This document shows, in pieces, positions 1 to 64,000 of a DNA stretch of 64,000 nt. The stretch is from assembly GCF_030658505.1 (NCBI RefSeq), contig NZ_JAUTXR010000180.1, forward strand, positions 124,001 through 188,000, written 5' to 3'. Made by a program: the position numbers and the translations under genes. A model generated the notes under the pieces. That model searched no databases, was not told the origin of the DNA, and worked only from the letters and a program-made list of their open reading frames with translations. Position 1 is the first letter of the stretch; each line of letters opens with the position of its first letter. Source of the stretch: Stenotrophomonas raiganjensis (SeqCode) (GTDB lineage: Bacteria; Pseudomonadota; Gammaproteobacteria; Xanthomonadales; Xanthomonadaceae).

Positions 1-2043
1 TGATGGATCCCTGCTGGCCCACCACTCAACGCTGGCGGGCAACGACGCGACACGCCAGCCCGAATCGGCCTTCGGCACTACGCACGCCATGTCGACCGCC
101 GACCGCAGACGGGCGTCACGTTCAAGCAGCCAGACCGGAATCATGTTCCGTCGCAGCGCAATGCCCTGCGCGGCAGCCAGCTCCGCAACAGCCGTCAGGA
201 CCCGGGCAGCCGGGTCGGATGCGGTGTCGGCCGGCAGGGCCTTCTTAAGCAAGGCAACGTCAATTTCCCGCCACTCGACCGCCACCGCCTCGCAGGGGTC
301 CGCCGAAACCACTGATACACCCGGAACCCAGTCGACCTCTCGGAGCCTACTCATGGGCACGACGACCAGCTTCGCAGGCAAGGCTCCCTCCGCAGACATG
401 AAACTCGGGGAGTCGCGGGCAAAATCGGATACGTCCCGCAGAGCCTCAATGACCACATCCAGCAGCCGGGCAGAATCCGTGAACTCGCCGATCAACACTC
501 TGCGTGCAACATCGGCAGGCAGGCGCTCTAGCTGTCGCTTAAGCACCTGCAATGTGTCAAGCGCATCCTGGTTCGCATGATGCCGTCCACCCAGCGCGTG
601 CGACGCCGCTTGAGGCTCCAGCAGGTACCCGATGAGTAACGTGTCCCAGATCAATGGCACCGACGCCGGCGCGATGTGACGGGCAACAATCGGCCAGTCC
701 CATGCCAGGACATTGTGACCTACCACCAAGGGCGCAGCGTTGACTCGCTGTCCTAGGTCGGCCATGGCCATAACCAAGTCGGTCCCGCTACGCTCGTCGT
801 GAAGAAGGCTGGCCTGTCCGTTGCGTGCGCAGCCGATTTCCCAGATGCGCTCACCGTCGGTTTCCAGGTCGAATGCCAGTGACGAAGCAGTCAGCAGCGA
901 CCTTGCACGTGATGGTTCCTGCTGGAGTTGCTTGCCCAGCCCTGCAGGACTCTTCCGCCACCCTGACAGCAGTGAATCTTGGCGCGCGGCTGGGAGTCGA
1001 TGAAACAGCGAAACCGCCAGATCGGGATTACGCTCTGTCCACGCTTCAGCCTGTACTTCGGACAGCAACCCGTTACGTACGATCCTGTCCAGCCAAGCAT
1101 CGATGAACGCATCCCGCGGGATGCCGTAGTCCAGGAAACGCGTTGCCAGCTCGACCTCAGAGGCCTCCGCTCCGGGGAAGCAGGTCTCCCAGTTTCCACG
1201 CGGTTCCGACAAGACCCGGCTGAGCAGGTGCCACTCAAGAAGGCGGGAACGGGCATCCGGAGGTAGCCTTCCGCTTTGGAACCAGGAGACATCTGGCGCA
1301 CCCAGCACGGCTAGCTGCGTGGGCTCAAGCACTTCCAGCAGCCTCGGGAACGCGCAAGCGGGGCTACCGGGCGACAGGCTGGCAGCAAACTGGTAGTGCG
1401 ACTTCACCAGCCGGCGACTGACCTGATGTGCTTCCAGATCTGTCGGCGACATCTCGGCCAGCCGTTCGCAGACGACCTGTCCCAGCACCTCGTCCTCCAA
1501 GTCGGTGGGGGCCGGCACATTTCCATCCCATCGCTTCGCGTACCACCCTGTCTCGAACAGGCCCCACAACGCTTCCCGCGGCAGCTCACCCAAGCGCTTG
1601 CGCCGCAAAGCGTCCGTAGATGCCTGGCTTGTGGGCGCATTCCCTAGCGAAGCTGAGGCGATTTCAACGGGCGCCCACGAGACCGCACCCTTCTTGGGCT
1701 CATGTGGACGCCGCGGGTCGCTGCCCGTGAGGAAGAGCACCTGAGATCCCACAGGGGGGAGCTTCTCTCCATCAGGTAGCCGGCCCGGATATCCCCGGAA
1801 GTGGAAGAACACGTCCTCGCGCGCGCCACCAGAGATGAAGCCGAAGCCCCGTTCTTCGTCGAGCCTGGCCACAGTTCCGAAGCGTGGCAGCTTCAAGAAG
1901 AGCATTCCCTCATCAGATTGTGGCTTCTTACCAGATCCTAGCGGCCGACCACGGGTCTTGGAATTGGTCTTCCTAGTGTCCACAACCTCTCGCTCGGTCG
2001 GCTGTAAGCCCAATGTCTTCAGCTGGTCGGCCAGCGTGCTCAT
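1..2043 (-). CDS. Cold-shock domain / DEDDh exonuclease protein, 3' part outside window
   Basis: An uninterrupted reading frame of 681 codons runs from ATG at 2043 off the left edge, so the C-terminal part is missing. Residues about 55-115 look like a cold-shock domain (RGFGFI at 65-70 and DVFFHF at 77-82 as RNP-like motifs). From about residue 394 there is a DEDDh 3'-5' exonuclease pattern: DLETD, then GHNVLAWDWP, then HHANQDA, so the acidic residues and the histidine appear intact. The middle (120-390) is not recognised. The start has an AAGGGG sequence about 12 nt upstream. It follows the unknown gene at 2140-3300 on the same strand. A helicase-type C-terminus would fit such an architecture but cannot be seen here. 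Confidence 0.8.
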   Translation of the reverse strand, partial: MSTLADQLKTLGLQPTEREVVDTRKTNSKTRGRPLGSGKKPQSDEGMLFLKLPRFGTVARLDEERGFGFISGGAREDVFFHFRGYPGRLPDGEKLPPVGSQVLFLTGSDPRRPHEPKKGAVSWAPVEIASASLGNAPTSQASTDALRRKRLGELPREALWGLFETGWYAKRWDGNVPAPTDLEDEVLGQVVCERLAEMSPTDLEAHQVSRRLVKSHYQFAASLSPGSPACAFPRLLEVLEPTQLAVLGAPDVSWFQSGRLPPDARSRLLEWHLLSRVLSEPRGNWETCFPGAEASEVELATRFLDYGIPRDAFIDAWLDRIVRNGLLSEVQAEAWTERNPDLAVSLFHRLPAARQDSLLSGWRKSPAGLGKQLQQEPSRARSLLTASSLAFDLETDGERIWEIGCARNGQASLLHDERSGTDLVMAMADLGQRVNAAPLVVGHNVLAWDWPIVARHIAPASVPLIWDTLLIGYLLEPQAASHALGGRHHANQDALDTLQVLKRQLERLPADVARRVLIGEFTDSARLLDVVIEALRDVSDFARDSPSFMSAEGALPAKLVVVPMSRLREVDWVPGVSVVSADPCEAVAVEWREIDVALLKKALPADTASDPAARVLTAVAELAAAQGIALRRNMIPVWLLERDARLRSAVDMACVVPKADSGWRVASLPASVEWWASRDPS

Positions 2044-2139
2044 GATTGTTCATCCCCTTGCTGGCACACACGCGTCTCCCAAAGTCTTGGCGAAATGGAA
2101 AATGACCGGGTGTGCGCGTTACCCATCCCCGGCTTGGCG

Positions 2140-3300
2140 TCACCCTCGATCGCTGCGGATGTGCCTAAAGTCGCTCTTGTGCTTGTTGCGCCGGTACTTT
2201 TCACCGGTGATGAAGTAAACCAACGACTGCACCTGATCACTGTCTTCCCGGTCAAAGAAGCCAAGACCAACCAAGAGATCCACCAATTTTTCCCGATCGC
2301 CGCCGAGTCCTGGTTCCTTAGCACCACTCCAACGGCAGGCGGCATATAGGAGTTTTCTGAGCTTGTGATTGATGAAATCCTGATCGAGGAATGTATCCGC
2401 CGGAACCTCTACGGCTTCTTCGGGAAGATCAATCTCCCCAAGGCCCTCGGACGAATAGTTGTAGCCGGGGTTGGCGAGCGTCGCCGCGAACTCATGCCGA
2501 CCGTCGTTGAAAGGCTTGGGATTCTTCTTGTAGCCGGCATTCAACTCTCGAAATTCTGCCGCAAGCGATGGCGCATCGATCTCACTGCGCGCCCTCCCTC
2601 GATTTCGATAGGCTTTGCGGAGGATCTCGTATACCAATGACGACGAATCTTTCAGCCCATAGGGGTCATCCGGCGCATCTCCACAGGCTGGCACAAGCAC
2701 ATCCTTAGCAGTCGGCGTGCTTTCCAAGGCGTCACTAAGTGCGGGCACCTCAACGAAAACATCCTTGAAACTGACCCCGTGAAGAATGTACGAATACTGG
2801 CTTCTGATGCGATTCAACGTCTTCACGACCACAGGAGCACCCGAGCTGGCATCAAACTCGGTTGGCACCTTGTCGGCGATGGCCCGCTCGGTGGGCAAGA
2901 GGAAACCCAGCAAACCCTTTCGATACTTGAAATCGATTGAAGGAATGCCATCGTGCGTCAACGCGGATTCCAGACCTCCAGCACTGAATTGGTGCAATGC
3001 GATGGGGGGATATTCGAGAACGTCACGCAACTGCGATGTATCGAGCTGCAAATACCGTATCTGGGCCTGATTGCCATCAGCCCGCACGGGACCTTGGGTT
3101 GACTTCTGGGGCCACAGAAGCTGGTACCCAGGAGGAAAGGGGTCAATAGAGAGAAGGCTGACCCGAAATCCCTTCGGGACCTTGACGTAGAACCTGTCGT
3201 ATCCAGCCTCAAGGAGCCTGTGAACGAACTCAACAGGGTCGTTCCCGTCAAGCATGCTGGCTAAGGGCCGAACTCGAATGGCTGGCGATTCAGGCGTCAT
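2140..3300 (-). CDS. Hypothetical island protein, companion of the CSD-exonuclease gene
   Basis: A protein of 386 residues if it starts at ATG 3300; in-frame ATGs at 3312 and further upstream lie inside the integrase. I do not recognise a family. It is soluble with no membrane segment or signal peptide. The C-terminal third has a basic tail (GEKYRRNKHKSDFRH). The start overlaps the 3' end of the integrase by 11 bp and it lies 96 bp upstream of the exonuclease gene, so the two downstream genes may be translated from one transcript. Its function could be as cofactor of the exonuclease protein; that rests only on adjacency. Confidence 0.65.
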   Translation of the reverse strand: MTPESPAIRVRPLASMLDGNDPVEFVHRLLEAGYDRFYVKVPKGFRVSLLSIDPFPPGYQLLWPQKSTQGPVRADGNQAQIRYLQLDTSQLRDVLEYPPIALHQFSAGGLESALTHDGIPSIDFKYRKGLLGFLLPTERAIADKVPTEFDASSGAPVVVKTLNRIRSQYSYILHGVSFKDVFVEVPALSDALESTPTAKDVLVPACGDAPDDPYGLKDSSSLVYEILRKAYRNRGRARSEIDAPSLAAEFRELNAGYKKNPKPFNDGRHEFAATLANPGYNYSSEGLGEIDLPEEAVEVPADTFLDQDFINHKLRKLLYAACRWSGAKEPGLGGDREKLVDLLVGLGFFDREDSDQVQSLVYFITGEKYRRNKHKSDFRHIRSDRG

Positions 3301-4528
3301 GCGGCGAGGCATCCTTCTTGGGCTTCTTTGCAGGTGGGTGAACAAAGTCGGCCCAGGCCTGCATCATCGGACGACGTTGCTCCAAGAGATCTGTGCGGTG
3401 GTAGGCGGCCTCGACCTTGTCCTTGACCGTATGCGCCAACGCCCGCTCTGCCAGGTCACGGGCATAGCCTTGCTCGCTGCACCAGTCGCGGAAGCTCGAG
3501 CGGAACCCGTGGGCGGTCGCAATACGCCCAGGCGTGTCGCTCAGTGCGTTCGCTCTCCGCAACAAGGCTGTGAGCGTCATGTCCGACATGACCGAACGAG
3601 CCTGCACAGAGGGAAAGACAAGTTCGTCGTGATGGCCTTCCTGGCGCCTGAGCAGCTTGACGGACTGTTCCGACAATGGCACTCGATGAGGCTGTTTGGC
3701 CTTCATGCGAGCAGCAGGAATCGTCCACAGCTTCGCGCGAAGGTTCACTTCCGCCCACGTCATCCCGCGCACCTCGCCGGAACGACTGGCATTCAGGATC
3801 AGGAACAGCAAAGCATTTCGCGTGACTTCGTACTCGCCAGCTCCTGCAAGTTCTGCTTTCACGAACGATGGAAGCTTCGCCCAGGGCATTGCTGGCTGAT
3901 GCTCCTGCCGGACAGACTTTCCCGGCTGCAGCGGAAGCAGATGTGTTACGACATCGACCGGGTTGGCTTGGTTAAATCCGTGCGCCCAACCCCACGCCAT
4001 TACCGCGTGTAGCCGCTGCTTCACGCGACTTGCCGTCTCTGCCTTGTCGAGCCAGATGGGGCGGAGGACATCCGCAACGTGCCGCGGTTGCAACTGGTCG
4101 ATGGGAAGGGAGCCAATCCGTGGAAACGCGTACTCAGTCAGCGTATTAAGCCACTGCTGTGCGTGCTTGGGATTCTTCCACCCGGGCTTTAGTTCCGCGT
4201 GGAGTAGTTCCGCTGCTTCCTGAAACGTCGGTGTCTTCGGCTTAGCGTGGTCAGCCGCCTTAACCTCCAACGGATCCTGCCCACTCGCGATCTGCTCGCG
4301 CATTTCTCGCGCCAGTTTACCCACCAGAGCAATCCCAACTTCGGGGTAGGCACCCAAGCCGGCGTTGCGTCGCTTGCCCGTGGCAGGACTGACGTAGCGC
4401 AGCACCCACTTACCCTGCCCCTTCTGTGAGGGCGACGGATGCAGCGTCAGGCCAGTTATGCCTCCGTGCGGGACAGCCTGACCGCCAGGGCTCAGGCTGC
4501 GAGCCTTTGCATCCGTGATCAATCCCAT
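3290..4528 (-). CDS. P4-type tyrosine integrase of the left island
   Basis: A 412-residue tyrosine recombinase of the P4/prophage-integrase class. The N-terminal part (MGLITDAKARSL, then a YVSPATGKRR segment) is the DUF4102-like arm-binding domain. The catalytic residues are visible as R249 (ASRSGEVR), H340/R343 (HGFRSSF), H366 (ALAHT) and Y376 (AAYHR). The gene reads leftwards, away from the tRNA-Ser-like sequence at 4705-4718, which is about 180 bp from its start. This fits an integrase sitting at the right end of an island that extends out of the window. GGAAGGAC lies directly upstream of the start codon. The 3' end overlaps the next gene. Confidence 0.93.
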   Translation of the reverse strand: MGLITDAKARSLSPGGQAVPHGGITGLTLHPSPSQKGQGKWVLRYVSPATGKRRNAGLGAYPEVGIALVGKLAREMREQIASGQDPLEVKAADHAKPKTPTFQEAAELLHAELKPGWKNPKHAQQWLNTLTEYAFPRIGSLPIDQLQPRHVADVLRPIWLDKAETASRVKQRLHAVMAWGWAHGFNQANPVDVVTHLLPLQPGKSVRQEHQPAMPWAKLPSFVKAELAGAGEYEVTRNALLFLILNASRSGEVRGMTWAEVNLRAKLWTIPAARMKAKQPHRVPLSEQSVKLLRRQEGHHDELVFPSVQARSVMSDMTLTALLRRANALSDTPGRIATAHGFRSSFRDWCSEQGYARDLAERALAHTVKDKVEAAYHRTDLLEQRRPMMQAWADFVHPPAKKPKKDASPHDA

Positions 4529-4704
4529 GTCCTTCCTCGGCCCCCCTGTTTCCGGTATGCCATCGAGTATGCCATTTGATGTTTGCTTCCTTTAAGTGTC
4601 GTTGGGGTCGATTGGTACGCAGCTGTAGCTAAGTTGCTGAACCGCGTGCTAAAATTTTCAAAGGTTGAGATCGGCTGGGCCCCGTTGGGCATCGCCCGAG
4701 CAGT

Positions 4705-4718
4705 CCCTCTCTCCGCCA
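4705..4718 (+). repeat. Putative attachment site, tRNA-Ser 3' end copy (left end of mobilizable element)
   Basis: CCCTCTCTCCGCCA, which matches the 3' acceptor end of tRNA-Ser including CCA. It is identical over 14 bp to 22168-22181 in the same orientation. No partner GGAGAG acceptor strand lies upstream, so it is not an intact tRNA. It sits between two divergent integrase genes, as expected for a junction between two tandem integrations. Confidence 0.65.
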
Positions 4719-4728
4719 GATTACGCAA

Positions 4729-4752
4729 GCCCCTGTTTACGCAGGGGTTTTT
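4729..4752 (+). terminator. Rho-independent terminator after the tRNA-Ser remnant
   Basis: CCCCTG and CAGGGG pair around a TTTACG loop and are followed by TTTTTG. Position directly after the tRNA-Ser-like 3' end suggests it was carried along as the terminator of a tRNA-Ser gene. Confidence 0.7.
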
Positions 4753-4804
4753 GCTTTTCTGGATTGACTGCTGGGAAAGACGCAAGCCGGGACACATCGC
4801 CCCT

Positions 4805-6337
4805 ATGCGCATCCCCCATCATCTGGTTCGAGCCCGCTCGGGTCTCTGGTCATTCCGGCAACGGGTTCCCACGGACCTTCAGGCCCTCATCGGCAAACGC
4901 ATCCTGAAGCGCACGCTGCGCACCTTCGAGCTGTCCGTGGCCCAAATGCGCGCCCTGACACTGGCCGCACGTTATGCTCAGGCCTTCAGCGTGTTGAGGG
5001 AACGACGCATGGGAACCCAGGACGAGGACGTCGAGACGCTTCTTGCGCGCCTCACCAGCTCCGACAGCCTCCAGCAGCTGACGTTGAACCGAACGCGCAC
5101 CGCCGACGGTGTCGTCACCGAGCACTGGCAGATCCACTCTCCGGAGGACGTGAAGCTTTATCAGCAGATCATGGAACTGTCTGCCTCACGGCCCAGCGAA
5201 CTTGGGGAGCTGATTCGTCAGGGCGTCCCGCCGATGCCGGAGGCGCGCCGGGTGACCAAGCCCGCCATTGAGACCATCACCTTGGGCAAGGCCAAGGAGG
5301 CGTGGCTGGCGAGCATCAAGGGCAGCACCCTGCCAAAGACTTGGACCATCAAACGAACGGCGGTAGAGCTGCTGACTCGCTTCCTGGGCGAGAAGGCCAA
5401 ACTCCATACGCTCACTCGGTCCGACCTGGCCCGGTGGTATCAGCGCATGAGGGACGAAGGAGCATCCACCCCCACCCTGACCAACAAGCAAAGCTATGTA
5501 GGCGGGAAAGGAGGATTTTTCGAGTGGGCGATCGCCTCGGGCCATTACCCGAAGGGCGACAACCCGGCCTCCGGGCATGTGAGCTACTCAACGCGGGAGA
5601 AGCGGGCCCGGCGCAAGTTCGGCTTCAAGGCTTATGACACCCATCAAGTCCAGGCCCTGTTTGCGCCGGCGGCCTTCGAGGCCCTGCCCCTGCCCGCTCG
5701 CTGGGCGGCCCTGTTGGGGCTCTACACGGGGGCTCGAGCCTCCGAAGTCGGGCAGTTGATGGTCAGCAACATCTCGGAAGAAAGCGGAGTGCCTTGCATC
5801 CATATCACCGACGAAGGCGAACATCAGCGGGTGAAAACCGACGTAAGCGTCCGCACCGTGCCCGTCCACCCCGACTTGGCGGCGCTGGGCTTCCTCGAGT
5901 GGGTCGAGAGCATGCGGGCCGAGGGCCATACTCGCTTATTCCCTGGAGCCAAGGCCGAGGCCAAGAACGGCCAAGGGAACTGGGTGTCAAAGGCCTTCAG
6001 CCGCTACTTGGCCGAGGTGGGCAAGAACTGGCCTACCGCCAAGCGAGGCTTCCACTCCCTGCGGAAAACCCTGATTCAGGAGCTCCAGGGCCTGGGGGTA
6101 GTTTCCGAGCTGCGGGCGCAGATCGTGGGACACGAGCTGGACGACGAGCACCATGCTACTTACAGCCGCGACTTCACGGTCAAAGAGAAGTTGGAAGGAC
6201 TGGGAGCCCACTCCCCCGGCCTTCGGACGCTGACCTACGGGCTCAACCTCCAACCCTTGCGTCCGCTGGTGCACCCGGCCCTTCTGCCCGCCGGCAGCCT
6301 TCCCACGAACCGCCGCAAAGCAAGGAGCAACGCGTGA
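4805..6337 (+). CDS. Tyrosine integrase of the mobilizable element
   Basis: 510 residues from ATG 4805, chosen because MRIPHHLVRARSGLWSFRQR is the usual start of DUF6538-type phage integrases; the longer frame upstream would run through the att repeat and terminator. Catalytic pattern: R near residue 310 (YTGARASEVG), HSLRK near 415, GHELDD and a tyrosine (ATYSRD) near 451. The gene starts 86 bp inside the left att-like repeat. Its stop codon overlaps the GTG start of the NYN gene, so these two are one operon. It is unrelated in sequence type to the integrase at 3290-4528, supporting two independent elements. Confidence 0.93.
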   Translation: MRIPHHLVRARSGLWSFRQRVPTDLQALIGKRILKRTLRTFELSVAQMRALTLAARYAQAFSVLRERRMGTQDEDVETLLARLTSSDSLQQLTLNRTRTADGVVTEHWQIHSPEDVKLYQQIMELSASRPSELGELIRQGVPPMPEARRVTKPAIETITLGKAKEAWLASIKGSTLPKTWTIKRTAVELLTRFLGEKAKLHTLTRSDLARWYQRMRDEGASTPTLTNKQSYVGGKGGFFEWAIASGHYPKGDNPASGHVSYSTREKRARRKFGFKAYDTHQVQALFAPAAFEALPLPARWAALLGLYTGARASEVGQLMVSNISEESGVPCIHITDEGEHQRVKTDVSVRTVPVHPDLAALGFLEWVESMRAEGHTRLFPGAKAEAKNGQGNWVSKAFSRYLAEVGKNWPTAKRGFHSLRKTLIQELQGLGVVSELRAQIVGHELDDEHHATYSRDFTVKEKLEGLGAHSPGLRTLTYGLNLQPLRPLVHPALLPAGSLPTNRRKARSNA

Positions 6338-7128
6338 GCATCCATCCGATCGACACACGGGTCGCTGTCCTTCTAGATTGCGACAACGTTCCACCCGAAA
6401 TCGTGGACCATGCCCTCCTCATGGCCGCTCAGTTCGGGCGGGTTGTCGTCCGCCGCGGCTACGGCAACCACTCCACGCTGGCCAAGCGCTGGCAGGAGAC
6501 CTTGGTCCGACAAGCCTTCACCCCATGTCTCCAATACCAATACGCGGCAGGGAAAAACACCGCTGACATGGCACTGGCTTTGGACGCATTAGAGGCAATG
6601 TTCGATCAGAGGGCTGACACGTTTTGCTTGGTCACGAGCGACTCGGATTTCGCTTACCTGTGCCGAAAGCTCCGAGAGCGAGGAGCGACGGTCTGCATCG
6701 TGGGGGAGGAAAAAACGCCTGAGGCATTGCGCAATGCCTGCGACCAGTTCTTCGAGTGGAAGCCTTCGGAACAGAAACCCGAAGCGGAGGAGCAGGCCTC
6801 GGGCTTGAAAGGACAGGCACAAGGAAAGACCGAAACTTCCAAGCCACTGCCCAAGCGACGCCCCCGTTTCTTGGTCGATGCAGTGGCCCTTCTCGCCGAC
6901 GGCAGCACAGATGGAAGGGTCATCGTCAGCGCGCTTGGCAACTATCTAAAGCGCACCGATCCCTCGTTCTCGCCAAACGCTTATGGGCACTCCGGCCTGC
7001 TTAACATGGTCAAGACTTATGACCTGCTCGTTGCTTCGCAAGCGCCGGGAGGCCACTGGCTGGTCAAGCTCGCACCGGAACCGAGCTCGGCGATGCAGGC
7101 ATCAATAGCGGTAGCGTCCGACGCCTAA
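6334..7128 (+). CDS. NYN-domain / OST-HTH (LOTUS) protein, predicted RNA nuclease
   Basis: 264 residues. The GTG start at 6334 has AAGGAG at 6322-6327 and overlaps the integrase stop (GTGA), which implies translational coupling. Residues about 8-120 are a NYN/PIN-like nuclease domain with conserved acidic positions D15/D17 (LLDCDN), D78 (NTADMAL) and D103/D105 (TSDSDF). A charged linker (130-170) leads to an OST-HTH/LOTUS-like module at about 176-255 (PRFLVDAVALLADG to GGHWLVKL), which in this family binds RNA. The role here is unknown; coupling to an integrase suggests element maintenance, control of host RNA, or defence. The longer in-frame extension upstream overlaps the integrase and was rejected. 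Confidence 0.88.
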   Translation: MSIHPIDTRVAVLLDCDNVPPEIVDHALLMAAQFGRVVVRRGYGNHSTLAKRWQETLVRQAFTPCLQYQYAAGKNTADMALALDALEAMFDQRADTFCLVTSDSDFAYLCRKLRERGATVCIVGEEKTPEALRNACDQFFEWKPSEQKPEAEEQASGLKGQAQGKTETSKPLPKRRPRFLVDAVALLADGSTDGRVIVSALGNYLKRTDPSFSPNAYGHSGLLNMVKTYDLLVASQAPGGHWLVKLAPEPSSAMQASIAVASDA

Positions 7129-7573
7129 GGCGAAGAATCCAGATAGAAAAACTGTGACGCATTGCATCATGGCGCGCTTGCGCATTCCCACCTGAGTGGT
7201 TCGATGTGAAGACCATTCACTACACGACTGACCAATGCCCGCAAACGTGGAACTCCGTATCGCCAGCCAACTCCTTCAAGTCTTGGTGCCTCAAAACAAC
7301 ACCCGAGACGCCGCTGAGCGTGAGGTAGATGTCCAGCACGCGCTGGATATCGCAAAAATACTCCTGCGCCGCTTCGCCGCTTCCCCCCAAGGCCAAGCCA
7401 GCCAGTCTGTTACCCACTCGCCACAGAGCAGCAGTGCATCCCGAGCCGCACAGGTGGACCGCACCCAAGTGCCACAATCCTTCCCCTCTCCCGACGCTTG
7501 GCGGGCATCTCGGGGACTTCCGCCAGTGAAGCCACTTCCGAGTCGAACACCATTGATGGGACCTGGACCCCGT
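7129..7573. other. Non-coding or unassigned stretch between NYN gene and relaxase
   Basis: About 445 bp with no supported gene. Short open frames exist on both strands (7235-7576 plus, 7220-7477 minus), but neither has a ribosome binding site or a recognisable product. Confidence 0.5.
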
Positions 7574-7605
7574 TGAACAACAGCCCCGCGTTCGCGGGGC
7601 TTGTT
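7574..7605 (-). terminator. Terminator downstream of the relaxase gene
   Basis: GCCCCGCG-AA-CGCGGGGC hairpin at 7583-7600, flanked on both sides by A/T-rich AACAA/TTGTT. It lies 11 bp past the relaxase stop codon on the minus strand. Confidence 0.8.
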
Positions 7606-7615
7606 CTATGCAGGG

Positions 7616-9157
7616 TCAGTGGAACTTGGGCGCCCGGGGGACAGGCGGAACGGGAAGCAACGTGCGCGGGGCCACCGGTTGGTCATCAGCAGGCTGTGGA
7701 GCAACAGCCTCCGAGGGGTGGGGCAAGCCAGCGAGGAGCTCGGCTTTCGTTAGGATTTCAGCATCGATGGCGCTCAACTCTCTCTCCGACGCCCGCTCCT
7801 GAGCAGACTTTAACTCGGCCGCCCGCTTCTCCAGCACCGAAAGCCGCCGCCCTCGGCGCTGGGTCCACTCCGGCCGGGAGTAGCCGGAGGAGCCTAGCGG
7901 GTAGTCTGAGTTGAACCTTTCCCACTCTTGTTCGGCCATGTGATGCAGCCTAGCCGCACTCTTTAGATTCAGCAGCCTGCGGGCCTTCCCCACAATCAGA
8001 CACTTCAGAGCACGAACTTGGAGCACTGCCGTGGTGATCCACTGACGGAGATCGGTGGCTTCCCCCTGGAGAGCCAGCTGCTGCCGCACCCATTCCAAGG
8101 AAGAGCGGAACTTGTCCATGGCCAGGTCTGCCCTCGCCCTGGAAATCTCATCCACGTCGCGCAGCGCGTCCGCAATCCTCTCGGCAAGGCTGACGCGTGG
8201 ATGCGGCTCGGGAAGCCCATGAGACGAAAGGAGCACGTGCTGCAGCCGCACCCCAGAGACGCCTCGCATCTCCAGCCCCGATGGAAGCCCGGCCGTATCG
8301 CTGTTGAGCACGCGCCCACGACGCGGCCCAGGCTCCTGGTCTGGAGCTGGCACGGGCTTGCCCTCCAGCCCGGCTTTGAGCATCAGGAGATCGTAGTGTC
8401 CCTGATTGTCTTCGGCGATCTGGTCGTTAGTGCTCCCCCTGTGGGTCGCCACGCCTTTTCCGGCCAAGGCAGTCGCATGCTTGCCTAGATGCTGAGTCGG
8501 TTCGCGGGAAAGCGCCACCGCCGCCAAATCATCCCCTCGCTCCATCGCCGACCGGGCCTGTTCGGCCAGACTGCGGTGGTCGATGGTGTTCGTAAGGCCA
8601 GCCGCCTCCAAGTGGGCGTTCGTCGTCGCAGCGACCATCTCGCGGATCCACTGCACTTCCACTTTGCCAGACGGCCCAACGTCCAACTCCCTGGTTTTTT
8701 CGCCAAACCCCTCTGAACCAATGCGACGCGTGGTCGCCAAGATATGGACATGGTGGTTGAGGCCGTCGGGCGTCCCAGGAGAGTGGATGCTGGCTTGGAC
8801 AGCGAATCCGTAACGTCCGACCAACGCGTCGGCGAGCACGAATGCCAGATGGGCGCGCTGCTCTTCAGACAACTCGTGGGGCAAGGAGACCTCGAACTCC
8901 CTGGCCACGGTCGAGTCTTTCCTTCGCTCCGCAGCCTCCGCGACCGCCCAGAGCTCGCGGGGATCCAAGGCCCACTCGGGAGCGTCAGGCGGTGCAAGGC
9001 AGAAGCTTTCGACGACACCGCTGCGGCGGCGGTAGTCGTGCTGCTGCCCAGTGAGCACGTCGGCGAGCAGCAGGCCGCCACGGTAGGCGGCGGCAGCGAC
9101 GGCGGACTGCCCCCGGCTGCGGCTGAAGGTTTTGATAGAGGTGTGGAAGATGGCCAT
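7616..9157 (-). CDS. mobA: MobA/MobL family (MobQ) relaxase
   Basis: A 513-residue conjugative relaxase that would nick oriT and lead the element into a recipient. The N-terminus (MAIFHTSIKTFSRSRGQSAV) is typical of MobQ relaxases. Y25 in AAAAYRGG is at the position of the nucleophilic tyrosine of RSF1010 MobA. The metal-binding HHVHI motif is at residues 135-139. The C-terminal half is helical and charged and probably binds accessory proteins; no primase domain is obvious. The start at 9157 has AGGA 7 nt upstream, and the start codon lies inside a near-perfect palindrome (9155-9188). No mating-pore genes are present, so transfer would need a helper conjugation system. Confidence 0.93.
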   Translation of the reverse strand: MAIFHTSIKTFSRSRGQSAVAAAAYRGGLLLADVLTGQQHDYRRRSGVVESFCLAPPDAPEWALDPRELWAVAEAAERRKDSTVAREFEVSLPHELSEEQRAHLAFVLADALVGRYGFAVQASIHSPGTPDGLNHHVHILATTRRIGSEGFGEKTRELDVGPSGKVEVQWIREMVAATTNAHLEAAGLTNTIDHRSLAEQARSAMERGDDLAAVALSREPTQHLGKHATALAGKGVATHRGSTNDQIAEDNQGHYDLLMLKAGLEGKPVPAPDQEPGPRRGRVLNSDTAGLPSGLEMRGVSGVRLQHVLLSSHGLPEPHPRVSLAERIADALRDVDEISRARADLAMDKFRSSLEWVRQQLALQGEATDLRQWITTAVLQVRALKCLIVGKARRLLNLKSAARLHHMAEQEWERFNSDYPLGSSGYSRPEWTQRRGRRLSVLEKRAAELKSAQERASERELSAIDAEILTKAELLAGLPHPSEAVAPQPADDQPVAPRTLLPVPPVPRAPKFH

Positions 9158-9188
9158 AAAGATTCCTGTGAAAACAGGATTCTTTATG
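9155..9188. promoter_or_regulatory. Palindrome covering the relaxase start codon and ribosome binding site
   Basis: Arms of 15 nt (9155-9169 and 9174-9188) with one mismatch around a GAAA centre. The minus-strand ATG of mobA is in the left arm and its AGGA in the right half. It could be an operator for MobA autoregulation or an mRNA hairpin that hides the start. Confidence 0.6.
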
Positions 9189-9255
9189 GACCAGCTTTTG
9201 CCGTTGGCAAGCCTCGGAGAGGCTTGGGGTTCCAGGGGCGGAGCCCTTGGCGCAC

Positions 9256-9285
9256 GCGTTCCGAAGGAACGCCTAAGTGCGCTCT
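9256..9285. other. oriT: oriT of RSF1010/MobQ type
   Basis: A 7-bp inverted repeat GCGTTCC-GAA-GGAACGC (9256-9272) is followed by CTAAGTGCGCTCT (9273-9285). The layout, hairpin then TAAGTGCG-CYCT, is that of RSF1010-family origins of transfer, where nicking occurs in the TAAGTGCG/C region. It lies about 100 bp upstream of the relaxase gene. A second small hairpin (AAGCCTCGGAGAGGCTT, about 9210-9226) is adjacent. The rest of 9189-9659 has no supported gene. Confidence 0.8.
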
Positions 9286-9659
9286 TGCCTTACCGCAATG
9301 CATGTCAAGATCGCAGCGGGAAAGCGCTCTTTACCGCGCAGGCCACCTTGGCCTGGACGCGCTCCAGAAGAGCCCAAAGCAAATCCAAATGACACGGCCA
9401 GCAAAGTGAATAGCTCGCGTAGGTTCCTGACAAAGAGCTACGTGAATCTACCCGGTGCCTCGCTACGTCAAGGTCTCTTCCTCAAGCCGCCCATAGACAC
9501 GCGTGAGACCTCTCTCCCTGGCGGACACTCAACAAGACCCCTTGCGATTTCTCAAACCGCCTGTAATTTGGTACCAAAATACTTGCATCCGCATCCATTC
9601 GTTCAGGCCTAGTTCAGCTTTACGTGATTAGGACGGCACATCGACAATCAGAGACATCA

Positions 9660-10796
9660 ATGAAAGTAAAAGTAGTTAAAGAGAAACCTGACGTGAAAGC
9701 CGCCAGCAATCACACACTAGGTCAAGCGAAGTCAGCTAAGCAGGATGAGTTCTATACTCAACTTGATGACATCGAAAAAGAGCTTAAGAACTACAAGCCC
9801 CAGCTTCACGGCAAGACCGTGTTCTGCAACTGCGACGACCCGTTTGAGAGCAACTTCTTCAAGTATTTTGCACTGAACTTCAATATCCTCGGCTTGAAGA
9901 AGCTGATTGCGACAAGCTATTCAAAGTCTCCGATCACGGGCAAGCAGCTTCCACTGCTGGACATCGAGGGATTGAAACCTGAAGGCAAAGATCCCTATGC
10001 AGTGATTATCAGTGAGGTCCCGGACCACAGAAATCGTGGCGCAACAGACATCACCGATGTAGAGTATCTTCTAAAGCGTAAAGCAAATGTTGCTCATACC
10101 TTGGTCGGGGACGAAAACTACGCAGCCGGAGATTTTCGCAGCAGCGAGTGCGTTGCGTTGTTGAAAGAGGCGGATGTAGTAATAACAAATCCGCCATTCT
10201 CGTTGTTCCGCCAGTTTGTGTCTCAACTTGTTGAACACAAGAAAAAATACTTGATTATTGGCAATGTGAATGCGATCACATACAAGGAAATTTTCGATCT
10301 CATTCAAAAGGATGAGCTATGGCTTGGTAAGAGTATCCATAGCGGGGACCGAGAGTTCCGCGTCCCCGATCATTACCCACTCGAGGCCGCTGGCACCCGC
10401 GTGGATCAAGACGGAAGGAAGTACATCCGCGTAAAAGGAGTTCGATGGTTCACTAACATGGACTTCGAGAGCCGACACGAAGATATTCCGCTGTATAAGA
10501 GATATTCATCCAAGGAGTATCCAAAGTATTACAACTACGATGCAATCGATGTAAGCAAAACTGCCGAGATACCTTGCGACTATGATGGCCCCATGGGGGT
10601 TCCCATAACCTTCTTGGATAAGTACAACCCGACGCAGTTTGAGATTCTTGGATCCAGCCGCACGCTTGGCACTCCAATGTCGCAACTCGCCGAAAAAGGA
10701 TCATATTCACCAGGCGGCCCTCGGTTTTATCTTCCCGAAGCCAAAGGGAAGTTCCGAAGAATGTATGATCGGCTTGTAATCAAAAGAAGGACCTAA
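9660..10796 (+). CDS. EcoRI-type adenine-specific DNA methyltransferase
   Basis: 378 residues from ATG 9660. The family hallmarks of the EcoRI methylase group are present: DEFYTQ at 29-34 followed by DDIEKEL, the FCNCDDPFESNFFKYF block at 55-70, and the catalytic NPPF at 177-180 (ADVVITNPPF). It would transfer a methyl group from SAM to adenine in a specific site and so mark the host DNA. Its TAA overlaps the ATG of the next gene, so the two are translationally coupled. The DNA is visibly more AT-rich than the relaxase gene beside it, which suggests separate acquisition. The target sequence cannot be predicted. Confidence 0.9.
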   Translation: MKVKVVKEKPDVKAASNHTLGQAKSAKQDEFYTQLDDIEKELKNYKPQLHGKTVFCNCDDPFESNFFKYFALNFNILGLKKLIATSYSKSPITGKQLPLLDIEGLKPEGKDPYAVIISEVPDHRNRGATDITDVEYLLKRKANVAHTLVGDENYAAGDFRSSECVALLKEADVVITNPPFSLFRQFVSQLVEHKKKYLIIGNVNAITYKEIFDLIQKDELWLGKSIHSGDREFRVPDHYPLEAAGTRVDQDGRKYIRVKGVRWFTNMDFESRHEDIPLYKRYSSKEYPKYYNYDAIDVSKTAEIPCDYDGPMGVPITFLDKYNPTQFEILGSSRTLGTPMSQLAEKGSYSPGGPRFYLPEAKGKFRRMYDRLVIKRRT

Positions 10797-11902
10797 TGAA
10801 GATAAAGCTTACGAACATTCCAGTCTCCGAACTCACTAAAGGGTATAAGGACAATGCTGAACTTGGCGTGCGTGGGTATGATGGGAAGCTAAACATCCGC
10901 CCTGCTTACCAGCGCGAGTTCATCTATAACGAGAAGCAGCGCAACGAAGTCATTAAGACCGTGATGCGAGGCTTCCCGCTCAACACGATGTATTGGGCGG
11001 CTGCTGACGATGGCTACGAACTAATGGATGGACAGCAGCGGACCATAAGTATCTGCCAATATGTTCACGGCGATTTTTCCGTTGTAGTCGACGGCAACCC
11101 AATGTCTTTCGGAAACCTAACCTCCGATAAGAAGAAAAATATTCTAGATTACGAGCTCTCCATTTATATCTGTGAAGGATCAGATAGCGACAAGCTGGAT
11201 TGGTTCAAAACAATCAATATCGCCGGAGAGAAGCTAACGCAACAAGAACTTCGGAATGCCATATATTCGGGACCATGGCTCACAGATGCTAAACGCTGGT
11301 TCTCGAAGAGTGCGGCGCCAGCCGTCCAAGAGGGCCGAGAAAAGCTCGTAAAAGGCTCTCCTATTCGACAAGAAATACTCGAGACCGCACTAGACTGGCG
11401 CTCAGAAGGCGACATCGAAACTTACATGAGCACCTATCAGCACCAAAAAGATGCTCAAGATTTATGGCAATACTGGCAGTCGGTATTCGCATGGGTTAAA
11501 CGCATATTCCCTAATCAGGAAAGCGCACGAGCCCGCCTCATGAAGGGACTTCCGTGGGGATATTTCTACAATGCCCATAAAGATGAGACATTTAATGCGC
11601 AGGATCTCGAAGAACGGATTTCCGCTCTAATCGAGGATGATGAAGTTGATAACAAGAAGGGTATTTACGAGTATCTCCTGACCGGGCAAGAAAGGACGTT
11701 AAGCCTACGAGCTTTCGATGAAAAAACCAGACAGAAGAAGTATGCGGAACAGCAAGGCAAGTGCCCCGTCTGCAATAAGCAGTTCTCAATAGAGGAAATG
11801 GAGGCCGACCACATCCTCCCATGGCACAGCGGCGGAAAAACGAATATCGACAACTGCCAGTTGCTTTGCAAGAAAGACAACCGGACTAAGAGCGGCAAGT
11901 AG
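10796..11902 (+). CDS. DUF262 plus HNH nuclease protein, probable restriction partner
   Basis: 368 residues; AGAAGG lies about 6 nt before the ATG, which overlaps the methyltransferase stop (TAATG). The N-terminal DUF262/ParB-like domain shows RPAYQREFIYNEKQR near 37-51 and the DGQQR motif near 78-82; in GmrSD-type enzymes this region hydrolyses nucleotides and controls cleavage. The C-terminal HNH fold (about 323-365) has CPVC, ADHILPW and a final CK.DN element, the usual metal-binding and catalytic pattern. Coupled to an EcoRI-type methyltransferase it probably acts as the cutting partner of a restriction-modification-like system. It shares the AT-rich composition of its partner. Confidence 0.88.
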   Translation: MKIKLTNIPVSELTKGYKDNAELGVRGYDGKLNIRPAYQREFIYNEKQRNEVIKTVMRGFPLNTMYWAAADDGYELMDGQQRTISICQYVHGDFSVVVDGNPMSFGNLTSDKKKNILDYELSIYICEGSDSDKLDWFKTINIAGEKLTQQELRNAIYSGPWLTDAKRWFSKSAAPAVQEGREKLVKGSPIRQEILETALDWRSEGDIETYMSTYQHQKDAQDLWQYWQSVFAWVKRIFPNQESARARLMKGLPWGYFYNAHKDETFNAQDLEERISALIEDDEVDNKKGIYEYLLTGQERTLSLRAFDEKTRQKKYAEQQGKCPVCNKQFSIEEMEADHILPWHSGGKTNIDNCQLLCKKDNRTKSGK

Positions 11903-11910
11903 AAGATACT

Positions 11911-11937
11911 GCCTTGGATGGGCGAACCATCCAAGGC
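11911..11937. terminator. Hairpin between convergent genes
   Basis: GCCTTGGATGG-GCGAA-CCATCCAAGGC, an 11-bp perfect stem 8 bp after the DUF262-HNH stop and 28 bp before the end of the minus-strand operon. It has no clear T-run, so termination is probable rather than proven. Confidence 0.6.
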
Positions 11938-11965
11938 CTCCGATAGTTCGTGCGGGCCACGGACT

Positions 11966-12487
11966 TTACTTTGCGCATCCCAGCAGTTGAGGGATCCGCA
12001 TCATCCACCCCGACTCCGAATAATCGGCAGACGCCCTGAGAGTGCTGCCACCCTGGCGAACCGTCAAGGAAGCCAGCTCTTCTTGGGACTGGAAAAAGAA
12101 CGGCCCATCTACGCCCATCACGAAGTGGTCCCCTTGAAGGGCGTTACAGTGAGAACAATGGTTGGCCCAATAGTTGACGCCGGCAGTCTGCGACCGTCCG
12201 ATGCGCAGGAGTGGCGCAGACTGGACGACAAACGTCTCCACGAAGGCGTCCAAGGACTCGACATATTGCAGGACGGCAGCATCGGCAATCTCCAGTTCGC
12301 CTTCCTCATCGAACTCTGTGAGGCGGGGGACCCAGATGGCAGTGACTAGGGTAGGTAAACCACATTTCCAACAACCCATGGGAGCTTGGAGCAAAGCAAA
12401 GCTAGGCGCTTTAAGATTGAAGTCAGTCACGACCTGAATCCAGATAGTCTCCACGGTCCCAAGATCGGTAGCGCCAAGGAAGGACAT
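11966..12487 (-). CDS. Hypothetical protein with two CxxC pairs
   Basis: 173 residues if the ATG at 12487 is used, which overlaps the upstream gene by 65 bp; a GTG near 12429 would give a tighter overlap. Two CxxC pairs, GCWKCG near residue 38-43 and NHCSHCNALQGD near 108-119, suggest one zinc site. No signal peptide or membrane segment. It is the last gene of the minus-strand operon that contains the Shedu-like nuclease. Function unknown; a small zinc-binding accessory protein is the most that can be said. Confidence 0.65.
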   Translation of the reverse strand: MSFLGATDLGTVETIWIQVVTDFNLKAPSFALLQAPMGCWKCGLPTLVTAIWVPRLTEFDEEGELEIADAAVLQYVESLDAFVETFVVQSAPLLRIGRSQTAGVNYWANHCSHCNALQGDHFVMGVDGPFFFQSQEELASLTVRQGGSTLRASADYSESGWMMRIPQLLGCAK

Positions 12488-12884
12488 CCTCCAAGGCCGT
12501 TATCCGCGGCTCTGGCATCAGTGATAACGCACGCGTGCCCAAAAGCAAGCGATCCACGCGGTCGTTGGGAACGAACAGCCATGGCTGAACCGTCCAATCG
12601 GCGGGTATACCACAATCCCTCGCCAGCGCCTCCTTCAAGGCAAGCCAGTGCTGATCCCAGCTTTTCAGGCGGCCCAAGAGCGCAGGCAGGCGGGCCGCAT
12701 AAGAGATTTCGCAAAGGTAGGCCGCTCGGTCCCGGACGCTCACAGCGACCGCGTCGCAATACCAGTGAGGCCCACTTGTATCAGGATTGCTCCCAGGGTT
12801 CAGCTGGATGCAACACTGTGCATTGATGAACAACCTTCGGTCTGCCCGCAGGAAGTCCAGCACTACGCCCTCAAAATGATCCAC
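12423..12884 (-). CDS. Hypothetical protein of the defence operon
   Basis: About 153 residues. The start is uncertain: GTG at 12884 has GGAGG 4 nt upstream, while a TTG at 12932 would add 16 residues. The core (HWYCDAVAVSVRDRAAYLCE, then LKSWDQHWLALKEAL) reads like a real folded protein, with alternating strand and helix and a PWLFVPND segment. No family recognised. It lies between the 76-residue protein and the CxxC protein on the same strand. Confidence 0.6.
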   Translation of the reverse strand: MDHFEGVVLDFLRADRRLFINAQCCIQLNPGSNPDTSGPHWYCDAVAVSVRDRAAYLCEISYAARLPALLGRLKSWDQHWLALKEALARDCGIPADWTVQPWLFVPNDRVDRLLLGTRALSLMPEPRITALEDVLPWRYRSWDRGDYLDSGRD

Positions 12885-12986
12885 CACCCCTCCTACCCCA
12901 AGCGACCTTGACAGCAATCTCTTGCGACGCAAACGCAGTGAACTGTATTGGACGCCGACGGCAGACCACTTCGCTCTTTGAGCGGG

Positions 12987-13217
12987 CTAGGGCCTCCGCT
13001 GGACCACAAAGACCAGTCCGGCACTCTTCAGCCTGCGCCGCAGCTCCTCCACCTCTTCAAGACTAGGCTTGTTAGCGAACTCCAAGCGAATATCAGCGTC
13101 CTCAAGCCCTGGAATGGTCAAGTATTCCTCGAACGCGATGTATGGGGTCGTGCCCGACTCGGGATTCCCCTCGCACACCTTTAAGTGGGGCGGATCCTTG
13201 TGCACTGAAACGCTCAT
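12987..13217 (-). CDS. Small hypothetical protein
   Basis: 76 residues with a good GGAGG 7 nt before ATG 13217. It is 51 bp downstream of the Shedu-like gene on the same strand. Acidic centre (YLTIPGLEDADIRLEF) and a helix (SLEEVEELRRRLKSA). Size and position would suit a regulator or partner of the nuclease, but no family is recognised. Confidence 0.65.
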   Translation of the reverse strand: MSVSVHKDPPHLKVCEGNPESGTTPYIAFEEYLTIPGLEDADIRLEFANKPSLEEVEELRRRLKSAGLVFVVQRRP

Positions 13218-13268
13218 CTAAACCTCCATCGTGAGGGGGTTGGAAATCTCTTTATACCTTGGCAAGGC

Positions 13269-14342
13269 CTACCAGGGAATGTCGTCGTCAAGTTCGACGA
13301 TGTTGACCGACGCGGCCTCGGGCCCCGCTGCGGGGGACAACATTTCCAACAACCGCTCCCCTTGCGCCAGTAGATGGTCATAGGTCATGACGGTGATACC
13401 GTTCATCCGCCGATTGAGCCCATGGAGCGCGCGTTGCCGCTCATCGCTCCAGTCATGGGAGCGACCAATAACGATCGTGGCACGCGGGTGATAGGCCACG
13501 ACCTCCTTGTGGTCCTGCAGTCCTTTGTCAGCAAACTCGTAAAGCATGTCTAGGTATCGGTGGCATTGACCGATGGCTTTCGATACCTCGGCGGAAAAAT
13601 AGTGGTTCTTGTGGGCCTTGTCATACAGAAGCACCTCCATGTCGGGCCGCTTCAGCTCAACGATATCTCGATAGCCCGCAATGACGTTAGGCAACATCAG
13701 ATCAATGTTGTCCCCAGTGGTGATTGCACGCACCTCGTCCCGGACCACGTAAGCATTGCCGAAGGCCCAGCAGTGTTTCTCGCACCATGACTGGTAGACC
13801 TGCTCAGCCGACTCCCCGCGCCCCAGGCTGGAACGCAGCTCAGCAACTGCGGAGCGCATCTCACTAAGACGAATAGATCCCCGGAGCGCGGTGGTCAGCT
13901 CATGAGTCAGCTCCGTGTTGGCCAGATGCTGGACCAAATCCGAATGAGAAAGCACTTTGGTCAGCGCGCCAACCAGGGACTGGGGATCGTGTCCGGTAAG
14001 ATCGGCGGCCCCGTTCGCCACCTTGATCAGGATGAACTCACCAGCCTCTGGCTGATCGGTCAACGGAAGATGAGTCTGAAGGTATTTGAAGAGCTTGAGC
14101 GTGGACACCTCGGTCAGATTGATGGTCTTTTCCCTGTCCTCTACCCAAGATGCCCCCTTCGTCTTTGTGAAGCCCTCGAGCTTGACCTTGAACCCGGTGT
14201 GGTCGCTGTGAGGGATCAAGAATCCCAAGATGTGAAGCTTCGTCTTCGACGTCTCGTTGAGCACGACGACGGGGACGTAGTCCAGCTTACCGCTGCTCGC
14301 CGTCTTCCTAACAACCTTGGTGAGTTCCTCAGTCCCGCTCAT
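13269..14342 (-). CDS. Shedu-like defence nuclease (DUF4263)
   Basis: 357 residues from ATG 14342, chosen for the AAGGGG about 8 nt upstream. Residues 1-160 form a variable N-terminal domain. Residues about 185-300 match the DUF4263 core of Shedu SduA: W187 to W192 region (SWCEKHCWAFGNAY), D214 (NIDLML), and E229-L-K231 (IVELKRP), which is a D...ExK nuclease site of the PD-(D/E)xK fold, then the SKAIGQCHRYL helix. Shedu proteins are single-protein anti-phage systems whose N-terminal domain senses the trigger. The gene is 34 bp downstream of the UDG-like gene, so they probably share a transcript. Confidence 0.8.
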   Translation of the reverse strand: MSGTEELTKVVRKTASSGKLDYVPVVVLNETSKTKLHILGFLIPHSDHTGFKVKLEGFTKTKGASWVEDREKTINLTEVSTLKLFKYLQTHLPLTDQPEAGEFILIKVANGAADLTGHDPQSLVGALTKVLSHSDLVQHLANTELTHELTTALRGSIRLSEMRSAVAELRSSLGRGESAEQVYQSWCEKHCWAFGNAYVVRDEVRAITTGDNIDLMLPNVIAGYRDIVELKRPDMEVLLYDKAHKNHYFSAEVSKAIGQCHRYLDMLYEFADKGLQDHKEVVAYHPRATIVIGRSHDWSDERQRALHGLNRRMNGITVMTYDHLLAQGERLLEMLSPAAGPEAASVNIVELDDDIPW

Positions 14343-14376
14343 TGAACAACCCCTTGCCCACTGTGCTCCGATGTTC

Positions 14377-15111
14377 TCAGCTCTCTTTCGCAAGCGCCAC
14401 AAGGTGACCCAACGCTCCCGCGCGATCCTGCCACGTGTCTATGTTCCATGATGGATGGTAGACCCACGTCATCAGCGCGGAGCCTCCCCGGTAATCGAGC
14501 GACCAGATTTCACGGGACTCAATGTAGCGCCGCTTTCGCTCCCCTCGTTTCACATCCTTGGCTGAGAAGGGCTCCAACCCCGGCTGGGACTTACCATGAC
14601 TGAAGAGTCGCCAAGCTGTCCGGCCCAGAACAAGCACGACGTTAGGCTTCAGCACCGGCAGGATTTCCTCCCACAGAACATCGCCACCGTCGCGAAGAGC
14701 CTGATTCCGCGGCCGATGACTTGCCTGCGAACCCGCGAACGCCTGGGAAAGGTTCAAGAATGCCACGCGCCTCCACGCTTCGGCGGCTTCCTGGAGTTGG
14801 AAGTCCTGTCGACCAGTGAGGACCAGGTCGAGCGCCCTAAAGAAGGGGCCGTCCCGGCCGCTCCGGATCGGGGTGGCCATCTCGCGGAAATGATCTTGAG
14901 TGAACGGTCGGGTCACTTCGAGCGAATCGCTCAGCCCCTCTCGCCTGTAGTGCGACTCGCCCAGTAAGAGCACCCGTTGACCGTTTACCCCCTCCCAGTA
15001 AAGGTCACCCCAATACGGTATGAAACGGACTGCCTCGGGCCATTGGTAGCCGTCTAGCGCCGGGCCGGCTGAACTAGTCGAGCCCTGCGCTACTGGACTA
15101 TTCCCTGTCAT
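14377..15111 (-). CDS. Uracil-DNA glycosylase superfamily-like protein
   Basis: 244 residues from ATG 15111 (GGAGCGAAG directly before it). The fold pattern of the UDG superfamily is visible: a first motif LLLGESHYR at 48-56 in the position of the water-activating loop, VAFLNLSQAF near 116-125, VVLVLGRTAWRLF near 158-170, and a late VYHPSW near 217-222 as the HPS minor-groove loop. The first motif lacks the usual GxDPY/GEAPG, so the substrate may differ from uracil. It precedes the Shedu-like gene by 34 bp. It could be a base-excising or base-sensing defence component, or a house-keeping relative carried as cargo. Confidence 0.7.
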   Translation of the reverse strand: MTGNSPVAQGSTSSAGPALDGYQWPEAVRFIPYWGDLYWEGVNGQRVLLLGESHYRREGLSDSLEVTRPFTQDHFREMATPIRSGRDGPFFRALDLVLTGRQDFQLQEAAEAWRRVAFLNLSQAFAGSQASHRPRNQALRDGGDVLWEEILPVLKPNVVLVLGRTAWRLFSHGKSQPGLEPFSAKDVKRGERKRRYIESREIWSLDYRGGSALMTWVYHPSWNIDTWQDRAGALGHLVALAKES

Positions 15112-15172
15112 CTTCGCTCCTTGGGAAAACACCTCAAAGAGGCCGGCACCGCGCGGCACCGGCCAATGAAAA

Positions 15173-15319
15173 CTACTTCTTGGTCTTCTTGCCCTTGTCG
15201 GGGGCTTGGCTCAGGGCAGAGCCTGCCGCCGTCTTGGACTTGCTGCCGGTTCGATCGTCACGCAAAACACCACTCGCGGCCTTCGCCGCTTTCGGGCTCG
15301 TCTGCTCGTTCTTTGCCAT
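15173..15319 (-). CDS. 48-residue basic conserved peptide
   Basis: Begins MAKNEQTSPKAAKAAS and ends KGKKTKK; about a quarter lysine, otherwise alanine, serine and threonine. AAGGAGAG lies 6 nt before the ATG at 15319. Peptides with this MAKNEQTS start and SKxAAGSALSQ middle recur in proteobacterial mobile DNA as far as I remember the family. It is probably unstructured and may bind nucleic acid. It heads the minus-strand operon that includes the UDG-like and Shedu-like genes. Confidence 0.8.
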   Translation of the reverse strand: MAKNEQTSPKAAKAASGVLRDDRTGSKSKTAAGSALSQAPDKGKKTKK

Positions 15320-15672
15320 GCCGTCTCTCCTTACCACCACGTGGTGGCAGCCAAAGCATATTCAAAGCAGCAATAAACCCTAACAAGAACGCCGGGCCAT
15401 TTATCAACCATTCATACTTTAAAATGGATTTGTTAGCTTACTTAAGTTAAACAGTACCAAAATGACTCCAGAGTTTTCCCAGAACGCCGATTCCAAGCCC
15501 TTGTTTTAAATGAGAAAACTAAGGAAATGCTGCTCGGTACAAATCAGACGCTTCGCTGAGCAGGGCTTGGCCCGCCGCAACGCTTACGGCATTCAGATTA
15601 AGCGCGGTTTTGTATTGACCATTTTAGGACCTGTTTTATTGGTACTTCCATCGTTCCGATGGAAGCCAAGCA
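15320..15672. other. AT-rich intergenic region between defence operon and third integrase
   Basis: About 350 bp, much richer in A and T than its flanks (for example 15361-15520). It must hold the promoter for the minus-strand operon. No gene is supported; stop codons at 15616 and 15625 close the integrase frame upstream. Confidence 0.5.
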
Positions 15673-17064
15673 ATGCCCTCCCCCGCTTTAGAACACCTCC
15701 ACCAATACCTACTCCACCCCATGGGCACTCTCCAGCTCAAGGGCGTTCAGATGGGCAACCTTCGTATCGAAGAGTTGAACATCACAGGACGCGAAGCGGC
15801 CATCCACGCCCAGGAGATGTTGGACCGAGCCGATGACCGCCAGCGCCGCAGTCGTCGGGCCAATGGATGCACTCAGTATCCCGCCCCGCTGCCCATCGCC
15901 TCCGCCCCTCGCCTGCTGTCTGTCGAGATCGCCGACTACGTGAGGTCCAGAGACGACCGCAATCTAGCCAAGGACACAACCGGATCTACGCTCCGCACCC
16001 TCAACTTGCTTAAGATGACCTGCGGCGACATCCCCGTTTCACGCATCGACCATGCCCACATTTATCGTCTGTGGGAGTTGCTGCGGTGGGCTCCCCCGAT
16101 GCTTCTCTCCGACCCCAAGTATCGCGACTACACGTATGACCAGGCCATCGCGCTGGGCAAGGAGCTTGCCGTTCCTCCTCTGGCCCCCAAGACACTTGAA
16201 AAGCATCGACGCTTTCTCTCGACGTTTTTCAAAGGCCTAGTGGAAGCCAACGCGATCCCAGCGTCCCCCATGGCCGGCTTCAAGAAGTTCAAAGACGATC
16301 TGGCGGTAGACGCGGACAAGGCAGAGCGCCTGTTCGACGAAGCTGACCTGCAGAAGATCTTTGCCCCTGAGAACTTTATTCCCTGGGCGAAGGCCCATCC
16401 CCATCGCTGGTGGATGCCCATGCTTGGCCTCTACACCGGGGCGAGGATCAACGAGGTTGCGCAACTGAAAGTGGCCGACATCGTGCAGGACGCCGGCGTC
16501 TGGTGGATACGCATCAGGGTCACGATCGACCCAGACCTGGCACACAAGAGTCGAGGAAGAAGTCGCCAACGCCTAAAAGGCAAGTCGGCCATCCGGGATG
16601 TGCCTATCGCGCAGCCGCTCATCGACGCCGGCTTCCTAGACTACGTCGAAGACATTCGTCAGTGCGGACACCCGCGCCTGTTCCCCCACCTTTCAGCCGG
16701 CGTGAACCGTGAGACAGGGGACTCGAACGCACGTTACAGCCAAGCCGCGCTCAACCAGTTCAGCACTTACATGAAACGCTTGGGCTTCAAAAAAGGCGTC
16801 GGTTTCCACGCGTTCCGCCATACGCTAGCCACCGAGCTTCACCACCAGGACATCCCAGACGAGGTCATTGCCCTCATCACTGGTCACTCAGCTAACAAAA
16901 GGGTCGCTGTCCTGCACGAGGCGTATTTCCACAAGAAACCGGCATACGCCCAAAAGAAGAAAATTCGCACCATCAAGCGTTACCAGCTGAGCGTCGAACT
17001 GCCTAAGTATCAGCGGGGCCAGTTCGCTGATCAGCTGTCGGATCCTAGCAAGTTCTACCCATGA
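15673..17064 (+). CDS. Third tyrosine integrase
   Basis: 463 residues from ATG 15673 (GGAAG 8 nt upstream); ATG 15724 or 15751 would be shorter alternatives. Catalytic residues: R near 257 (YTGARINEVAQ), HAFRHT near 377, GHSANK and a tyrosine (EAYFHKK) near 417. The N-terminus is shorter than that of the integrase at 4805 and lacks an obvious DUF6538 start, so the arm-binding domain may be lost. It ends 100 bp before a degenerate tRNA-end-plus-terminator sequence (17145-17187). It may come from an older element that has been absorbed. Confidence 0.88.
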   Translation: MPSPALEHLHQYLLHPMGTLQLKGVQMGNLRIEELNITGREAAIHAQEMLDRADDRQRRSRRANGCTQYPAPLPIASAPRLLSVEIADYVRSRDDRNLAKDTTGSTLRTLNLLKMTCGDIPVSRIDHAHIYRLWELLRWAPPMLLSDPKYRDYTYDQAIALGKELAVPPLAPKTLEKHRRFLSTFFKGLVEANAIPASPMAGFKKFKDDLAVDADKAERLFDEADLQKIFAPENFIPWAKAHPHRWWMPMLGLYTGARINEVAQLKVADIVQDAGVWWIRIRVTIDPDLAHKSRGRSRQRLKGKSAIRDVPIAQPLIDAGFLDYVEDIRQCGHPRLFPHLSAGVNRETGDSNARYSQAALNQFSTYMKRLGFKKGVGFHAFRHTLATELHHQDIPDEVIALITGHSANKRVAVLHEAYFHKKPAYAQKKKIRTIKRYQLSVELPKYQRGQFADQLSDPSKFYP

Positions 17065-17160
17065 GCCCTGGAGTTGCCGAGCTAGGGCACCCCTGCGTGC
17101 CAGAACAGCAGCTCCGCCGCGTCTTTGAACCGCTTCGACTCTTCAGTCCAATCTCTGCCA

Positions 17161-17187
17161 AGCCTCCCCTTCTCAGGGGGGCTTTCT
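17161..17187 (+). terminator. Terminator downstream of the third integrase
   Basis: AGCCTCCCC and GGGGGGCT pair around TTCTC and are followed by TTTCTT. Confidence 0.75.
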
Positions 17188-17311
17188 TCTCTGCCAAACT
17201 TTCAGCTCTACGCAAAAGCATTGGTTGCGGGAAAAATCATCGGGAATCAAAAACCGACGGTGGCTATACTCTATCAACGGCAAGTTCGCGGACACGCTTC
17301 AGGGAGCGCGC

Positions 17312-17854
17312 TTAGATTCGCCTCGACAGCGAAATCAAGTATTCCTTGAGTGCCAACGAAGCATGGAGTTCGGCTTTGAACTGCGCAGCGAAGCTCTTGA
17401 GCAACGACTCGTGGAGTGCGGCGATTTGCTCATCCCCTCCATCGCTCAAGAGGAAATCGAAAAGGATTCTGACCAACTCCGTCTCATGCTCTCGCACGAA
17501 TGCAGCATGGTTCTCGAAGGCATCAGCATGCCACAGCAGCTCTGCTCCCAGCGTGCATGCTCGTGCGACGTCGACGGCCCTGCTTTTCCCCGTGCGAACA
17601 AGAGATTCCACCGTATCGCCCGAGACCAAGGACCGATCAAGGTGCCAACTGTCGCCTTGATGGCACTCGAACTGAGCTACGGCAGTCAACAGCACCCTTG
17701 CTGCCTCGCTTCCGATTGCCCAAACCCCACTTCCTAGTGCACCAGCCAGGATTGTCACTAAGTGCCCCTGGGACCTGTCCCCGAAAGGTGGGATAGGATT
17801 CGACTTGGTGTCCGCTTGGATCTGGGCGTCTTCGTCCTTGTCTGCGTCGTGCAT
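17312..17854 (-). CDS. Hypothetical protein
   Basis: 180 residues; AGGAG about 8 nt before ATG 17854. The acidic N-terminus (MHDADKDEDAQ) is followed by a hydrophobic stretch near 31-62 (VTILAGALGSGVWAIGSEAA) that could be one membrane segment, then a helical C-terminal half. No family recognised. A further small frame (17758-17964, minus) starting MAKVLEAIVDT overlaps its 5' end in another frame and could be a separate upstream peptide; it has no good ribosome binding site. Confidence 0.6.
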   Translation of the reverse strand: MHDADKDEDAQIQADTKSNPIPPFGDRSQGHLVTILAGALGSGVWAIGSEAARVLLTAVAQFECHQGDSWHLDRSLVSGDTVESLVRTGKSRAVDVARACTLGAELLWHADAFENHAAFVREHETELVRILFDFLLSDGGDEQIAALHESLLKSFAAQFKAELHASLALKEYLISLSRRI

Positions 17855-18087
17855 TTTTCATCTCCTGGGTTTTCATAAAGCCAACCGGCTGCCGGCAAAT
17901 CATCTACAGAAGCCGTTGGTCCATTCAGGCAGGTATCGACAATGGCTTCAAGAACTTTAGCCATATCGCCAGCCCTGATGGACAGACCTTGCGATCCCGC
18001 CTTGAAAGACTCGATCGGATAGCGACTCGCTTTTCGGAGGCCCGCACTACAGACAAGCCAGTGGATACATAACGGAGCTCGCCTTTC

Positions 18088-18432
18088 TCAGCGCCCAACG
18101 TCCATTCTGGAGACCATGTCTTTAAGGCGCTGAAGGGCCTCCTTCTGCTTAGCTACCGGCAACTTCGATACGAGCAAAATGACTTCAGCCAGCGTATCCG
18201 AGGTGGCATGGAAATAGGCGACCGGAAGACCTAACGCCTTGGCCAGGGCCTCGGAGGTGGCCGGGTCCGGGTCATGCTGGCCTGTCTCGTAACGACTCAC
18301 ACGAGTAGCCCCCGACACCGAATCCACCATGCCGATCCGCTCAGCCAACTGAGCTTGCGTCCAACCCTTGGCCACCCGCGCGCTGCGCAGGCGCTTGCCA
18401 TAGACCGTCGCTGGCGTCTTGGGTTGCGGCAT
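18088..18432 (-). CDS. XRE-family transcriptional regulator
   Basis: 114 residues from ATG 18432. The helix-turn-helix is at about 12-70: RLRSARVAKGWTQAQLAERI followed by VSRYETGQHDPDPATSEALA, the classic XRE pattern. The C-terminus is a short helix pair that likely dimerises. It is divergent from the secreted-protein gene at 18544, with 111 bp between them, so it probably controls both itself and that operon. A 9-bp palindrome (CGATTATCG, 18498-18506) in this gap is an operator candidate. Confidence 0.88.
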   Translation of the reverse strand: MPQPKTPATVYGKRLRSARVAKGWTQAQLAERIGMVDSVSGATRVSRYETGQHDPDPATSEALAKALGLPVAYFHATSDTLAEVILLVSKLPVAKQKEALQRLKDMVSRMDVGR

Positions 18433-18543
18433 TCGGGTTCTTGCACCACAGCTGAACTCCTTCCAAGTCTGACGGTTGGAACTACATTCCACATCTGCGA
18501 TTATCGTAAATGCCGTCACACGGACGGTCTACAGGGGCTGTGA

Positions 18544-19317
18544 ATGAAGAATCGAACAAGGATGGCCGCCGCCCTGGCGGCCACGCTGTTGCTGAGTGGC
18601 CAGAGCGCATCGGCCCAGGAAGCCGCCCAGCCCAACCCGGAGTCAGGGAAGCACGGCTTCTTCCGGCAACTCGGGACGAGCCTGAAGAACGCCGGCCAGG
18701 AAATGATTGGGGTGAAGCCCACCGGGGCCAGCGGAGCTCAGTCTGCCAACTCCGGCGCCATCTACGCACCGGTCAGCGGGGCTGGAAAGATCCTGGGGCT
18801 CTTCAAATCCGGTAACCACCAGCTTGCACAACAAGGCCGACTGGACTGGCCTAGGGTCGCGCTGACGTTCCAGGAATGGGGCGCATCCCTGCCCTGCTGG
18901 ACCGTGGAAGCCCGGATCTGGACCAGCGCTACAGCCTCCACGACAGAGGCCTTCCGGACCTGCGCCAATGCAGCCCTGACGGAGACCGACGACTTGGGCG
19001 ACATGGCCGTGCTCAACACCGCCGCCCTCTGGAAAGGGCGCGACAGTCTGACGGGCGTTCGAGTGCCGGCAGGCAATCCGAACACTGGGGCCAACCGTTC
19101 CACCGGCCCTAATCCGCCGGCACAGCCGTTCGTCCTCAACGTGAGTCGCCCAGGTGTGTCTGACAAGGCCGTCGATGTGGCCCTGAGGGTGGCGTGGGTT
19201 TCGGGGTTCATCCAGACCGCCGACCTTCACCCTGGTCCTTCCGGAGTCCTGACCCCGTTTAAAGATGGCCGCATGTGGCTCGCCGGCTTCAAGGCCGACG
19301 GGAACCGCGACCGGTAA
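18544..19317 (+). CDS. Hypothetical exported protein
   Basis: 257 residues. The N-terminus is a Sec signal peptide (MKNRTRMAAALAATLLLSGQ, cleavage likely after SASA). The mature part is rich in Gly, Pro, Asn and Thr and has two Cys pairs possible (SLPCWTVE, FRTCANAA). No family recognised. It is first in a plus-strand set with a lipoprotein and a membrane protein, which suggests a shared envelope task, for example surface exclusion or a mating or defence function; this is inference from order only. Confidence 0.75.
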   Translation: MKNRTRMAAALAATLLLSGQSASAQEAAQPNPESGKHGFFRQLGTSLKNAGQEMIGVKPTGASGAQSANSGAIYAPVSGAGKILGLFKSGNHQLAQQGRLDWPRVALTFQEWGASLPCWTVEARIWTSATASTTEAFRTCANAALTETDDLGDMAVLNTAALWKGRDSLTGVRVPAGNPNTGANRSTGPNPPAQPFVLNVSRPGVSDKAVDVALRVAWVSGFIQTADLHPGPSGVLTPFKDGRMWLAGFKADGNRDR

Positions 19318-19385
19318 GCCCTGTCTTTCGCCATCCATTCAGGGCGGCCTATGGCCGCCCCATCATCACCCTCAAGGATTGACCC

Positions 19386-19697
19386 ATGAAAGCAAGGTTT
19401 CCCCTGGCCGGTTTGGCCGTTGCACTGACCCTCTCTGCTTGCGGTGGCCCGCCGTCTACTAACGATGCCGAAAGGGCACTCGCCACCCTTCTGGAGGAAA
19501 GCGGGGCTGGACGGGTTGGCGACATCCGCGACTTCGAACTGACCGGATGCGTCGAGGCCCAAGACTTGGAGGGCTACCGCTGCGACACCAAGGGGAAAGT
19601 CTCGATCGATATCGGCGGCCGCCAGGTTCCTATTCCGGTGAGCAAGAATCTTCGCTATGTGAAGGAATCCGAAGGTTGGAGGGCCTACGCCAAATGA
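19386..19697 (+). CDS. Small lipoprotein
   Basis: 103 residues. Signal peptide with lipobox LSAC (residues 17-20), so lipidated and anchored in a membrane. The mature domain has two cysteines (LTGCVEAQ, GYRCDTKG) that may form a disulfide, in a strand-rich sequence. Preceded by AAGGATTG before ATG 19386. Its stop overlaps the start of the next gene (ATGA). Confidence 0.75.
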   Translation: MKARFPLAGLAVALTLSACGGPPSTNDAERALATLLEESGAGRVGDIRDFELTGCVEAQDLEGYRCDTKGKVSIDIGGRQVPIPVSKNLRYVKESEGWRAYAK

Positions 19698-20041
19698 GCG
19701 TACCCCCTCCCCTGCTTGACCAGCCGTTGCCCGCCCGGCGCAAGTTGATGACCCCTAGGGACCGGTTCTTCTGGTGGTATTCGGGAAGCCTGCTCTTCCT
19801 GGGACCTTTCGGGTTCCTTGTCGGGCCGCTTATGGCCCGGCGAGGAACCCGAAAGGTAGGACGCCTCTACCCGGCCGATGCTCGTGTGGCTCAGGCGCGG
19901 GACAAGGGTTTCGCTTGGTGGCAGTGGTGGGCCATGACCATCCTCACCCTGATGGGCGCGTTGGGGGCCTTCGCAGTCCTGAGCGGGCTGCCGATGTTGC
20001 TGCTGGTCCTCTATTCAAGGCTGATGATTCCCCAGCCTTGA
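19694..20041 (+). CDS. Small inner-membrane protein
   Basis: 115 residues with ATG 19694 overlapping the lipoprotein stop. Two membrane segments: near 28-46 (YSGSLLFLGPFGFLVGPLM) and near 80-108 (WAMTILTLMGALGAFAVL...). A basic loop (ARRGTRKVGR) lies between them. Probably works with the lipoprotein; function unknown. Confidence 0.72.
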   Translation: MSVPPPLLDQPLPARRKLMTPRDRFFWWYSGSLLFLGPFGFLVGPLMARRGTRKVGRLYPADARVAQARDKGFAWWQWWAMTILTLMGALGAFAVLSGLPMLLLVLYSRLMIPQP

Positions 20042-20158
20042 TTGATACGCACTGCAAGGCATGCAATACCGCTAGCTACGCCGCGTCGACGCGGGGCTGC
20101 CAACTGGTCCGGGTGTTGTCTCGCGCGGAGCGGGAATCGTAAGATTGAGAAGGCGACG

Positions 20159-20662
20159 ATGCCTTCCTTCTCCCCAAACGCTAGAAAAGGATTTTGTGTG
20201 ACGTTTTGGCGCATGCAGTTGCATCCTTCGGAAAGCGCACGAGCGGTCTGCCACACCACCCGGTCACTTGGCTTGGGGTATGTAGGATTGGACTTCGCGG
20301 AGCCGCCGGGAGATCTGACCGATGTAAAGCAACAAGACATCGACCAGAGCCAGCGAGACTACTGGGATTTCGCCCACTGCATGGAGGTGGGGGACGTCAT
20401 CTTAGTCGTTGCTCACCATTATCCCTGCGCCCTAGTCCGGGTCACCGGACCTTACAACTACATTAGAGCTCCTAAAGAAGAGCTAGGGGTGTGGTTTCGC
20501 CACTTCCGAAAGGTCGAAGTGCTGGGCTATTACGCGGATCTTGTCACCCACCCTGCAAAATGGGAGAAGACCACCATGACGGACACCATCTCCATCTTGA
20601 GGGATCCGGACAGCGCCTCTCACCAGCTCATTTCCAAATGGCTCGCTAAGGTGGACGAGTAA
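20159..20662 (+). CDS. PUA/EVE-like domain protein, possible modified-base reader
   Basis: 167 residues from ATG 20159 (GAAGG upstream; the longer frame from 20042 lacks a site). FWRMQLHPSES near 19-29, LGLGYVGLDF near 42-51, MEVGDVILVVAHHYPCALVRVTG near 76-98 and VWFRHFRKVEVLGYYAD form the strand order of PUASH/EVE-type domains (a W at the start, a GD turn before a beta strand, then the ligand side). Such domains read modified bases in type IV restriction enzymes, usually fused to a nuclease; here it stands alone. The assignment is by pattern and is tentative. Confidence 0.55.
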   Translation: MPSFSPNARKGFCVTFWRMQLHPSESARAVCHTTRSLGLGYVGLDFAEPPGDLTDVKQQDIDQSQRDYWDFAHCMEVGDVILVVAHHYPCALVRVTGPYNYIRAPKEELGVWFRHFRKVEVLGYYADLVTHPAKWEKTTMTDTISILRDPDSASHQLISKWLAKVDE

Positions 20663-20746
20663 CAGCGTGTAGGCATTGCCGGCGGCACTTGGGCCCCGAT
20701 TCTTCGCGTGCCATCCAGTGCCTCAAGGAAATCGAGCGCGCGGCGA

Positions 20747-21730
20747 CTAAACGAAATGCACCTCATCAGTTTCGAGGGTAGTGGAGCCTACATCCACTCC
20801 AGGCTTCACCTGCCGTCGTCGCAGCCTCTCAGCCGCGATACAGGACAGACCTGCCGCAATGACCATGCTCAGTCCACCAATGGTGGACTTCAAGCCCACG
20901 TAAGGCGAAAGAAGCAGGAAGATTGGCAGCCCCAGATAGAAGGCGTGCCGGGTATTGTCCACCGCTAACGAAGAACGCTGAGGCACAAGCTCTTTCCTGT
21001 CGGCCACGGCCTGAGTGTGAGCCTCTGGCTGCTGGAACTGTCTGTAGAGCTCCAGATCGAACGCCTGCGCGGAGATGATCTGCTTCATCGACACAATGAC
21101 CTGGAATATCTCCATGGTAGCGTCATCCGGCAGCTTGATGTCGTAGTAGGTCGTAAAGACGAGCTTCCCTTTATCATCCCGGTAGCCTGACGCGACGGGA
21201 GTCATGCCCACCCACTCTTTCCCCACCCTCGGGCCCGTGAACTCGTCCAGCAGGCCGACGTAAACCTTGCCGTTGTCTAAGGTCAACGCAACCAAGGTTC
21301 CATCCTCTTCGCACTTGATAGCAAGGCTCTCGATGGCGTCGATAGCGCCGTGACGTGAGGCAATCAACTGCGCGAGTGATCGGATTCGCACCAACGGATC
21401 GTTGAGCAGGATGGGAAGGGCGGCCCCAAGGAGTAGGCACCAGAGGGTAATCGCCAGATGCAAGGTCAGCCCTTCGGCCGACTGCTTATCGCTCATCTGA
21501 AGGGGCAACATCCCCTGGAGCTTGCCTAGGTACAAGCCGTAGGTGGAATGCCGCATCGCCAGTGCATGCAAGCCGGCACTAATGCCGAACAAGTAGACCG
21601 AGCAGAGAGCAGCACCGAAATACTGGGGGTGCCCTGGGTGGTGCAGTGCTTCAAATCGCGTGTATCGCCACTGCCGATAGAAATACCAGCCCGCAGCCAA
21701 TAGAACGGCCAGCAGGGCTAGGCTCGTCAT
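20747..21730 (-). CDS. Multi-pass membrane protein of unknown function
   Basis: 327 residues. Membrane segments near 4-18, 38-58, 88-108 at the N-terminal side and a pair near 268-300 towards the C-terminus. Between them is a soluble domain of about 150 residues (IRSLAQLIASRHG to QPEAHTQAVADR) with a strand-rich core, GTLVALTLDNGKVYVGLLDE, reminiscent of a small SH3/PRC-like barrel. It is coupled to the 69-residue protein upstream by a 4-bp overlap. Function unknown. Confidence 0.7.
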   Translation of the reverse strand: MTSLALLAVLLAAGWYFYRQWRYTRFEALHHPGHPQYFGAALCSVYLFGISAGLHALAMRHSTYGLYLGKLQGMLPLQMSDKQSAEGLTLHLAITLWCLLLGAALPILLNDPLVRIRSLAQLIASRHGAIDAIESLAIKCEEDGTLVALTLDNGKVYVGLLDEFTGPRVGKEWVGMTPVASGYRDDKGKLVFTTYYDIKLPDDATMEIFQVIVSMKQIISAQAFDLELYRQFQQPEAHTQAVADRKELVPQRSSLAVDNTRHAFYLGLPIFLLLSPYVGLKSTIGGLSMVIAAGLSCIAAERLRRRQVKPGVDVGSTTLETDEVHFV

Positions 21731-21936
21731 TTCGAGGAGCGGCCCTTGTCGGCGGCGACCTTGAGGTCACGGAGATCGCGTGCGGCATCAAGCTGGCGGT
21801 TCATCCGGCCAGATTTGAGAAGCCCGTCACGGTTAAGCACAAGGGCACCATCTCGGTTGACCTCGTAGAAGGTGTCCTTCTGCCCGCGCTTGGCGATGGT
21901 GAACTGGCTAAAGAAGTGCTTCATGCCGCTGATCAT
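21727..21936 (-). CDS. Small basic protein coupled to the membrane protein
   Basis: 69 residues from ATG 21936, chosen for the GGAGG 4-5 nt upstream; the open frame to 22182 would run through the att-like repeat. Sequence MISGMKHFFSQFTIAKRGQK, then many Lys, Arg and Asp. Stop overlaps the next start (ATGA). Function unknown. Confidence 0.65.
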   Translation of the reverse strand: MISGMKHFFSQFTIAKRGQKDTFYEVNRDGALVLNRDGLLKSGRMNRQLDAARDLRDLKVAADKGRSSK

Positions 21937-22167
21937 ATGGCCTCCAGTGCCTAATGCAAGATAGGCGCATTCAGCTTGACGGGATCCTCGATCAAGACAG
22001 CCTCCTGCCCGTGTTCCAACTGTGTCCCGCGATCTCCAGGGGAAATCGTTGGACCTGCACACTGCGCAGTCTTGGGCGGCTATGATGGGCGGGACACAAC
22101 ACAGGACACACGTCCGGTTTGCGATCTGCGAGCAGTCAGGGAGAGAGGTCTCCGGATCAGTACCTCC

Positions 22168-22181
22168 CCCTCTCTCCGCCA
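22168..22181 (+). repeat. Putative attachment site, right end of mobilizable element
   Basis: Identical 14-bp copy of 4705-4718 (tRNA-Ser 3' end with CCA), followed after 8 bp by a terminator. Genes to the right look like core genome, so this is the likely right boundary. A caution: the same sequence is part of a dispersed repeat near 40.5 kb. Confidence 0.6.
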
Positions 22182-22189
22182 CATAACTG

Positions 22190-22220
22190 AAAAAGGCTGC
22201 CCTTGGGGGCGGCCTTTTTC
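22190..22220 (+). terminator. Terminator after the tRNA-Ser-like end
   Basis: AAAAAGGC and GGCCTTTTTC pair around a GC-rich centre. Confidence 0.7.
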
Positions 22221-22224
22221 AGTC

Positions 22225-22363
22225 ATCTGGCGCGGGACGCGAAGTGCGCTGCGCGCGCTTCGCCCCAAACGTTGCTGCGCAACCTTTGGGCCCCTCCCTT
22301 TGCCTGCCTCTCCCCGCCCCTGTCGGGGCAGCCCCTCAACAGAGGGGCTTGTTCCTCCAGATA
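22225..22363 (+). repeat. Dispersed repeat copy 1 (about 140 bp)
   Basis: Nearly the same as the reverse complement of 40349-40483: begins ATCTGGCGCGGGACGCGA, has a hairpin with GTTGCTGCGCAAC and ends in GGGGCTT-TCCTCCAGAT. The remainder of 22364-22587 holds a GTAG-type half palindrome near 22459-22475 and the upstream region of the DUF3667 gene. Confidence 0.8.
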
Positions 22364-22587
22364 CGTGGCATGTACCGATGCACGACCACCCGATGCACCC
22401 GACAATCTCCCTCTCTACGGGGTGCCCTAAACAGAGGCGTGTTCCCCAATTCCGTCAGTAGATCCACACCCTGCGTGGATGCTCTTCACGACGGCCCACG
22501 CGTCCGGTACACCCCCAAACAAAGCTGAACAAAACCTGAAAATTCGCTATCGTAGGCGCCTTCAATCCGACGCGTGGCCCATCGTCC

Positions 22588-23697
22588 ATGAGCTCGACCG
22601 ACAGCGCGCACGCCGCCTGCGAGAACTGCGACACCGCCCTGCATGGCCACTACTGCCATCGCTGCGGCCAGTCCGCACACAACCCGCTCAAGCACGTGGG
22701 CCATGCCATCGAGGAAGTGTTCGAATCGTTCTGGCACCTGGACGGACGCATCTTCCGCACACTGCGTGATCTGTGGGTCCCGGGCCGCATCGCGCTGAAT
22801 TACCTCAAAGGCCGCCGGGTGGGATACGTGCAGCCGCTACGGTTGTTCGTGATCCTCACGCTGTTCACCTTCTTCGTCGGCAAGCTGTTCGTGCACGTCG
22901 ACGACTTCAGCCTCGGCGGCAACCGCGATTCGCCCTACGCCAAGGCCCGCACGGTGGCGCAGGTCGAGACCGCACGCGCCGAACAGATCGCGATGATCGA
23001 CCATCAGCAGGCCCGCTCACCTGCCACCGGCAACGCCGGATTTGCCATGGCCAGGGCCGCTGTGAATGCCGCCGCCGCGCAACGCAGGGCCGAGATTGCC
23101 GGCACCGGAAACGATGTCGCTGCTTCGTCGCCCGGCGCCTTCTTCAGCCATACCGTCAACGGCAAGCCGTGGGATGCGGACAGCAATCCCATCGTCCTCA
23201 AAGGCTGGCCCCCGTTCGTCAACAACTGGCTCAACAGGCGCCTGCAGAACGGCAACGCCAACATCCAGCGCATGGGCGGCAAGACCGACCTGTACATGCA
23301 GGCGGTCCTGGCCGCGCTGCCCGGTGCCCTGTTCTTCCTGATGCCGGTGTTCGCACTGGTACTGCGCCTCGCCTATGTTCCACGCGCGATGGGCTACCTC
23401 GAACACCTGGTGGTGGCGCTGTACAGCCACTGCTGGCTGATGATGGTCCTGCTGGCAACCTTCCTCGTCGCCGGCCTCGACAGCGCCTTCGCATCACCCA
23501 CCCTCGCCGCCCTCAGCCAATGGTTGTATGCGCTGCTGTGGTTCGCGGTTCCGGTCTACCTGCTGTGGATGCAGCAGCGCGTGTATGGCGGCAACAAGGC
23601 ACTGACCGTGCTGCGCTATCTCGCCATCGGCGGCATTTACCTGTTCCTGGTGAGCTTCGTGGTGATGTATGCGGTGCTGGCGGGCATTTCAGCCTGA
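22588..23697 (+). CDS. DUF3667 membrane protein
   Basis: 369 residues. The N-terminus carries a zinc-ribbon pattern CENC...CHRCG (residues 11-27), followed by the conserved HLDGRIFRTLRDLWVPGRIA block of DUF3667. Four or five membrane segments follow: LFVILTLFTFFVGKL near 87-101, then several between 245 and 365. Central soluble part (110-235) is variable. The family is of unknown function; the ribbon suggests a cytosolic metal-binding head. Confidence 0.85.
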   Translation: MSSTDSAHAACENCDTALHGHYCHRCGQSAHNPLKHVGHAIEEVFESFWHLDGRIFRTLRDLWVPGRIALNYLKGRRVGYVQPLRLFVILTLFTFFVGKLFVHVDDFSLGGNRDSPYAKARTVAQVETARAEQIAMIDHQQARSPATGNAGFAMARAAVNAAAAQRRAEIAGTGNDVAASSPGAFFSHTVNGKPWDADSNPIVLKGWPPFVNNWLNRRLQNGNANIQRMGGKTDLYMQAVLAALPGALFFLMPVFALVLRLAYVPRAMGYLEHLVVALYSHCWLMMVLLATFLVAGLDSAFASPTLAALSQWLYALLWFAVPVYLLWMQQRVYGGNKALTVLRYLAIGGIYLFLVSFVVMYAVLAGISA

Positions 23698-23725
23698 GTG
23701 AGGGCGGTACGCGGCCAGCCACCGA

Positions 23726-24139
23726 TCACCTGCGCCGGATCAGCGCCCGCACGCATACGCAGACAAACGTCAGTCCGATCACCGCCGCCATGAGCGTCAT
23801 CCCCCACAGCGCACCGAACGTATCAAGCGCCGGTTCCAGATCCGGGCGCGCAGGTCGATACAGCACGCGTACCGCCTGCCCGGGCTTGTACCCGAAGATC
23901 ATGCCCCCCTGCGGATAGGAGACCTGTTCGCCGGCAGCGGTGGTGAACGCCACCTGCGGATGCGATCCGCCCGCGTTCAAGCGTTCGACATGGCCATCGG
24001 CAATCTGCGCGTCCCGCAGGAATTCAAGACGATGGTTCACCTCGAAGGCAACAACGGTGAGCATCAGCAGACCGACCATCCCGAACAGCAGGCCGCGCAT
24101 GATCTCGCCAGTCCGGGAGAGGGGAATTTCCGGCACCAC
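23726..24139 (-). CDS. DUF3592-like membrane protein
   Basis: 137 residues from GTG 24139, which has AAAGGAG 7 nt upstream; ATG 24100 or 24157 are alternatives. One membrane segment at each end (LLFGMVGLLMLTVVAFEV and WGMTLMAAVIGLTFVCVCV) with a periplasmic strand-rich domain between them that includes YPQGGMIFGYKPGQAVRVLY, the DUF3592 pattern. Function unknown. Convergent with the DUF3667 gene. Confidence 0.78.
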   Translation of the reverse strand: MVPEIPLSRTGEIMRGLLFGMVGLLMLTVVAFEVNHRLEFLRDAQIADGHVERLNAGGSHPQVAFTTAAGEQVSYPQGGMIFGYKPGQAVRVLYRPARPDLEPALDTFGALWGMTLMAAVIGLTFVCVCVRALIRRR

Positions 24140-24263
24140 AGGGCAACTCCTTTGCATAGGCAGGACACGCGGGGCCGGCGGGTTCCTGCCGCACGGTCAC
24201 TCCCGTTGCCCGACAGCATAACCCAGATGCCACCCAACCCCTTCCGCACGCTATGGTGGCTGC

Positions 24264-24707
24264 ATGAGCCTTCGTGTCTACCAACCCGCCGACGCACGCG
24301 CCTGCCTGTCGATCTTCGACAGCAATGTGCCCACCTACTTCGCGCCCGAAGAGCGCAGCGACTTCGAACGCTTCCTGCGCGAGCAGGCCGCGGACTGTGC
24401 ATTCCAGGTGATCGAGCGCGATGGAAACGTCGTCGCCTGTGGTGGCCTCTCGCGCCGTGGCGACGGCAGCGCCGGCTTCTGCTGGGGCATGGTGCAGCGC
24501 GCGCTGCACCGGCACGGCCTGGGGCGCGAACTGGCACTCGCGCGCCTGCACCAGGCTGAAAGCGATCCCTCGATCGACCGCATCACGCTCAGTACCAGCC
24601 AGCACACCCAGGGCTTCTATGCCGGCCTGGGCTTCCGTGTGGTACGTGTCGTGACCGATGGCCACGGCGCCGGCATCGACGCAGTGGACATGGAACGGGG
24701 GCTGTAG
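24264..24707 (+). CDS. GNAT family N-acetyltransferase
   Basis: 147 residues. Typical GNAT layout: N-terminal MSLRVYQPADARACLSIF, central strand with DGNVVACGGLSRR, the acetyl-CoA loop QRALHRHGLGRELALARL (near 84-101) and C-terminal STSQHTQGFYAGLGFRVVR. Substrate cannot be told from sequence. Single gene between the DUF3592 gene and the autotransporter 3' end. Confidence 0.88.
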   Translation: MSLRVYQPADARACLSIFDSNVPTYFAPEERSDFERFLREQAADCAFQVIERDGNVVACGGLSRRGDGSAGFCWGMVQRALHRHGLGRELALARLHQAESDPSIDRITLSTSQHTQGFYAGLGFRVVRVVTDGHGAGIDAVDMERGL

Positions 24708-24717
24708 TCTCCTGCAG

Positions 24718-24753
24718 CCGGTAGATCCACGCAGGGCGTGGATCTACCGCAGG
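24718..24753. repeat. GTAG-type palindrome (SMAG-like)
   Basis: GGTAGATCCACGC-AGG-GCGTGGATCTACC, a perfect inverted repeat of the kind scattered in Stenotrophomonas. It lies between two convergent genes and may also act as terminator. Confidence 0.85.
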
Positions 24754-24763
24754 CATCCCCTTC

Positions 24764-27700
24764 TCAGAAGCCGACGCGCAGGTTGATCTGCCCGCCAACA
24801 TCGCGGCGGCCATCGCCGTGCTGGCCCTGCACGAACATCGACAGCTGGCTGTTGCGGCCCAGCCCGACCGCCACGCCCACCTGGCTGACCAGCGCGTTGC
24901 GTGCCATCACCGCGCTGTAGACATCGAAGGCGTTGCCACCGACGGCGAAGCGGTTGCGGCTGGCCACGTCGGTATCCCCCGACGCATGCTGCCAACCCAG
25001 GCCGACCGTCAGCTGCGCCGGGAAGCGCTCGCCGCTGCCCACGTCCCAGCGCCCACGCACGCCCACGGTGCTGACATTGAGCGTGTCCTTGCCGCCTTCC
25101 AGCACCAGTGCGGCGCTGCCGCCCTGCTCCACTGCACGATCACTGTCGACCCAGTGCCTGGTGAACTGCACGTACGGCTGCAGCTGGGTCCTGCCGTGGG
25201 TCCAGGTCCAGCTGCCTTCCACCTGGGCGATGGTCACATCCGAATCCTGGCGGCTGTACAGGGTCTGGCCCAACAGCGGCACCTCGCGCGTAGTGCGGGT
25301 GCGGTAGTCACCGCGCGACACACTGCCACCGACGGCGAAACCGTTGCTCCATTCGCCCTGTGCATACAGGCCAAAGGTGTTGCCACGCAGGCGGGCCCGC
25401 GAGCTGCGATCGTACAGGCGCGTATCCAGCCGCTCGTTGCCTGCGGCCGCACCCAGCACCACGTGCTCGCCCAGCTGCCAGTCCACGCCCGCCATCAGCG
25501 CATTGCGGTTGGAGCGGATCTCATCGCCATTGCCATCGCCATCCTGCTTGAACACCTTGCCACTGCCGGCCAACCAGGCCGAAGCGCGCTCACCACGCAC
25601 AGTCGGCAGCTCGCTGCCCAGGCGCTGGCGGATGCCTTCTTCCAGGTAGTTGTCGTACAGCAGCACCGCACGACTGGCCGCGTGCACCTCACCGGACAAC
25701 TGATCGAACGCACCGCGCGCGGTGGCCGCGTCATACATCAGCACGGTGTTGTACAGGCCCAATGCCGAACCACTCTGCGGCAGGCTGTCCAGTGCTGCCG
25801 CCGTGTTGTACTGGTTGCGCGTCTTCGCCGCCGTAGTGAATGCTGCGGTCTGCGCCACATCGATCTGCAGGTTGGCGGTGTTCGCGGTGTACACCGGCGT
25901 GATGGTCAGGAAGGCCGACGGCGAAGTCGCCGAGGCGAACTGCCCGCTCACGCCACCGCCCGCGTTGACCACGGTGTACTGCTGGCCCTGCTGGTAGCTG
26001 GTGCTGGGCGAAATGGTATTCACCTGCACGGTGCTGCCGCCCACATTCGCGCTGCCGCCGACCTGCACCGTGTCGCTGCCGGTGGCGCCCAGGTCGATGC
26101 CCAGCGTGCTGCCCGGCGACAACGTCAGGTTGCCTCCCACCGTGATCGTGCCGGTGCCATTGCCGGCACCACTGCCGTTGCCCGGGCCGTTGCCCGGCGA
26201 CAGCACGCCGCCGCTGGACACGGTCACGCCGCCGCCGGCTCCGCCAATGGTGCCGGTGCCGGACAGCGTAGTGCCGCTGCCGATGGTCCACTGGCCGCCG
26301 ATGGTGCCGGTGACATTCAGGCCACCGCCAGTGACCTGGCCAGTGCCGCTGAAGCCACCGCTGTTGCCGCCCAGGTTCAAGCCCCCCGGGCCGGCCTGCA
26401 CGATGCTGCCGCCACCGGTGATCGTGCCACCCAGCGTGGTGGTGCCACCGGTGTTGATGATCAGACCACCGTTGTTGGTGATGTTGCCGGTGATCGATCC
26501 GCTGGCACCGCCGTTGCCGACCTGCACGGTGCCGCCGGCATTGATGGTGGTACCACCGGTGTAGGTGTTGTTGCCAGTCAGCGTGAGGGTGCCGGTGCCG
26601 GCCTGGGTCAGGCCGCCACTGCCGCTGATGGTGCCGCCGACAGTGGTGTTGCCGCCCACGTTGAACACCAGGCTGCCGTTGTTGCTGACGTTTCCGGCGA
26701 TCGCACCGCTGGTGCCCCCATTGCCGACCTGCAGCGTGCCGCCGGTATTGATGGTGGTACCGCCGGTGTAGCTGTTGTTGCCGCCCAGGATCAACGTGCC
26801 ACTGCCGGCCTGGGTCAGGCCGCCGCTGCCGCTGATGGCGCCGCCGACGGTGGTGTTGCCACCTACGTTGAACACCAGGCTGCCGTTGTTGGTCACACTG
26901 CCGCCGATCGCACCGGTGGCGCCGCCATTGCCGACCTGCAGGGTACCGCCGGCGTTGATGGTGGTCGGCCCGGTATAGGTGTTGTTGCCGGTCACGGTCA
27001 GCGTGCCACTGCCGGCCTGGGTCAGGCCGCCGCTGCCGCTGATGGTGCCGCCCAGCGTGGCATTGCCCGCCACGTTGGACACCAGCGCGCCGTTGTTGGT
27101 GATGTCGCCGATGATCGAGCCGGTGGCGCCTCCATTGCCGAGCTGCAGCGTGCTACCCGCGTTGATGGTAGTGCCACCGCTGTAGGTGTTGGTGCCGGTC
27201 AGCACCAGCGTGCCACTGCCGGCCTGGGTCAGGCCACCGCTGCCGCTGATGATGCCGCCCAGCAGCGTGTTGCCTGCGACGTTGGAGATCAGCGAACCAT
27301 TGTTGGTGATGTCACCGGCAATCGTACCGGTCGCTCCGCCGTTGCCGACCTGCAGCGTGCCACCTGCGTTGATCGTGGTGCCGCCGGTGTAGCTGTTGTT
27401 GCCGACCAGGGTCAGCACGCCGCTACCCGCCTGGGTCAGGCCACCACTGCCACTGATCGCGCCACCGACGGTGGTGTTGCCGCCGACGTTGAACACCAGG
27501 CTGCCGTTGTTGGCGACGTTGCCGGTGATCGCACCGGTTGCGCCACCATTGCCGACCTGCAGCGTGCCACCGGTATTGATGGTGGTGCCGCCGGTATAGG
27601 TGTTGTTGCCGGTCAGGGTCAGCGTGCCGGCACCGGCCTGGGTCAGGCCACCGGCGCCGCTGATGGTGCCGCCCAGCGTGGTGTTGCCGGTCACGTTGGA

Positions 27701-30700
27701 CACCAGCGCACCGTTGTTGGTGATGTCACCGACAATCGCACCGGTCGCACCGCCGTTGCCGACCTGCAACGTACCGCCAGCGTTGATCGTGGTTCCACCG
27801 GTGTAGGTGTTGTTGCCGGTCAGCACCAGCGTGCCGCTGCCAGCCTGGGTCAGGCCGCCATTGCCGCTGACCACGCCGCCCACGGTTGCCGTGGTACCGA
27901 GGTTGTAGACCAGGCTGCCGTTGTTGGTGATGTCGCCCAGCACCGAACCGGTACTGCCGCCGTTGCCGATCTGCAGCGTGCTGCCGCCGTTGATGGTGGT
28001 ACCACCGGTGTAGGTGTTGTCGCCACTCAGGGTCAGCGTGCCGGTACCACTCTGCACCAGGCCACCGGTACCGCCAAGGACACCGGCGAACATGGTGCTG
28101 GCGTTGTTGCCGCCGGTGGTCAGCGTTGCACCGCCCAGCGCCACCGTACTGCCGGCAACACCGGCCAGGCCACCGATGCTCTGGTTGCCACCGGCACTGA
28201 TGTCCAGCGTACCGGTGCCGGCCAGGTTCACCGTGCTGGCGCCGGACAGGCTGCCGCCGGCGCCCACCGCCAGCGTGCCGCTGTTGATGGTGGTGGTGCC
28301 GGTGTAGCTGCTGGCGCCGGTCAGGGTAACCGTCGCCGGGCCATCCTTCAGCAGGCCGCCGGCACCGCTGATCGGGCCATTCAAGGTCAACGCATTGCTG
28401 CCGGCCAATGTCAGCGTGCCGCTCGCCAGCTGCACGCTGTTGGCCAGGGCCAACGCGCTGCTGCCGTCCAGGCTGGCGTTGCCGCCCACGGTCAGCGTAC
28501 CGGTTCCCAGTGCATTGCTGTTACCCAGGACAAGACCGCCGGCGTTGAGTGCCACGCCGCCGCTGAAGGTATTGCTGCCGCTCAGGGTCTGCACGCCGGC
28601 GCCGTTCTTCACCAGGCCACCGGTACCGGTGATGTCACCCGCAAAAGTCGAGTTGCCTACGCCATTGAGGGTCAGCGTGCTGCCGCCCAACGCCACTGAA
28701 GAGCCCGCCACGCCTGCCAGCGATCCGATCGCCTGCGCGCCCCCCGCACTGATGTCGAAGATGGTACCGGCGTTGGCCAGGTTCACCGCACCCGTCGCAG
28801 CCAGGCTGCCACCGGCGCCGATCGCCAGTGTGCCGGCGTTGATGGTGGTGCCACCGGTGAAGGTGTTGGTGCCGGTCAACGTCTGGGTACCCGACCCTTC
28901 CTTGATCAGGCCACCGGAGCCGGCCACCGAACCACTGAACGTGCCATTGGTGGCGTCTCCGATCGTCAGCGTGTTGGCGCCCAGATTCACCGTACCGTTG
29001 CCGATCAGGGTACCGAACTGCTGCGTGCCGCTGCCCGCAGACAGATCGAAGGTCGCACCCGCGGCCAGGTTGACGATGCCACTGGCATGCAGGCTCGCGC
29101 CAGCACCCAGTGCCAACGTACCGGCATTGATGTTGGTGCCACCGGTGTAGGTGTTGGTGCCGTTCAAGGTCAGCGTGGCTGCCCCCTCCTTGGTCAGACT
29201 GCCGGTACCGCTCAGGCTGCCATTGAGGGTGAGGTTGTTGCTGCCCAGCACGGTCAACGCGTTGTTGAGGATGAAGCTGTTGGCGAGGGTGACCGCCGTA
29301 TTCGAATCGAGCGTGGCAGCGCCTCCGACCGTCACCGTACCGGTGCCCAGCGCAGCATTGTTGCCGACCACCAGGCCACCGGCGTTGAGCGCCACGCCGC
29401 CGCTGAAGGTGTTGACGCCATTGAGCGTCTGCACGCCCGCGCCGTTCTTGATCAGCCCGCCATTGCCGTTGATCACACCGTTGAAAGTGCTGTCCACCGT
29501 GCCGCCCAGGGTCAGCGTGCTGCCGCCCAGCGCCACCGTGCTGCCGGCCACGCCGGCCAGCGAACCGATGGCCTGGTTGCCCGCGGAGATGTCGAGCGTA
29601 CCGGTACCGGCCAGGTTCACCGCGCCGGTTGCGGCGAGGCTGCCACCGGCACCGATCGCCAGCGTGCCGCTGTTGATGGTGGTACCCCCGGTGTAGGTGT
29701 TGGCACCGCTCAGGGTTACGGTGGCCGCACCGTCCTTGATCAGCCCGCCCGTGCCGGAAATCACACCGCCCAGTGTCAGCGCCTGGCTGCCGAGCAGGTC
29801 GAGATTGGCACCCGCTGCCAGGCTGATGTTGTTGGCCAGGCTGGCACCGGTCGATGCATCCAGTGTTGCGTTGCTTCCGACCGTCAAGGCACCGCTGCCG
29901 AGCGCAGCGTTGTTGCCGACCACCAGGCCACCGCCATTGAGCGCAACGCCACCACTGAACAGATTGGCGCCACCCAGCGTGAGAATGCCGGCGCCATTCT
30001 TGACCAGGCCACCGGTGCCGGCAATCGCGCCATCGAAGAGGCTGTTGCCCACGCCACCAAGTGTCAGCGTCTGCGCGCCCAGGCTCACCGTTGAGCCGGC
30101 CACACCGTTCAACGCCCCAATGGTCTGGGCCCCTGCCGTGGAGATATCAAAGCCGGTACCTGCAGCGCTCAGCGTCACCGCGCCGGTCGGGGCCAGGCTG
30201 CCGCCCGGACCAATCGCCAGCGTGCCGGCGTTGATGAAGGTGCCGCCGGTATAGGTATTGGCACCGGTCAACGTCTCGATGCCTGCCCCCACCTTGGTCA
30301 GCCCACCCGTGCCTGCGATCGAACCACTGAAGGTGCCATTGGTGGCGCCGCCGACTTCGATCGAGTTGGCGCCAAGGTTCACCGTACCGTTGCCGACCAG
30401 CGTGCCGAACTGCTGCGTGCCGCTGCCGGCAGACAGATCCAGCGTGGCGCCGGTGGCGAGGTTCACGGTACCGCTCGCTGACAGGCTGGCACCGGCCCCC
30501 AGCGCCAGCGTACCCGCGTTGACGTTGGTACCACCGGTGTAGGTGTTGATGCCGTTCAACGTCAGCGTTGCGCCGCCGTTCTTGGTCAGGCTGCCGGTGC
30601 CGGAAAGCACGCCACTGAGAGTGAGCGCATTGGTGCCCAGCACGGTCAGCCCGGCATTGAGGAGGACGTTGTTGGCCAGCGTCGCCGGCGCCGTGGTATC

Positions 30701-33700
30701 CAGCGTGGAAGCACCGCCCACGGTGAGTGCGCCGGTACCCAGCGCCGCATCGTTGCCCAGCACAAGGCCACCTGCATTGAGGGTGACACCGCCGCCGAAG
30801 GTGTTGGCACCAGACAGGGTCTGTACGCCAGCGCCCACCTTGACCAGACCACCGCCGCCGCTGATCACGCCATCGAACGCGGCGTTGCCAGCGGTACCGA
30901 AGGTCAACGAATTGCCCCCCAGCGCCAGCGTGCTTCCGCCCGCGCCGTTGAGCGCACCGATGGTCTGGCTGCTGCCGGCACCGGAAATATCGAAGCCAGC
31001 GCCTGCGCCCAACGTGACATCACCCGCTGCAGCAAGGCTGCCGCCCGTGCCCAGCGCCAGCGTGCCGGCGTTGATCGTGGTACCGCCGGTGTAGGTGTTG
31101 GCACCGGACAGCGTCAGCGTGGTGGCACCATTCTTGACCAGGCTGCCATTGCCGCCGACCACGCCCGACAGCGTCAACGCATTGCTGCCGGGCAACGTCA
31201 GTGCGACGCCCGAGCCCAGCGTGACCGCATTGCTCAATGTCACTGCAGCGCCCGCATCCAGCGTGGTGCTGGCATTCACGGCCAGCGTGCCGGTACCGAG
31301 CGCATCGTTCGCGCCGACCACCAGGCCTCCCCCGTTCAAGGTCAGGCCGCCACCGAAGGTATTGGTGTTGTTGAGGGTCAGCAGGCCCGCACCATTCTTG
31401 ATCAGGCTGCCATTGCCGGCCACCACGCCACCGAGGGTGACATCAGTGCTGCCCCCCAGCGTCAACTGCGTACCGGCACCGAAGTTCACTGCATTGGCCA
31501 GGTTCAGCGCCACGGTGCTGTCGAGCGTGGTCGTGCCACCGATGTCCAGTGCACCGGTACCGAGTGCGCTGGCATTGCCGAGAATCAGGCCACCTGCATT
31601 GAGCGCAAGGCCGCCACTGAAGGTATTGGCGCCGGACAGCGTCTGCACGCCTGCGCCCGTCTTGATCAGGCCACCGGTGCCACCGATCACGCCGGCAAAG
31701 CTGCCGTTGCTGGCGCCGCCAAAGGTGAGCGACTGCGCGCCCAGCGCCAGCTGGCTGCCCGCCACGCCATTCAACGCGCCGATGGTCTGCGCTGCACCGG
31801 CTGCGGAGATGTCCAGCGTCGCACCGGCACCAGCAAGATCCACCGCACCGGCCGCGGCAAGACTGCCGCCTGCCCCCAGCGCCAGCGTGCCGGCGTTGAT
31901 GGTGGTGCCACCGGTGTAGACGTTGGCGCCGGAGAGGGTGAGGCGAGCCGCACCGTCCTTGGTCAGCCCACCGGCACCGAATACCGGACCGGTGAGCGTC
32001 AGGTCATTGCTGCCCAGCACGGAGAGGTTGGCACCGGCGGCAAGGCCGATTGTGTTGCCCACCGCAATCGCTGTCGTCGCATCCAGCGAAGCGCTACCGC
32101 CTACGTCCAGCTGGCCGGTACCCAGTGCCTGTGCATTGCCCAGCTGCAGTAGGCCTGCGTTGAGGCCGACCCCTCCGCTGAACGTATTGGGTCCATTCAA
32201 CGCCAGCGTGGCCGTACCATTCTTGACCAGGCTGCCAGTGCCGCTGATGAGACCGCCCAGCGACACGTTCTGGCTGCCCAGCATGTTCAGAACGGCACTG
32301 GTCCCGAGGTTGACGTTGTTGGCCAGGTTCAGGGCAGCCGAACTATCCAGCGTGGTGTTGGCTCCAACCGACAATGCACCGGTGCCCAGCGCGCCGGCAT
32401 TGCCCAGCAGCAGGCCACCACCGTTGAGCGCCAGCCCACCATTGAAGGTGTTGGCGCCATTGAGGGTCAACACGCTGGCGCCGTTCTTCACCAGGCCACC
32501 CGCGCCGGAAACCACGCCGCCCAGGGTGATGGCCTGTGTGCCCGGCAGCGTCAGCAACGCGCCACCGCCGAGCGCGACATCATTGGCCAGGCTCAGCGGG
32601 GCACTGCCGTCCAGCGAAACACTCCCGCCGACACTGAGCGCCCCGCTACCCAGCGCACCGTTGCTGCCCAGCAGCAGGCTTCCGGCGTTTGCGCTCAGTC
32701 CACCACTGAAGGTGTTGGTGCCGTTCAAGGTCAACGTCGACGCACCGTTCTTGACCAGGCTGCCGGTGCCGGTGATGTTGCCGGCCAGGGTCAGGTTCTG
32801 GCTGCCCGGCAGCGTCAATGCCGCGCCAAGGTTGATCGCATTGCCCAGGTTCAGCGCGGCAGTGGCGTCCAGCGAACCGTTGCCACTGACCGTCAGCGCA
32901 CCGCTTCCCAGCGCGCCGGCGTTGCCCAGCACCAGGCCTCCGGCCGCAAGATTCACCCCACCGCTGAAGGTGTTGGCACCGGTCAGCGTCTGCACGCCGG
33001 TGCCCTGCTTGATCAGCCCACCGGTGCCGCCGATCACGCCGGCGAAGATCTGGTTGGTGGCATCACCGAAGGTGAGCGTGCTGCTGCCCAGCGCCAGGGT
33101 GCTGCCAGCCACACCGGACAATGCACCGATGGTCTGGTTGCCACCCAGCGAGATATCCAGTGCGCTGCCAGCGCCGGCCAGGCTGACCGCGCCGCTCGCC
33201 GCCAGGCTGCCACCACTGGCCAGTGCCACCGTTCCGGCATTCACCGCCAGCCCACCGGTGAACGTGTTCGCGCCACCCAGCGTCAGCGTGGAGGCGCCGT
33301 GCTTCACCAGGCTGCCGGTGCCAGCAATGACACCGCCCAACGTCAGTGTGTTGCCTCCCAGAATGTCGAGCGAGCCACCTGCGCCGAGATTGATGTTGTT
33401 GCCCACACTCAACGCCGAGCTGCCATCGAGGGTCACGGCTCCGCCGACGTTCAAGGCACCGGTTCCCAGCGCACTGCCATTGCCCAGCAGCAGGCTGCCG
33501 GCATTGAACGCCAGCCCACCACCGAACGTATTGGCGCCATTGAGCGTCAGGGTTGACGCGCCATTCTTGATCAGGCCGCCAGCGCCGCTGATCACCCCGT
33601 TGAACGTGAGCGCCTGCCCGCCAAGCAGATTCAGGTTGGCGCCCGATCCGAGGCTGACAGCATTGGTCAGCGTCAGCGCGGTGGTGCCGTCGAAGGTGGT

Positions 33701-35656
33701 GTTGCCGCCGACAGAGAGCGTACCACTGCCCAGCGCGGCCGCATTGCCCAGCAACAAGCCACCGGCGTTGAGCGCAACACCGCCGCTGAGGTTGTTGACG
33801 CCCGACAGGGTCTGCACGCCGGTACCGAGCTTGATCAGGCCACCGGTGCCTGCGGCGAACGTGCCGCTGTAGCTCGTATCACCCAGCCCGGCGAGGGTGA
33901 GCGTGTGGGTGCCCAGATTGACGTTGCCTCCCAGGCCGGCCAGCGAGCCGATGGTCTGGTTGGCGGCGCCCGAAAGATCCAGGCTGGTACCAACGCCCAG
34001 CGTGATCGCACCGGTGGGCGACAGGCTGCCACCCGCGCCCAGCGCCAATGCGCCGCCAGCCAGGTTGAAGGTGCCGGTCAGCGAATTGGCGCCATTCAAG
34101 ATCAGCGTGCCGGCACCGTTCTTGGTCACGTTGCCGGCACCGGACATCGAGCCACTCAATGTCAGCGCATTGCTGCCCAGCAGGTTCAGCGAGCCCCCGC
34201 CATTGACCACCAGGTTGTTGCCCAGGTTGAAGCCCGCCGTCGTATCCAGCGTGGCGCTGCCACCTACGGTCAGGTCGCCCAGGCCCAGTGCACTGGCATT
34301 GCCCAGCAGCAGGCCGCCCGCATTGAGGTTGACGCCGCCGGTGAACACGTTTGCGCTGCCGAGAGTAACGATGCCGGTGTTGTTCACCGTCAGCCGACCA
34401 GCGCCCGAAAGCACGCCACTCAGGCCGAATGCATTGGTCCCGGCCAGGGATAGATTGCCGCCGAGGCTGAAAGCATTGGCCAGGTCCAGACCGGCCGTGG
34501 AGGATGCGATGGCACCGCCGTTGGCTGTGAACAGCCCTGTGCCGAATGCACCGGCATTGTTGAAATTGACCAGGCCATCATTGAGCGTCGCCGGTCCCGT
34601 GCCCGCCCACGCACCCTGCAGGTTCCAGGTGCCGCTGTTGACGGTCAGGCGCTGGAAGTTGAGGTACTGGTTCCAGCTCACCGTGGTTGGCGCCCCGCCA
34701 GTGCCCGACCCGGGGCCAGAGGGACTGTTCTGCAGCACCAGCGCGTTGTTGGCCGCACCGGTGCCGGCACCGGCGTCGACCGTTCCCGCCGCTGCAACCT
34801 TGACCCCGGTTACGCCCGTGAGCACGCCGGCCCCGATAAGACTGCCACCGGCAGAGACCGTGGATCCGGCCACGGCGGTGAAGGTATTGCCACCGGTCGA
34901 GTCGCCCAGGTGCACGCTGCCGTTGACCGTTCCCGCATTGAGGAAGGTATTGCCCGACGAAGAGCCCAATCCCACCCGCCCGGTGATGCTGCCAGTATTC
35001 GTCACATTGGCGGCCGCCCCGCCATAGGTCACCACCGAAGTCGCCTCAACGACATTGCCAACGCCGATCAGTGACACGCCAATCGTGCCATTGTTGGTAA
35101 TGGTGGTGACCTGGGTTGGAGAGCCACCGCCCCCATTCTGCGCCACGATGGCCTGGCCGCCGAAACCCAGCAACGTAGCGATATTGAATACACCGTTGAT
35201 CGTGCCGCCACTGTTGTTGTTGACAGTGATCGCGCTGGCCGAGCTGTTGCCGACCACCAGTCCGTCCGAAGCAAGCAGCAGCGTGCTGGGATCTATCAGC
35301 CCGCTGTTGTTGACCGTGACATTGCTGCCACCCAATGTCACCGCATTGCCGCCCAAGGTCGCAGATGAGCGCATCGTCGCACCGGAGTTGACCTGCAGCG
35401 TGATGCCAGATGCGGGGTTGTTGTAGTTGGTGGGGTTGGGGGTGTTGTCGCAGATGATCGTCGTTGTGCCGGTGCACGCTGCGAACGCCGAACCGCTGGC
35501 CAAGGTGGCTGCCAGTGCGACTGCCAGCTGATGCGCCCGCAATCGCGGTGGCCGCTTCGCGGTAATCGCACTTCCTCCGGGATTCTGGGCGACCTCCGAA
35601 GCAACCTGCATTACGCCGAGGGCACGATTGAAAACCAGACGGTAAATGCGGTTCAT
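24764..35656 (-). CDS. Giant type V autotransporter with PATR-type passenger repeats
   Basis: 3630 residues. The N-terminus is an extended signal peptide (ESPR, MNRIYRLVFNRALGVMQVAS) followed by a Sec signal ending near residue 59 (GSAFA). The passenger holds about 32 copies of the autotransporter-associated beta-strand repeat (GTGGLxKxGAGxxTLxGANT, GGTTINAGTLALG), which builds a long beta-helix. The last seven or eight copies are near-identical tandem units of 67-69 residues. After residue about 3220 comes a linker (TARGAFDQLSGEVHAASRAV) and the C-terminal beta-barrel, ending in aromatic F (NLRVGF). It would be a surface adhesin or aggregation factor. The frame is intact over almost 11 kb. 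Large plus-strand frames opposite it are shadows. Confidence 0.95.
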   Translation of the reverse strand: MNRIYRLVFNRALGVMQVASEVAQNPGGSAITAKRPPRLRAHQLAVALAATLASGSAFAACTGTTTIICDNTPNPTNYNNPASGITLQVNSGATMRSSATLGGNAVTLGGSNVTVNNSGLIDPSTLLLASDGLVVGNSSASAITVNNNSGGTINGVFNIATLLGFGGQAIVAQNGGGGSPTQVTTITNNGTIGVSLIGVGNVVEATSVVTYGGAAANVTNTGSITGRVGLGSSSGNTFLNAGTVNGSVHLGDSTGGNTFTAVAGSTVSAGGSLIGAGVLTGVTGVKVAAAGTVDAGAGTGAANNALVLQNSPSGPGSGTGGAPTTVSWNQYLNFQRLTVNSGTWNLQGAWAGTGPATLNDGLVNFNNAGAFGTGLFTANGGAIASSTAGLDLANAFSLGGNLSLAGTNAFGLSGVLSGAGRLTVNNTGIVTLGSANVFTGGVNLNAGGLLLGNASALGLGDLTVGGSATLDTTAGFNLGNNLVVNGGGSLNLLGSNALTLSGSMSGAGNVTKNGAGTLILNGANSLTGTFNLAGGALALGAGGSLSPTGAITLGVGTSLDLSGAANQTIGSLAGLGGNVNLGTHTLTLAGLGDTSYSGTFAAGTGGLIKLGTGVQTLSGVNNLSGGVALNAGGLLLGNAAALGSGTLSVGGNTTFDGTTALTLTNAVSLGSGANLNLLGGQALTFNGVISGAGGLIKNGASTLTLNGANTFGGGLAFNAGSLLLGNGSALGTGALNVGGAVTLDGSSALSVGNNINLGAGGSLDILGGNTLTLGGVIAGTGSLVKHGASTLTLGGANTFTGGLAVNAGTVALASGGSLAASGAVSLAGAGSALDISLGGNQTIGALSGVAGSTLALGSSTLTFGDATNQIFAGVIGGTGGLIKQGTGVQTLTGANTFSGGVNLAAGGLVLGNAGALGSGALTVSGNGSLDATAALNLGNAINLGAALTLPGSQNLTLAGNITGTGSLVKNGASTLTLNGTNTFSGGLSANAGSLLLGSNGALGSGALSVGGSVSLDGSAPLSLANDVALGGGALLTLPGTQAITLGGVVSGAGGLVKNGASVLTLNGANTFNGGLALNGGGLLLGNAGALGTGALSVGANTTLDSSAALNLANNVNLGTSAVLNMLGSQNVSLGGLISGTGSLVKNGTATLALNGPNTFSGGVGLNAGLLQLGNAQALGTGQLDVGGSASLDATTAIAVGNTIGLAAGANLSVLGSNDLTLTGPVFGAGGLTKDGAARLTLSGANVYTGGTTINAGTLALGAGGSLAAAGAVDLAGAGATLDISAAGAAQTIGALNGVAGSQLALGAQSLTFGGASNGSFAGVIGGTGGLIKTGAGVQTLSGANTFSGGLALNAGGLILGNASALGTGALDIGGTTTLDSTVALNLANAVNFGAGTQLTLGGSTDVTLGGVVAGNGSLIKNGAGLLTLNNTNTFGGGLTLNGGGLVVGANDALGTGTLAVNASTTLDAGAAVTLSNAVTLGSGVALTLPGSNALTLSGVVGGNGSLVKNGATTLTLSGANTYTGGTTINAGTLALGTGGSLAAAGDVTLGAGAGFDISGAGSSQTIGALNGAGGSTLALGGNSLTFGTAGNAAFDGVISGGGGLVKVGAGVQTLSGANTFGGGVTLNAGGLVLGNDAALGTGALTVGGASTLDTTAPATLANNVLLNAGLTVLGTNALTLSGVLSGTGSLTKNGGATLTLNGINTYTGGTNVNAGTLALGAGASLSASGTVNLATGATLDLSAGSGTQQFGTLVGNGTVNLGANSIEVGGATNGTFSGSIAGTGGLTKVGAGIETLTGANTYTGGTFINAGTLAIGPGGSLAPTGAVTLSAAGTGFDISTAGAQTIGALNGVAGSTVSLGAQTLTLGGVGNSLFDGAIAGTGGLVKNGAGILTLGGANLFSGGVALNGGGLVVGNNAALGSGALTVGSNATLDASTGASLANNISLAAGANLDLLGSQALTLGGVISGTGGLIKDGAATVTLSGANTYTGGTTINSGTLAIGAGGSLAATGAVNLAGTGTLDISAGNQAIGSLAGVAGSTVALGGSTLTLGGTVDSTFNGVINGNGGLIKNGAGVQTLNGVNTFSGGVALNAGGLVVGNNAALGTGTVTVGGAATLDSNTAVTLANSFILNNALTVLGSNNLTLNGSLSGTGSLTKEGAATLTLNGTNTYTGGTNINAGTLALGAGASLHASGIVNLAAGATFDLSAGSGTQQFGTLIGNGTVNLGANTLTIGDATNGTFSGSVAGSGGLIKEGSGTQTLTGTNTFTGGTTINAGTLAIGAGGSLAATGAVNLANAGTIFDISAGGAQAIGSLAGVAGSSVALGGSTLTLNGVGNSTFAGDITGTGGLVKNGAGVQTLSGSNTFSGGVALNAGGLVLGNSNALGTGTLTVGGNASLDGSSALALANSVQLASGTLTLAGSNALTLNGPISGAGGLLKDGPATVTLTGASSYTGTTTINSGTLAVGAGGSLSGASTVNLAGTGTLDISAGGNQSIGGLAGVAGSTVALGGATLTTGGNNASTMFAGVLGGTGGLVQSGTGTLTLSGDNTYTGGTTINGGSTLQIGNGGSTGSVLGDITNNGSLVYNLGTTATVGGVVSGNGGLTQAGSGTLVLTGNNTYTGGTTINAGGTLQVGNGGATGAIVGDITNNGALVSNVTGNTTLGGTISGAGGLTQAGAGTLTLTGNNTYTGGTTINTGGTLQVGNGGATGAITGNVANNGSLVFNVGGNTTVGGAISGSGGLTQAGSGVLTLVGNNSYTGGTTINAGGTLQVGNGGATGTIAGDITNNGSLISNVAGNTLLGGIISGSGGLTQAGSGTLVLTGTNTYSGGTTINAGSTLQLGNGGATGSIIGDITNNGALVSNVAGNATLGGTISGSGGLTQAGSGTLTVTGNNTYTGPTTINAGGTLQVGNGGATGAIGGSVTNNGSLVFNVGGNTTVGGAISGSGGLTQAGSGTLILGGNNSYTGGTTINTGGTLQVGNGGTSGAIAGNVSNNGSLVFNVGGNTTVGGTISGSGGLTQAGTGTLTLTGNNTYTGGTTINAGGTVQVGNGGASGSITGNITNNGGLIINTGGTTTLGGTITGGGSIVQAGPGGLNLGGNSGGFSGTGQVTGGGLNVTGTIGGQWTIGSGTTLSGTGTIGGAGGGVTVSSGGVLSPGNGPGNGSGAGNGTGTITVGGNLTLSPGSTLGIDLGATGSDTVQVGGSANVGGSTVQVNTISPSTSYQQGQQYTVVNAGGGVSGQFASATSPSAFLTITPVYTANTANLQIDVAQTAAFTTAAKTRNQYNTAAALDSLPQSGSALGLYNTVLMYDAATARGAFDQLSGEVHAASRAVLLYDNYLEEGIRQRLGSELPTVRGERASAWLAGSGKVFKQDGDGNGDEIRSNRNALMAGVDWQLGEHVVLGAAAGNERLDTRLYDRSSRARLRGNTFGLYAQGEWSNGFAVGGSVSRGDYRTRTTREVPLLGQTLYSRQDSDVTIAQVEGSWTWTHGRTQLQPYVQFTRHWVDSDRAVEQGGSAALVLEGGKDTLNVSTVGVRGRWDVGSGERFPAQLTVGLGWQHASGDTDVASRNRFAVGGNAFDVYSAVMARNALVSQVGVAVGLGRNSQLSMFVQGQHGDGRRDVGGQINLRVGF
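26460..28020. repeat. Tandem 204-210-bp repeats in the autotransporter gene
   Basis: Seven to eight near-identical units with boundaries near 26565, 26772, 26979, 27186, 27393, 27600, 27807 and 28014. Each encodes GSGGLTQAGSGTL..GNNTYTGGTTINAGGTLQVG followed by NNGSL. Unit lengths are multiples of three, so changes in copy number keep the frame. Confidence 0.9.
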
Positions 35657-36013
35657 CGGTAAATCTCCATGAAAGACCGGACGGCACAGTGGGCAGGTTT
35701 TTTGAAGACGATGCGGTCCACCCCGGCTCCCGATACGGGAACAAGGCCTGGCGGCATTAACTTCTGGAAATCTTCACATCCTCACGCAATCACGCCCTGA
35801 CAAGAGCGAAACCGCATGTCCATCAAGGCGAAAACTCCCCGGTTTCACCTGACGAATGGCGGCACTGTGCGGCCGATGGCGCCAGCGGCATGTGAATCAC
35901 GCTCGTTATTTTCATGACGTACGTCAAACAAAACGGGCGGACAAAATAGTTTTGCCGAAAATGCATATTCCTGCGCAAAGCGGGGATTCCATTCCCCGCC
36001 AGAGTAAATGCAT
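35657..36013. promoter_or_regulatory. Upstream region of the autotransporter gene
   Basis: About 357 bp without a gene. AT-rich patches occur at 35900-35970. TGACGTACGTCA at 35915-35926 is a perfect 12-bp palindrome and a candidate operator. The region also follows the 3' end of sugE. Confidence 0.5.
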
Positions 36014-36331
36014 TCAGCTGCTGGAGAGCTTCATCAGCACCAGGCCGGACACGATCAGTACCGCCGCGCCGATCCGCATCGGGCTGACCTGCTCACCCAG
36101 GAACACGATACCGACCACGAACGCGCCGACCGCGCCGATGCCGGTCCAGATCGTGTAGGCGGTGCCCAGCGGCAGGCTGCGCATGGCCACCGCCAGCAGC
36201 CAGAAACTGGCGATCATGCCGACGATCGTGACCACGGTGGGGGTGAGCCGGGTGAAGCCTTCGGACTGCTTCATGGACACGGCCCAGACGATTTCCAGCA
36301 GGCCGGCGAACAATAGATAGATCCAGGCCAT
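36014..36331 (-). CDS. sugE: SMR-family guanidinium exporter SugE/Gdx
   Basis: 105 residues with four membrane helices, the size of the family. E13 (LLEIVWAV) is the conserved proton/substrate-coupling glutamate and the GTAYTIWTGIGAVG segment near 57-70 is the SugE/Gdx signature. ATG 36331 has GAGGAGG upstream; the longer open frame to 36970 has no support. A guanidine-II riboswitch precedes it, which fits a role in exporting guanidinium in exchange for protons rather than broad drug efflux. Confidence 0.95.
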   Translation of the reverse strand: MAWIYLLFAGLLEIVWAVSMKQSEGFTRLTPTVVTIVGMIASFWLLAVAMRSLPLGTAYTIWTGIGAVGAFVVGIVFLGEQVSPMRIGAAVLIVSGLVLMKLSSS

Positions 36332-36353
36332 GACGGCCCTCCTCTTGGTAGGG

Positions 36354-36402
36354 CCAGGCCGTCCTGGTCTTTGATTCCCGATGTGGGGGAGGCCGTTCCT
36401 CC
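36354..36402 (-). promoter_or_regulatory. Guanidine-II (mini-ykkC) riboswitch
   Basis: On the minus strand two hairpins both present an ACGG loop: GGAGG-AACGG-CCTCC (36402-36388) and CCAGG-ACGG-CCTGG (36367-36354). This pair of ACGR-capped stems is the definition of the mini-ykkC class. The second hairpin is about 11 nt from the GAGGAGG ribosome binding site of sugE, so guanidine binding should free translation. Confidence 0.9.
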
Positions 36403-36627
36403 TGGCCGCCATTCTAGCAACGGGCACCGGCACGAGATGCCCTGGTTGGCAACGGGTTACAGCCGATTCAGTGCGTGAAGCTGGCGCCGGCATGCATGCG
36501 TGCGCTAGAATGCGCGTCTGCCGTCGGCCAGCCGATGTGCAGTCCGGCTGTGGTCTCCGGCGCGCTGCGCGCTGCTTCCCCTGATCCGTGAACTGGCCGC
36601 CCACCACCGGGCGGCCAACGTCTCTAT

Positions 36628-36735
36628 GGTGGCCCCGTCGGCCCCTCGCGACGCTAGATCGAAAACCCCGCCAGGGCCGGAAGGCAGCAACGGTATCGAT
36701 CGACGCGGGCGCCGAGGCCAGCCGGCGGGGCCACC
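36628..36735 (+). ncRNA. ffs: 4.5S signal recognition particle RNA
   Basis: About 108 nt. The ends pair (GGTGGCCCCG with CGGGGCCACC) and the apical domain has the invariant GGCCGGAAGGCAGCAACGG, with the GGAA tetraloop and AGCA internal loop that Ffh (SRP54) binds. Followed by GCCTTTT as terminator. It directs ribosomes making membrane proteins to FtsY. Confidence 0.93.
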
Positions 36736-36749
36736 GCCTTTTCTGCACT

Positions 36750-36788
36750 GGGGTCAGATCCCTTTGCATGGCAGGGCGATCTGACCCC
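36750..36788. repeat. Inverted repeat GGGGTCAGATC...GATCTGACCCC
   Basis: Arms of 11 to 14 nt around TTTGCATGGC. It follows the SRP RNA gene and is a dispersed-type palindrome. A GTAG-type palindrome lies next to it at about 36800-36826 (CGCCGGGCATTGCCCGGCGCTAC). Confidence 0.75.
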
Positions 36789-36821
36789 GGCTTCACATTC
36801 TTCGCCGGGCATTGCCCGGCG

Positions 36822-37211
36822 CTACCGCGCTTCCGGCGTGCCCTGATGGAACACCATGCGCCATCCGCCGGTGTAACGGCGCCACAGCGAACTGCGCAGT
36901 ACCCAGCCCTGCGGCTGGCCATCGAGGTGATGGCGGCTGCGATAACGCACCTGGGCCAGGTCGGGGCCAAGCAGCGATACCGCGTACTGGTCCGATTCGA
37001 TCACCACCTGCGCACGTTCCAGCGGCATCCCCGCCAACGCAGCTTCACGGCCGTAGCAGCGGCCGGAACTGCCGATTTCGCTGAAATCTTCGTCCAGCAG
37101 AGCGGCAAGGCGCGCGTGATCGGCACGCACCGCCGGCGCATGCAGCGCGCGCTCCAGCACCACGAGCTCGGCGGCCAGCGCCGCATCGGCGGGCCGGCCG
37201 GTATGGCTCAC
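36822..37211 (-). CDS. NTF2-like / DUF4440 family protein
   Basis: 129 residues from GTG 37211, which overlaps the stop of the upstream gene (GTGA). The pattern ELVVLERALHAPAVRADHARLAALLDEDFSEIGSSGR near the N-terminus and SLLGPDLAQVRYRS, SSLWRRYTGGWRMVFHQGT at the C-terminus is the SnoaL/NTF2-like fold of DUF4440. Ligand unknown. Third gene of the kdkA operon. Confidence 0.85.
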   Translation of the reverse strand: MSHTGRPADAALAAELVVLERALHAPAVRADHARLAALLDEDFSEIGSSGRCYGREAALAGMPLERAQVVIESDQYAVSLLGPDLAQVRYRSRHHLDGQPQGWVLRSSLWRRYTGGWRMVFHQGTPEAR

Positions 37212-37975
37212 GCCGGATCCTGCACCAGCACGTGCGGAGCGGTCGGGTTGGCCAGCGGCACGCACTGCCCCGGCTGCGCCACGCGGTGCCCACGCGCGGC
37301 CAGCGCCTCGCCATCGGCCGCGCTGGCGTAGTGGTAGAGCATCATCCGCGCCTGCAGTTCGGCGCTGTACTCACGCTCCAGATCGTCCACGCCGGTATGC
37401 GACGGATTGCCGTGCAGGCCGCAGTCGTGGGCAATCAGCTCGTTGTCGTTGGCGAAGCAGGCCAGCATCTCCGGAATCGGCCGGGTATCGCCACTCCAGG
37501 TCAGCGCGCCCTGCAGGCGCAGGCCATAGGCTGTCTGCGGCCAATGGTGGCGCACCGGAAACACTTCCAGGCGCACGCCTTCGTGCCAGAACGCCTCTCC
37601 CACCACGATCAGCTGGAAGGCATCCCAGAAGTTGGCGCCCCCCTCGGCCAGCACGTTCGGGTAATCGCCGACGCGCTTGTGCAGCAACGGCACCACCGTG
37701 GCAGGCACATACAGGCGTACCTTGCCGCGCCGGTGCGCGTTGAAGAAGGTATCCACGAACAACCGCTCGAAGCCGGCCACGTGGTCCAGGTGCACATGGG
37801 TGACGAACAGCGCCTGCGGCATGTGCCCGTAGTGCGCCTTGAACGCGGTCAGGCCTTCACCGCCACAATCGATGGTCAGCCACGGCCGACCGTCCCGCTC
37901 GATCACCGACATCGGTGACCCCAGCTCGACCGCCGACGCATTGCCGACGCCGAGGAAACGCAACGACCAGTCCAT
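37208..37975 (-). CDS. MBL-fold metallo-hydrolase
   Basis: 255 residues. HVHLDH at 60-65 is the zinc-binding HxHxDH motif; further ligands are H in FPVRHHWP, D in SGDTRP and H near HYAS. The layout is that of RNase Z-like or phosphodiesterase-like MBL proteins but the substrate is unknown. The ATG overlaps the kdkA stop (TGATG), so it is co-translated with it. Confidence 0.9.
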   Translation of the reverse strand: MDWSLRFLGVGNASAVELGSPMSVIERDGRPWLTIDCGGEGLTAFKAHYGHMPQALFVTHVHLDHVAGFERLFVDTFFNAHRRGKVRLYVPATVVPLLHKRVGDYPNVLAEGGANFWDAFQLIVVGEAFWHEGVRLEVFPVRHHWPQTAYGLRLQGALTWSGDTRPIPEMLACFANDNELIAHDCGLHGNPSHTGVDDLEREYSAELQARMMLYHYASAADGEALAARGHRVAQPGQCVPLANPTAPHVLVQDPA

Positions 37976-38724
37976 CAGGTGCCCCGGTTCCAGGCCATGT
38001 CATAGGCGCGGCGCAGCCGCGCGTAGTCTTTCTGTACGTCTTCCATGCTGCGCTCGCCACGCAGCTTGATCAGCGAGCGCAGCAGGCGCTTGAGATTGCG
38101 CTCGCGCCAGGCCGTGGCCGGGATGCGGATCACTCCGCGGTCGAAGTCGATCAGCCAGCCGTGGCCGTTGCCATCGAACAGGATGTTGTGTGCATTGAGG
38201 TCGGCATGGTCCAGGCCGGCACGATGGAAGCGGGCGATCAGCCGCCCGGTCTCCTCCCAGGGCGCGCCCCGGCCCGCAACCAGCGCACGGTCGGCCAGCG
38301 AGCGTACGCCCTCGATCCGCTCCATCAGGATCGCCGCCCGGTAACGCAGTCCCTCGCGCATGTAGAAAGCCGCCAGCGGCCGGGGCACCGGCAGCTTCTT
38401 CTCGCGCAGGGCGCGCATCAGCCGGAATTCGGCGAAGCTGCGGGTACGGTCCGCGCCGCGCCAGAGGTACTGGTCGTGGCTGATCCGGGCGGCCATGCCG
38501 CCGCGCAGGTAGTGGCGCAGCACGCTGGGACCGAACGGTGCATCGACGAACCAGGCACTGCCACGGCCGCCCTCGCCCACCGGTCGGGCCCTGCTGCCCC
38601 AGTGCTGGGGCGAGAACAGGCCGACCTCGGCTTGCCGCAGCCGCTCGCGGTCGAACAGAATGGCCCCGATGCCGCGACCCTCGCGGCATGGCGTCAGCGC
38701 TTCATTGGCGTCGAATGCGACCAT
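37975..38724 (-). CDS. kdkA: 3-deoxy-D-manno-octulosonic acid (Kdo) kinase
   Basis: 249 residues from ATG 38724 ([13 protein letters not shown], the usual start of xanthomonad KdkA). Kinase motifs: [12 protein letters not shown] (catalytic D and metal-binding N) near 168-179 and DFDRG near 190. It phosphorylates Kdo of the LPS inner core at the membrane. Divergent from the heptosyltransferase with only 20 bp between the two starts, so each promoter lies in the other's 5' coding region or the pair shares regulatory DNA. Confidence 0.92.
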
Positions 38725-38744
38725 TTCATTGAGTCTAACAACAC

Positions 38745-39791
38745 ATGGCATCAGCGTCCTCCTCCTTGTGCCTGCTGCGCCTGTCCGCACTTGGCGATGT
38801 CACCCACGTGGTGCCCTTGGTGCGCACGCTGCAGGCTGCGCGTCCGGACACGCCGATCCACTGGATCATCGACAAGGTCGGGCAGAAACTGCTTGATGGC
38901 CTGCCCGGCGTCACCTTCCATGCCTACGACAAGAAGAGCGGCATGGCCGGGGTCAAGGAACTGCGCAGACAACTGCCCCCGGGGCACTTCGAAGCGCTGC
39001 TGCAGATGCAGGTGGCGTTCCGTGCCAACCTGCTGTCGGCCTTCATTCCCGCAGAGCGCCGCATCGGCTACGACCGCAGCCGCTCCAAGGACCTGCACGG
39101 CCTCTTCATCAACGAGCGCATTCCCGACCGCCCCGGCATCCACGTGCTTGATGCCATCGGCAGTTTCTGCGAGCCGCTGGGCCTGCGCCAGACCCAGGTC
39201 AGCTGGGACCTGGCCGTGCCACCGGCGGCCCACGAGTGGGCTGCGGCGCAGTGGCAGGACGACGGCCACCCGGTGCTGATGATCTCGCCGTGCTCCAGCC
39301 ACGTGCGCCGCAACTGGTACGCCGACCGCTATGCCGCCGTGGCCAATCACGCGACCCGCCGCGGCTGGCGGGTCGTGCTGTGCGGTGGTCGCAGCGAACT
39401 GGAGCGCAGCATGGCCGACGCCATCCAGGCGCAGCTGCATACCCCGGCGCTGGACCTGGTCGGCAAGGACACGCTGAAGCAGCTGCCCGCCCTGCTCGCC
39501 CGTGCCAACCTGGTGATGACCCCGGACTCCGGTCCGATGCACATCGCCAATGCGATGGGCACCAAGGTGCTGGGCCTGCATGCGGCCAGCAACCCGAACC
39601 GCAGCGGCCCGTACTCGGACCGTCGCTACTGCGTCGACCGCTACGACGATGCGGCACGCAAGTACCTGGCCAAGCAGGCCGCCGACCTGAAGTGGGGCAC
39701 CAAGATCGAGTTCGACGATGTGATGGAACTGATCACCGTCGAAGACGGCATCGCCGCCTTCGAGCGCTACGTCGCCGACCACCTGGGGTGA
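38745..39791 (+). CDS. Glycosyltransferase family 9, LPS heptosyltransferase
   Basis: 348 residues. N-terminal [20 protein letters not shown] is the GT9 signature; [16 protein letters not shown] and the C-terminal [21 protein letters not shown] form the ADP-heptose site. It adds heptose to the Kdo region of the LPS core, consistent with the Kdo kinase beside it. It is WaaC-like, but separating heptosyltransferase I from II is not safe here. Confidence 0.93.
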
Positions 39792-39810
39792 GTTGGCAGG
39801 CCGCCCGGGA

Positions 39811-40215
39811 TTACGCGCGCTGCGCGTAATCCTGGTACGACTTCTCTTCCACGTAGGCCGAACCCAGCGCCAGGTTGATCGCCTTCTTGATGCGCGCGCG
39901 CTCGTCGTTGCGCAGGTAGACGCTGCGCGCCAGGTCGATGAAACCCTGGTCGAACGCCTTCGCCTTCTCCTTCAGCCGGATGTCGTCCTCGATGTCCCAC
40001 AGCTGCTCGTTGACCGCCTTCAGCTCGGCACGCAGCTTGGCGATGTCGTTCACCGCCGCCGGGTGCGCCATCCAGGTCTGCTCCAGCGCCGCCAGCTCCC
40101 TGCGCACATTGGCCAGCTTGCCCTCGTCGCTGATGCGCTCGGACTTGATCTGCAGGATCGAGATCTTGTCCAGCAGCTCGCCGAAAGAAACGGGGACGAG
40201 GATTTCAGCGGTCAT
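39811..40215 (-). CDS. DUF6165 family protein
   Basis: 134 residues from ATG 40215. MTAEILVPVSFGELLDKISILQIKSERI is the usual start of this family, often found next to sugar transferases. Mostly helical with charged coiled-coil character (LANVRRELAALEQ). Function unknown; position suggests LPS or glycan work. Confidence 0.85.
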   Translation of the reverse strand: MTAEILVPVSFGELLDKISILQIKSERISDEGKLANVRRELAALEQTWMAHPAAVNDIAKLRAELKAVNEQLWDIEDDIRLKEKAKAFDQGFIDLARSVYLRNDERARIKKAINLALGSAYVEEKSYQDYAQRA

Positions 40216-40348
40216 CGGGGAAAGCTCCAGCAGGTGATGTGTGCAGTTTAACCCGCGACTGGCGAGGGGACAGGTAGAGCCACGCCACGCGTGGATGAGC
40301 CCGCCAGCAGGAACAGCATCCACGCACCGCGCCGATCTCCCGTGATGC

Positions 40349-40483
40349 ATCTGGAGGACCAAGCCCCTCTGTTGAGGGGCTGCCCCGACAGGGGCGGGGA
40401 GAGGCAGGCAAAGGGAGGGGCCCACACGTTGCGCAGCAACGTGTGGGGCGACGCGCAGAGCGCGTCGCGTCCCGCGCCAGATA
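40349..40483 (-). repeat. Dispersed repeat copy 2 (about 135 bp)
   Basis: Near-identical in reverse complement to 22225-22363. Differences are clustered in the two hairpin arms, where they are compensated on both sides. Confidence 0.8.
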
Positions 40484-40527
40484 AAGAAAAAGGGCTGCCT
40501 TTCGGCAGCCCTTTTTCTTTATCTGGC
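40476..40527. terminator. Perfect 24-bp palindrome with terminator character
   Basis: GCCAGATAAAGAAAAAGGGCTGCC and its reverse complement flank TTTC. Together with CTCTCCGCCAGATAAAG beside it the unit resembles the 3' end plus terminator of tRNA-Ser. Confidence 0.8.
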
Positions 40528-40537
40528 GGAGAGGGGG

Positions 40538-40713
40538 GATTGTCGGGTGCATCCATGCACCCGCCCCCTCCGCGCTACGCGCTCCAGGGCCAGCCTACGG
40601 CTGTCCGGTTCTGCTCCTGCAGAACCGTCGAACCCCGTCGGGGGTTCTCATCCCCCCGCATCAGAGGTGTCGATCACTACAACAACCGCCTGCATCTCCC
40701 GAACGTTCGCCAA
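40538..40713. other. Intergenic spacer downstream of tRNA-Ser
   Basis: No gene supported. Contains short hairpins (GGGTGCATCCATGCACCC near 40544-40561; GGTTCTGCTCCTGCAGAACC near 40610). Confidence 0.5.
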
Positions 40714-40747
40714 GAAAAAAGCCGCCCAGTGGGCGGCTTTTTTCTTT
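40714..40747 (-). terminator. tRNA-Ser terminator
   Basis: AAAAAAGCCGCCCAGTGGGCGGCTTTTTT, a strong symmetrical hairpin immediately after the tRNA. Confidence 0.85.
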
Positions 40748-40750
40748 ATC

Positions 40751-40841
40751 TGGCGGAGAGGGGGGGATTCGAACCCCCGAGGCGCTATAAACGCCTGCCT
40801 GATTTCGAGTCAGGTACATTCAACCACTCTGCCACCTCTCC
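40751..40841 (-). tRNA. tRNA-Ser (CGA)
   Basis: 91 nt with encoded CCA. Acceptor GGAGAGG/CCTCTCC, long variable arm, anticodon loop CTCGAAA gives CGA. The 3' end sequence CTCTCCGCCA is the one copied at the two island att-like sites. Confidence 0.95.
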
Positions 40842-41006
40842 GGGTGGTCCCCGGCGGACCGGGGACGCGCATCATACGAGGAAGTGAGGCCGACGACAAG
40901 TCATTCGGGCCAACGAAGTGAAAATTTCCTGAGCGCATGCCTTGCCGGATGCCTGCAGCCACCCGATGATGCCTGTCTCCCCGGCAATACCCCGCCCCCG
41001 CACACC

Positions 41007-41711
41007 ATGATCGAATTCGGACACCTCACCCACCCCGGCATGCGCCGCGAGCTCAACGAGGACACCTACTACGGTGACAGCGAGCTGGCCCTGTGGCTGG
41101 TGGCCGACGGCATGGGCGGGCACGCCTGCGGCGAAGTGGCCAGCGCGCTGGCGCGAGAGACCATCGTGCGCGAGATCCGCCGCGGCGCGCCACTGGCGCA
41201 GGCCATCCGCACCGCCGATGAAGAAATCATCCGCGCCTCGCGCCGGCGCAACGACACGCTGCCGATGGGCACCACCGTGGTCGCCGCGCGCGTGCAGGGC
41301 AACCGCTATGAAGTGGCCTGGGTCGGCGACAGCCGCGCCTACCTGTGGCGCGACGGCCAGCTGGCGCAGCTCAGCCAGGACCACAGCGTGGTGCAGGAAC
41401 TGGTCGCACAGGGCAACCTGACCGCCGAGCAGGCCCGCGCGCATCCTCACCGCAATGTGGTCACCCAGGCGCTGGGCGTGACCGATCCGGCGCATCTGAA
41501 CGTGGCCACCACCAGCGGCGAACTGCGCCCGGGCATGCAGCTGCTGCTCTGCAGTGACGGCCTCACCGAGGAAGTGGACGACCGTGGCATCGCCCGCACG
41601 CTGGCTTTCGAAGATGCCAGCGCACAGGAATGCGTGGACACCCTGGTCGCGGCCGCGCTCGACGGCGGTGGCCGCGACAACATCAGCGTGATCCTGGTGC
41701 GCTGCCACTGA
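41007..41711 (+). CDS. PP2C-type serine/threonine phosphatase
   Basis: 234 residues from ATG 41007 (MIEFGHLTHPGMRRELNEDT). Metal-binding residues of the family appear in NEDTYY, VADGMGGHACGE, CSDGLTEEV and GGRDNISVI. It is cytosolic and without extra domains, like bacterial Stp-type phosphatases. No clear ribosome binding site is seen before the ATG; the longer frame to 40884 lacks one too. Confidence 0.92.
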   Translation: MIEFGHLTHPGMRRELNEDTYYGDSELALWLVADGMGGHACGEVASALARETIVREIRRGAPLAQAIRTADEEIIRASRRRNDTLPMGTTVVAARVQGNRYEVAWVGDSRAYLWRDGQLAQLSQDHSVVQELVAQGNLTAEQARAHPHRNVVTQALGVTDPAHLNVATTSGELRPGMQLLLCSDGLTEEVDDRGIARTLAFEDASAQECVDTLVAAALDGGGRDNISVILVRCH

Positions 41712-41757
41712 CACTCAGGGAGTGCCGGCCAACGGCCGGCACCACCCCATCCAGGCA

Positions 41758-42489
41758 TTACGCGCTGGCGGGTTCTTCCACTTTCGGGCCATCCCACAGC
41801 GCGTGACCGGCCTTCTTGCGCAGCCGTTCCAGCCGCGCGCTGTGCGCTTCCTGTTCCGACGGAGTGGCGACCACGCGTGGGCGCGGCAGCAGTTTGCTGG
41901 TATCGAACGCCTGCAACGCCGCGCCGCCTCCTCCCGCTTCGTCATCGCCCAGACCGAAGCCGATCTCTTCCTGGCCCGAGGTCAGCGCGATGTAAACGTC
42001 GCCCAGGATCTGCGCATCGAGCAGGCCGCCATGCAGCGCACGGTGCGAGTTGTCCACGCCCAGGCGCTTGCACAGCGCATCCAGCGAATTACGCTGGCCC
42101 GGGAAGCGCTCGCGCGCCATCACCAGGGTATCGATCACCGTGCAGCGATCGGCGATCTTTCCATACTGCGGGCCCAGCAACGACAGCTCGTTGTCGAGGA
42201 AGCCCAGGTCGAATGCCGCGTTGTGGATGATCAGCTCGGCGCCATCGATGAACGCCAGGAACTCATCGGCGATCTGCGCGAAGTCCGGCTTGTCAGCCAG
42301 GAACTCCAGGGTCAGGCCGGTGACTTCCTGCGCGCCCTGTTCGAACTCGCAGTCCGGCTTGATGTACTGGTGATAGTTGTTGCCTGTCGGGCGGCGCTTG
42401 AACAGCTCCACGCAGCCGATTTCGACGATGCGGTTGCCCTTCTTCCACTCCAGGCCGGTGGTTTCGGTATCGAGGATGATCTGGCGCAT
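41758..42489 (-). CDS. dnaQ: DNA polymerase III epsilon subunit (proofreading)
   Basis: 243 residues. Exonuclease motifs: DTETTGLEW (7-15), HNAAFDLGFLDNEL, and HRALHGGLLDAQIL with catalytic H and D. The C-terminal tail carries the clamp-binding and alpha-binding segment. Removes misincorporated bases at the fork. Adjacent and downstream of rnhA in the same direction, an arrangement conserved in related bacteria. Confidence 0.96.
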   Translation of the reverse strand: MRQIILDTETTGLEWKKGNRIVEIGCVELFKRRPTGNNYHQYIKPDCEFEQGAQEVTGLTLEFLADKPDFAQIADEFLAFIDGAELIIHNAAFDLGFLDNELSLLGPQYGKIADRCTVIDTLVMARERFPGQRNSLDALCKRLGVDNSHRALHGGLLDAQILGDVYIALTSGQEEIGFGLGDDEAGGGGAALQAFDTSKLLPRPRVVATPSEQEAHSARLERLRKKAGHALWDGPKVEEPASA

Positions 42490-42493
42490 GGGC

Positions 42494-42946
42494 TCAGTTT
42501 ACCGGGCTGGCGTCGCGGATCTGGATGGCCGCGTTGCGCGCCAGCGTATCCACACGTTCATTGTCTGGATCACCGGAGTGCCCTTTCACCCAGCGCCAGT
42601 CGATCTGGTGCCGCAGCGTGGCCGCGTGCAGGCGCTCCCACAGCTCGCGGTTCTTCACCGGATCGCCGCCAGCGGTCTTCCAGTTCTTGCGGATCCAGCC
42701 GGGCATCCACTGGGTCAGGCCCTGCCGCACGTACTGTGAATCGGTGTAGAGCACGATGTTGCACGGCTCGGTCAACGTCTCCAGCCCGGAAATGGCCGCC
42801 ATCAGCTCCATCCGGTTGTTGGTGGTGTGCGCTTCGCCGCCACTCAGTTCGCGCTCGTGGCCCTTGTAGCGCAGCAACGCGGCCCAGCCGCCGGGGCCGG
42901 GATTGCCAAGGCAGGATCCGTCGGTGTGGATTTCGATGGTTTTCAA
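42494..42946 (-). CDS. rnhA: Ribonuclease HI
   Basis: 150 residues from a TTG start at 42946, chosen because GGAG lies 5 nt upstream and the protein then begins [12 protein letters not shown] as in the family. Catalytic residues are in [13 protein letters not shown] (D), NNRMELMAA (E), YTDSQYV (D) and the final D in DNERVD. It cuts RNA in RNA-DNA hybrids. It ends 4 bp before the dnaQ start. Confidence 0.95.
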
Positions 42947-42959
42947 TACAGCTCCAGAA

Positions 42960-43604
42960 TCAGGTAGCAACGGTGCCGTGCCAACGCACCGGCAACGGTT
43001 TCGGCCCGGGCAGGGCCAGCGTGCGTTTTTCCGCATGGAACAGGCAGGCCGCGCGCAATGGCGCCCAACCACCGGCGCGGCGGCTGCCGGCACCGCGCCA
43101 GAGCGGGCCGAGGTAGCGCATATCGTCGCACTCCAGCCCATGCCGGCCGAGCAGCAAGCGGATCCGCTGCGGCGTGCGCACCACCAGCCCATGCTGGCGC
43201 CAGCGCGTACGATACGGGCTGAACGGATTGAGGCTGCTCAGCCACAGGTGGCCGCCCGGCATCAGCACGCGCTCGCACTCATCGAGCAACCGATCAGCGT
43301 CGGCTGCGGTGACATGCTGCAGCACGATCGCATTGACGCTTTCATTGGCCAGCGGCAGCGGCAACGCACAGCGGGTGTCGCCGGCATAGCCCTGCCCCTG
43401 CCGGTACAGGCGCAGGCCGCGCCCACCCAGCTGCGCATCCTCCAGCCAGGCCGCACTCGGCGCGATCCACAGCCAGGGCTGCGCGGGCAGCGCCGACAGC
43501 TGCGGAAGCAGCAACTGCCGTTCCAGAACGCGCAGCGCCGCCGCCGGCTCACTGTCGAACCACGGGGTCTGGCTCGCTTGACGGGTGCTCTGCAGCGCGG
43601 GCAT
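42960..43604 (-). CDS. Class I SAM-dependent methyltransferase
   Basis: 214 residues. The central [29 protein letters not shown] is motif IV-V of class I methyltransferases; the Gly-rich motif I is degenerate ([14 protein letters not shown]). Lies 13 bp upstream of rnhA and divergent from gloB with 11 bp between start codons. Substrate unknown. Confidence 0.85.
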
Positions 43605-43615
43605 GGTCCAATTCT

Positions 43616-44380
43616 ATGCGACTGACTGCCCTGCCCGCATTTGCGGATAACTACATCTGGACGCTGATCGCCGACGATGGCACTGCCGTGGTCGTCGACC
43701 CGGGTGACGCCGCGCCGGTGCTCGCGTTGGCCGATCAGGGCCTGCGCGTGGACACGATCCTGCTCACCCACCACCACGACGACCACATCGGTGGCGTGCC
43801 CGCACTGCAGGCTCGTTTTCCCGGTGTACGGGTCATCGCGCCGGTCGAAGAGCGCATCCCCACGGCCACCGAACGGGTCGGCGAAGGTGAACGCGTTCAG
43901 GCACTGGGCCGGACGTTCCACGTACTATCCGTGCCCGGGCATACCCGCAGCCACATCGCGTTTCACACTGCTGAACATCTTTTCAGCGGAGATTCGTTGT
44001 TCAGCCTGGGCTGTGGACGTCTGTTCGAAGGTACGCCGTCCCAGCTGCTGGCATCGATGCGCAAGCTGGGTACCTTGCCCGCGCAACTGCTGCTTTGTTG
44101 CGCTCACGAGTACACCGTGTCAAATGCCGTCTTCGCGCGGCATGTCGACCCCGCCAACGCTGCCCTGTGGCAGCGCCAAGAGGAGGCTTTGGCCATGCGC
44201 CGCGATGACCGTTCCACCCTGCCGGTAACCCTGGCCAACGAGTTCGACTGCAATCCCTTCCTGCGTGTGCACGCGGCGCCGATCCGTGCGTCGGTGTCGG
44301 CACACCTGGGCCGTGACGTCGTTGACGACGTCGACGTGATGGCCGGTCTCCGGCACTGGAAAGACGGCTTCCGCGCATGA
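43616..44380 (+). CDS. gloB: Hydroxyacylglutathione hydrolase (glyoxalase II)
   Basis: 254 residues, the full family length. [10 protein letters not shown] (53-62) gives the dinuclear metal site; [23 protein letters not shown] and the C-terminal HAAPIRASV complete the glyoxalase II pattern. It hydrolyses S-lactoylglutathione in methylglyoxal detoxification. Its stop overlaps the start of mltD. Confidence 0.95.
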
Positions 44381-45579
44381 TGCGCCGAAGTCTGCCGCTG
44401 GCCCTGGGCCTTGCCCTGGGGTTGGCCGGAACCGCGGGCGCCCAGTCGCTGGGCGCCGGCATCAGCCAGAACCTGACCGCCGCTGCGGCCCTGCCGCTGG
44501 ATCCGGCCGCGCTGCCGGCCCCTTCGGTACGCAACGGCCAGGAGATCTTCACCAGTTTCCGCGACGGTCTGGCCGAGCCCAGTTGTGACGCCGAGGCCAC
44601 CAGCCCGCGCTGGCAGAAGCAGTTCGCCCACGCCCCCTCGCGCCTGGCCAACCAGGATGACGATGCGCTGGTGCTGTTCGGCTACGTGGTCGAAGAACTG
44701 CGCAAGGCCAACCTGCCCACCGAGTTCGCGCTGATTCCCTTCGTGGAAAGCGGCTACCGGCCCAATGCCCGCAACGGCAGCGGTCCGACCGGCCTGTGGC
44801 AGTTCATCGCCACCACCGCGCGCAACCACCGCGTGCCGATGGCCAACGGTTACGACGGCCGCCTGTCGGCGGTCGATTCGACCCAGGCGGCGGTGCGCTA
44901 CCTGAAGACCCTGCACGGCATGTTCGGCGGTGACTGGCGCTTGGCCACCATGGCCTACAACGCCGGTGAGTACCGTGTGCTGCAGTCCATGCGCAAGGCC
45001 GGCATGAACGCGCAGAACGCCAAGCCGTCTGCCCTGCCCGGCCTGTCGCCGGTCACCCATGCCTATGTCGAGAAGCTGCATGCCCTGGCCTGTGTGCTGG
45101 AGGACGTGGAAGACCAACCCGGCGTGATGGCCTCGCTGGACCGCACCGTACCGGTGCTGAAGGACCACACCCTGCCGGCCGGCACCAGCGTCCAGCAGTG
45201 GGCCGCACAGCGCGCCCTGGACCCGGCCAGGATCGCCCGCCTCAACCCGGCCCTGGCGGGCGGTGGCCGCGCGTCGTCGGGAACCACCCGCGTGCTGGCC
45301 CCGGTCTCGGCCGCCAATGCGACGGTGACGGAAGCTGCGACGGCGCTGCTGGCCAGCGCCGCACCGGTTGCCACGAGCACACCGACGCCGCAGGCCACCA
45401 AGGCGGTTGCCGCGATCGCCGATCGTCCGCGCAGCCGCCGCCACACCGTGCGTGACGGCGAATCGGCCTGGACCATCGCCCGCCGCTACGGCATGCCGGT
45501 GAAGGCCCTGCTCTCACTGAATGGCCTGAGCGGCAGCAGCGTGCTGAAACCAGGCGCGGTGCTGCGCGTCGAAGACTGA
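44377..45579 (+). CDS. mltD: Membrane-bound lytic murein transglycosylase D
   Basis: 400 residues. Signal peptide ([22 protein letters not shown]). The SLT domain has the catalytic glutamate in [13 protein letters not shown], followed by GPTGLWQFI and [12 protein letters not shown] single C-terminal LysM domain ([19 protein letters not shown] to AVLRVED) binds peptidoglycan. Usually there are two or more LysM units, so this copy is on the short side. Overlaps the gloB stop by 4 bp. Confidence 0.93.
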
Positions 45580-45605
45580 CGCGCAGACCAAGCACCTCCT
45601 CGTAG

Positions 45606-45633
45606 AGAGCCGAGCCCTTGCTCGGCTTTTTTC
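45606..45633 (+). terminator. Terminator after mltD
   Basis: AGAGCCGAGC-CCTT-GCTCGGCTTTTTT. Confidence 0.9.
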
Positions 45634-45720
45634 TTGCCTGCGACCTGCCGCGGTTCAGGACAGGCCGAGCATGGGCACGGCTCGACAGTTCAATCTTCAA
45701 TCTCCAGCAGCGCTCCCAAC

Positions 45721-45748
45721 AAAAAGGCCCGGCATTGCCGGGCCTTTC
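45721..45748 (-). terminator. Terminator after ppiD
   Basis: AAAGGCCCGGC-AAT-GCCGGGCCTTTTT when read on the minus strand. Confidence 0.9.
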
Positions 45749-45768
45749 CGTACCTGCAGCCGGTGGGC

Positions 45769-47724
45769 TTACAGGTTCGCTTCGGTGGTCTGCACCACGA
45801 ACTTCCTGCGCATCGCCTCGATGTAGGCCTTGGCCGCCGCCATGCCGTCGATCTGGCTCAGCTGGTCCTTCAGCTGCTTCTGCTGCTCGGCGGTGACTTC
45901 CTTGATGTCACCCGGGTTGACCTTGTTCACCGCAAACAGCAGCGCGTGGCCATTGACGTCGACCTTGCCGTAGCTCGGCTTGCCCTCGGCCGGCGCCGGG
46001 GCACTGAAGATCGCACGATTGATTTCCGGGGTCGGCACCGGCTGGCTGCGCGGCAGGCCCGGCATCGGGCTCAGCTGCAGCTTCTCGCTGGCGGCCAGCG
46101 ACTGCAGGGTCGCGCCACCCTTCAGCTTGGCCAACACGGCGTCAGCAGCCTTGTCACTGGCCTGGCGCTGGCGGTCGGCGCGGATCGCGGCGATCACCTG
46201 CTCGCGGGCCTTGTCCAGCGGCATCGCCTGTTCCGGCGTGTGCGCGGCTACGCGGATGACCACGCTGTGGTTGGTCGCGCCGCCCAGGGGGATCGGATCA
46301 CTGGCGGTACCGTCCTGCACCAGCACTTCGGAGAAGGCAGCACGCAGCACCGCCGGATCGGCGGCAATGCCGCTGGCGGTCGCGCGGGTGATCGGGCCCA
46401 GGGTGTGCAGCGGCAGGTTCACGTCCTTGGCCGCAGCAGCCAGGTCACTCGGGCTCTTGTTGATGGCATCGACCAGGCGGCCGGCCAGTTCGTTGAAACC
46501 GCGCTCGCCGTCGGCCTTCAACTGCTCGGCGGCCAGCGTGTCGCGCACTTCCTCGAACGACTTGCCCTGGCCGCCACGCACCGCGGCAACCTTGATGATG
46601 TGGTAGCCGAAGTCGGTCTTCACCGGGCCGATCACGTCACCCGCCTTGGCAGCGAACAACGCATCTTCGAACGGCTTCACCATCGCGCCACGCTCGACCC
46701 AACCCAGGTCACCGCCCTGGTCCTTCGAACCCGGGTCTTCCGAGTTGGCCTTGGCCAGCGCCGCGAAGTCGGCACCCGCCGCCTTGGCTTCGGCAGCGAT
46801 CTTGTTCGCCTTGGCTTCGGCACCGTCACCGGTGATCAGGATATGGGCAGCCTGGCGCTGTTCCGGCGAGGTGAACTTCGCCTTCTCGTCTTCATAGCGC
46901 TTGCGCAGGGTCGCCTCGTCGGCCGCGGTCGGCGCCGGCAGGTTGGCGCCGTTGATCTCGACGTATTCCAGCGACACGCTTTCGGCCTGGCGGAAGTCCT
47001 TGCCGTGGCTGTCGTACCACTGCTTGATCTGCGCGTCGGTGACCGGTGCGGTATCGGCGGGCACTTCCGGCAGCGCGGCCAGCTCGACGTCACGGGTCTC
47101 GCCCAGCAGCTTCAGCAGGCGCTCGGTCTCGGACTGGGTGACGAAGCCCGAGTTCTGCAGGCCCGACGGGATCACCGACTGCTGCAGGCTCTCACGCACC
47201 AGTTCCTGGAACTGGGTCGGGGTACGCGGCGGATTGCCACCGGCCAATGCCAGGCGATAGTTGTTCTCGTTGAACTTGCCGTTCGAATCGAGGAAGGCCG
47301 GCATGGTGGCGATGTACTCGCGCACCGCGCCATCGCCAATGACAACGCCGGCCTGTTCGCCGACCAGGCGCACGACCTGCTCATCGATCAGCTGGTCGAG
47401 CACGGCCAGCTTGTTTTCAGTGCTTTCGAACGCGCGCGGGTCGAAGTTCTCACCCTGCTGCTGGCGCTCGCGCATGCGCTCCTGCTCGAAACGGGTGCGG
47501 AAATCCTGCGCGCTGATCTCGTGGTGCTGCCACAGCATGCGCACCGGCCACCACGACGGAGCCGAACGCCACCAGGTTGGCGGCGCGGAAACCTTGGCCA
47601 CGTTCTGAGCGCCAACGCCACCGAGGTAGCTGTTGTCGATCACGAACAGGAACGGAATCATCAGCAGCCCCAGGATCACAGTGACGATCCAGCCTGAGGT
47701 CTTGTCGCGGAGTTTCTGCAGCAT
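45769..47724 (-). CDS. ppiD: PpiD-like periplasmic folding chaperone
   Basis: 651 residues. One N-terminal membrane anchor ([19 protein letters not shown]), a SurA-N-like helical domain, one parvulin domain near 250-360 ([10 protein letters not shown] to FGYHIIKV) and a C-terminal repeat of the chaperone region. It assists folding of outer-membrane proteins at the Sec exit. Lies upstream of the tRNA-Asp/tRNA-Val/hupB/lon block on the same strand. Confidence 0.93.
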
Positions 47725-47880
47725 GGTGAGGAATCACAAGGCCTGATTGGCGAGCCCGGCAGTGTAACCCGCTTCGCCGCAGGGACCAAAAGCAGCCCCG
47801 GCGCGGCCTGCGCTGCATCCTCGCGGCAACGCGCCACCCGCAGATGCATGCCTCACGTCCGACTGCGCGAACGAGGCAAA

Positions 47881-47913
47881 GAAAAAGCCCCCGGCTTGCG
47901 CCGAGGGCTTTTA
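47881..47913 (-). terminator. Terminator after tRNA-Asp
   Basis: AAAAGCCCTCGGCGCAAGCCGGGGGCTTTTTC on the minus strand, one mismatch. Confidence 0.8.
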
Positions 47914-47917
47914 GAGT

Positions 47918-47994
47918 TGGCGGAGCGGACGGGACTCGAACCCGCGACCTCCGGCGTGACAGGCCAGCATTCTAACCAGCTGAACTACCGCTCC
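47918..47994 (-). tRNA. tRNA-Asp (GTC)
   Basis: 77 nt with CCA. Acceptor GGAGCGG/CCGCTCC; anticodon loop CTGTCAC gives GTC. Confidence 0.95.
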
Positions 47995-48020
47995 ACACTC
48001 AAACTTTTACCGCGGTGCTG

Positions 48021-48095
48021 TGGTGGGTGCTGAGGGTTTCGAACCCCCGACCCTCTCCGTGTAAAGGAGACGCTCTACCGCTGAGCTAAGCACCC
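48021..48095 (-). tRNA. tRNA-Val (TAC)
   Basis: 75 nt with CCA. Acceptor GGGTGCT; anticodon loop TTTACAC gives TAC. Lies between hupB and tRNA-Asp, all on the minus strand. Confidence 0.95.
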
Positions 48096-48106
48096 CAGCG
48101 AGCCGC

Positions 48107-48379
48107 TTAGTTTACAGCATCCTTCAGGGCCTTGCCAGCCTTGAACGACGGATTCTTCGAAGCAGCGATCTTGATGGTGTCGCCGGTCTTCGGGTTGCGG
48201 CCGGTGCGGGCAGCACGGTCGCGGACCTGGAAGGTACCGAAGCCAACCAGGGTGACCGCATCGCCGTCCTTCAGCGCCTTGGTGATGGCAGCAACGACGG
48301 CATCGACAGCGCGGCTGGACTCGGCCTTGGTCAGGTCTGCAGCTTCAGCAACGGCATCGATCAATTCGGTCTTGTTCAT
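48107..48379 (-). CDS. hupB: Nucleoid protein HU-beta
   Basis: 90 residues. [20 protein letters not shown] start and the DNA-binding arm [18 protein letters not shown] followed by [15 protein letters not shown] are diagnostic. It follows lon on the same strand with 219 bp between, as in many gammaproteobacteria. Ribosome binding site AAAGGAG upstream of the ATG. Confidence 0.97.
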
Positions 48380-48598
48380 TCTCTACAACTCCTTTGGCGG
48401 TGGGTTCCGCTTATTCGACAGGGAAGCAACCGCACGCCATCTGCATGCGGCCGCCATGTGGAAACGGTTCGCCGAATCCAGCGATCACCAGACTGCGATC
48501 ACTCATTCGCGAGTGCTGCTTTTATACCAGCGGCCCTACCCCCACGCAAGGTGAAAAGCCAGCAACGACGCGGGTTTCGGGCCATTGGACAGCGCGCG

Positions 48599-51049
<2,451 letters not shown>

Positions 51050-51101
51050 GGGGGCTCCAGGGAAGGGGAAAACCGCCTCCGGGAGGGCATCTTCCGGAGA
51101 C

Positions 51102-51141
51102 AAAAAAAGCCGATGGCCCCGTTATGGGGCCATCGGCTTTC
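51102..51141 (-). terminator. Terminator between clpX and lon
   Basis: AAAGCCGATGGCCCC-ATAAC-GGGGCCATCGGCTTTTTTT on the minus strand, a 15-bp perfect stem with a long T-run. Confidence 0.93.
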
Positions 51142-51191
51142 AGATGCAAGGCATTCCTTGAAAATCCTTTCCAATCAACAACCTGGAAGGA

Positions 51192-52481
<1,290 letters not shown>

Positions 52482-52577
52482 GCTTCGCTTACCCAGTTAC
52501 CCCACCCGCTGAACGGGGGTTCGATTCGAGAATAGCACAGGGCCGAGGGGACACCAGTCCCGCCCGACCCTGCAGGA

Positions 52578-52599
52578 ACGGGGCCTCCCTGGCCCCGTG
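52578..52599 (-). terminator. Hairpin downstream of clpP
   Basis: ACGGGGCC-AGGGA-GGCCCCGT in the clpP-clpX gap; no T-run, so it may attenuate rather than end transcription. Confidence 0.55.
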
Positions 52600-52607
52600 A
52601 TGGCCGG

Positions 52608-53234
52608 TCAGCCGGCCTGGATCGACTCATCCGGACGACGCTCCAGGACCTGGTCGACCAGACCGTAGGCCTGCGCCTCGAAGGCGCTCTTGAAGTTGTC
52701 GCGCTCGGTATCGCGGGCGATCGTCTCCAGCGACTGGCCGGTGTGCTTGGCCAGCACCTCGTTCAGGCGCGAACGCAGGGTCAGGATCTCACGCGCGTGG
52801 ATGTCGATGTCGGTGGCCTGGCCCTGGTAGCCGCCCAGCGGCTGGTGGATCATCACGCGCGAGTTCGGCAGCGCATAGCGCTTGCCGGCTTCGCCCGCGG
52901 CCAGCAGCAGGGCGCCCATCGAGGCAGCCTGGCCGATGCAGGTGGTGCTCACATTCGGCTTGATGTACTGCATGGTGTCGTAGATCGCCATGCCGGCGGT
53001 GACCACGCCACCCGGCGAGTTGATGTAGATGTTGATGTCCTTTTCCGGGTTTTCCGATTCCAGGAACAGCAACTGCGCCACCACCACGTTGGCCATGTGA
53101 TCGTCGATCGGGCCCACGAGGAAGATCAGGCGCTCCTTCAACAGGCGCGAATAGATGTCGTAGGCACGCTCGCCGCGGCTGGTCTGCTCGACCACCATCG
53201 GAACCAGGTTCAGGGCTTTGGTTCGGTTGTCCAT
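52608..53234 (-). CDS. clpP: ClpP peptidase
   Basis: 208 residues. Catalytic Ser in [11 protein letters not shown], His in MIHQPLGG and Asp in ERDNF. Forms the tetradecameric chamber that degrades substrates delivered by ClpX. The first few residues ([17 protein letters not shown]) are a propeptide. Confidence 0.97.
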
Positions 53235-53258
53235 TACGTGAGGTACCTATCTTGGGGG

Positions 53259-53289
53259 GAAACAACCCCGCGCCGGCAAAGGCGCGGGG
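53259..53289 (-). terminator. Terminator after tig
   Basis: CCCCGCGCC-TTTGCC-GGCGCGGGG followed by TTGTTT. Confidence 0.8.
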
Positions 53290-53310
53290 CATGCGGTGAT
53301 CCGCCCGGGC

Positions 53311-54606
53311 TTACTGGCGGATCGCGTCCTGGAACGACAGCTTCTCTTCGGTGTGCTGGGCACGCTCGGCGATCCAGTCGATCACCTGCTCTTCCATCAC
53401 ACGGTTCTGCAGGCCAGACATCAGCTGGGGGTCGTTGCGGTACATCTCAATGACCTGCTCCGGCTCTTCGTAGGTCGAAGCGATCAGACGCATCGTTTCG
53501 TTCAGGCGCTTGGCTTCCAGGCGCAGGTCGTTGATGCGGGCCACTTCACCGACCAGCAGGCCAACCAGCACGCGCTTGGCGGCAGCGTCCTTGAAGCCCT
53601 CGTGGGCGTCGGCCGGGATCTCGCCGACGTTCTGGCCGTTGCGGCGGATCTGCTCGACCTGCTGGGCCAGCATGGCGCGGGCTTCGTTCTCGACCAGGCG
53701 CGGCGGCATTTCCACCGAGGAATAGGCCGCGATCAGCTGCTCGCCGACTTCACGGCGCAGGCGGTTCATCAGGGCGCCCTTCAGCTCGCGCTCCAGGTTG
53801 GCACGGATGTCGCTGCGGAACTGCTCCACATCGCCGCCCTTCACGCCGAAGCTCTTGATGAAGGCTTCGTCGACCGCCGGCACGACCGGCTCGGAGACTT
53901 CGGCAACCTTGACGGTGACCTGCACGGTCTTGCCGGCCAGCACCGGCACGCGCCAGTCAGCCGGGAACTCGACGTCCAGGGTCTTCTCTTCACCCTTGGC
54001 CAGGCCGACCAGGCCCTTTTCGATGGTGTCGAACATCATGCCCTGGCCGAGCACGATCGAGCCCTTCTCGGTGCCCTCGGCCGGCAGGCGCTCTTCGCCG
54101 GCCTGCGACCAGGTTTCCACCGCGACCAGGTCACCGTCCTGCGCGCCACGGCTGACCGGGGCCCAGGTACGACGCTGGTTCTGCAGGTTCTCGATCATCT
54201 GGTCGATGTCGGCGTCGGTGATCTCGGCGCTGTGGCGCACGACGGTCAGCTTGCTGACGTCGATGTCGCCGAAGTCCGGCACCACTTCCACGGTGGCGAC
54301 AAAGGAGAATTCACCCTCGTCGCCCTTGTCGATGCGCGGGCTGCCGACGATGCGCAGGTCGTGCTCGCGCACGGCGGCATCGAAGGTTTCGCGCAGCAGG
54401 CCGTCCAGCGCCTCGCCACGGACCTGCGCGCCGAAGCGCTGCTCGATCACCTTGGCCGGCACCTTGCCCGGGCGGAAGCCCTTGATGCGGGTGGTACGGG
54501 CGATTTCGCCCAGGCGGCCGACGATGTGGCTCTGCAGACGCTCTTCCGGCAGCGAGAAGCTCAGGCGGCGTTCCAGGTTGCCGGTGGATTCGATCGAAGC
54601 TTGCAT
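53311..54606 (-). CDS. tig: Trigger factor
   Basis: 431 residues from ATG 54606 ([20 protein letters not shown]). Ribosome-binding signature [17 protein letters not shown] near 43-59, FKBP-type PPIase domain ([13 protein letters not shown] and on) and helical C-terminal chaperone arms. Binds nascent chains at the exit tunnel. Heads the tig-clpP-clpX-lon set. Confidence 0.97.
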
Positions 54607-54795
54607 GTTGACTCCTGCCACCGGTGGCCCAGGCCCCCGGCTCGATGATTGGGATGAAACGGTTGTAAGGACGCGACGTCTGGGACGCGCCTGCTTGCCG
54701 CAGCCCTTTAGTTTCGCCCAATTCGGCCTGCACTGCCAGCGCGTGCCGGTCAAGTGGGCGCAGATGGCCCGATCAGGGCGGGGACAGGCCGGCAC

Positions 54796-54880
<85 letters not shown>

Positions 54881-54990
54881 GTGGCCGGCACAGGCCTTCA
54901 TTGTCGCAGGCAGGGACTGGAAGCGGAAGACCTGCACAAAGCTGAATCTGCTGTCCCGGGCGACCGGCAGCCGCCCGGGACAGCCCTGGA

Positions 54991-55296
54991 TCAGTACTGC
55001 CGGGGTGCGGCGGGCGCTGCCTCAGCCCCCTCACCGCCCGCTGCGTCCACGTTGCGGATCTCGATGCCGCCGCCGTCGGTCCGGCGCAGCTGCACCGCTT
55101 CAGGCTGGGCCACGCCTTCCGCCGGCGCCGTGGGCTGCATCTGCATCGCCTCACCAACCGGACGTGCGGGAACGTGCTGCGCGTCGGCGTCGCGCTGCAC
55201 GGTCTGCGCCGGGTCACCGGGCGGGCTGCAGGCAGCGAGCGCCAGCAGCGCGAGCGGAGCCAGCCCTCTTGGAACCCATCGATTGAATTCACCCAT
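54991..55296 (-). CDS. Small Ala/Pro-rich lipoprotein
   Basis: 101 residues. Signal peptide with lipobox LAAC near 20-23 (LALLALAACSPPG). The mature part is low-complexity with many Ala, Glu, Gln and Pro. No family recognised. Confidence 0.7.
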   Translation of the reverse strand: MGEFNRWVPRGLAPLALLALAACSPPGDPAQTVQRDADAQHVPARPVGEAMQMQPTAPAEGVAQPEAVQLRRTDGGGIEIRNVDAAGGEGAEAAPAAPRQY

Positions 55297-55430
55297 CAGG
55301 ATCGTCCTTCATGCATGCGCCATCGGCGCGGAAGAACCATTGGGTGCGATGCAGGACGCGAAGCGGTGAGAAGCAGCGCACAGCATTGAAAACACTGATG
55401 ACGCGTATGACCCCGGTTTCATCACCGCTT

Positions 55431-55494
55431 CAGTAGATCCACCCCATGCCTGGATGCAGGCTCCGTTTTCTCCACGCAAGGCGTGAATCTACCG
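55431..55494. repeat. Paired GTAG-type palindromes
   Basis: CAGTAGATCCAC...GGATGCA and TCCACGCAAGGCGTGAATCTACCGG, two imperfect inverted units head to head. Confidence 0.75.
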
Positions 55495-55523
55495 GCTCCG
55501 CGCCCGCAGCCCGTCGCGCAGGC

Positions 55524-55558
55524 AAGAAAAAAGCCACTTGGCTGACCAAGTGGCTTTC
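55524..55558 (-). terminator. Terminator after tRNA-Lys copy 1
   Basis: GAAAGCCACTTGGT-CAGC-CAAGTGGCTTTTTTC. Confidence 0.85.
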
Positions 55559-55561
55559 GTC

Positions 55562-55637
55562 TGGTGGGCTGTCAAGGATTCGAACCTTGGACCTATTGAT
55601 TAAGAGTCAACTGCTCTACCAACTGAGCTAACAGCCC
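55562..55637 (-). tRNA. tRNA-Lys (CTT), copy 1
   Basis: 76 nt with CCA. Acceptor GGGCTGT; anticodon loop CTCTTAA gives CTT. Confidence 0.95.
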
Positions 55638-55799
55638 GAAATCGGGGCGCGAATTATGACCCGATCCGCTCGGTGGGTGCAAGCACTTTCTTCAACGTCG
55701 TTGAAGCCCGTGCTGCAATCCCGCTACCACTGCAGATCCACGCCGTGGCGAGGCCTCTGCAGGACATGATCCATCGAAACGAAGGAGTCACACTTATAA

Positions 55800-55832
55800 G
55801 AAAAAAGCCACATGGCGTACCAGGTGGCTTCC
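55800..55832 (-). terminator. Terminator after tRNA-Lys copy 2
   Basis: GAAGCCACCTGGTACGCCATGTGGCTTTTTTC; a near-copy of the terminator at 55524-55558. Confidence 0.8.
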
Positions 55833-55836
55833 GTCT

Positions 55837-55912
55837 TGGTGGGCCGTCAAGGATTCGAACCTTGGACCTATTGATTAAGAGTCAACTGCTCTACCAACTG
55901 AGCTAACGGCCC
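55837..55912 (-). tRNA. tRNA-Lys (CTT), copy 2
   Basis: 76 nt. Same as copy 1 but for a compensated change in the acceptor (GGGCCGT/ACGGCCC). Confidence 0.95.
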
Positions 55913-55991
55913 GTGAAACTCAGACGCACATTGTAGCGTGCATTCTGTTTATTGCAATACCGTTTCGGCGGTGCCGATGCGGTTGAATCAG

Positions 55992-56069
55992 TGGGGTGGC
56001 TGAGGGGATTCGAACCCCCGACCACCGGAATCACAATCCGGTACTCTAACCAACTGAGCTACAGCCACC
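55992..56069 (-). tRNA. tRNA-His (GTG)
   Basis: 78 nt with CCA. Acceptor GGTGGCT with C73 opposite the extra 5' G typical of tRNA-His; anticodon loop TTGTGAT gives GTG. Confidence 0.94.
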
Positions 56070-56240
56070 ACTGAAACTTTCGCTCCATCGCCGATACCAC
56101 TGACGCCGGAGCCTTGAACATTGCCTGGGGACTGTCACCGAAGTTGCGGTCCGCCGAAGCGAGTCCGATATTCTGGTGGAGTCCTTGCGCTTTTGCAAGC
56201 ACTTCTTCACATCCGTCGATGCGATCCCGGTGCTCGCCAA

Positions 56241-56317
56241 TGGCGCGCCCGACAGGAATCGAACCTGTAACCGCCGGCTTAGAAGGCCGGTGCTCTATCC
56301 AGTTGAGCTACGGGCGC
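56241..56317 (-). tRNA. tRNA-Arg (TCT)
   Basis: 77 nt with CCA. Acceptor GCGCCCG; anticodon loop CTTCTAA gives TCT. Confidence 0.95.
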
Positions 56318-56356
56318 CCGAACCGGAACGGTGTCCAATCCGACGTGGCGTGGGAT

Positions 56357-56433
56357 TGGTCGGGGTAGAGGGATTCGAACCCCCGACATCCTGCTCCCAA
56401 AGCAGGCGCGCTACCAGACTGCGCTATACCCCG
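56357..56433 (-). tRNA. tRNA-Pro (TGG)
   Basis: 77 nt with CCA. Acceptor CGGGGTA; anticodon loop TTTGGGA gives TGG. First gene of the cluster Pro-Arg-His-Lys-Lys on the minus strand. Confidence 0.95.
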
Positions 56434-56612
56434 GTCTTGCAATCCCCTCGGGCCAGGCCCGCGGAGCTGGTCATTGTCGCCAAGCACATCGCGAACTGTC
56501 AACGCAGGCGCGGCCGATCTGGAATCCGCCAGCGCGCCGTGCGTGGTCATCGGCTATGCTCGCGGTCATCGGCCGGATGGCCGTTCCCACCCCATACGCA
56601 CGGAGAATACGC

Positions 56613-57371
56613 ATGCGCAGCGGCAACCCGGCTCTTTCCGAGTCGACCTTCCTCGACCTCGCCAGCGGTGCGGTGGTGACCAGCCCCGACCAGGCGATGA
56701 CCCTCAACGGCACCGCCAACAAGACCGGCATCCTGCTGTTGCTGACCGTGCTGACCGCAGCCTTCGCCTGGAACCAGTCGGTCGACGAGTACGGCCAGGT
56801 CATGGCCGGAGCCAAGCTGTACGCCATGGGCGGTGCAATCGGTGGCCTGGTGCTGGCATTGATCACCATCTTCAAGAAGGAATGGTCGCCGGTCACCGCG
56901 CCGATGTATGCGCTGGTCGAGGGCCTGTTCCTGGGCGCCATCTCGGCGCTGTTCAACATGAAGTACCCGGGCATCGTGTTCCAGGCCGTGCTGTTGACCT
57001 TCGGCACGCTGGCGGCACTGCTGGTCGCGTACCGCAGCGGCGTGATCAAGGCCACCGAGAACTTCAAGATGGGCGTGGTCGCCGCGACCGGCGGCATTGC
57101 CCTGCTCTACCTGGCCTCGTTCGTTCTGGGCTTCTTCAACATCAACGTACCGGTGATCCATGACTCCAGCTGGCTGGGCATCGCCTTCAGCCTGTTCGTG
57201 GTGGTCGTGGCCGCGCTGAACCTGGTGCTGGACTTCGACTTCATCGAGACCGGCGTGGCCCAGCGCGCGCCGAAGTACATGGAGTGGTATGGCGCATTCG
57301 GCCTGATGGTGACCCTGGTCTGGCTGTATGTGGAGTTCCTGCGCCTGCTGTCGAAGATCCAGCAGCGCTGA
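56613..57371 (+). CDS. Bax inhibitor-1-like membrane protein
   Basis: 252 residues from ATG 56613 (GGAG 8 nt upstream). Seven membrane segments, from GILLLLTVLTAAFAWN to LMVTLVWLYVEFLRLL. It belongs to the BaxI_1-type branch of the BI-1/YccA group. In other bacteria relatives modulate membrane protein quality control or ion leak. Role here not testable from sequence. Confidence 0.9.
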   Translation: MRSGNPALSESTFLDLASGAVVTSPDQAMTLNGTANKTGILLLLTVLTAAFAWNQSVDEYGQVMAGAKLYAMGGAIGGLVLALITIFKKEWSPVTAPMYALVEGLFLGAISALFNMKYPGIVFQAVLLTFGTLAALLVAYRSGVIKATENFKMGVVAATGGIALLYLASFVLGFFNINVPVIHDSSWLGIAFSLFVVVVAALNLVLDFDFIETGVAQRAPKYMEWYGAFGLMVTLVWLYVEFLRLLSKIQQR

Positions 57372-57395
57372 GCCGCACCATGCTGCAAACGACAA

Positions 57396-57428
57396 AGGGC
57401 GCCCTCGTGGCGCCCTTCTGTTTTTTTC
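57396..57428 (+). terminator. Terminator after the Bax inhibitor-like gene
   Basis: AAGGGCGCC-CTCGT-GGCGCCCTT followed by CTGTTTTTTT. Confidence 0.92.
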
Positions 57429-58182
57429 AACGTGCCAGCAGCACCGGAAGCGACGAGGCCAGCAAGGCGATGCCCGACGCAGTGAGCAGGCCCAGCACGA
57501 CCTGCCGGAAACGCGCCTCGCTGATACCGATGTAGATCCGCGCGCCCAGCATGGCCGGCACCAGCATCGCCGGTGCCACGATGGCGAAGTACGGCAGCAT
57601 CTGCCGGCTCACCAGGCCGCTGCCGACGTAGGTGGCCATGGTCACCGCCAGCATCGCCAGATTGAAGTTCTGGATGACCGCACGCTGCTCGTCCTTGCCG
57701 AAGCCACGCAGGGTGCTCCACAGCGTCGGAACCGGTCCAGCGAAACCACCGATGCCACTGAGCACGCCACCGGCCATGCCAGCCATCGCGTCCCCGAAAC
57801 GGCCGCCGACGCTGATCGGCGGCAACGAGCGCACCATCAGCATCACCGGGCACCACAGCGCCAGGAAGCCGCCGAGCAGCGCCTTGAACCAGTCCATGTC
57901 CAGCTGCGGCAGCACCATCACACCCAGCGGAATGCCTGCCAGGCCACCCAGCACGAACGGCAGCAGCACGCGCAGGTTGAACCCGCGACGCACGGTGAAC
58001 ACAGCGACCAGCTGCCCGACCAGTGCACCAAACACCGACAGCGTCGCTGCCAGTCGCGGCTCCAGCCCCCACGCCCAGAACGACATCGCCACCATGCCAA
58101 AGGCGAATCCGGACAGGCCCTGCACGAATCCGGCGACGATCGCGCCGAGCGCGACCAGCAGATACACCGACTCCATCACCAC
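57427..58182 (-). CDS. TauE/SafE family sulfite or organic-anion exporter
   Basis: 251 residues with about eight membrane helices in the two-halves layout of TauE/SafE: GAIVAGFVQGLSGFAFGMVA at the N-terminus and GGVLSGIGGFAGPVPTL in the second half. Substrate unknown. Starts 19 bp after the LysR stop, so probably co-transcribed with it. Confidence 0.9.
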   Translation of the reverse strand: MVMESVYLLVALGAIVAGFVQGLSGFAFGMVAMSFWAWGLEPRLAATLSVFGALVGQLVAVFTVRRGFNLRVLLPFVLGGLAGIPLGVMVLPQLDMDWFKALLGGFLALWCPVMLMVRSLPPISVGGRFGDAMAGMAGGVLSGIGGFAGPVPTLWSTLRGFGKDEQRAVIQNFNLAMLAVTMATYVGSGLVSRQMLPYFAIVAPAMLVPAMLGARIYIGISEARFRQVVLGLLTASGIALLASSLPVLLAR

Positions 58183-58201
58183 CTCGGCTGCAACCGCGCG
58201 A

Positions 58202-59110
58202 CTACCCTGCCGCGCTCACCTGTGCAGCGTAGTGCGCCGCGAGATGCTCGACCAGCGCACGCACCTTCGGCGCCAGCGCACGCGCATGCGGGTACAGCGC
58301 GAAGTAGCGTCGTTGCCCGGCATGCCAGGCCGGCAGCACGCGGATCAGGCGACCCGCACGCAGGTCCTCCTGCACGGTCAGCGCGGTGAACAGGCTGATG
58401 CCCATGCCGGCCAGCGCGGCGGCGTACAGTGCGGGCGTGGCATCCACGCGCAGGCGCTGCCCGGCTTCGATGTTCGCGGTTGCGCCGCGCGGCCCCTGCA
58501 ACTGCCAGGGCGGCATTGACGCCTTGGGACTGAAACCCAGCAGCGTGTGCTGTGCCAGGTCCGCTGCCTGCCGCGGCAGGCCGTAGCGCGCCAGGTAGGC
58601 CGGTGCGGCGACCAGGATGCGCGGGCAGCTGGCCAGTTCGCGCGCGACCAGCTGGCTGTCCGGCAATGAAGCCGCGATGCGCAGGGCCAGGTCGAAACCA
58701 CCACCCACCACATCGACCAGCTGATCATCCGCCGACAGGTCCAGCGTGACCTGCGGGTAACGCTGCAGGAACGACGGCAGCCAGTGCGGCAGCTCCTGGC
58801 TGGCCACTACCTGCGGCACGCTGATCCGTACGCTGCCGCTGGGTTGCGCCTGCCCGGCACGGGCACGATCGTCGGCTTCCTGCAGGCGGTCCAGCAGCGT
58901 TGCCGCCTCACGGTAGTAATCGCGCCCGGCCTCGGTCAACGACAGCCGACGGCTGTTGCGATCGAGCAGGCGCACCTGCAGGTGTTCTTCCAACTGCCGC
59001 AATTGCCGCGACATCGCCGAGTGGGTGGTCCCCAGACGTTCGGCGGCCGCAGTGAAACTACCCGCGTCGACGATGGCGCGCAGCGCACGCAGGGCGGCGA
59101 AGTGATCCAT
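58202..59110 (-). CDS. LysR-family transcriptional regulator
   Basis: 302 residues. Winged HTH at 1-60 (FAALRALRAIVDAGSFTAAA, HSAMSRQLRQLEEHL) and a periplasmic-binding-like effector domain. It lies between the isochorismatase-like gene and the TauE gene on the same strand, which is unusual since LysR targets are often divergent. Confidence 0.93.
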   Translation of the reverse strand: MDHFAALRALRAIVDAGSFTAAAERLGTTHSAMSRQLRQLEEHLQVRLLDRNSRRLSLTEAGRDYYREAATLLDRLQEADDRARAGQAQPSGSVRISVPQVVASQELPHWLPSFLQRYPQVTLDLSADDQLVDVVGGGFDLALRIAASLPDSQLVARELASCPRILVAAPAYLARYGLPRQAADLAQHTLLGFSPKASMPPWQLQGPRGATANIEAGQRLRVDATPALYAAALAGMGISLFTALTVQEDLRAGRLIRVLPAWHAGQRRYFALYPHARALAPKVRALVEHLAAHYAAQVSAAG

Positions 59111-59162
59111 CGGCGGGCAGCTCCAGTGGCGGGGCCCGCGGCATGCGGGCCCCGCCAGCTTA

Positions 59163-59906
59163 TCAAGCGCCGTCGCCAGCCTTGCGCACCGGCAGTGCCA
59201 GGATCGCGTCAGTCGTCATGACATCGCCGAAAGTGTCCTCGATCTGGGCCAGAGAGGCTTCATGCAGCGCGCGATGGCCGATGCGCTGGCCGCCGGCCAG
59301 GTCCAGGTCACGGCTGGCGCTGGCATCGGACGACACGATCACCCGATAGCCGCGCGGCGCCGCCGCCGCGTCGCGCGCAGCACCGGCCACGCAGGCATGG
59401 GTCTGCAGGCCGGTGACGATCAGGGTGTCGATGCCCGCATTCTTCAGCATCTTGTCGAGCACGGCCGCCGAGGCGCCAGCGAACACGCTGACGTTGTCCT
59501 TCTGCACCACGGCCTCCCCCTTGCGCGGCTGCAGGTCGCGGTGGAAGGCGGCATTGACGCTGCCCTGTGCGAACAGCGGCGCACCCGCCGGGAGCACATG
59601 CTGCACGTGGATCACCCGGATGCCATGAGCATCGGCGAATTCGACCACCCGCTTCGCCTGGCGCAGTGCGGCCACGCCATCAGGAATGACCATGCGGCCA
59701 CCGGCAAAGCCCGGCGCGGCGCTGGCATCGAAGTATTCGTTCTGGAAGTCGATCACCAGCACGGCGGTCTTCGCCGCATCCAGCGAGGTCGCGACCGGCG
59801 CGCCGGCCATGTGGCGGATGGTGGGATGGGCCGGCTCGGCGGCGGCGACCGGGGCGGTGGCGGCCATGCCGATCAGGCTGGCCAGCCCAAAGGCGGTGAG
59901 GTTCAT
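59163..59906 (-). CDS. Exported isochorismatase-fold cysteine hydrolase
   Basis: 247 residues from ATG 59906. A signal peptide (MNLTAFGLASLIGMAATAPV, AAAEP) predicts periplasmic location, uncommon for this fold. Catalytic triad positions: D in VIDFQNEYF, K in VQKDNVSVF, C in LQTHACVAGAARDA. Substrate unknown; a nicotinamidase-like or other amide hydrolase is possible. The next genes are LysR and TauE. Confidence 0.88.
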   Translation of the reverse strand: MNLTAFGLASLIGMAATAPVAAAEPAHPTIRHMAGAPVATSLDAAKTAVLVIDFQNEYFDASAAPGFAGGRMVIPDGVAALRQAKRVVEFADAHGIRVIHVQHVLPAGAPLFAQGSVNAAFHRDLQPRKGEAVVQKDNVSVFAGASAAVLDKMLKNAGIDTLIVTGLQTHACVAGAARDAAAAPRGYRVIVSSDASASRDLDLAGGQRIGHRALHEASLAQIEDTFGDVMTTDAILALPVRKAGDGA

Positions 59907-60102
59907 GTCCAAGCTCCTGTGCGGTGGAAAGTGGGCACAGGATGCCGAGCGGATGACGCACAAACCAGCCAATGATTGACACATGATCTGTGCGATACAC
60001 GCACAGACAACCCCTGTGGAGCCACCCCAGCGGTGGCCGTGGAGCAAAGGGCCCCGTCATCCGCGCATGGCCGGGATCTACCCGGTCAGCCCACAACGCA
60101 AC

Positions 60103-60122
60103 GGGGCGCCCGAAGGCGCCCC
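60103..60122 (-). terminator. Terminator after the isocitrate dehydrogenase gene
   Basis: GGGGCGCC-TTCG-GGCGCCCC with a UUCG tetraloop. Confidence 0.85.
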
Positions 60123-60153
60123 GCTGTGGATCCAACCGAGGTCGGCCGGCCGC

Positions 60154-61158
60154 TTACAGGCGGCTGGCGATGGCCTTGGCGAAGCTCATGGTGGTGCCGG
60201 TGCCGCCCAGGTCGCCGGTCAGCGAATCCTTGGCTTCCATGGTCGCCACGATGGCCTTGCGCAGGCGCTCGGCATTTTCCGGCTGGCCAACGTGGTCCAG
60301 CATCTGCGCGGCCGCCAGCAGCAGCGCGCACGGATTGGCCTTGCCCTGGCCAGCGATGTCCGGTGCGGTGCCGTGCACGGCTTCGAAGATCGCCGCGTCC
60401 TTGCCGATGTTGGCACCCGGGGCCAGGCCCAGGCCGCCGACCAGACCGGCGCACAGGTCGGAGATGATGTCGCCGAACAGGTTGGTGGTGACGATCACAT
60501 CGAACTGTTCCGGACGCATCACCAGCTGCATGCAGCAGTTGTCGACGATCATTTCCTGGAACTCGATCTCCGGGTACTGCGCGGCCACTTCACGAGCGAC
60601 GTTCAGGAACAGGCCCGAGGTCGACTTGATGATGTTGGCCTTGTGCACGGCGGTGACCTTCTTGCGGCCGGTGCTCTTGGCCAGCTCGAAGGCGTAGCGC
60701 ACGATGCGCTCGGAGCCCTTGCGGGTGATGCGGGTGCCGGAGAAGGCGGTCTCGCCATCGGCGGACACTTCCTGGCCTTCGGCCAGGTAGGCACCTTCGG
60801 TGTTCTCACGCACGGTGATCAGGTCGACGTTGTCGAAACGCGACTTGGTGTTCGGGAAGGTGTGGGCCGGACGCACGTTGGCGTACAGGTCGAAGTGGCG
60901 GCGCAGGCTGACGTTGATCGAGGTGAAGCCACCACCGACCGGGGTGGTCAGCGGGCTCTTCAGCGCGACCTTGTTGCGCGCGATCGATTCCAGGGTCACC
61001 GCCGGCATCAGATCGCCGTGCTTTTCCAGGGCCACCAGGCCGGCATCGGCGTCTTCGTATTCCAGGCCAGCGTTGAGCTGGTCGAGCACGAACAGGGTGG
61101 CGTCCATGATTTCCGGGCCAATGCCGTCGCCGCGGATGACCGTAATTTTCTGCGTCAT
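60154..61158 (-). CDS. Isocitrate dehydrogenase, IDH3-like (probably NAD-dependent)
   Basis: 334 residues. ITVIRGDGIGPEIMDA start, substrate site SINVSLRRHFDLYANVRP, and metal site DIISDLCAGLVGG (D). The EAVHGTAPDIAGQGKANPCALLLAA segment is the cofactor site. The length and lack of the large insert of E. coli Icd point to the short NAD-type enzyme of xanthomonads. Converts isocitrate to 2-oxoglutarate. Confidence 0.92.
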   Translation of the reverse strand: MTQKITVIRGDGIGPEIMDATLFVLDQLNAGLEYEDADAGLVALEKHGDLMPAVTLESIARNKVALKSPLTTPVGGGFTSINVSLRRHFDLYANVRPAHTFPNTKSRFDNVDLITVRENTEGAYLAEGQEVSADGETAFSGTRITRKGSERIVRYAFELAKSTGRKKVTAVHKANIIKSTSGLFLNVAREVAAQYPEIEFQEMIVDNCCMQLVMRPEQFDVIVTTNLFGDIISDLCAGLVGGLGLAPGANIGKDAAIFEAVHGTAPDIAGQGKANPCALLLAAAQMLDHVGQPENAERLRKAIVATMEAKDSLTGDLGGTGTTMSFAKAIASRL

Positions 61159-61476
61159 TGATCGATGTTCCGAACAGGGGGAAAAACGCCGTCCGGACGT
61201 GCCCGGAAACGCCGGCGCAAAGGAAGTTTCACCGGCAATTATGCCTTAGCCGGGCCCGGCTACCCAAGTAGACCATGGTCCTGACCCCGGCAAAGGCATA
61301 ATTGCCCGCGCATTTCTCCTCTACCCCCGCCTGTCGGCGCGCCCCTTCAACAAGAAGGGGCTCCTGGGCGGTTGGATCGCGGGAAAGGCCCCGGCGCGCG
61401 GCCGTGATCCAGTAGCGCCGGGCCATGCCCGGCGGCTTTTCGTTCAGGCTTCCGCCGGGCCTGGCCCGGCGCTACC
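61159..61476. other. Intergenic region upstream of isocitrate dehydrogenase gene
   Basis: 318 bp without a gene. It holds a 14-bp perfect inverted repeat (61234-61247 with 61293-61306) in the leader or promoter of the dehydrogenase gene and a GTAG-type pair at 61412-61475. Confidence 0.6.
61412..61475. repeat. GTAG-type palindrome pair
   Basis: GTAGCGCCGGGCCATGCCCGGCGG and CCGCCGGGCCTGGCCCGGCGCTAC face each other across 17 bp. Confidence 0.85.
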
Positions 61477-61869
61477 TCAGTGCTCGTGGGCTGCCGGGGC
61501 GGCCGCGCCGCCTTCGAGCTGGTCGAGGAAGTCGACCGCGCGGCGCAAGTGCGGGATCACGATGGAGCCCCCCACCACCAGGCCGACCGAGAAGGTCTCG
61601 AAGAACTCCTCACGGGTCACTCCGGCGTCCTTGCACTGGGCCACGTGGTAGCTGATGCAGTCGTCGCAACGCAGCACCATCGAGGCCACCAGGCCCAGCA
61701 GCTCCTTGGTCTTCACGTCCAGCGCGCCGGCCTGGTAGGTCTGCGTATCGAGCGCGAAGAAGCGTCGCACCACCTGGTTGGGCTCGCCCAGGATGCGCTC
61801 GTTCATGCGCTTGCGGAAGTCGGTGAACTCGGCGATGCGGTCCTTGCTGCCGTCGTCGGCCGCGCTCAT
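61477..61869 (-). CDS. Carboxymuconolactone decarboxylase / AhpD-like protein
   Basis: 130 residues. CDDCISYHVAQCKDAG carries the CxxC...H active site of the AhpD-like group, used for peroxide reduction or as thiol disulfide relay. ATG overlaps the stop of the glutaredoxin gene (ATGA), so the pair probably works together in thiol chemistry. Confidence 0.9.
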   Translation of the reverse strand: MSAADDGSKDRIAEFTDFRKRMNERILGEPNQVVRRFFALDTQTYQAGALDVKTKELLGLVASMVLRCDDCISYHVAQCKDAGVTREEFFETFSVGLVVGGSIVIPHLRRAVDFLDQLEGGAAAPAAHEH

Positions 61870-62156
61870 GCCTGGCCCTGCCCGGCCAGCAGCGGCTCGA
61901 GCTTGCCTTCACGGTGCAGGGCCATCATGTCGTCGTAGCCGCCGACATGGACGTCACCGACGAAGATCTGCGGCACGCTGGTGCGGCGGGTCAGCGCCAT
62001 CATCTTCTCGCGCTCGGCCGGGTCCAGGTCGATGCGGACCTCGGTCCACTGCTGGCCCTTGCTCTTCAGGAAGTTCTTGGCGGCCACGCAGTACGGGCAG
62101 ACGGCGGTGGAATAGATGGTGATGGCGGGGGCACCGCCGGCGGTCTGGGCTGTCAC
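61866..62156 (-). CDS. grxC: Glutaredoxin (GrxC type)
   Basis: 96 residues from GTG 62156, chosen because GGAG lies 6 nt upstream; a longer frame to 62231 has no site. CPYC active site (STAVCPYCVAAK), TSVPQIFVGD and GGYDDMMALH are the fold's conserved parts. Reduces disulfides with glutathione. Divergent from the BepA-like gene. Confidence 0.94.
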   Translation of the reverse strand: MTAQTAGGAPAITIYSTAVCPYCVAAKNFLKSKGQQWTEVRIDLDPAEREKMMALTRRTSVPQIFVGDVHVGGYDDMMALHREGKLEPLLAGQGQA

Positions 62157-62244
62157 GGGAAACTCCACGATGGATCGACGGTCTACATATGGTACCGGTG
62201 CGCTGGAATTTCCACGCCACGGCCGCAACACTGTGGATTAACGA

Positions 62245-63945
62245 ATGGTTGCCCCCCGCCCTGCCACGCTTGGCGCGCCCCGCCCGAGGACCTTCTGCTT
62301 GCGAGCCCTGCTGCTGACTACCGCCGTCACCCTGGCCCTGGCCATGCCGCTGGCCCAGGCCCAGGAGAAGCTGCCCGACATCGGCTCCTCGGCCGGCGAG
62401 CTGCTGACCCCGGCCCGCCAGGCCGAGTACGGCGCGATGATGCTGCGCGAGCTGCGCAACTACGGCTATCTGCTGGACGACCCGCTGGTCAACGACTGGC
62501 TGCAGACCATGGGCACCCGGCTCGGCTCCAACAGCGACCAGCCACGCCAGCCTTACACGTTCTTCGTGATGAAGGACCGCCAGATCAACGCCTTTGCCAC
62601 GCTGGGGGGCTACATCGGGGTCAACGCCGGGCTGGTGCTGACCGCCGAGCGCGAGGACGAAGTGGCGGCGGTGCTGTCCCACGAAATCGCCCACGTTACC
62701 CAGCAGCACGTGCTGCGCGGAGTCGAGCGCGCCCAGCGCGACCAGATCCCGATCCTGCTCGGCATGCTGGCAGCGGTGGTGGCCGCCCAGGCCAGCAACA
62801 GCACGTCGTCCGGCAATGCGACGATGGCCGCGATCAGCTCGGGCATGGGCCTGATGCAACAGCGGCAGATCAACTACACCCGATCCAACGAGTCCGAGGC
62901 CGACCGCCTCGGCATCCGCACCCTGGCGCGCAGCGGCTACGACGTGGATGCCATGGCCGGCTTCTTCGAGCGGATGTCAGCGGCCATGCGTGGCAACGAG
63001 GGCGGCTACAGCGTGCCCGAGTTCCTGCGCACGCACCCGGTCAACATCACCCGCATCAGCGAGGCCAAGGCCCGCGCCGAGCAGATGAAGAAAGACACGG
63101 TGCTGCTGACCACCAGCACCCCCAGCGGCGAGCGCAAGGAACGCGTGGACCCGGCCGACCCGAGCCTGGCCGAGCCGTTGCTGCGCGGCAACAACCCACT
63201 GCTGCCCAGCAGCGTGCTGCGCATCCCGATGGGCCAGCTCACCCGCGGTGCCAGTGGCGACTTCGAGTGGGCGCGCGAGCGCCTGCGCGTGCTGAGCGCC
63301 GATTCCACCGCCGAGCTGGAACGCGAGTACGCCGACATGGCCAAGCGGCAGAAGGACGGACTCAATGAGGCCCAGCGCTATGGCCAGGCCCTGGCCATCA
63401 TGCGCGGCGGCCGCAGCGGCGCCGCGCAGGCGCGGCAGACCCTGGCGGGCCTGCTGCAGACCCGTCCGGACAACCTTTGGCTGGCGCTGGGCCTGGGCGA
63501 GGCCGAGTCACGCGCCGGCCAGGCCGCCCAGGCCAACAGCCGCTTCGAACAGCTGCTGCGCGAGCACCCCAACAGCCGCCCGGTGGCGCTGACCTACGCC
63601 GAGATCCTGAACGAACAGGGCAGCCGCGAGGCCGGCCAACGGGCACAGGCGATGCTGCGGCCCCTGCTGTCGCAAAGTGGTAACGATCCAGTCTTCCAGC
63701 AGCGCTACGCCCGCGCCAGCGAGCTGGCCGGTGACAGCGTGCGCGCCAGCGAAGCCTATGCCGAGGCCGCCTTCCTCAGCGGCCGTCCAGAGCAGTCGCT
63801 GATGCAGCTGCAGGCGCTCAAGCGCAACCCGGCACTGGACTATGTCGGCCGGGCACGGGTGGATGCTCGCATCGAAGCGATCACCCCCACCGTACTGGAG
63901 CTGCGCCGCCAGGGCGTGCAGGACCCGGACCTGGACCGCCGCTGA
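62245..63945 (+). CDS. bepA: BepA/YfgC-like M48 metalloprotease
   Basis: 566 residues. Signal peptide ends near VAQAQ/PLAQAQ (residue 40). HEIAH (near 147) with a third ligand in SNESEADRLG is the M48 zinc site. The C-terminal half is TPR-like repeats (YGQALAIMRGG, LWLALGLGEAES and on). A periplasmic quality-control protease for outer-membrane beta-barrels such as LptD. Ends 55 bp before the window edge. Confidence 0.94.
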   Translation: MVAPRPATLGAPRPRTFCLRALLLTTAVTLALAMPLAQAQEKLPDIGSSAGELLTPARQAEYGAMMLRELRNYGYLLDDPLVNDWLQTMGTRLGSNSDQPRQPYTFFVMKDRQINAFATLGGYIGVNAGLVLTAEREDEVAAVLSHEIAHVTQQHVLRGVERAQRDQIPILLGMLAAVVAAQASNSTSSGNATMAAISSGMGLMQQRQINYTRSNESEADRLGIRTLARSGYDVDAMAGFFERMSAAMRGNEGGYSVPEFLRTHPVNITRISEAKARAEQMKKDTVLLTTSTPSGERKERVDPADPSLAEPLLRGNNPLLPSSVLRIPMGQLTRGASGDFEWARERLRVLSADSTAELEREYADMAKRQKDGLNEAQRYGQALAIMRGGRSGAAQARQTLAGLLQTRPDNLWLALGLGEAESRAGQAAQANSRFEQLLREHPNSRPVALTYAEILNEQGSREAGQRAQAMLRPLLSQSGNDPVFQQRYARASELAGDSVRASEAYAEAAFLSGRPEQSLMQLQALKRNPALDYVGRARVDARIEAITPTVLELRRQGVQDPDLDRR

Positions 63946-64000
63946 GCGCTGCATGACCGGTCGATGGCAATCCCGACCGGTTCCGGCCAGGCAGTCACAA

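Follow-up and report, generated by a model that had tools for sequence, protein, structure and literature searches.

A DUF262–HNH nuclease that may take its targets from an EcoRI-type methyltransferase with exchangeable putative recognition segments

When a methyltransferase of the EcoRI type stands directly before a nuclease of a quite different kind, which of the two decides what DNA is cut? The question is raised by a pair of genes in a 64,000-nucleotide stretch of Stenotrophomonas raiganjensis DNA (hereafter the window), which we call M, for the methyltransferase, and R, for the nuclease. Both open reading frames are intact, and they overlap by the shared A of a TAATG. The features referred to below are as follows.

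9660–10796, + strand: M, EcoRI-type adenine-N6 DNA methyltransferase gene, ATG to TAA, 378 amino acids
10188–10199, + strand: NPPF motif of M, residues 177–180, read from the sequence and invariant in a 60-sequence alignment; we take it to be catalytic motif IV
10314–10445, + strand: cassette A of M, about residues 219–262, variable; presumably a target-recognition segment
10650–10793, + strand: cassette B of M, about residues 331–378, hypervariable; presumably a target-recognition segment
10794–10798, + strand: TAATG stop–start overlap coupling M and R, read from the sequence
10796–11902, + strand: R, DUF262 (ParB-like NTPase) and HNH nuclease gene, ATG to TAG, 368 amino acids
10808–11227, + strand: DUF262/ParB-like fold of R, residues 5–144
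11027–11041, + strand: DGQQR of R, residues 78–82, motif intact
11762–11893, + strand: HNH nuclease motif of R, residues 323–366

M matches the EcoRI_methylase family (PF13651) with 460.1 bits against a cut-off of 26.4. R matches GmrSD_N/DUF262 (PF03235) with 68.5 bits (cut-off 33.2) over residues 34–157 and HNH (PF01844) with 48.4 bits over residues 323–366, and its HNH residues D338, H339, N353 and N362 are all intact. R also matched the HNH family PF14279 and did not match DUF1524; at E ≤0.01 DUF262 and HNH were its only families, with no SF2 helicase domain. The AF2 model of R has a pLDDT of 90.9, and the folds nearest to its N-terminal domain are those of BrxU and SspE. Sequence searches of solved structures returned no relative of M at E ≤1 and, for R, weak matches to the C-terminal part, mostly HNH nucleases. 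At least 8000 homologues were found for each protein, the closest named ones among the matches listed being Stenotrophomonas maltophilia proteins 97–98% identical to M and R.

The first-pass annotation had described two overlapping genes, beginning at 9660, that are AT-rich unlike their neighbours and that combine an EcoRI-type methylase with a DUF262–HNH protein, and the details agree: position 9660 is the ATG of M (a longer, mechanically called frame begins with GTG at 9624), and the GC content is 47.2% for M and 48.1% for R, as compared with 63.5% for the window and 57–65% for six measured neighbour genes. Its proposal of a non-classical two-gene restriction-modification module needs dividing. 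The module itself is supported, but the pair is neither rare nor unrecorded: besides the thousands of R homologues, a PADLOC REase_II model named 'Type II restriction enzyme' (PDLC03418) spans residues 1–368 of R with 438.9 bits. The pairing itself is therefore not new; the M–R pair is widespread and already known to annotation libraries.

The pair lies in a mobile-element setting (window 3290–17064). Three phage-type integrase genes are found there, at 3290–4528 (−), 4583–6337 (+) and 15673–17064 (+), together with a MobA/MobL relaxase gene (7616–9157, −) and an open reading frame with NYN and LOTUS domains (5794–7128, +). The Shedu defence gene sduA (13269–14402, −; PADLOC PDLC00402, 587.6 bits; Pfam SduA_C) is close by, overlapped by a gene for a uracil-DNA-glycosylase-superfamily protein (14377–15159, −; 27.3 bits) that may belong to the same defence unit. 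No phosphorothioation genes were present among the ten window frames scanned. Six tRNA genes (Leu, Lys, Lys, His, Arg and Pro) are clustered at 54796–56433 (−), away from the pair.

How closely is R tied to M elsewhere? We examined the genome loci of the best 80 of 391 R relatives and 34 viral loci, also picked by R. M lies upstream of R on the same strand in 75 of the 80 genome loci, and in 62 of these 75 the stop of M is at most 20 bases from the start of R; it is upstream in all 34 viral loci, cut or broken in some. M is in the same record for all 43 plasmid records with at least 80% of R covered (three by annotation only, and many of the 43 near-identical), with the two genes standing apart in an Enterococcus dispar plasmid record. 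Of 398 genomes from the phylum, four hold R, and these are also the four with an M above the PF13651 cut-off, the two genes being adjacent; a fifth has an M match below the cut-off and no R.

Five genome loci have R without an M match. In four of them (L035, L048, L054 and L072) R starts 2–199 bases from a contig end, and in the fifth (L066) 2.3 kb of sequence upstream of R lacks M. A whole-genome search placed an M at some other site for L066 and for L072; for L035, L048 and L054 it found none in the contigs of at least 3 kb. In three other loci (L014, L021 and L023) M and R stand 2.2–3.0 kb apart, with other sequence intervening; M is split in L021, and the only M near the R of L014, 3 kb upstream, is truncated, with a complete M on another contig of that genome. 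By eye, two restriction-endonuclease-like (Mrr-like) genes, at 2955–3866 and 4948–5970, lie between the truncated M and the intact R of L014. Frameshifted M genes stand beside an open R in L030 and L036. No solo R was clearly seen at the genome and viral loci, and, as judged by these comparisons, the pairing of R with M appears to be near-obligate in the samples. The scores and this conserved pairing together exclude chance as the origin of the M and R matches.

Approached from M, the sampling gives a complementary picture. The first-pass annotation had counted a methyltransferase found mostly without a DUF262–HNH neighbour as evidence against its idea, and this was not borne out: when viral loci are chosen by M (the best 80 of 333 viral relatives), R is present in 57 of the 80; it is present in all four genomes with M above the cut-off, and in plasmids it accompanies M in about half of cases (80 records with M, against 43 with a near-complete R and 18 with an EcoRI REase). 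The other 23 viral loci have neither R nor an EcoRI REase, and 19 of them extend at least 2 kb downstream. Ten neighbours of lone viral M genes were scanned: five encode other DNA methylases, one has no assigned family, and the remainder are DNA ligase, ribonucleotide reductase, phage portal and poly(A) polymerase, which fits phage-borne orphan methylases. A DNA search of E. coli, with a reach of about 65–70% identity, matched one of 5426 genomes, and the M–R pair is there (L129).

Some plasmid records show other arrangements. On a Lactiplantibacillus plasmid (L126, 2180–4282) an EcoRI-type M is contained in a 700-residue frame annotated as a cytosine-5 methylase and followed by two hypothetical genes. 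A Psychrobacter plasmid record without a near-complete R (L127, 1997–3244) has an M whose cassette A resembles that of the window; next to it are genes for a hypothetical protein and for a member of the PLD family. Another methylase is annotated beside the REase in one of the EcoRI REase records (L142).

The relation between M and R becomes more informative when the two sequences are followed separately. For this comparison 18 loci were skipped and the E. coli locus was added, giving 101 pairs, and removal of L119–L121, identical to L118, left 98 for cassette typing. Clustering at 0.5 and 0.6 identity divided cassette A into 18–24 types and cassette B into 52–68, in 73–83 A/B combinations, with little mutual correlation between the two. 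The A type of the window's M recurs in 13–15 of the 97 other loci, and its B type in at most one (L020). Over 5038 comparisons with R less than 95% identical, the identity of R correlated with that of the M core (r = 0.68), less with that of A (r = 0.35) and hardly with that of B (r = 0.09).

Near-identical nucleases illustrate this directly. R reaches 85% identity in 61 comparisons, which draw on 32 loci and are not independent of one another. B falls below 45% identity in 56 of them and A below 50% in 16, and both cassettes reach 60% in only four; M is 0.62–0.93 identical up to residue 328 and 0.15–0.29 over residues 329–370. One pair of loci (L057/L061) has 97% identity in R and 87% in the core, with 35% in A and 28% in B; another (L064/L098) has 99% in R, 75% in the core, 61% in A and 13% in B. 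The differences in R are scattered and few (11 and 4, respectively). The same B also occurs with a different A in 23 comparisons (for example L113/L115, with B 97%, A 35%, core 81% and R 82% identical), which points to exchange and not to fast drift alone. One virus contig (L092) even carries two complete M genes, differing in both A and B, with a single R. In L063 the interval between M and R contains a second copy of the M 3' end (5781–6001), which has another cassette B and is a possible donor for recombination; since stops intervene and the second cassette is beyond the reach of slippage, it was not counted as a switch. Because similarity to R governed the choice of loci, the conservation of R is inflated, and an overall figure of 62% conservation for R versus 53% for M (69 of 79 loci with both, leaving out five partial and five split M genes) is biased by that selection and was not used.

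Does the cassette variability belong to the methylase family as such? Classic EcoRI systems, which use the same family, serve as a control. In five plasmid pairs (L125, L128, L139, L140 and L141, giving ten comparisons) mean identity is 0.66 for R, 0.65 for the core, 0.75 for A and 0.61 for B, the B mean being lowered by the extended C terminus of the L141 M, and the L139 M possibly being cut by the record end. Over a matching range of core identity, 2867 comparisons of DUF262 pairs average only 0.38 in A and 0.22 in B. The EcoRI cassettes are kept and those of the DUF262–HNH pairs are not; cassette variability therefore goes with the partner nuclease. EcoRI REase was not detected in the viral contigs, and a search for it in phages gave one partial match. 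In the Rhodococcus plasmid of this set (L141), a DUF262-domain gene is annotated at 5197–5822, just 3' of the classic EcoRI pair.

Taken with their position after NPPF and their variability, this control suggests that A and B are probably recognition segments. M thus appears to vary its recognition parts while R stays constant, which suggests that R takes its targets from M.

At several loci the ending of M can itself be switched. A repeat in M opens, according to frame, onto three complete endings in L013, L038, L046, L051, L064 and L079, and onto complete endings in two of the three frames in L034. Five of these loci, all Clostridia by title (L034 Hominisplanchenecus, L038 Oscillospiraceae, L046 Eubacterium, L051 Oscillibacter and L079 Lachnospiraceae), carry an (AG)n tract of 6–28 units within cassette B, and each alternative ending closes with a similar Y/F-x-R strand. 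Differences within the (AG)n family, counted for each ending by codon position in its own frame, were 22/20/77 (five sequences), 3/0/10 (two) and 46/12/138 (five), mostly at position 3, so that endings out of the current frame look selected as protein. The unit count modulo 3 matches the frame read, with 18, 21, 9 and 6 units leading to ending 1 and 28 to ending 3. The same three-ending design recurs at unrelated loci with other repeats: G15 in L013 and GACA ×14 in L064 (Catenisphaera DSM 25799). Arrangements like those of ON/OFF switches, with an open R, occur in three further loci: L007 and L011 have repeats at the 5' end of M, and in L070 the reading frame of M is lost at a G12 tract.

Such repeats lie in M or the M–R gap at 11 of 113 loci against 5.5 expected (P ~0.02), a modest enrichment in which the five (AG)n loci, being related, are not independent, and in none of the 113 R genes against 5.2 expected (P ~0.006), both expectations being drawn from the flanks (29 repeats in 690 kb). 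The window's own M has no slippable repeat. Many of the loci are metagenome assemblies, so the frameshifts here and the fusions below may be errors.

Searching with a joined M–R sequence recovered two clean M–R fusions, namely an in-frame M, DUF262 and HNH protein of 717 residues (P0241) and an N-terminally short in-frame one of 535 residues (P0243). P0242 and P0248 were discounted as fusions because they contain frameshifted stretches. In P0245, P0282, P0291 and P0302 M is joined, at four different junctions, to the C-terminal HNH of R without DUF262; these may be deletion products or a simpler enzyme. Tandem M–M proteins also occur (P0244, and P0246 with three PF13651 stretches).

We read the pair as a restriction-modification system in which all sequence specificity would reside in M and R would follow it, a reading to which, on comparative sequence evidence, we give a probability of about 55%. 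If B sets the target, a switch in M would leave a fixed-site R attacking its own chromosome, which argues that R is no fixed-site endonuclease. R is best read as lacking a site of its own and depending on M, which would either guide it, in the way that Mod guides Res, or write the methyl mark that R reads, in the manner of SspE. M would bind its site through the two exchangeable segments and methylate adenine in self DNA; on meeting an unmodified foreign site, it would engage R through contact with its conserved core, and the engaged DUF262/ParB-like NTPase and HNH nuclease would nick or cut the DNA. The roles of A and B as target setters, the M–R contact, the use of NTP, cleavage and phage defence are all steps that we infer. 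Contact with the core is favoured because R keeps to one M family despite freely swapped cassettes, and because R tracks the core and not the cassettes and is fused to M in two proteins. Control by NTP through DUF262 is a candidate for how self DNA survives a change of specificity. The idea of a methylase-guided nuclease, raised in the first-pass annotation, gains comparative support from the cassettes, the EcoRI control and the frame switches. That an EcoRI-type M with two exchanged cassettes, in some loci switchable among three endings, directs a constant NTPase and HNH nuclease is a more specific proposal, which we put forward tentatively and at slightly under even odds. If it is true, restriction specificity would change in one step with methylation, leaving the nuclease unaltered.

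The alternative that survives best is a nuclease of the SspE/DndI kind, in which DUF262 senses N6-methyladenine in any sequence context, the mark controls the NTPase and nickase so that unmarked DNA is attacked, and M is only the writer, its exact site irrelevant. Such a nuclease would be indifferent to cassettes and would tolerate M being OFF, as in L070. The N-terminal domain of R is nearest to the BrxU and SspE folds, and in the sections of PMC11662687 on these enzymes SspE and DndI are DUF262–HNH nucleases under a DNA backbone mark, SspE being silent without it. Reading in any context fits the data almost as well as guidance by M, but the same sections have the SspE and DndI marks read in a fixed sequence context. 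Moreover, any adenine methylase should then do, yet every partner found was PF13651, and the two M–R fusions point to contact. On balance we consider this explanation rather unlikely.

A conventional Type II system, in which R would be an independent sequence-specific endonuclease with the same target as M, could explain the full-length PADLOC Type II label, the adjacent and coupled genes and the lack of a clearly seen solo R. It sits poorly with near-identical R proteins beside unrelated M cassettes, with two M genes to one R in L092 and with three-frame M endings, and EcoRI systems show the opposite pattern; it is improbable, and the cassette evidence led us to reject a fixed-site R as the main reading. 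Least probable of all is a toxin-like R, a non-specific DNase silenced by M (as protein or through its mark) and freed when a phage disables M, which would suit the tight coupling, the near-obligate pairing and the indifference of R to M specificity but is weakened by L070, L030 and L036, where M is broken and R open (which such a poison would not permit if the assemblies are right and R is active), and by the ON/OFF repeats of L007 and L011, which would be lethal.

If a nuclease that follows M is the right reading, many loci now labelled Type II would have to be understood differently, a large DUF262–HNH subfamily would acquire a role, restriction would be re-targetable by exchange of the methylase, and a three-frame phase switch would join the known ways to vary DNA methylation.

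How does the pair compare with known systems? It shares its methylase family (PF13651) with the EcoRI system, but there the partner is an upstream EcoRI-family REase of the PD-(D/E)XK type (order R–M) and the M cassettes are conserved along with it, whereas here the partner is DUF262–HNH, the order is M–R and the cassettes are not conserved. As in Type II systems generally, a dedicated methylase gene is paired with a nuclease gene. In Type III systems the restriction subunit Res is helicase-type and depends on the methylase Mod. Mod also resembles M as a phase-variable methylase with a swappable recognition domain (PMC3311624), but R is a 368-residue ParB-like NTPase and HNH protein, and M is EcoRI-type with two cassettes and three-frame endings. 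Ordinary two-protein Type II enzymes recognise DNA separately, and the Type IIG enzymes share one specificity module, so that both activities change together and diversify widely (PMC4081073).

Among the Type IV enzymes, GmrSD and BrxU, like R, combine a DGQQR-bearing DUF262 fold with an HNH-type nuclease at the C terminus (PMC12707154 and PMC4619093), but that C-terminal domain is DUF1524, where R has PF01844 HNH, and BrxU has 580 residues (7p9k) to the 368 of R. Type IV enzymes cut modified DNA and need no methylase partner, whereas R is accompanied by M. Machnicka et al. describe Type I elements as the most frequent in GmrSD neighbourhoods, and the word EcoRI is absent from the excerpted text of that study (PMC4619093). 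The M–R pair is likewise not described in the DUF262 passages of PMC4978471, PMC7230728, PMC8713573 and PMC3710099, and among the open-access papers searched we met no account of how the pair works, of the cassette exchange or of the three-frame endings. SspE and DndI, as presented in those sections of PMC11662687, also tie a DUF262 and HNH nuclease to a DNA-marking partner; their mark is phosphorothioate, whereas here it would be methylation by a single PF13651 gene whose cassettes are freely swapped.

The closest precedents that we found for the switching itself are the phase-variable Mod domains (PMC3311624) and the Type I system NgoAV (PMC6789123). NgoAV, too, owes a change in the specificity of its DNA methylation complex to a slippable repeat (a G tract), but that repeat truncates or extends the specificity subunit, whereas M has up to three endings, one for each frame. 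Set beside all of these, the pair looks like a separate and widespread solution, with a small DUF262–HNH nuclease following an EcoRI-type methylase.
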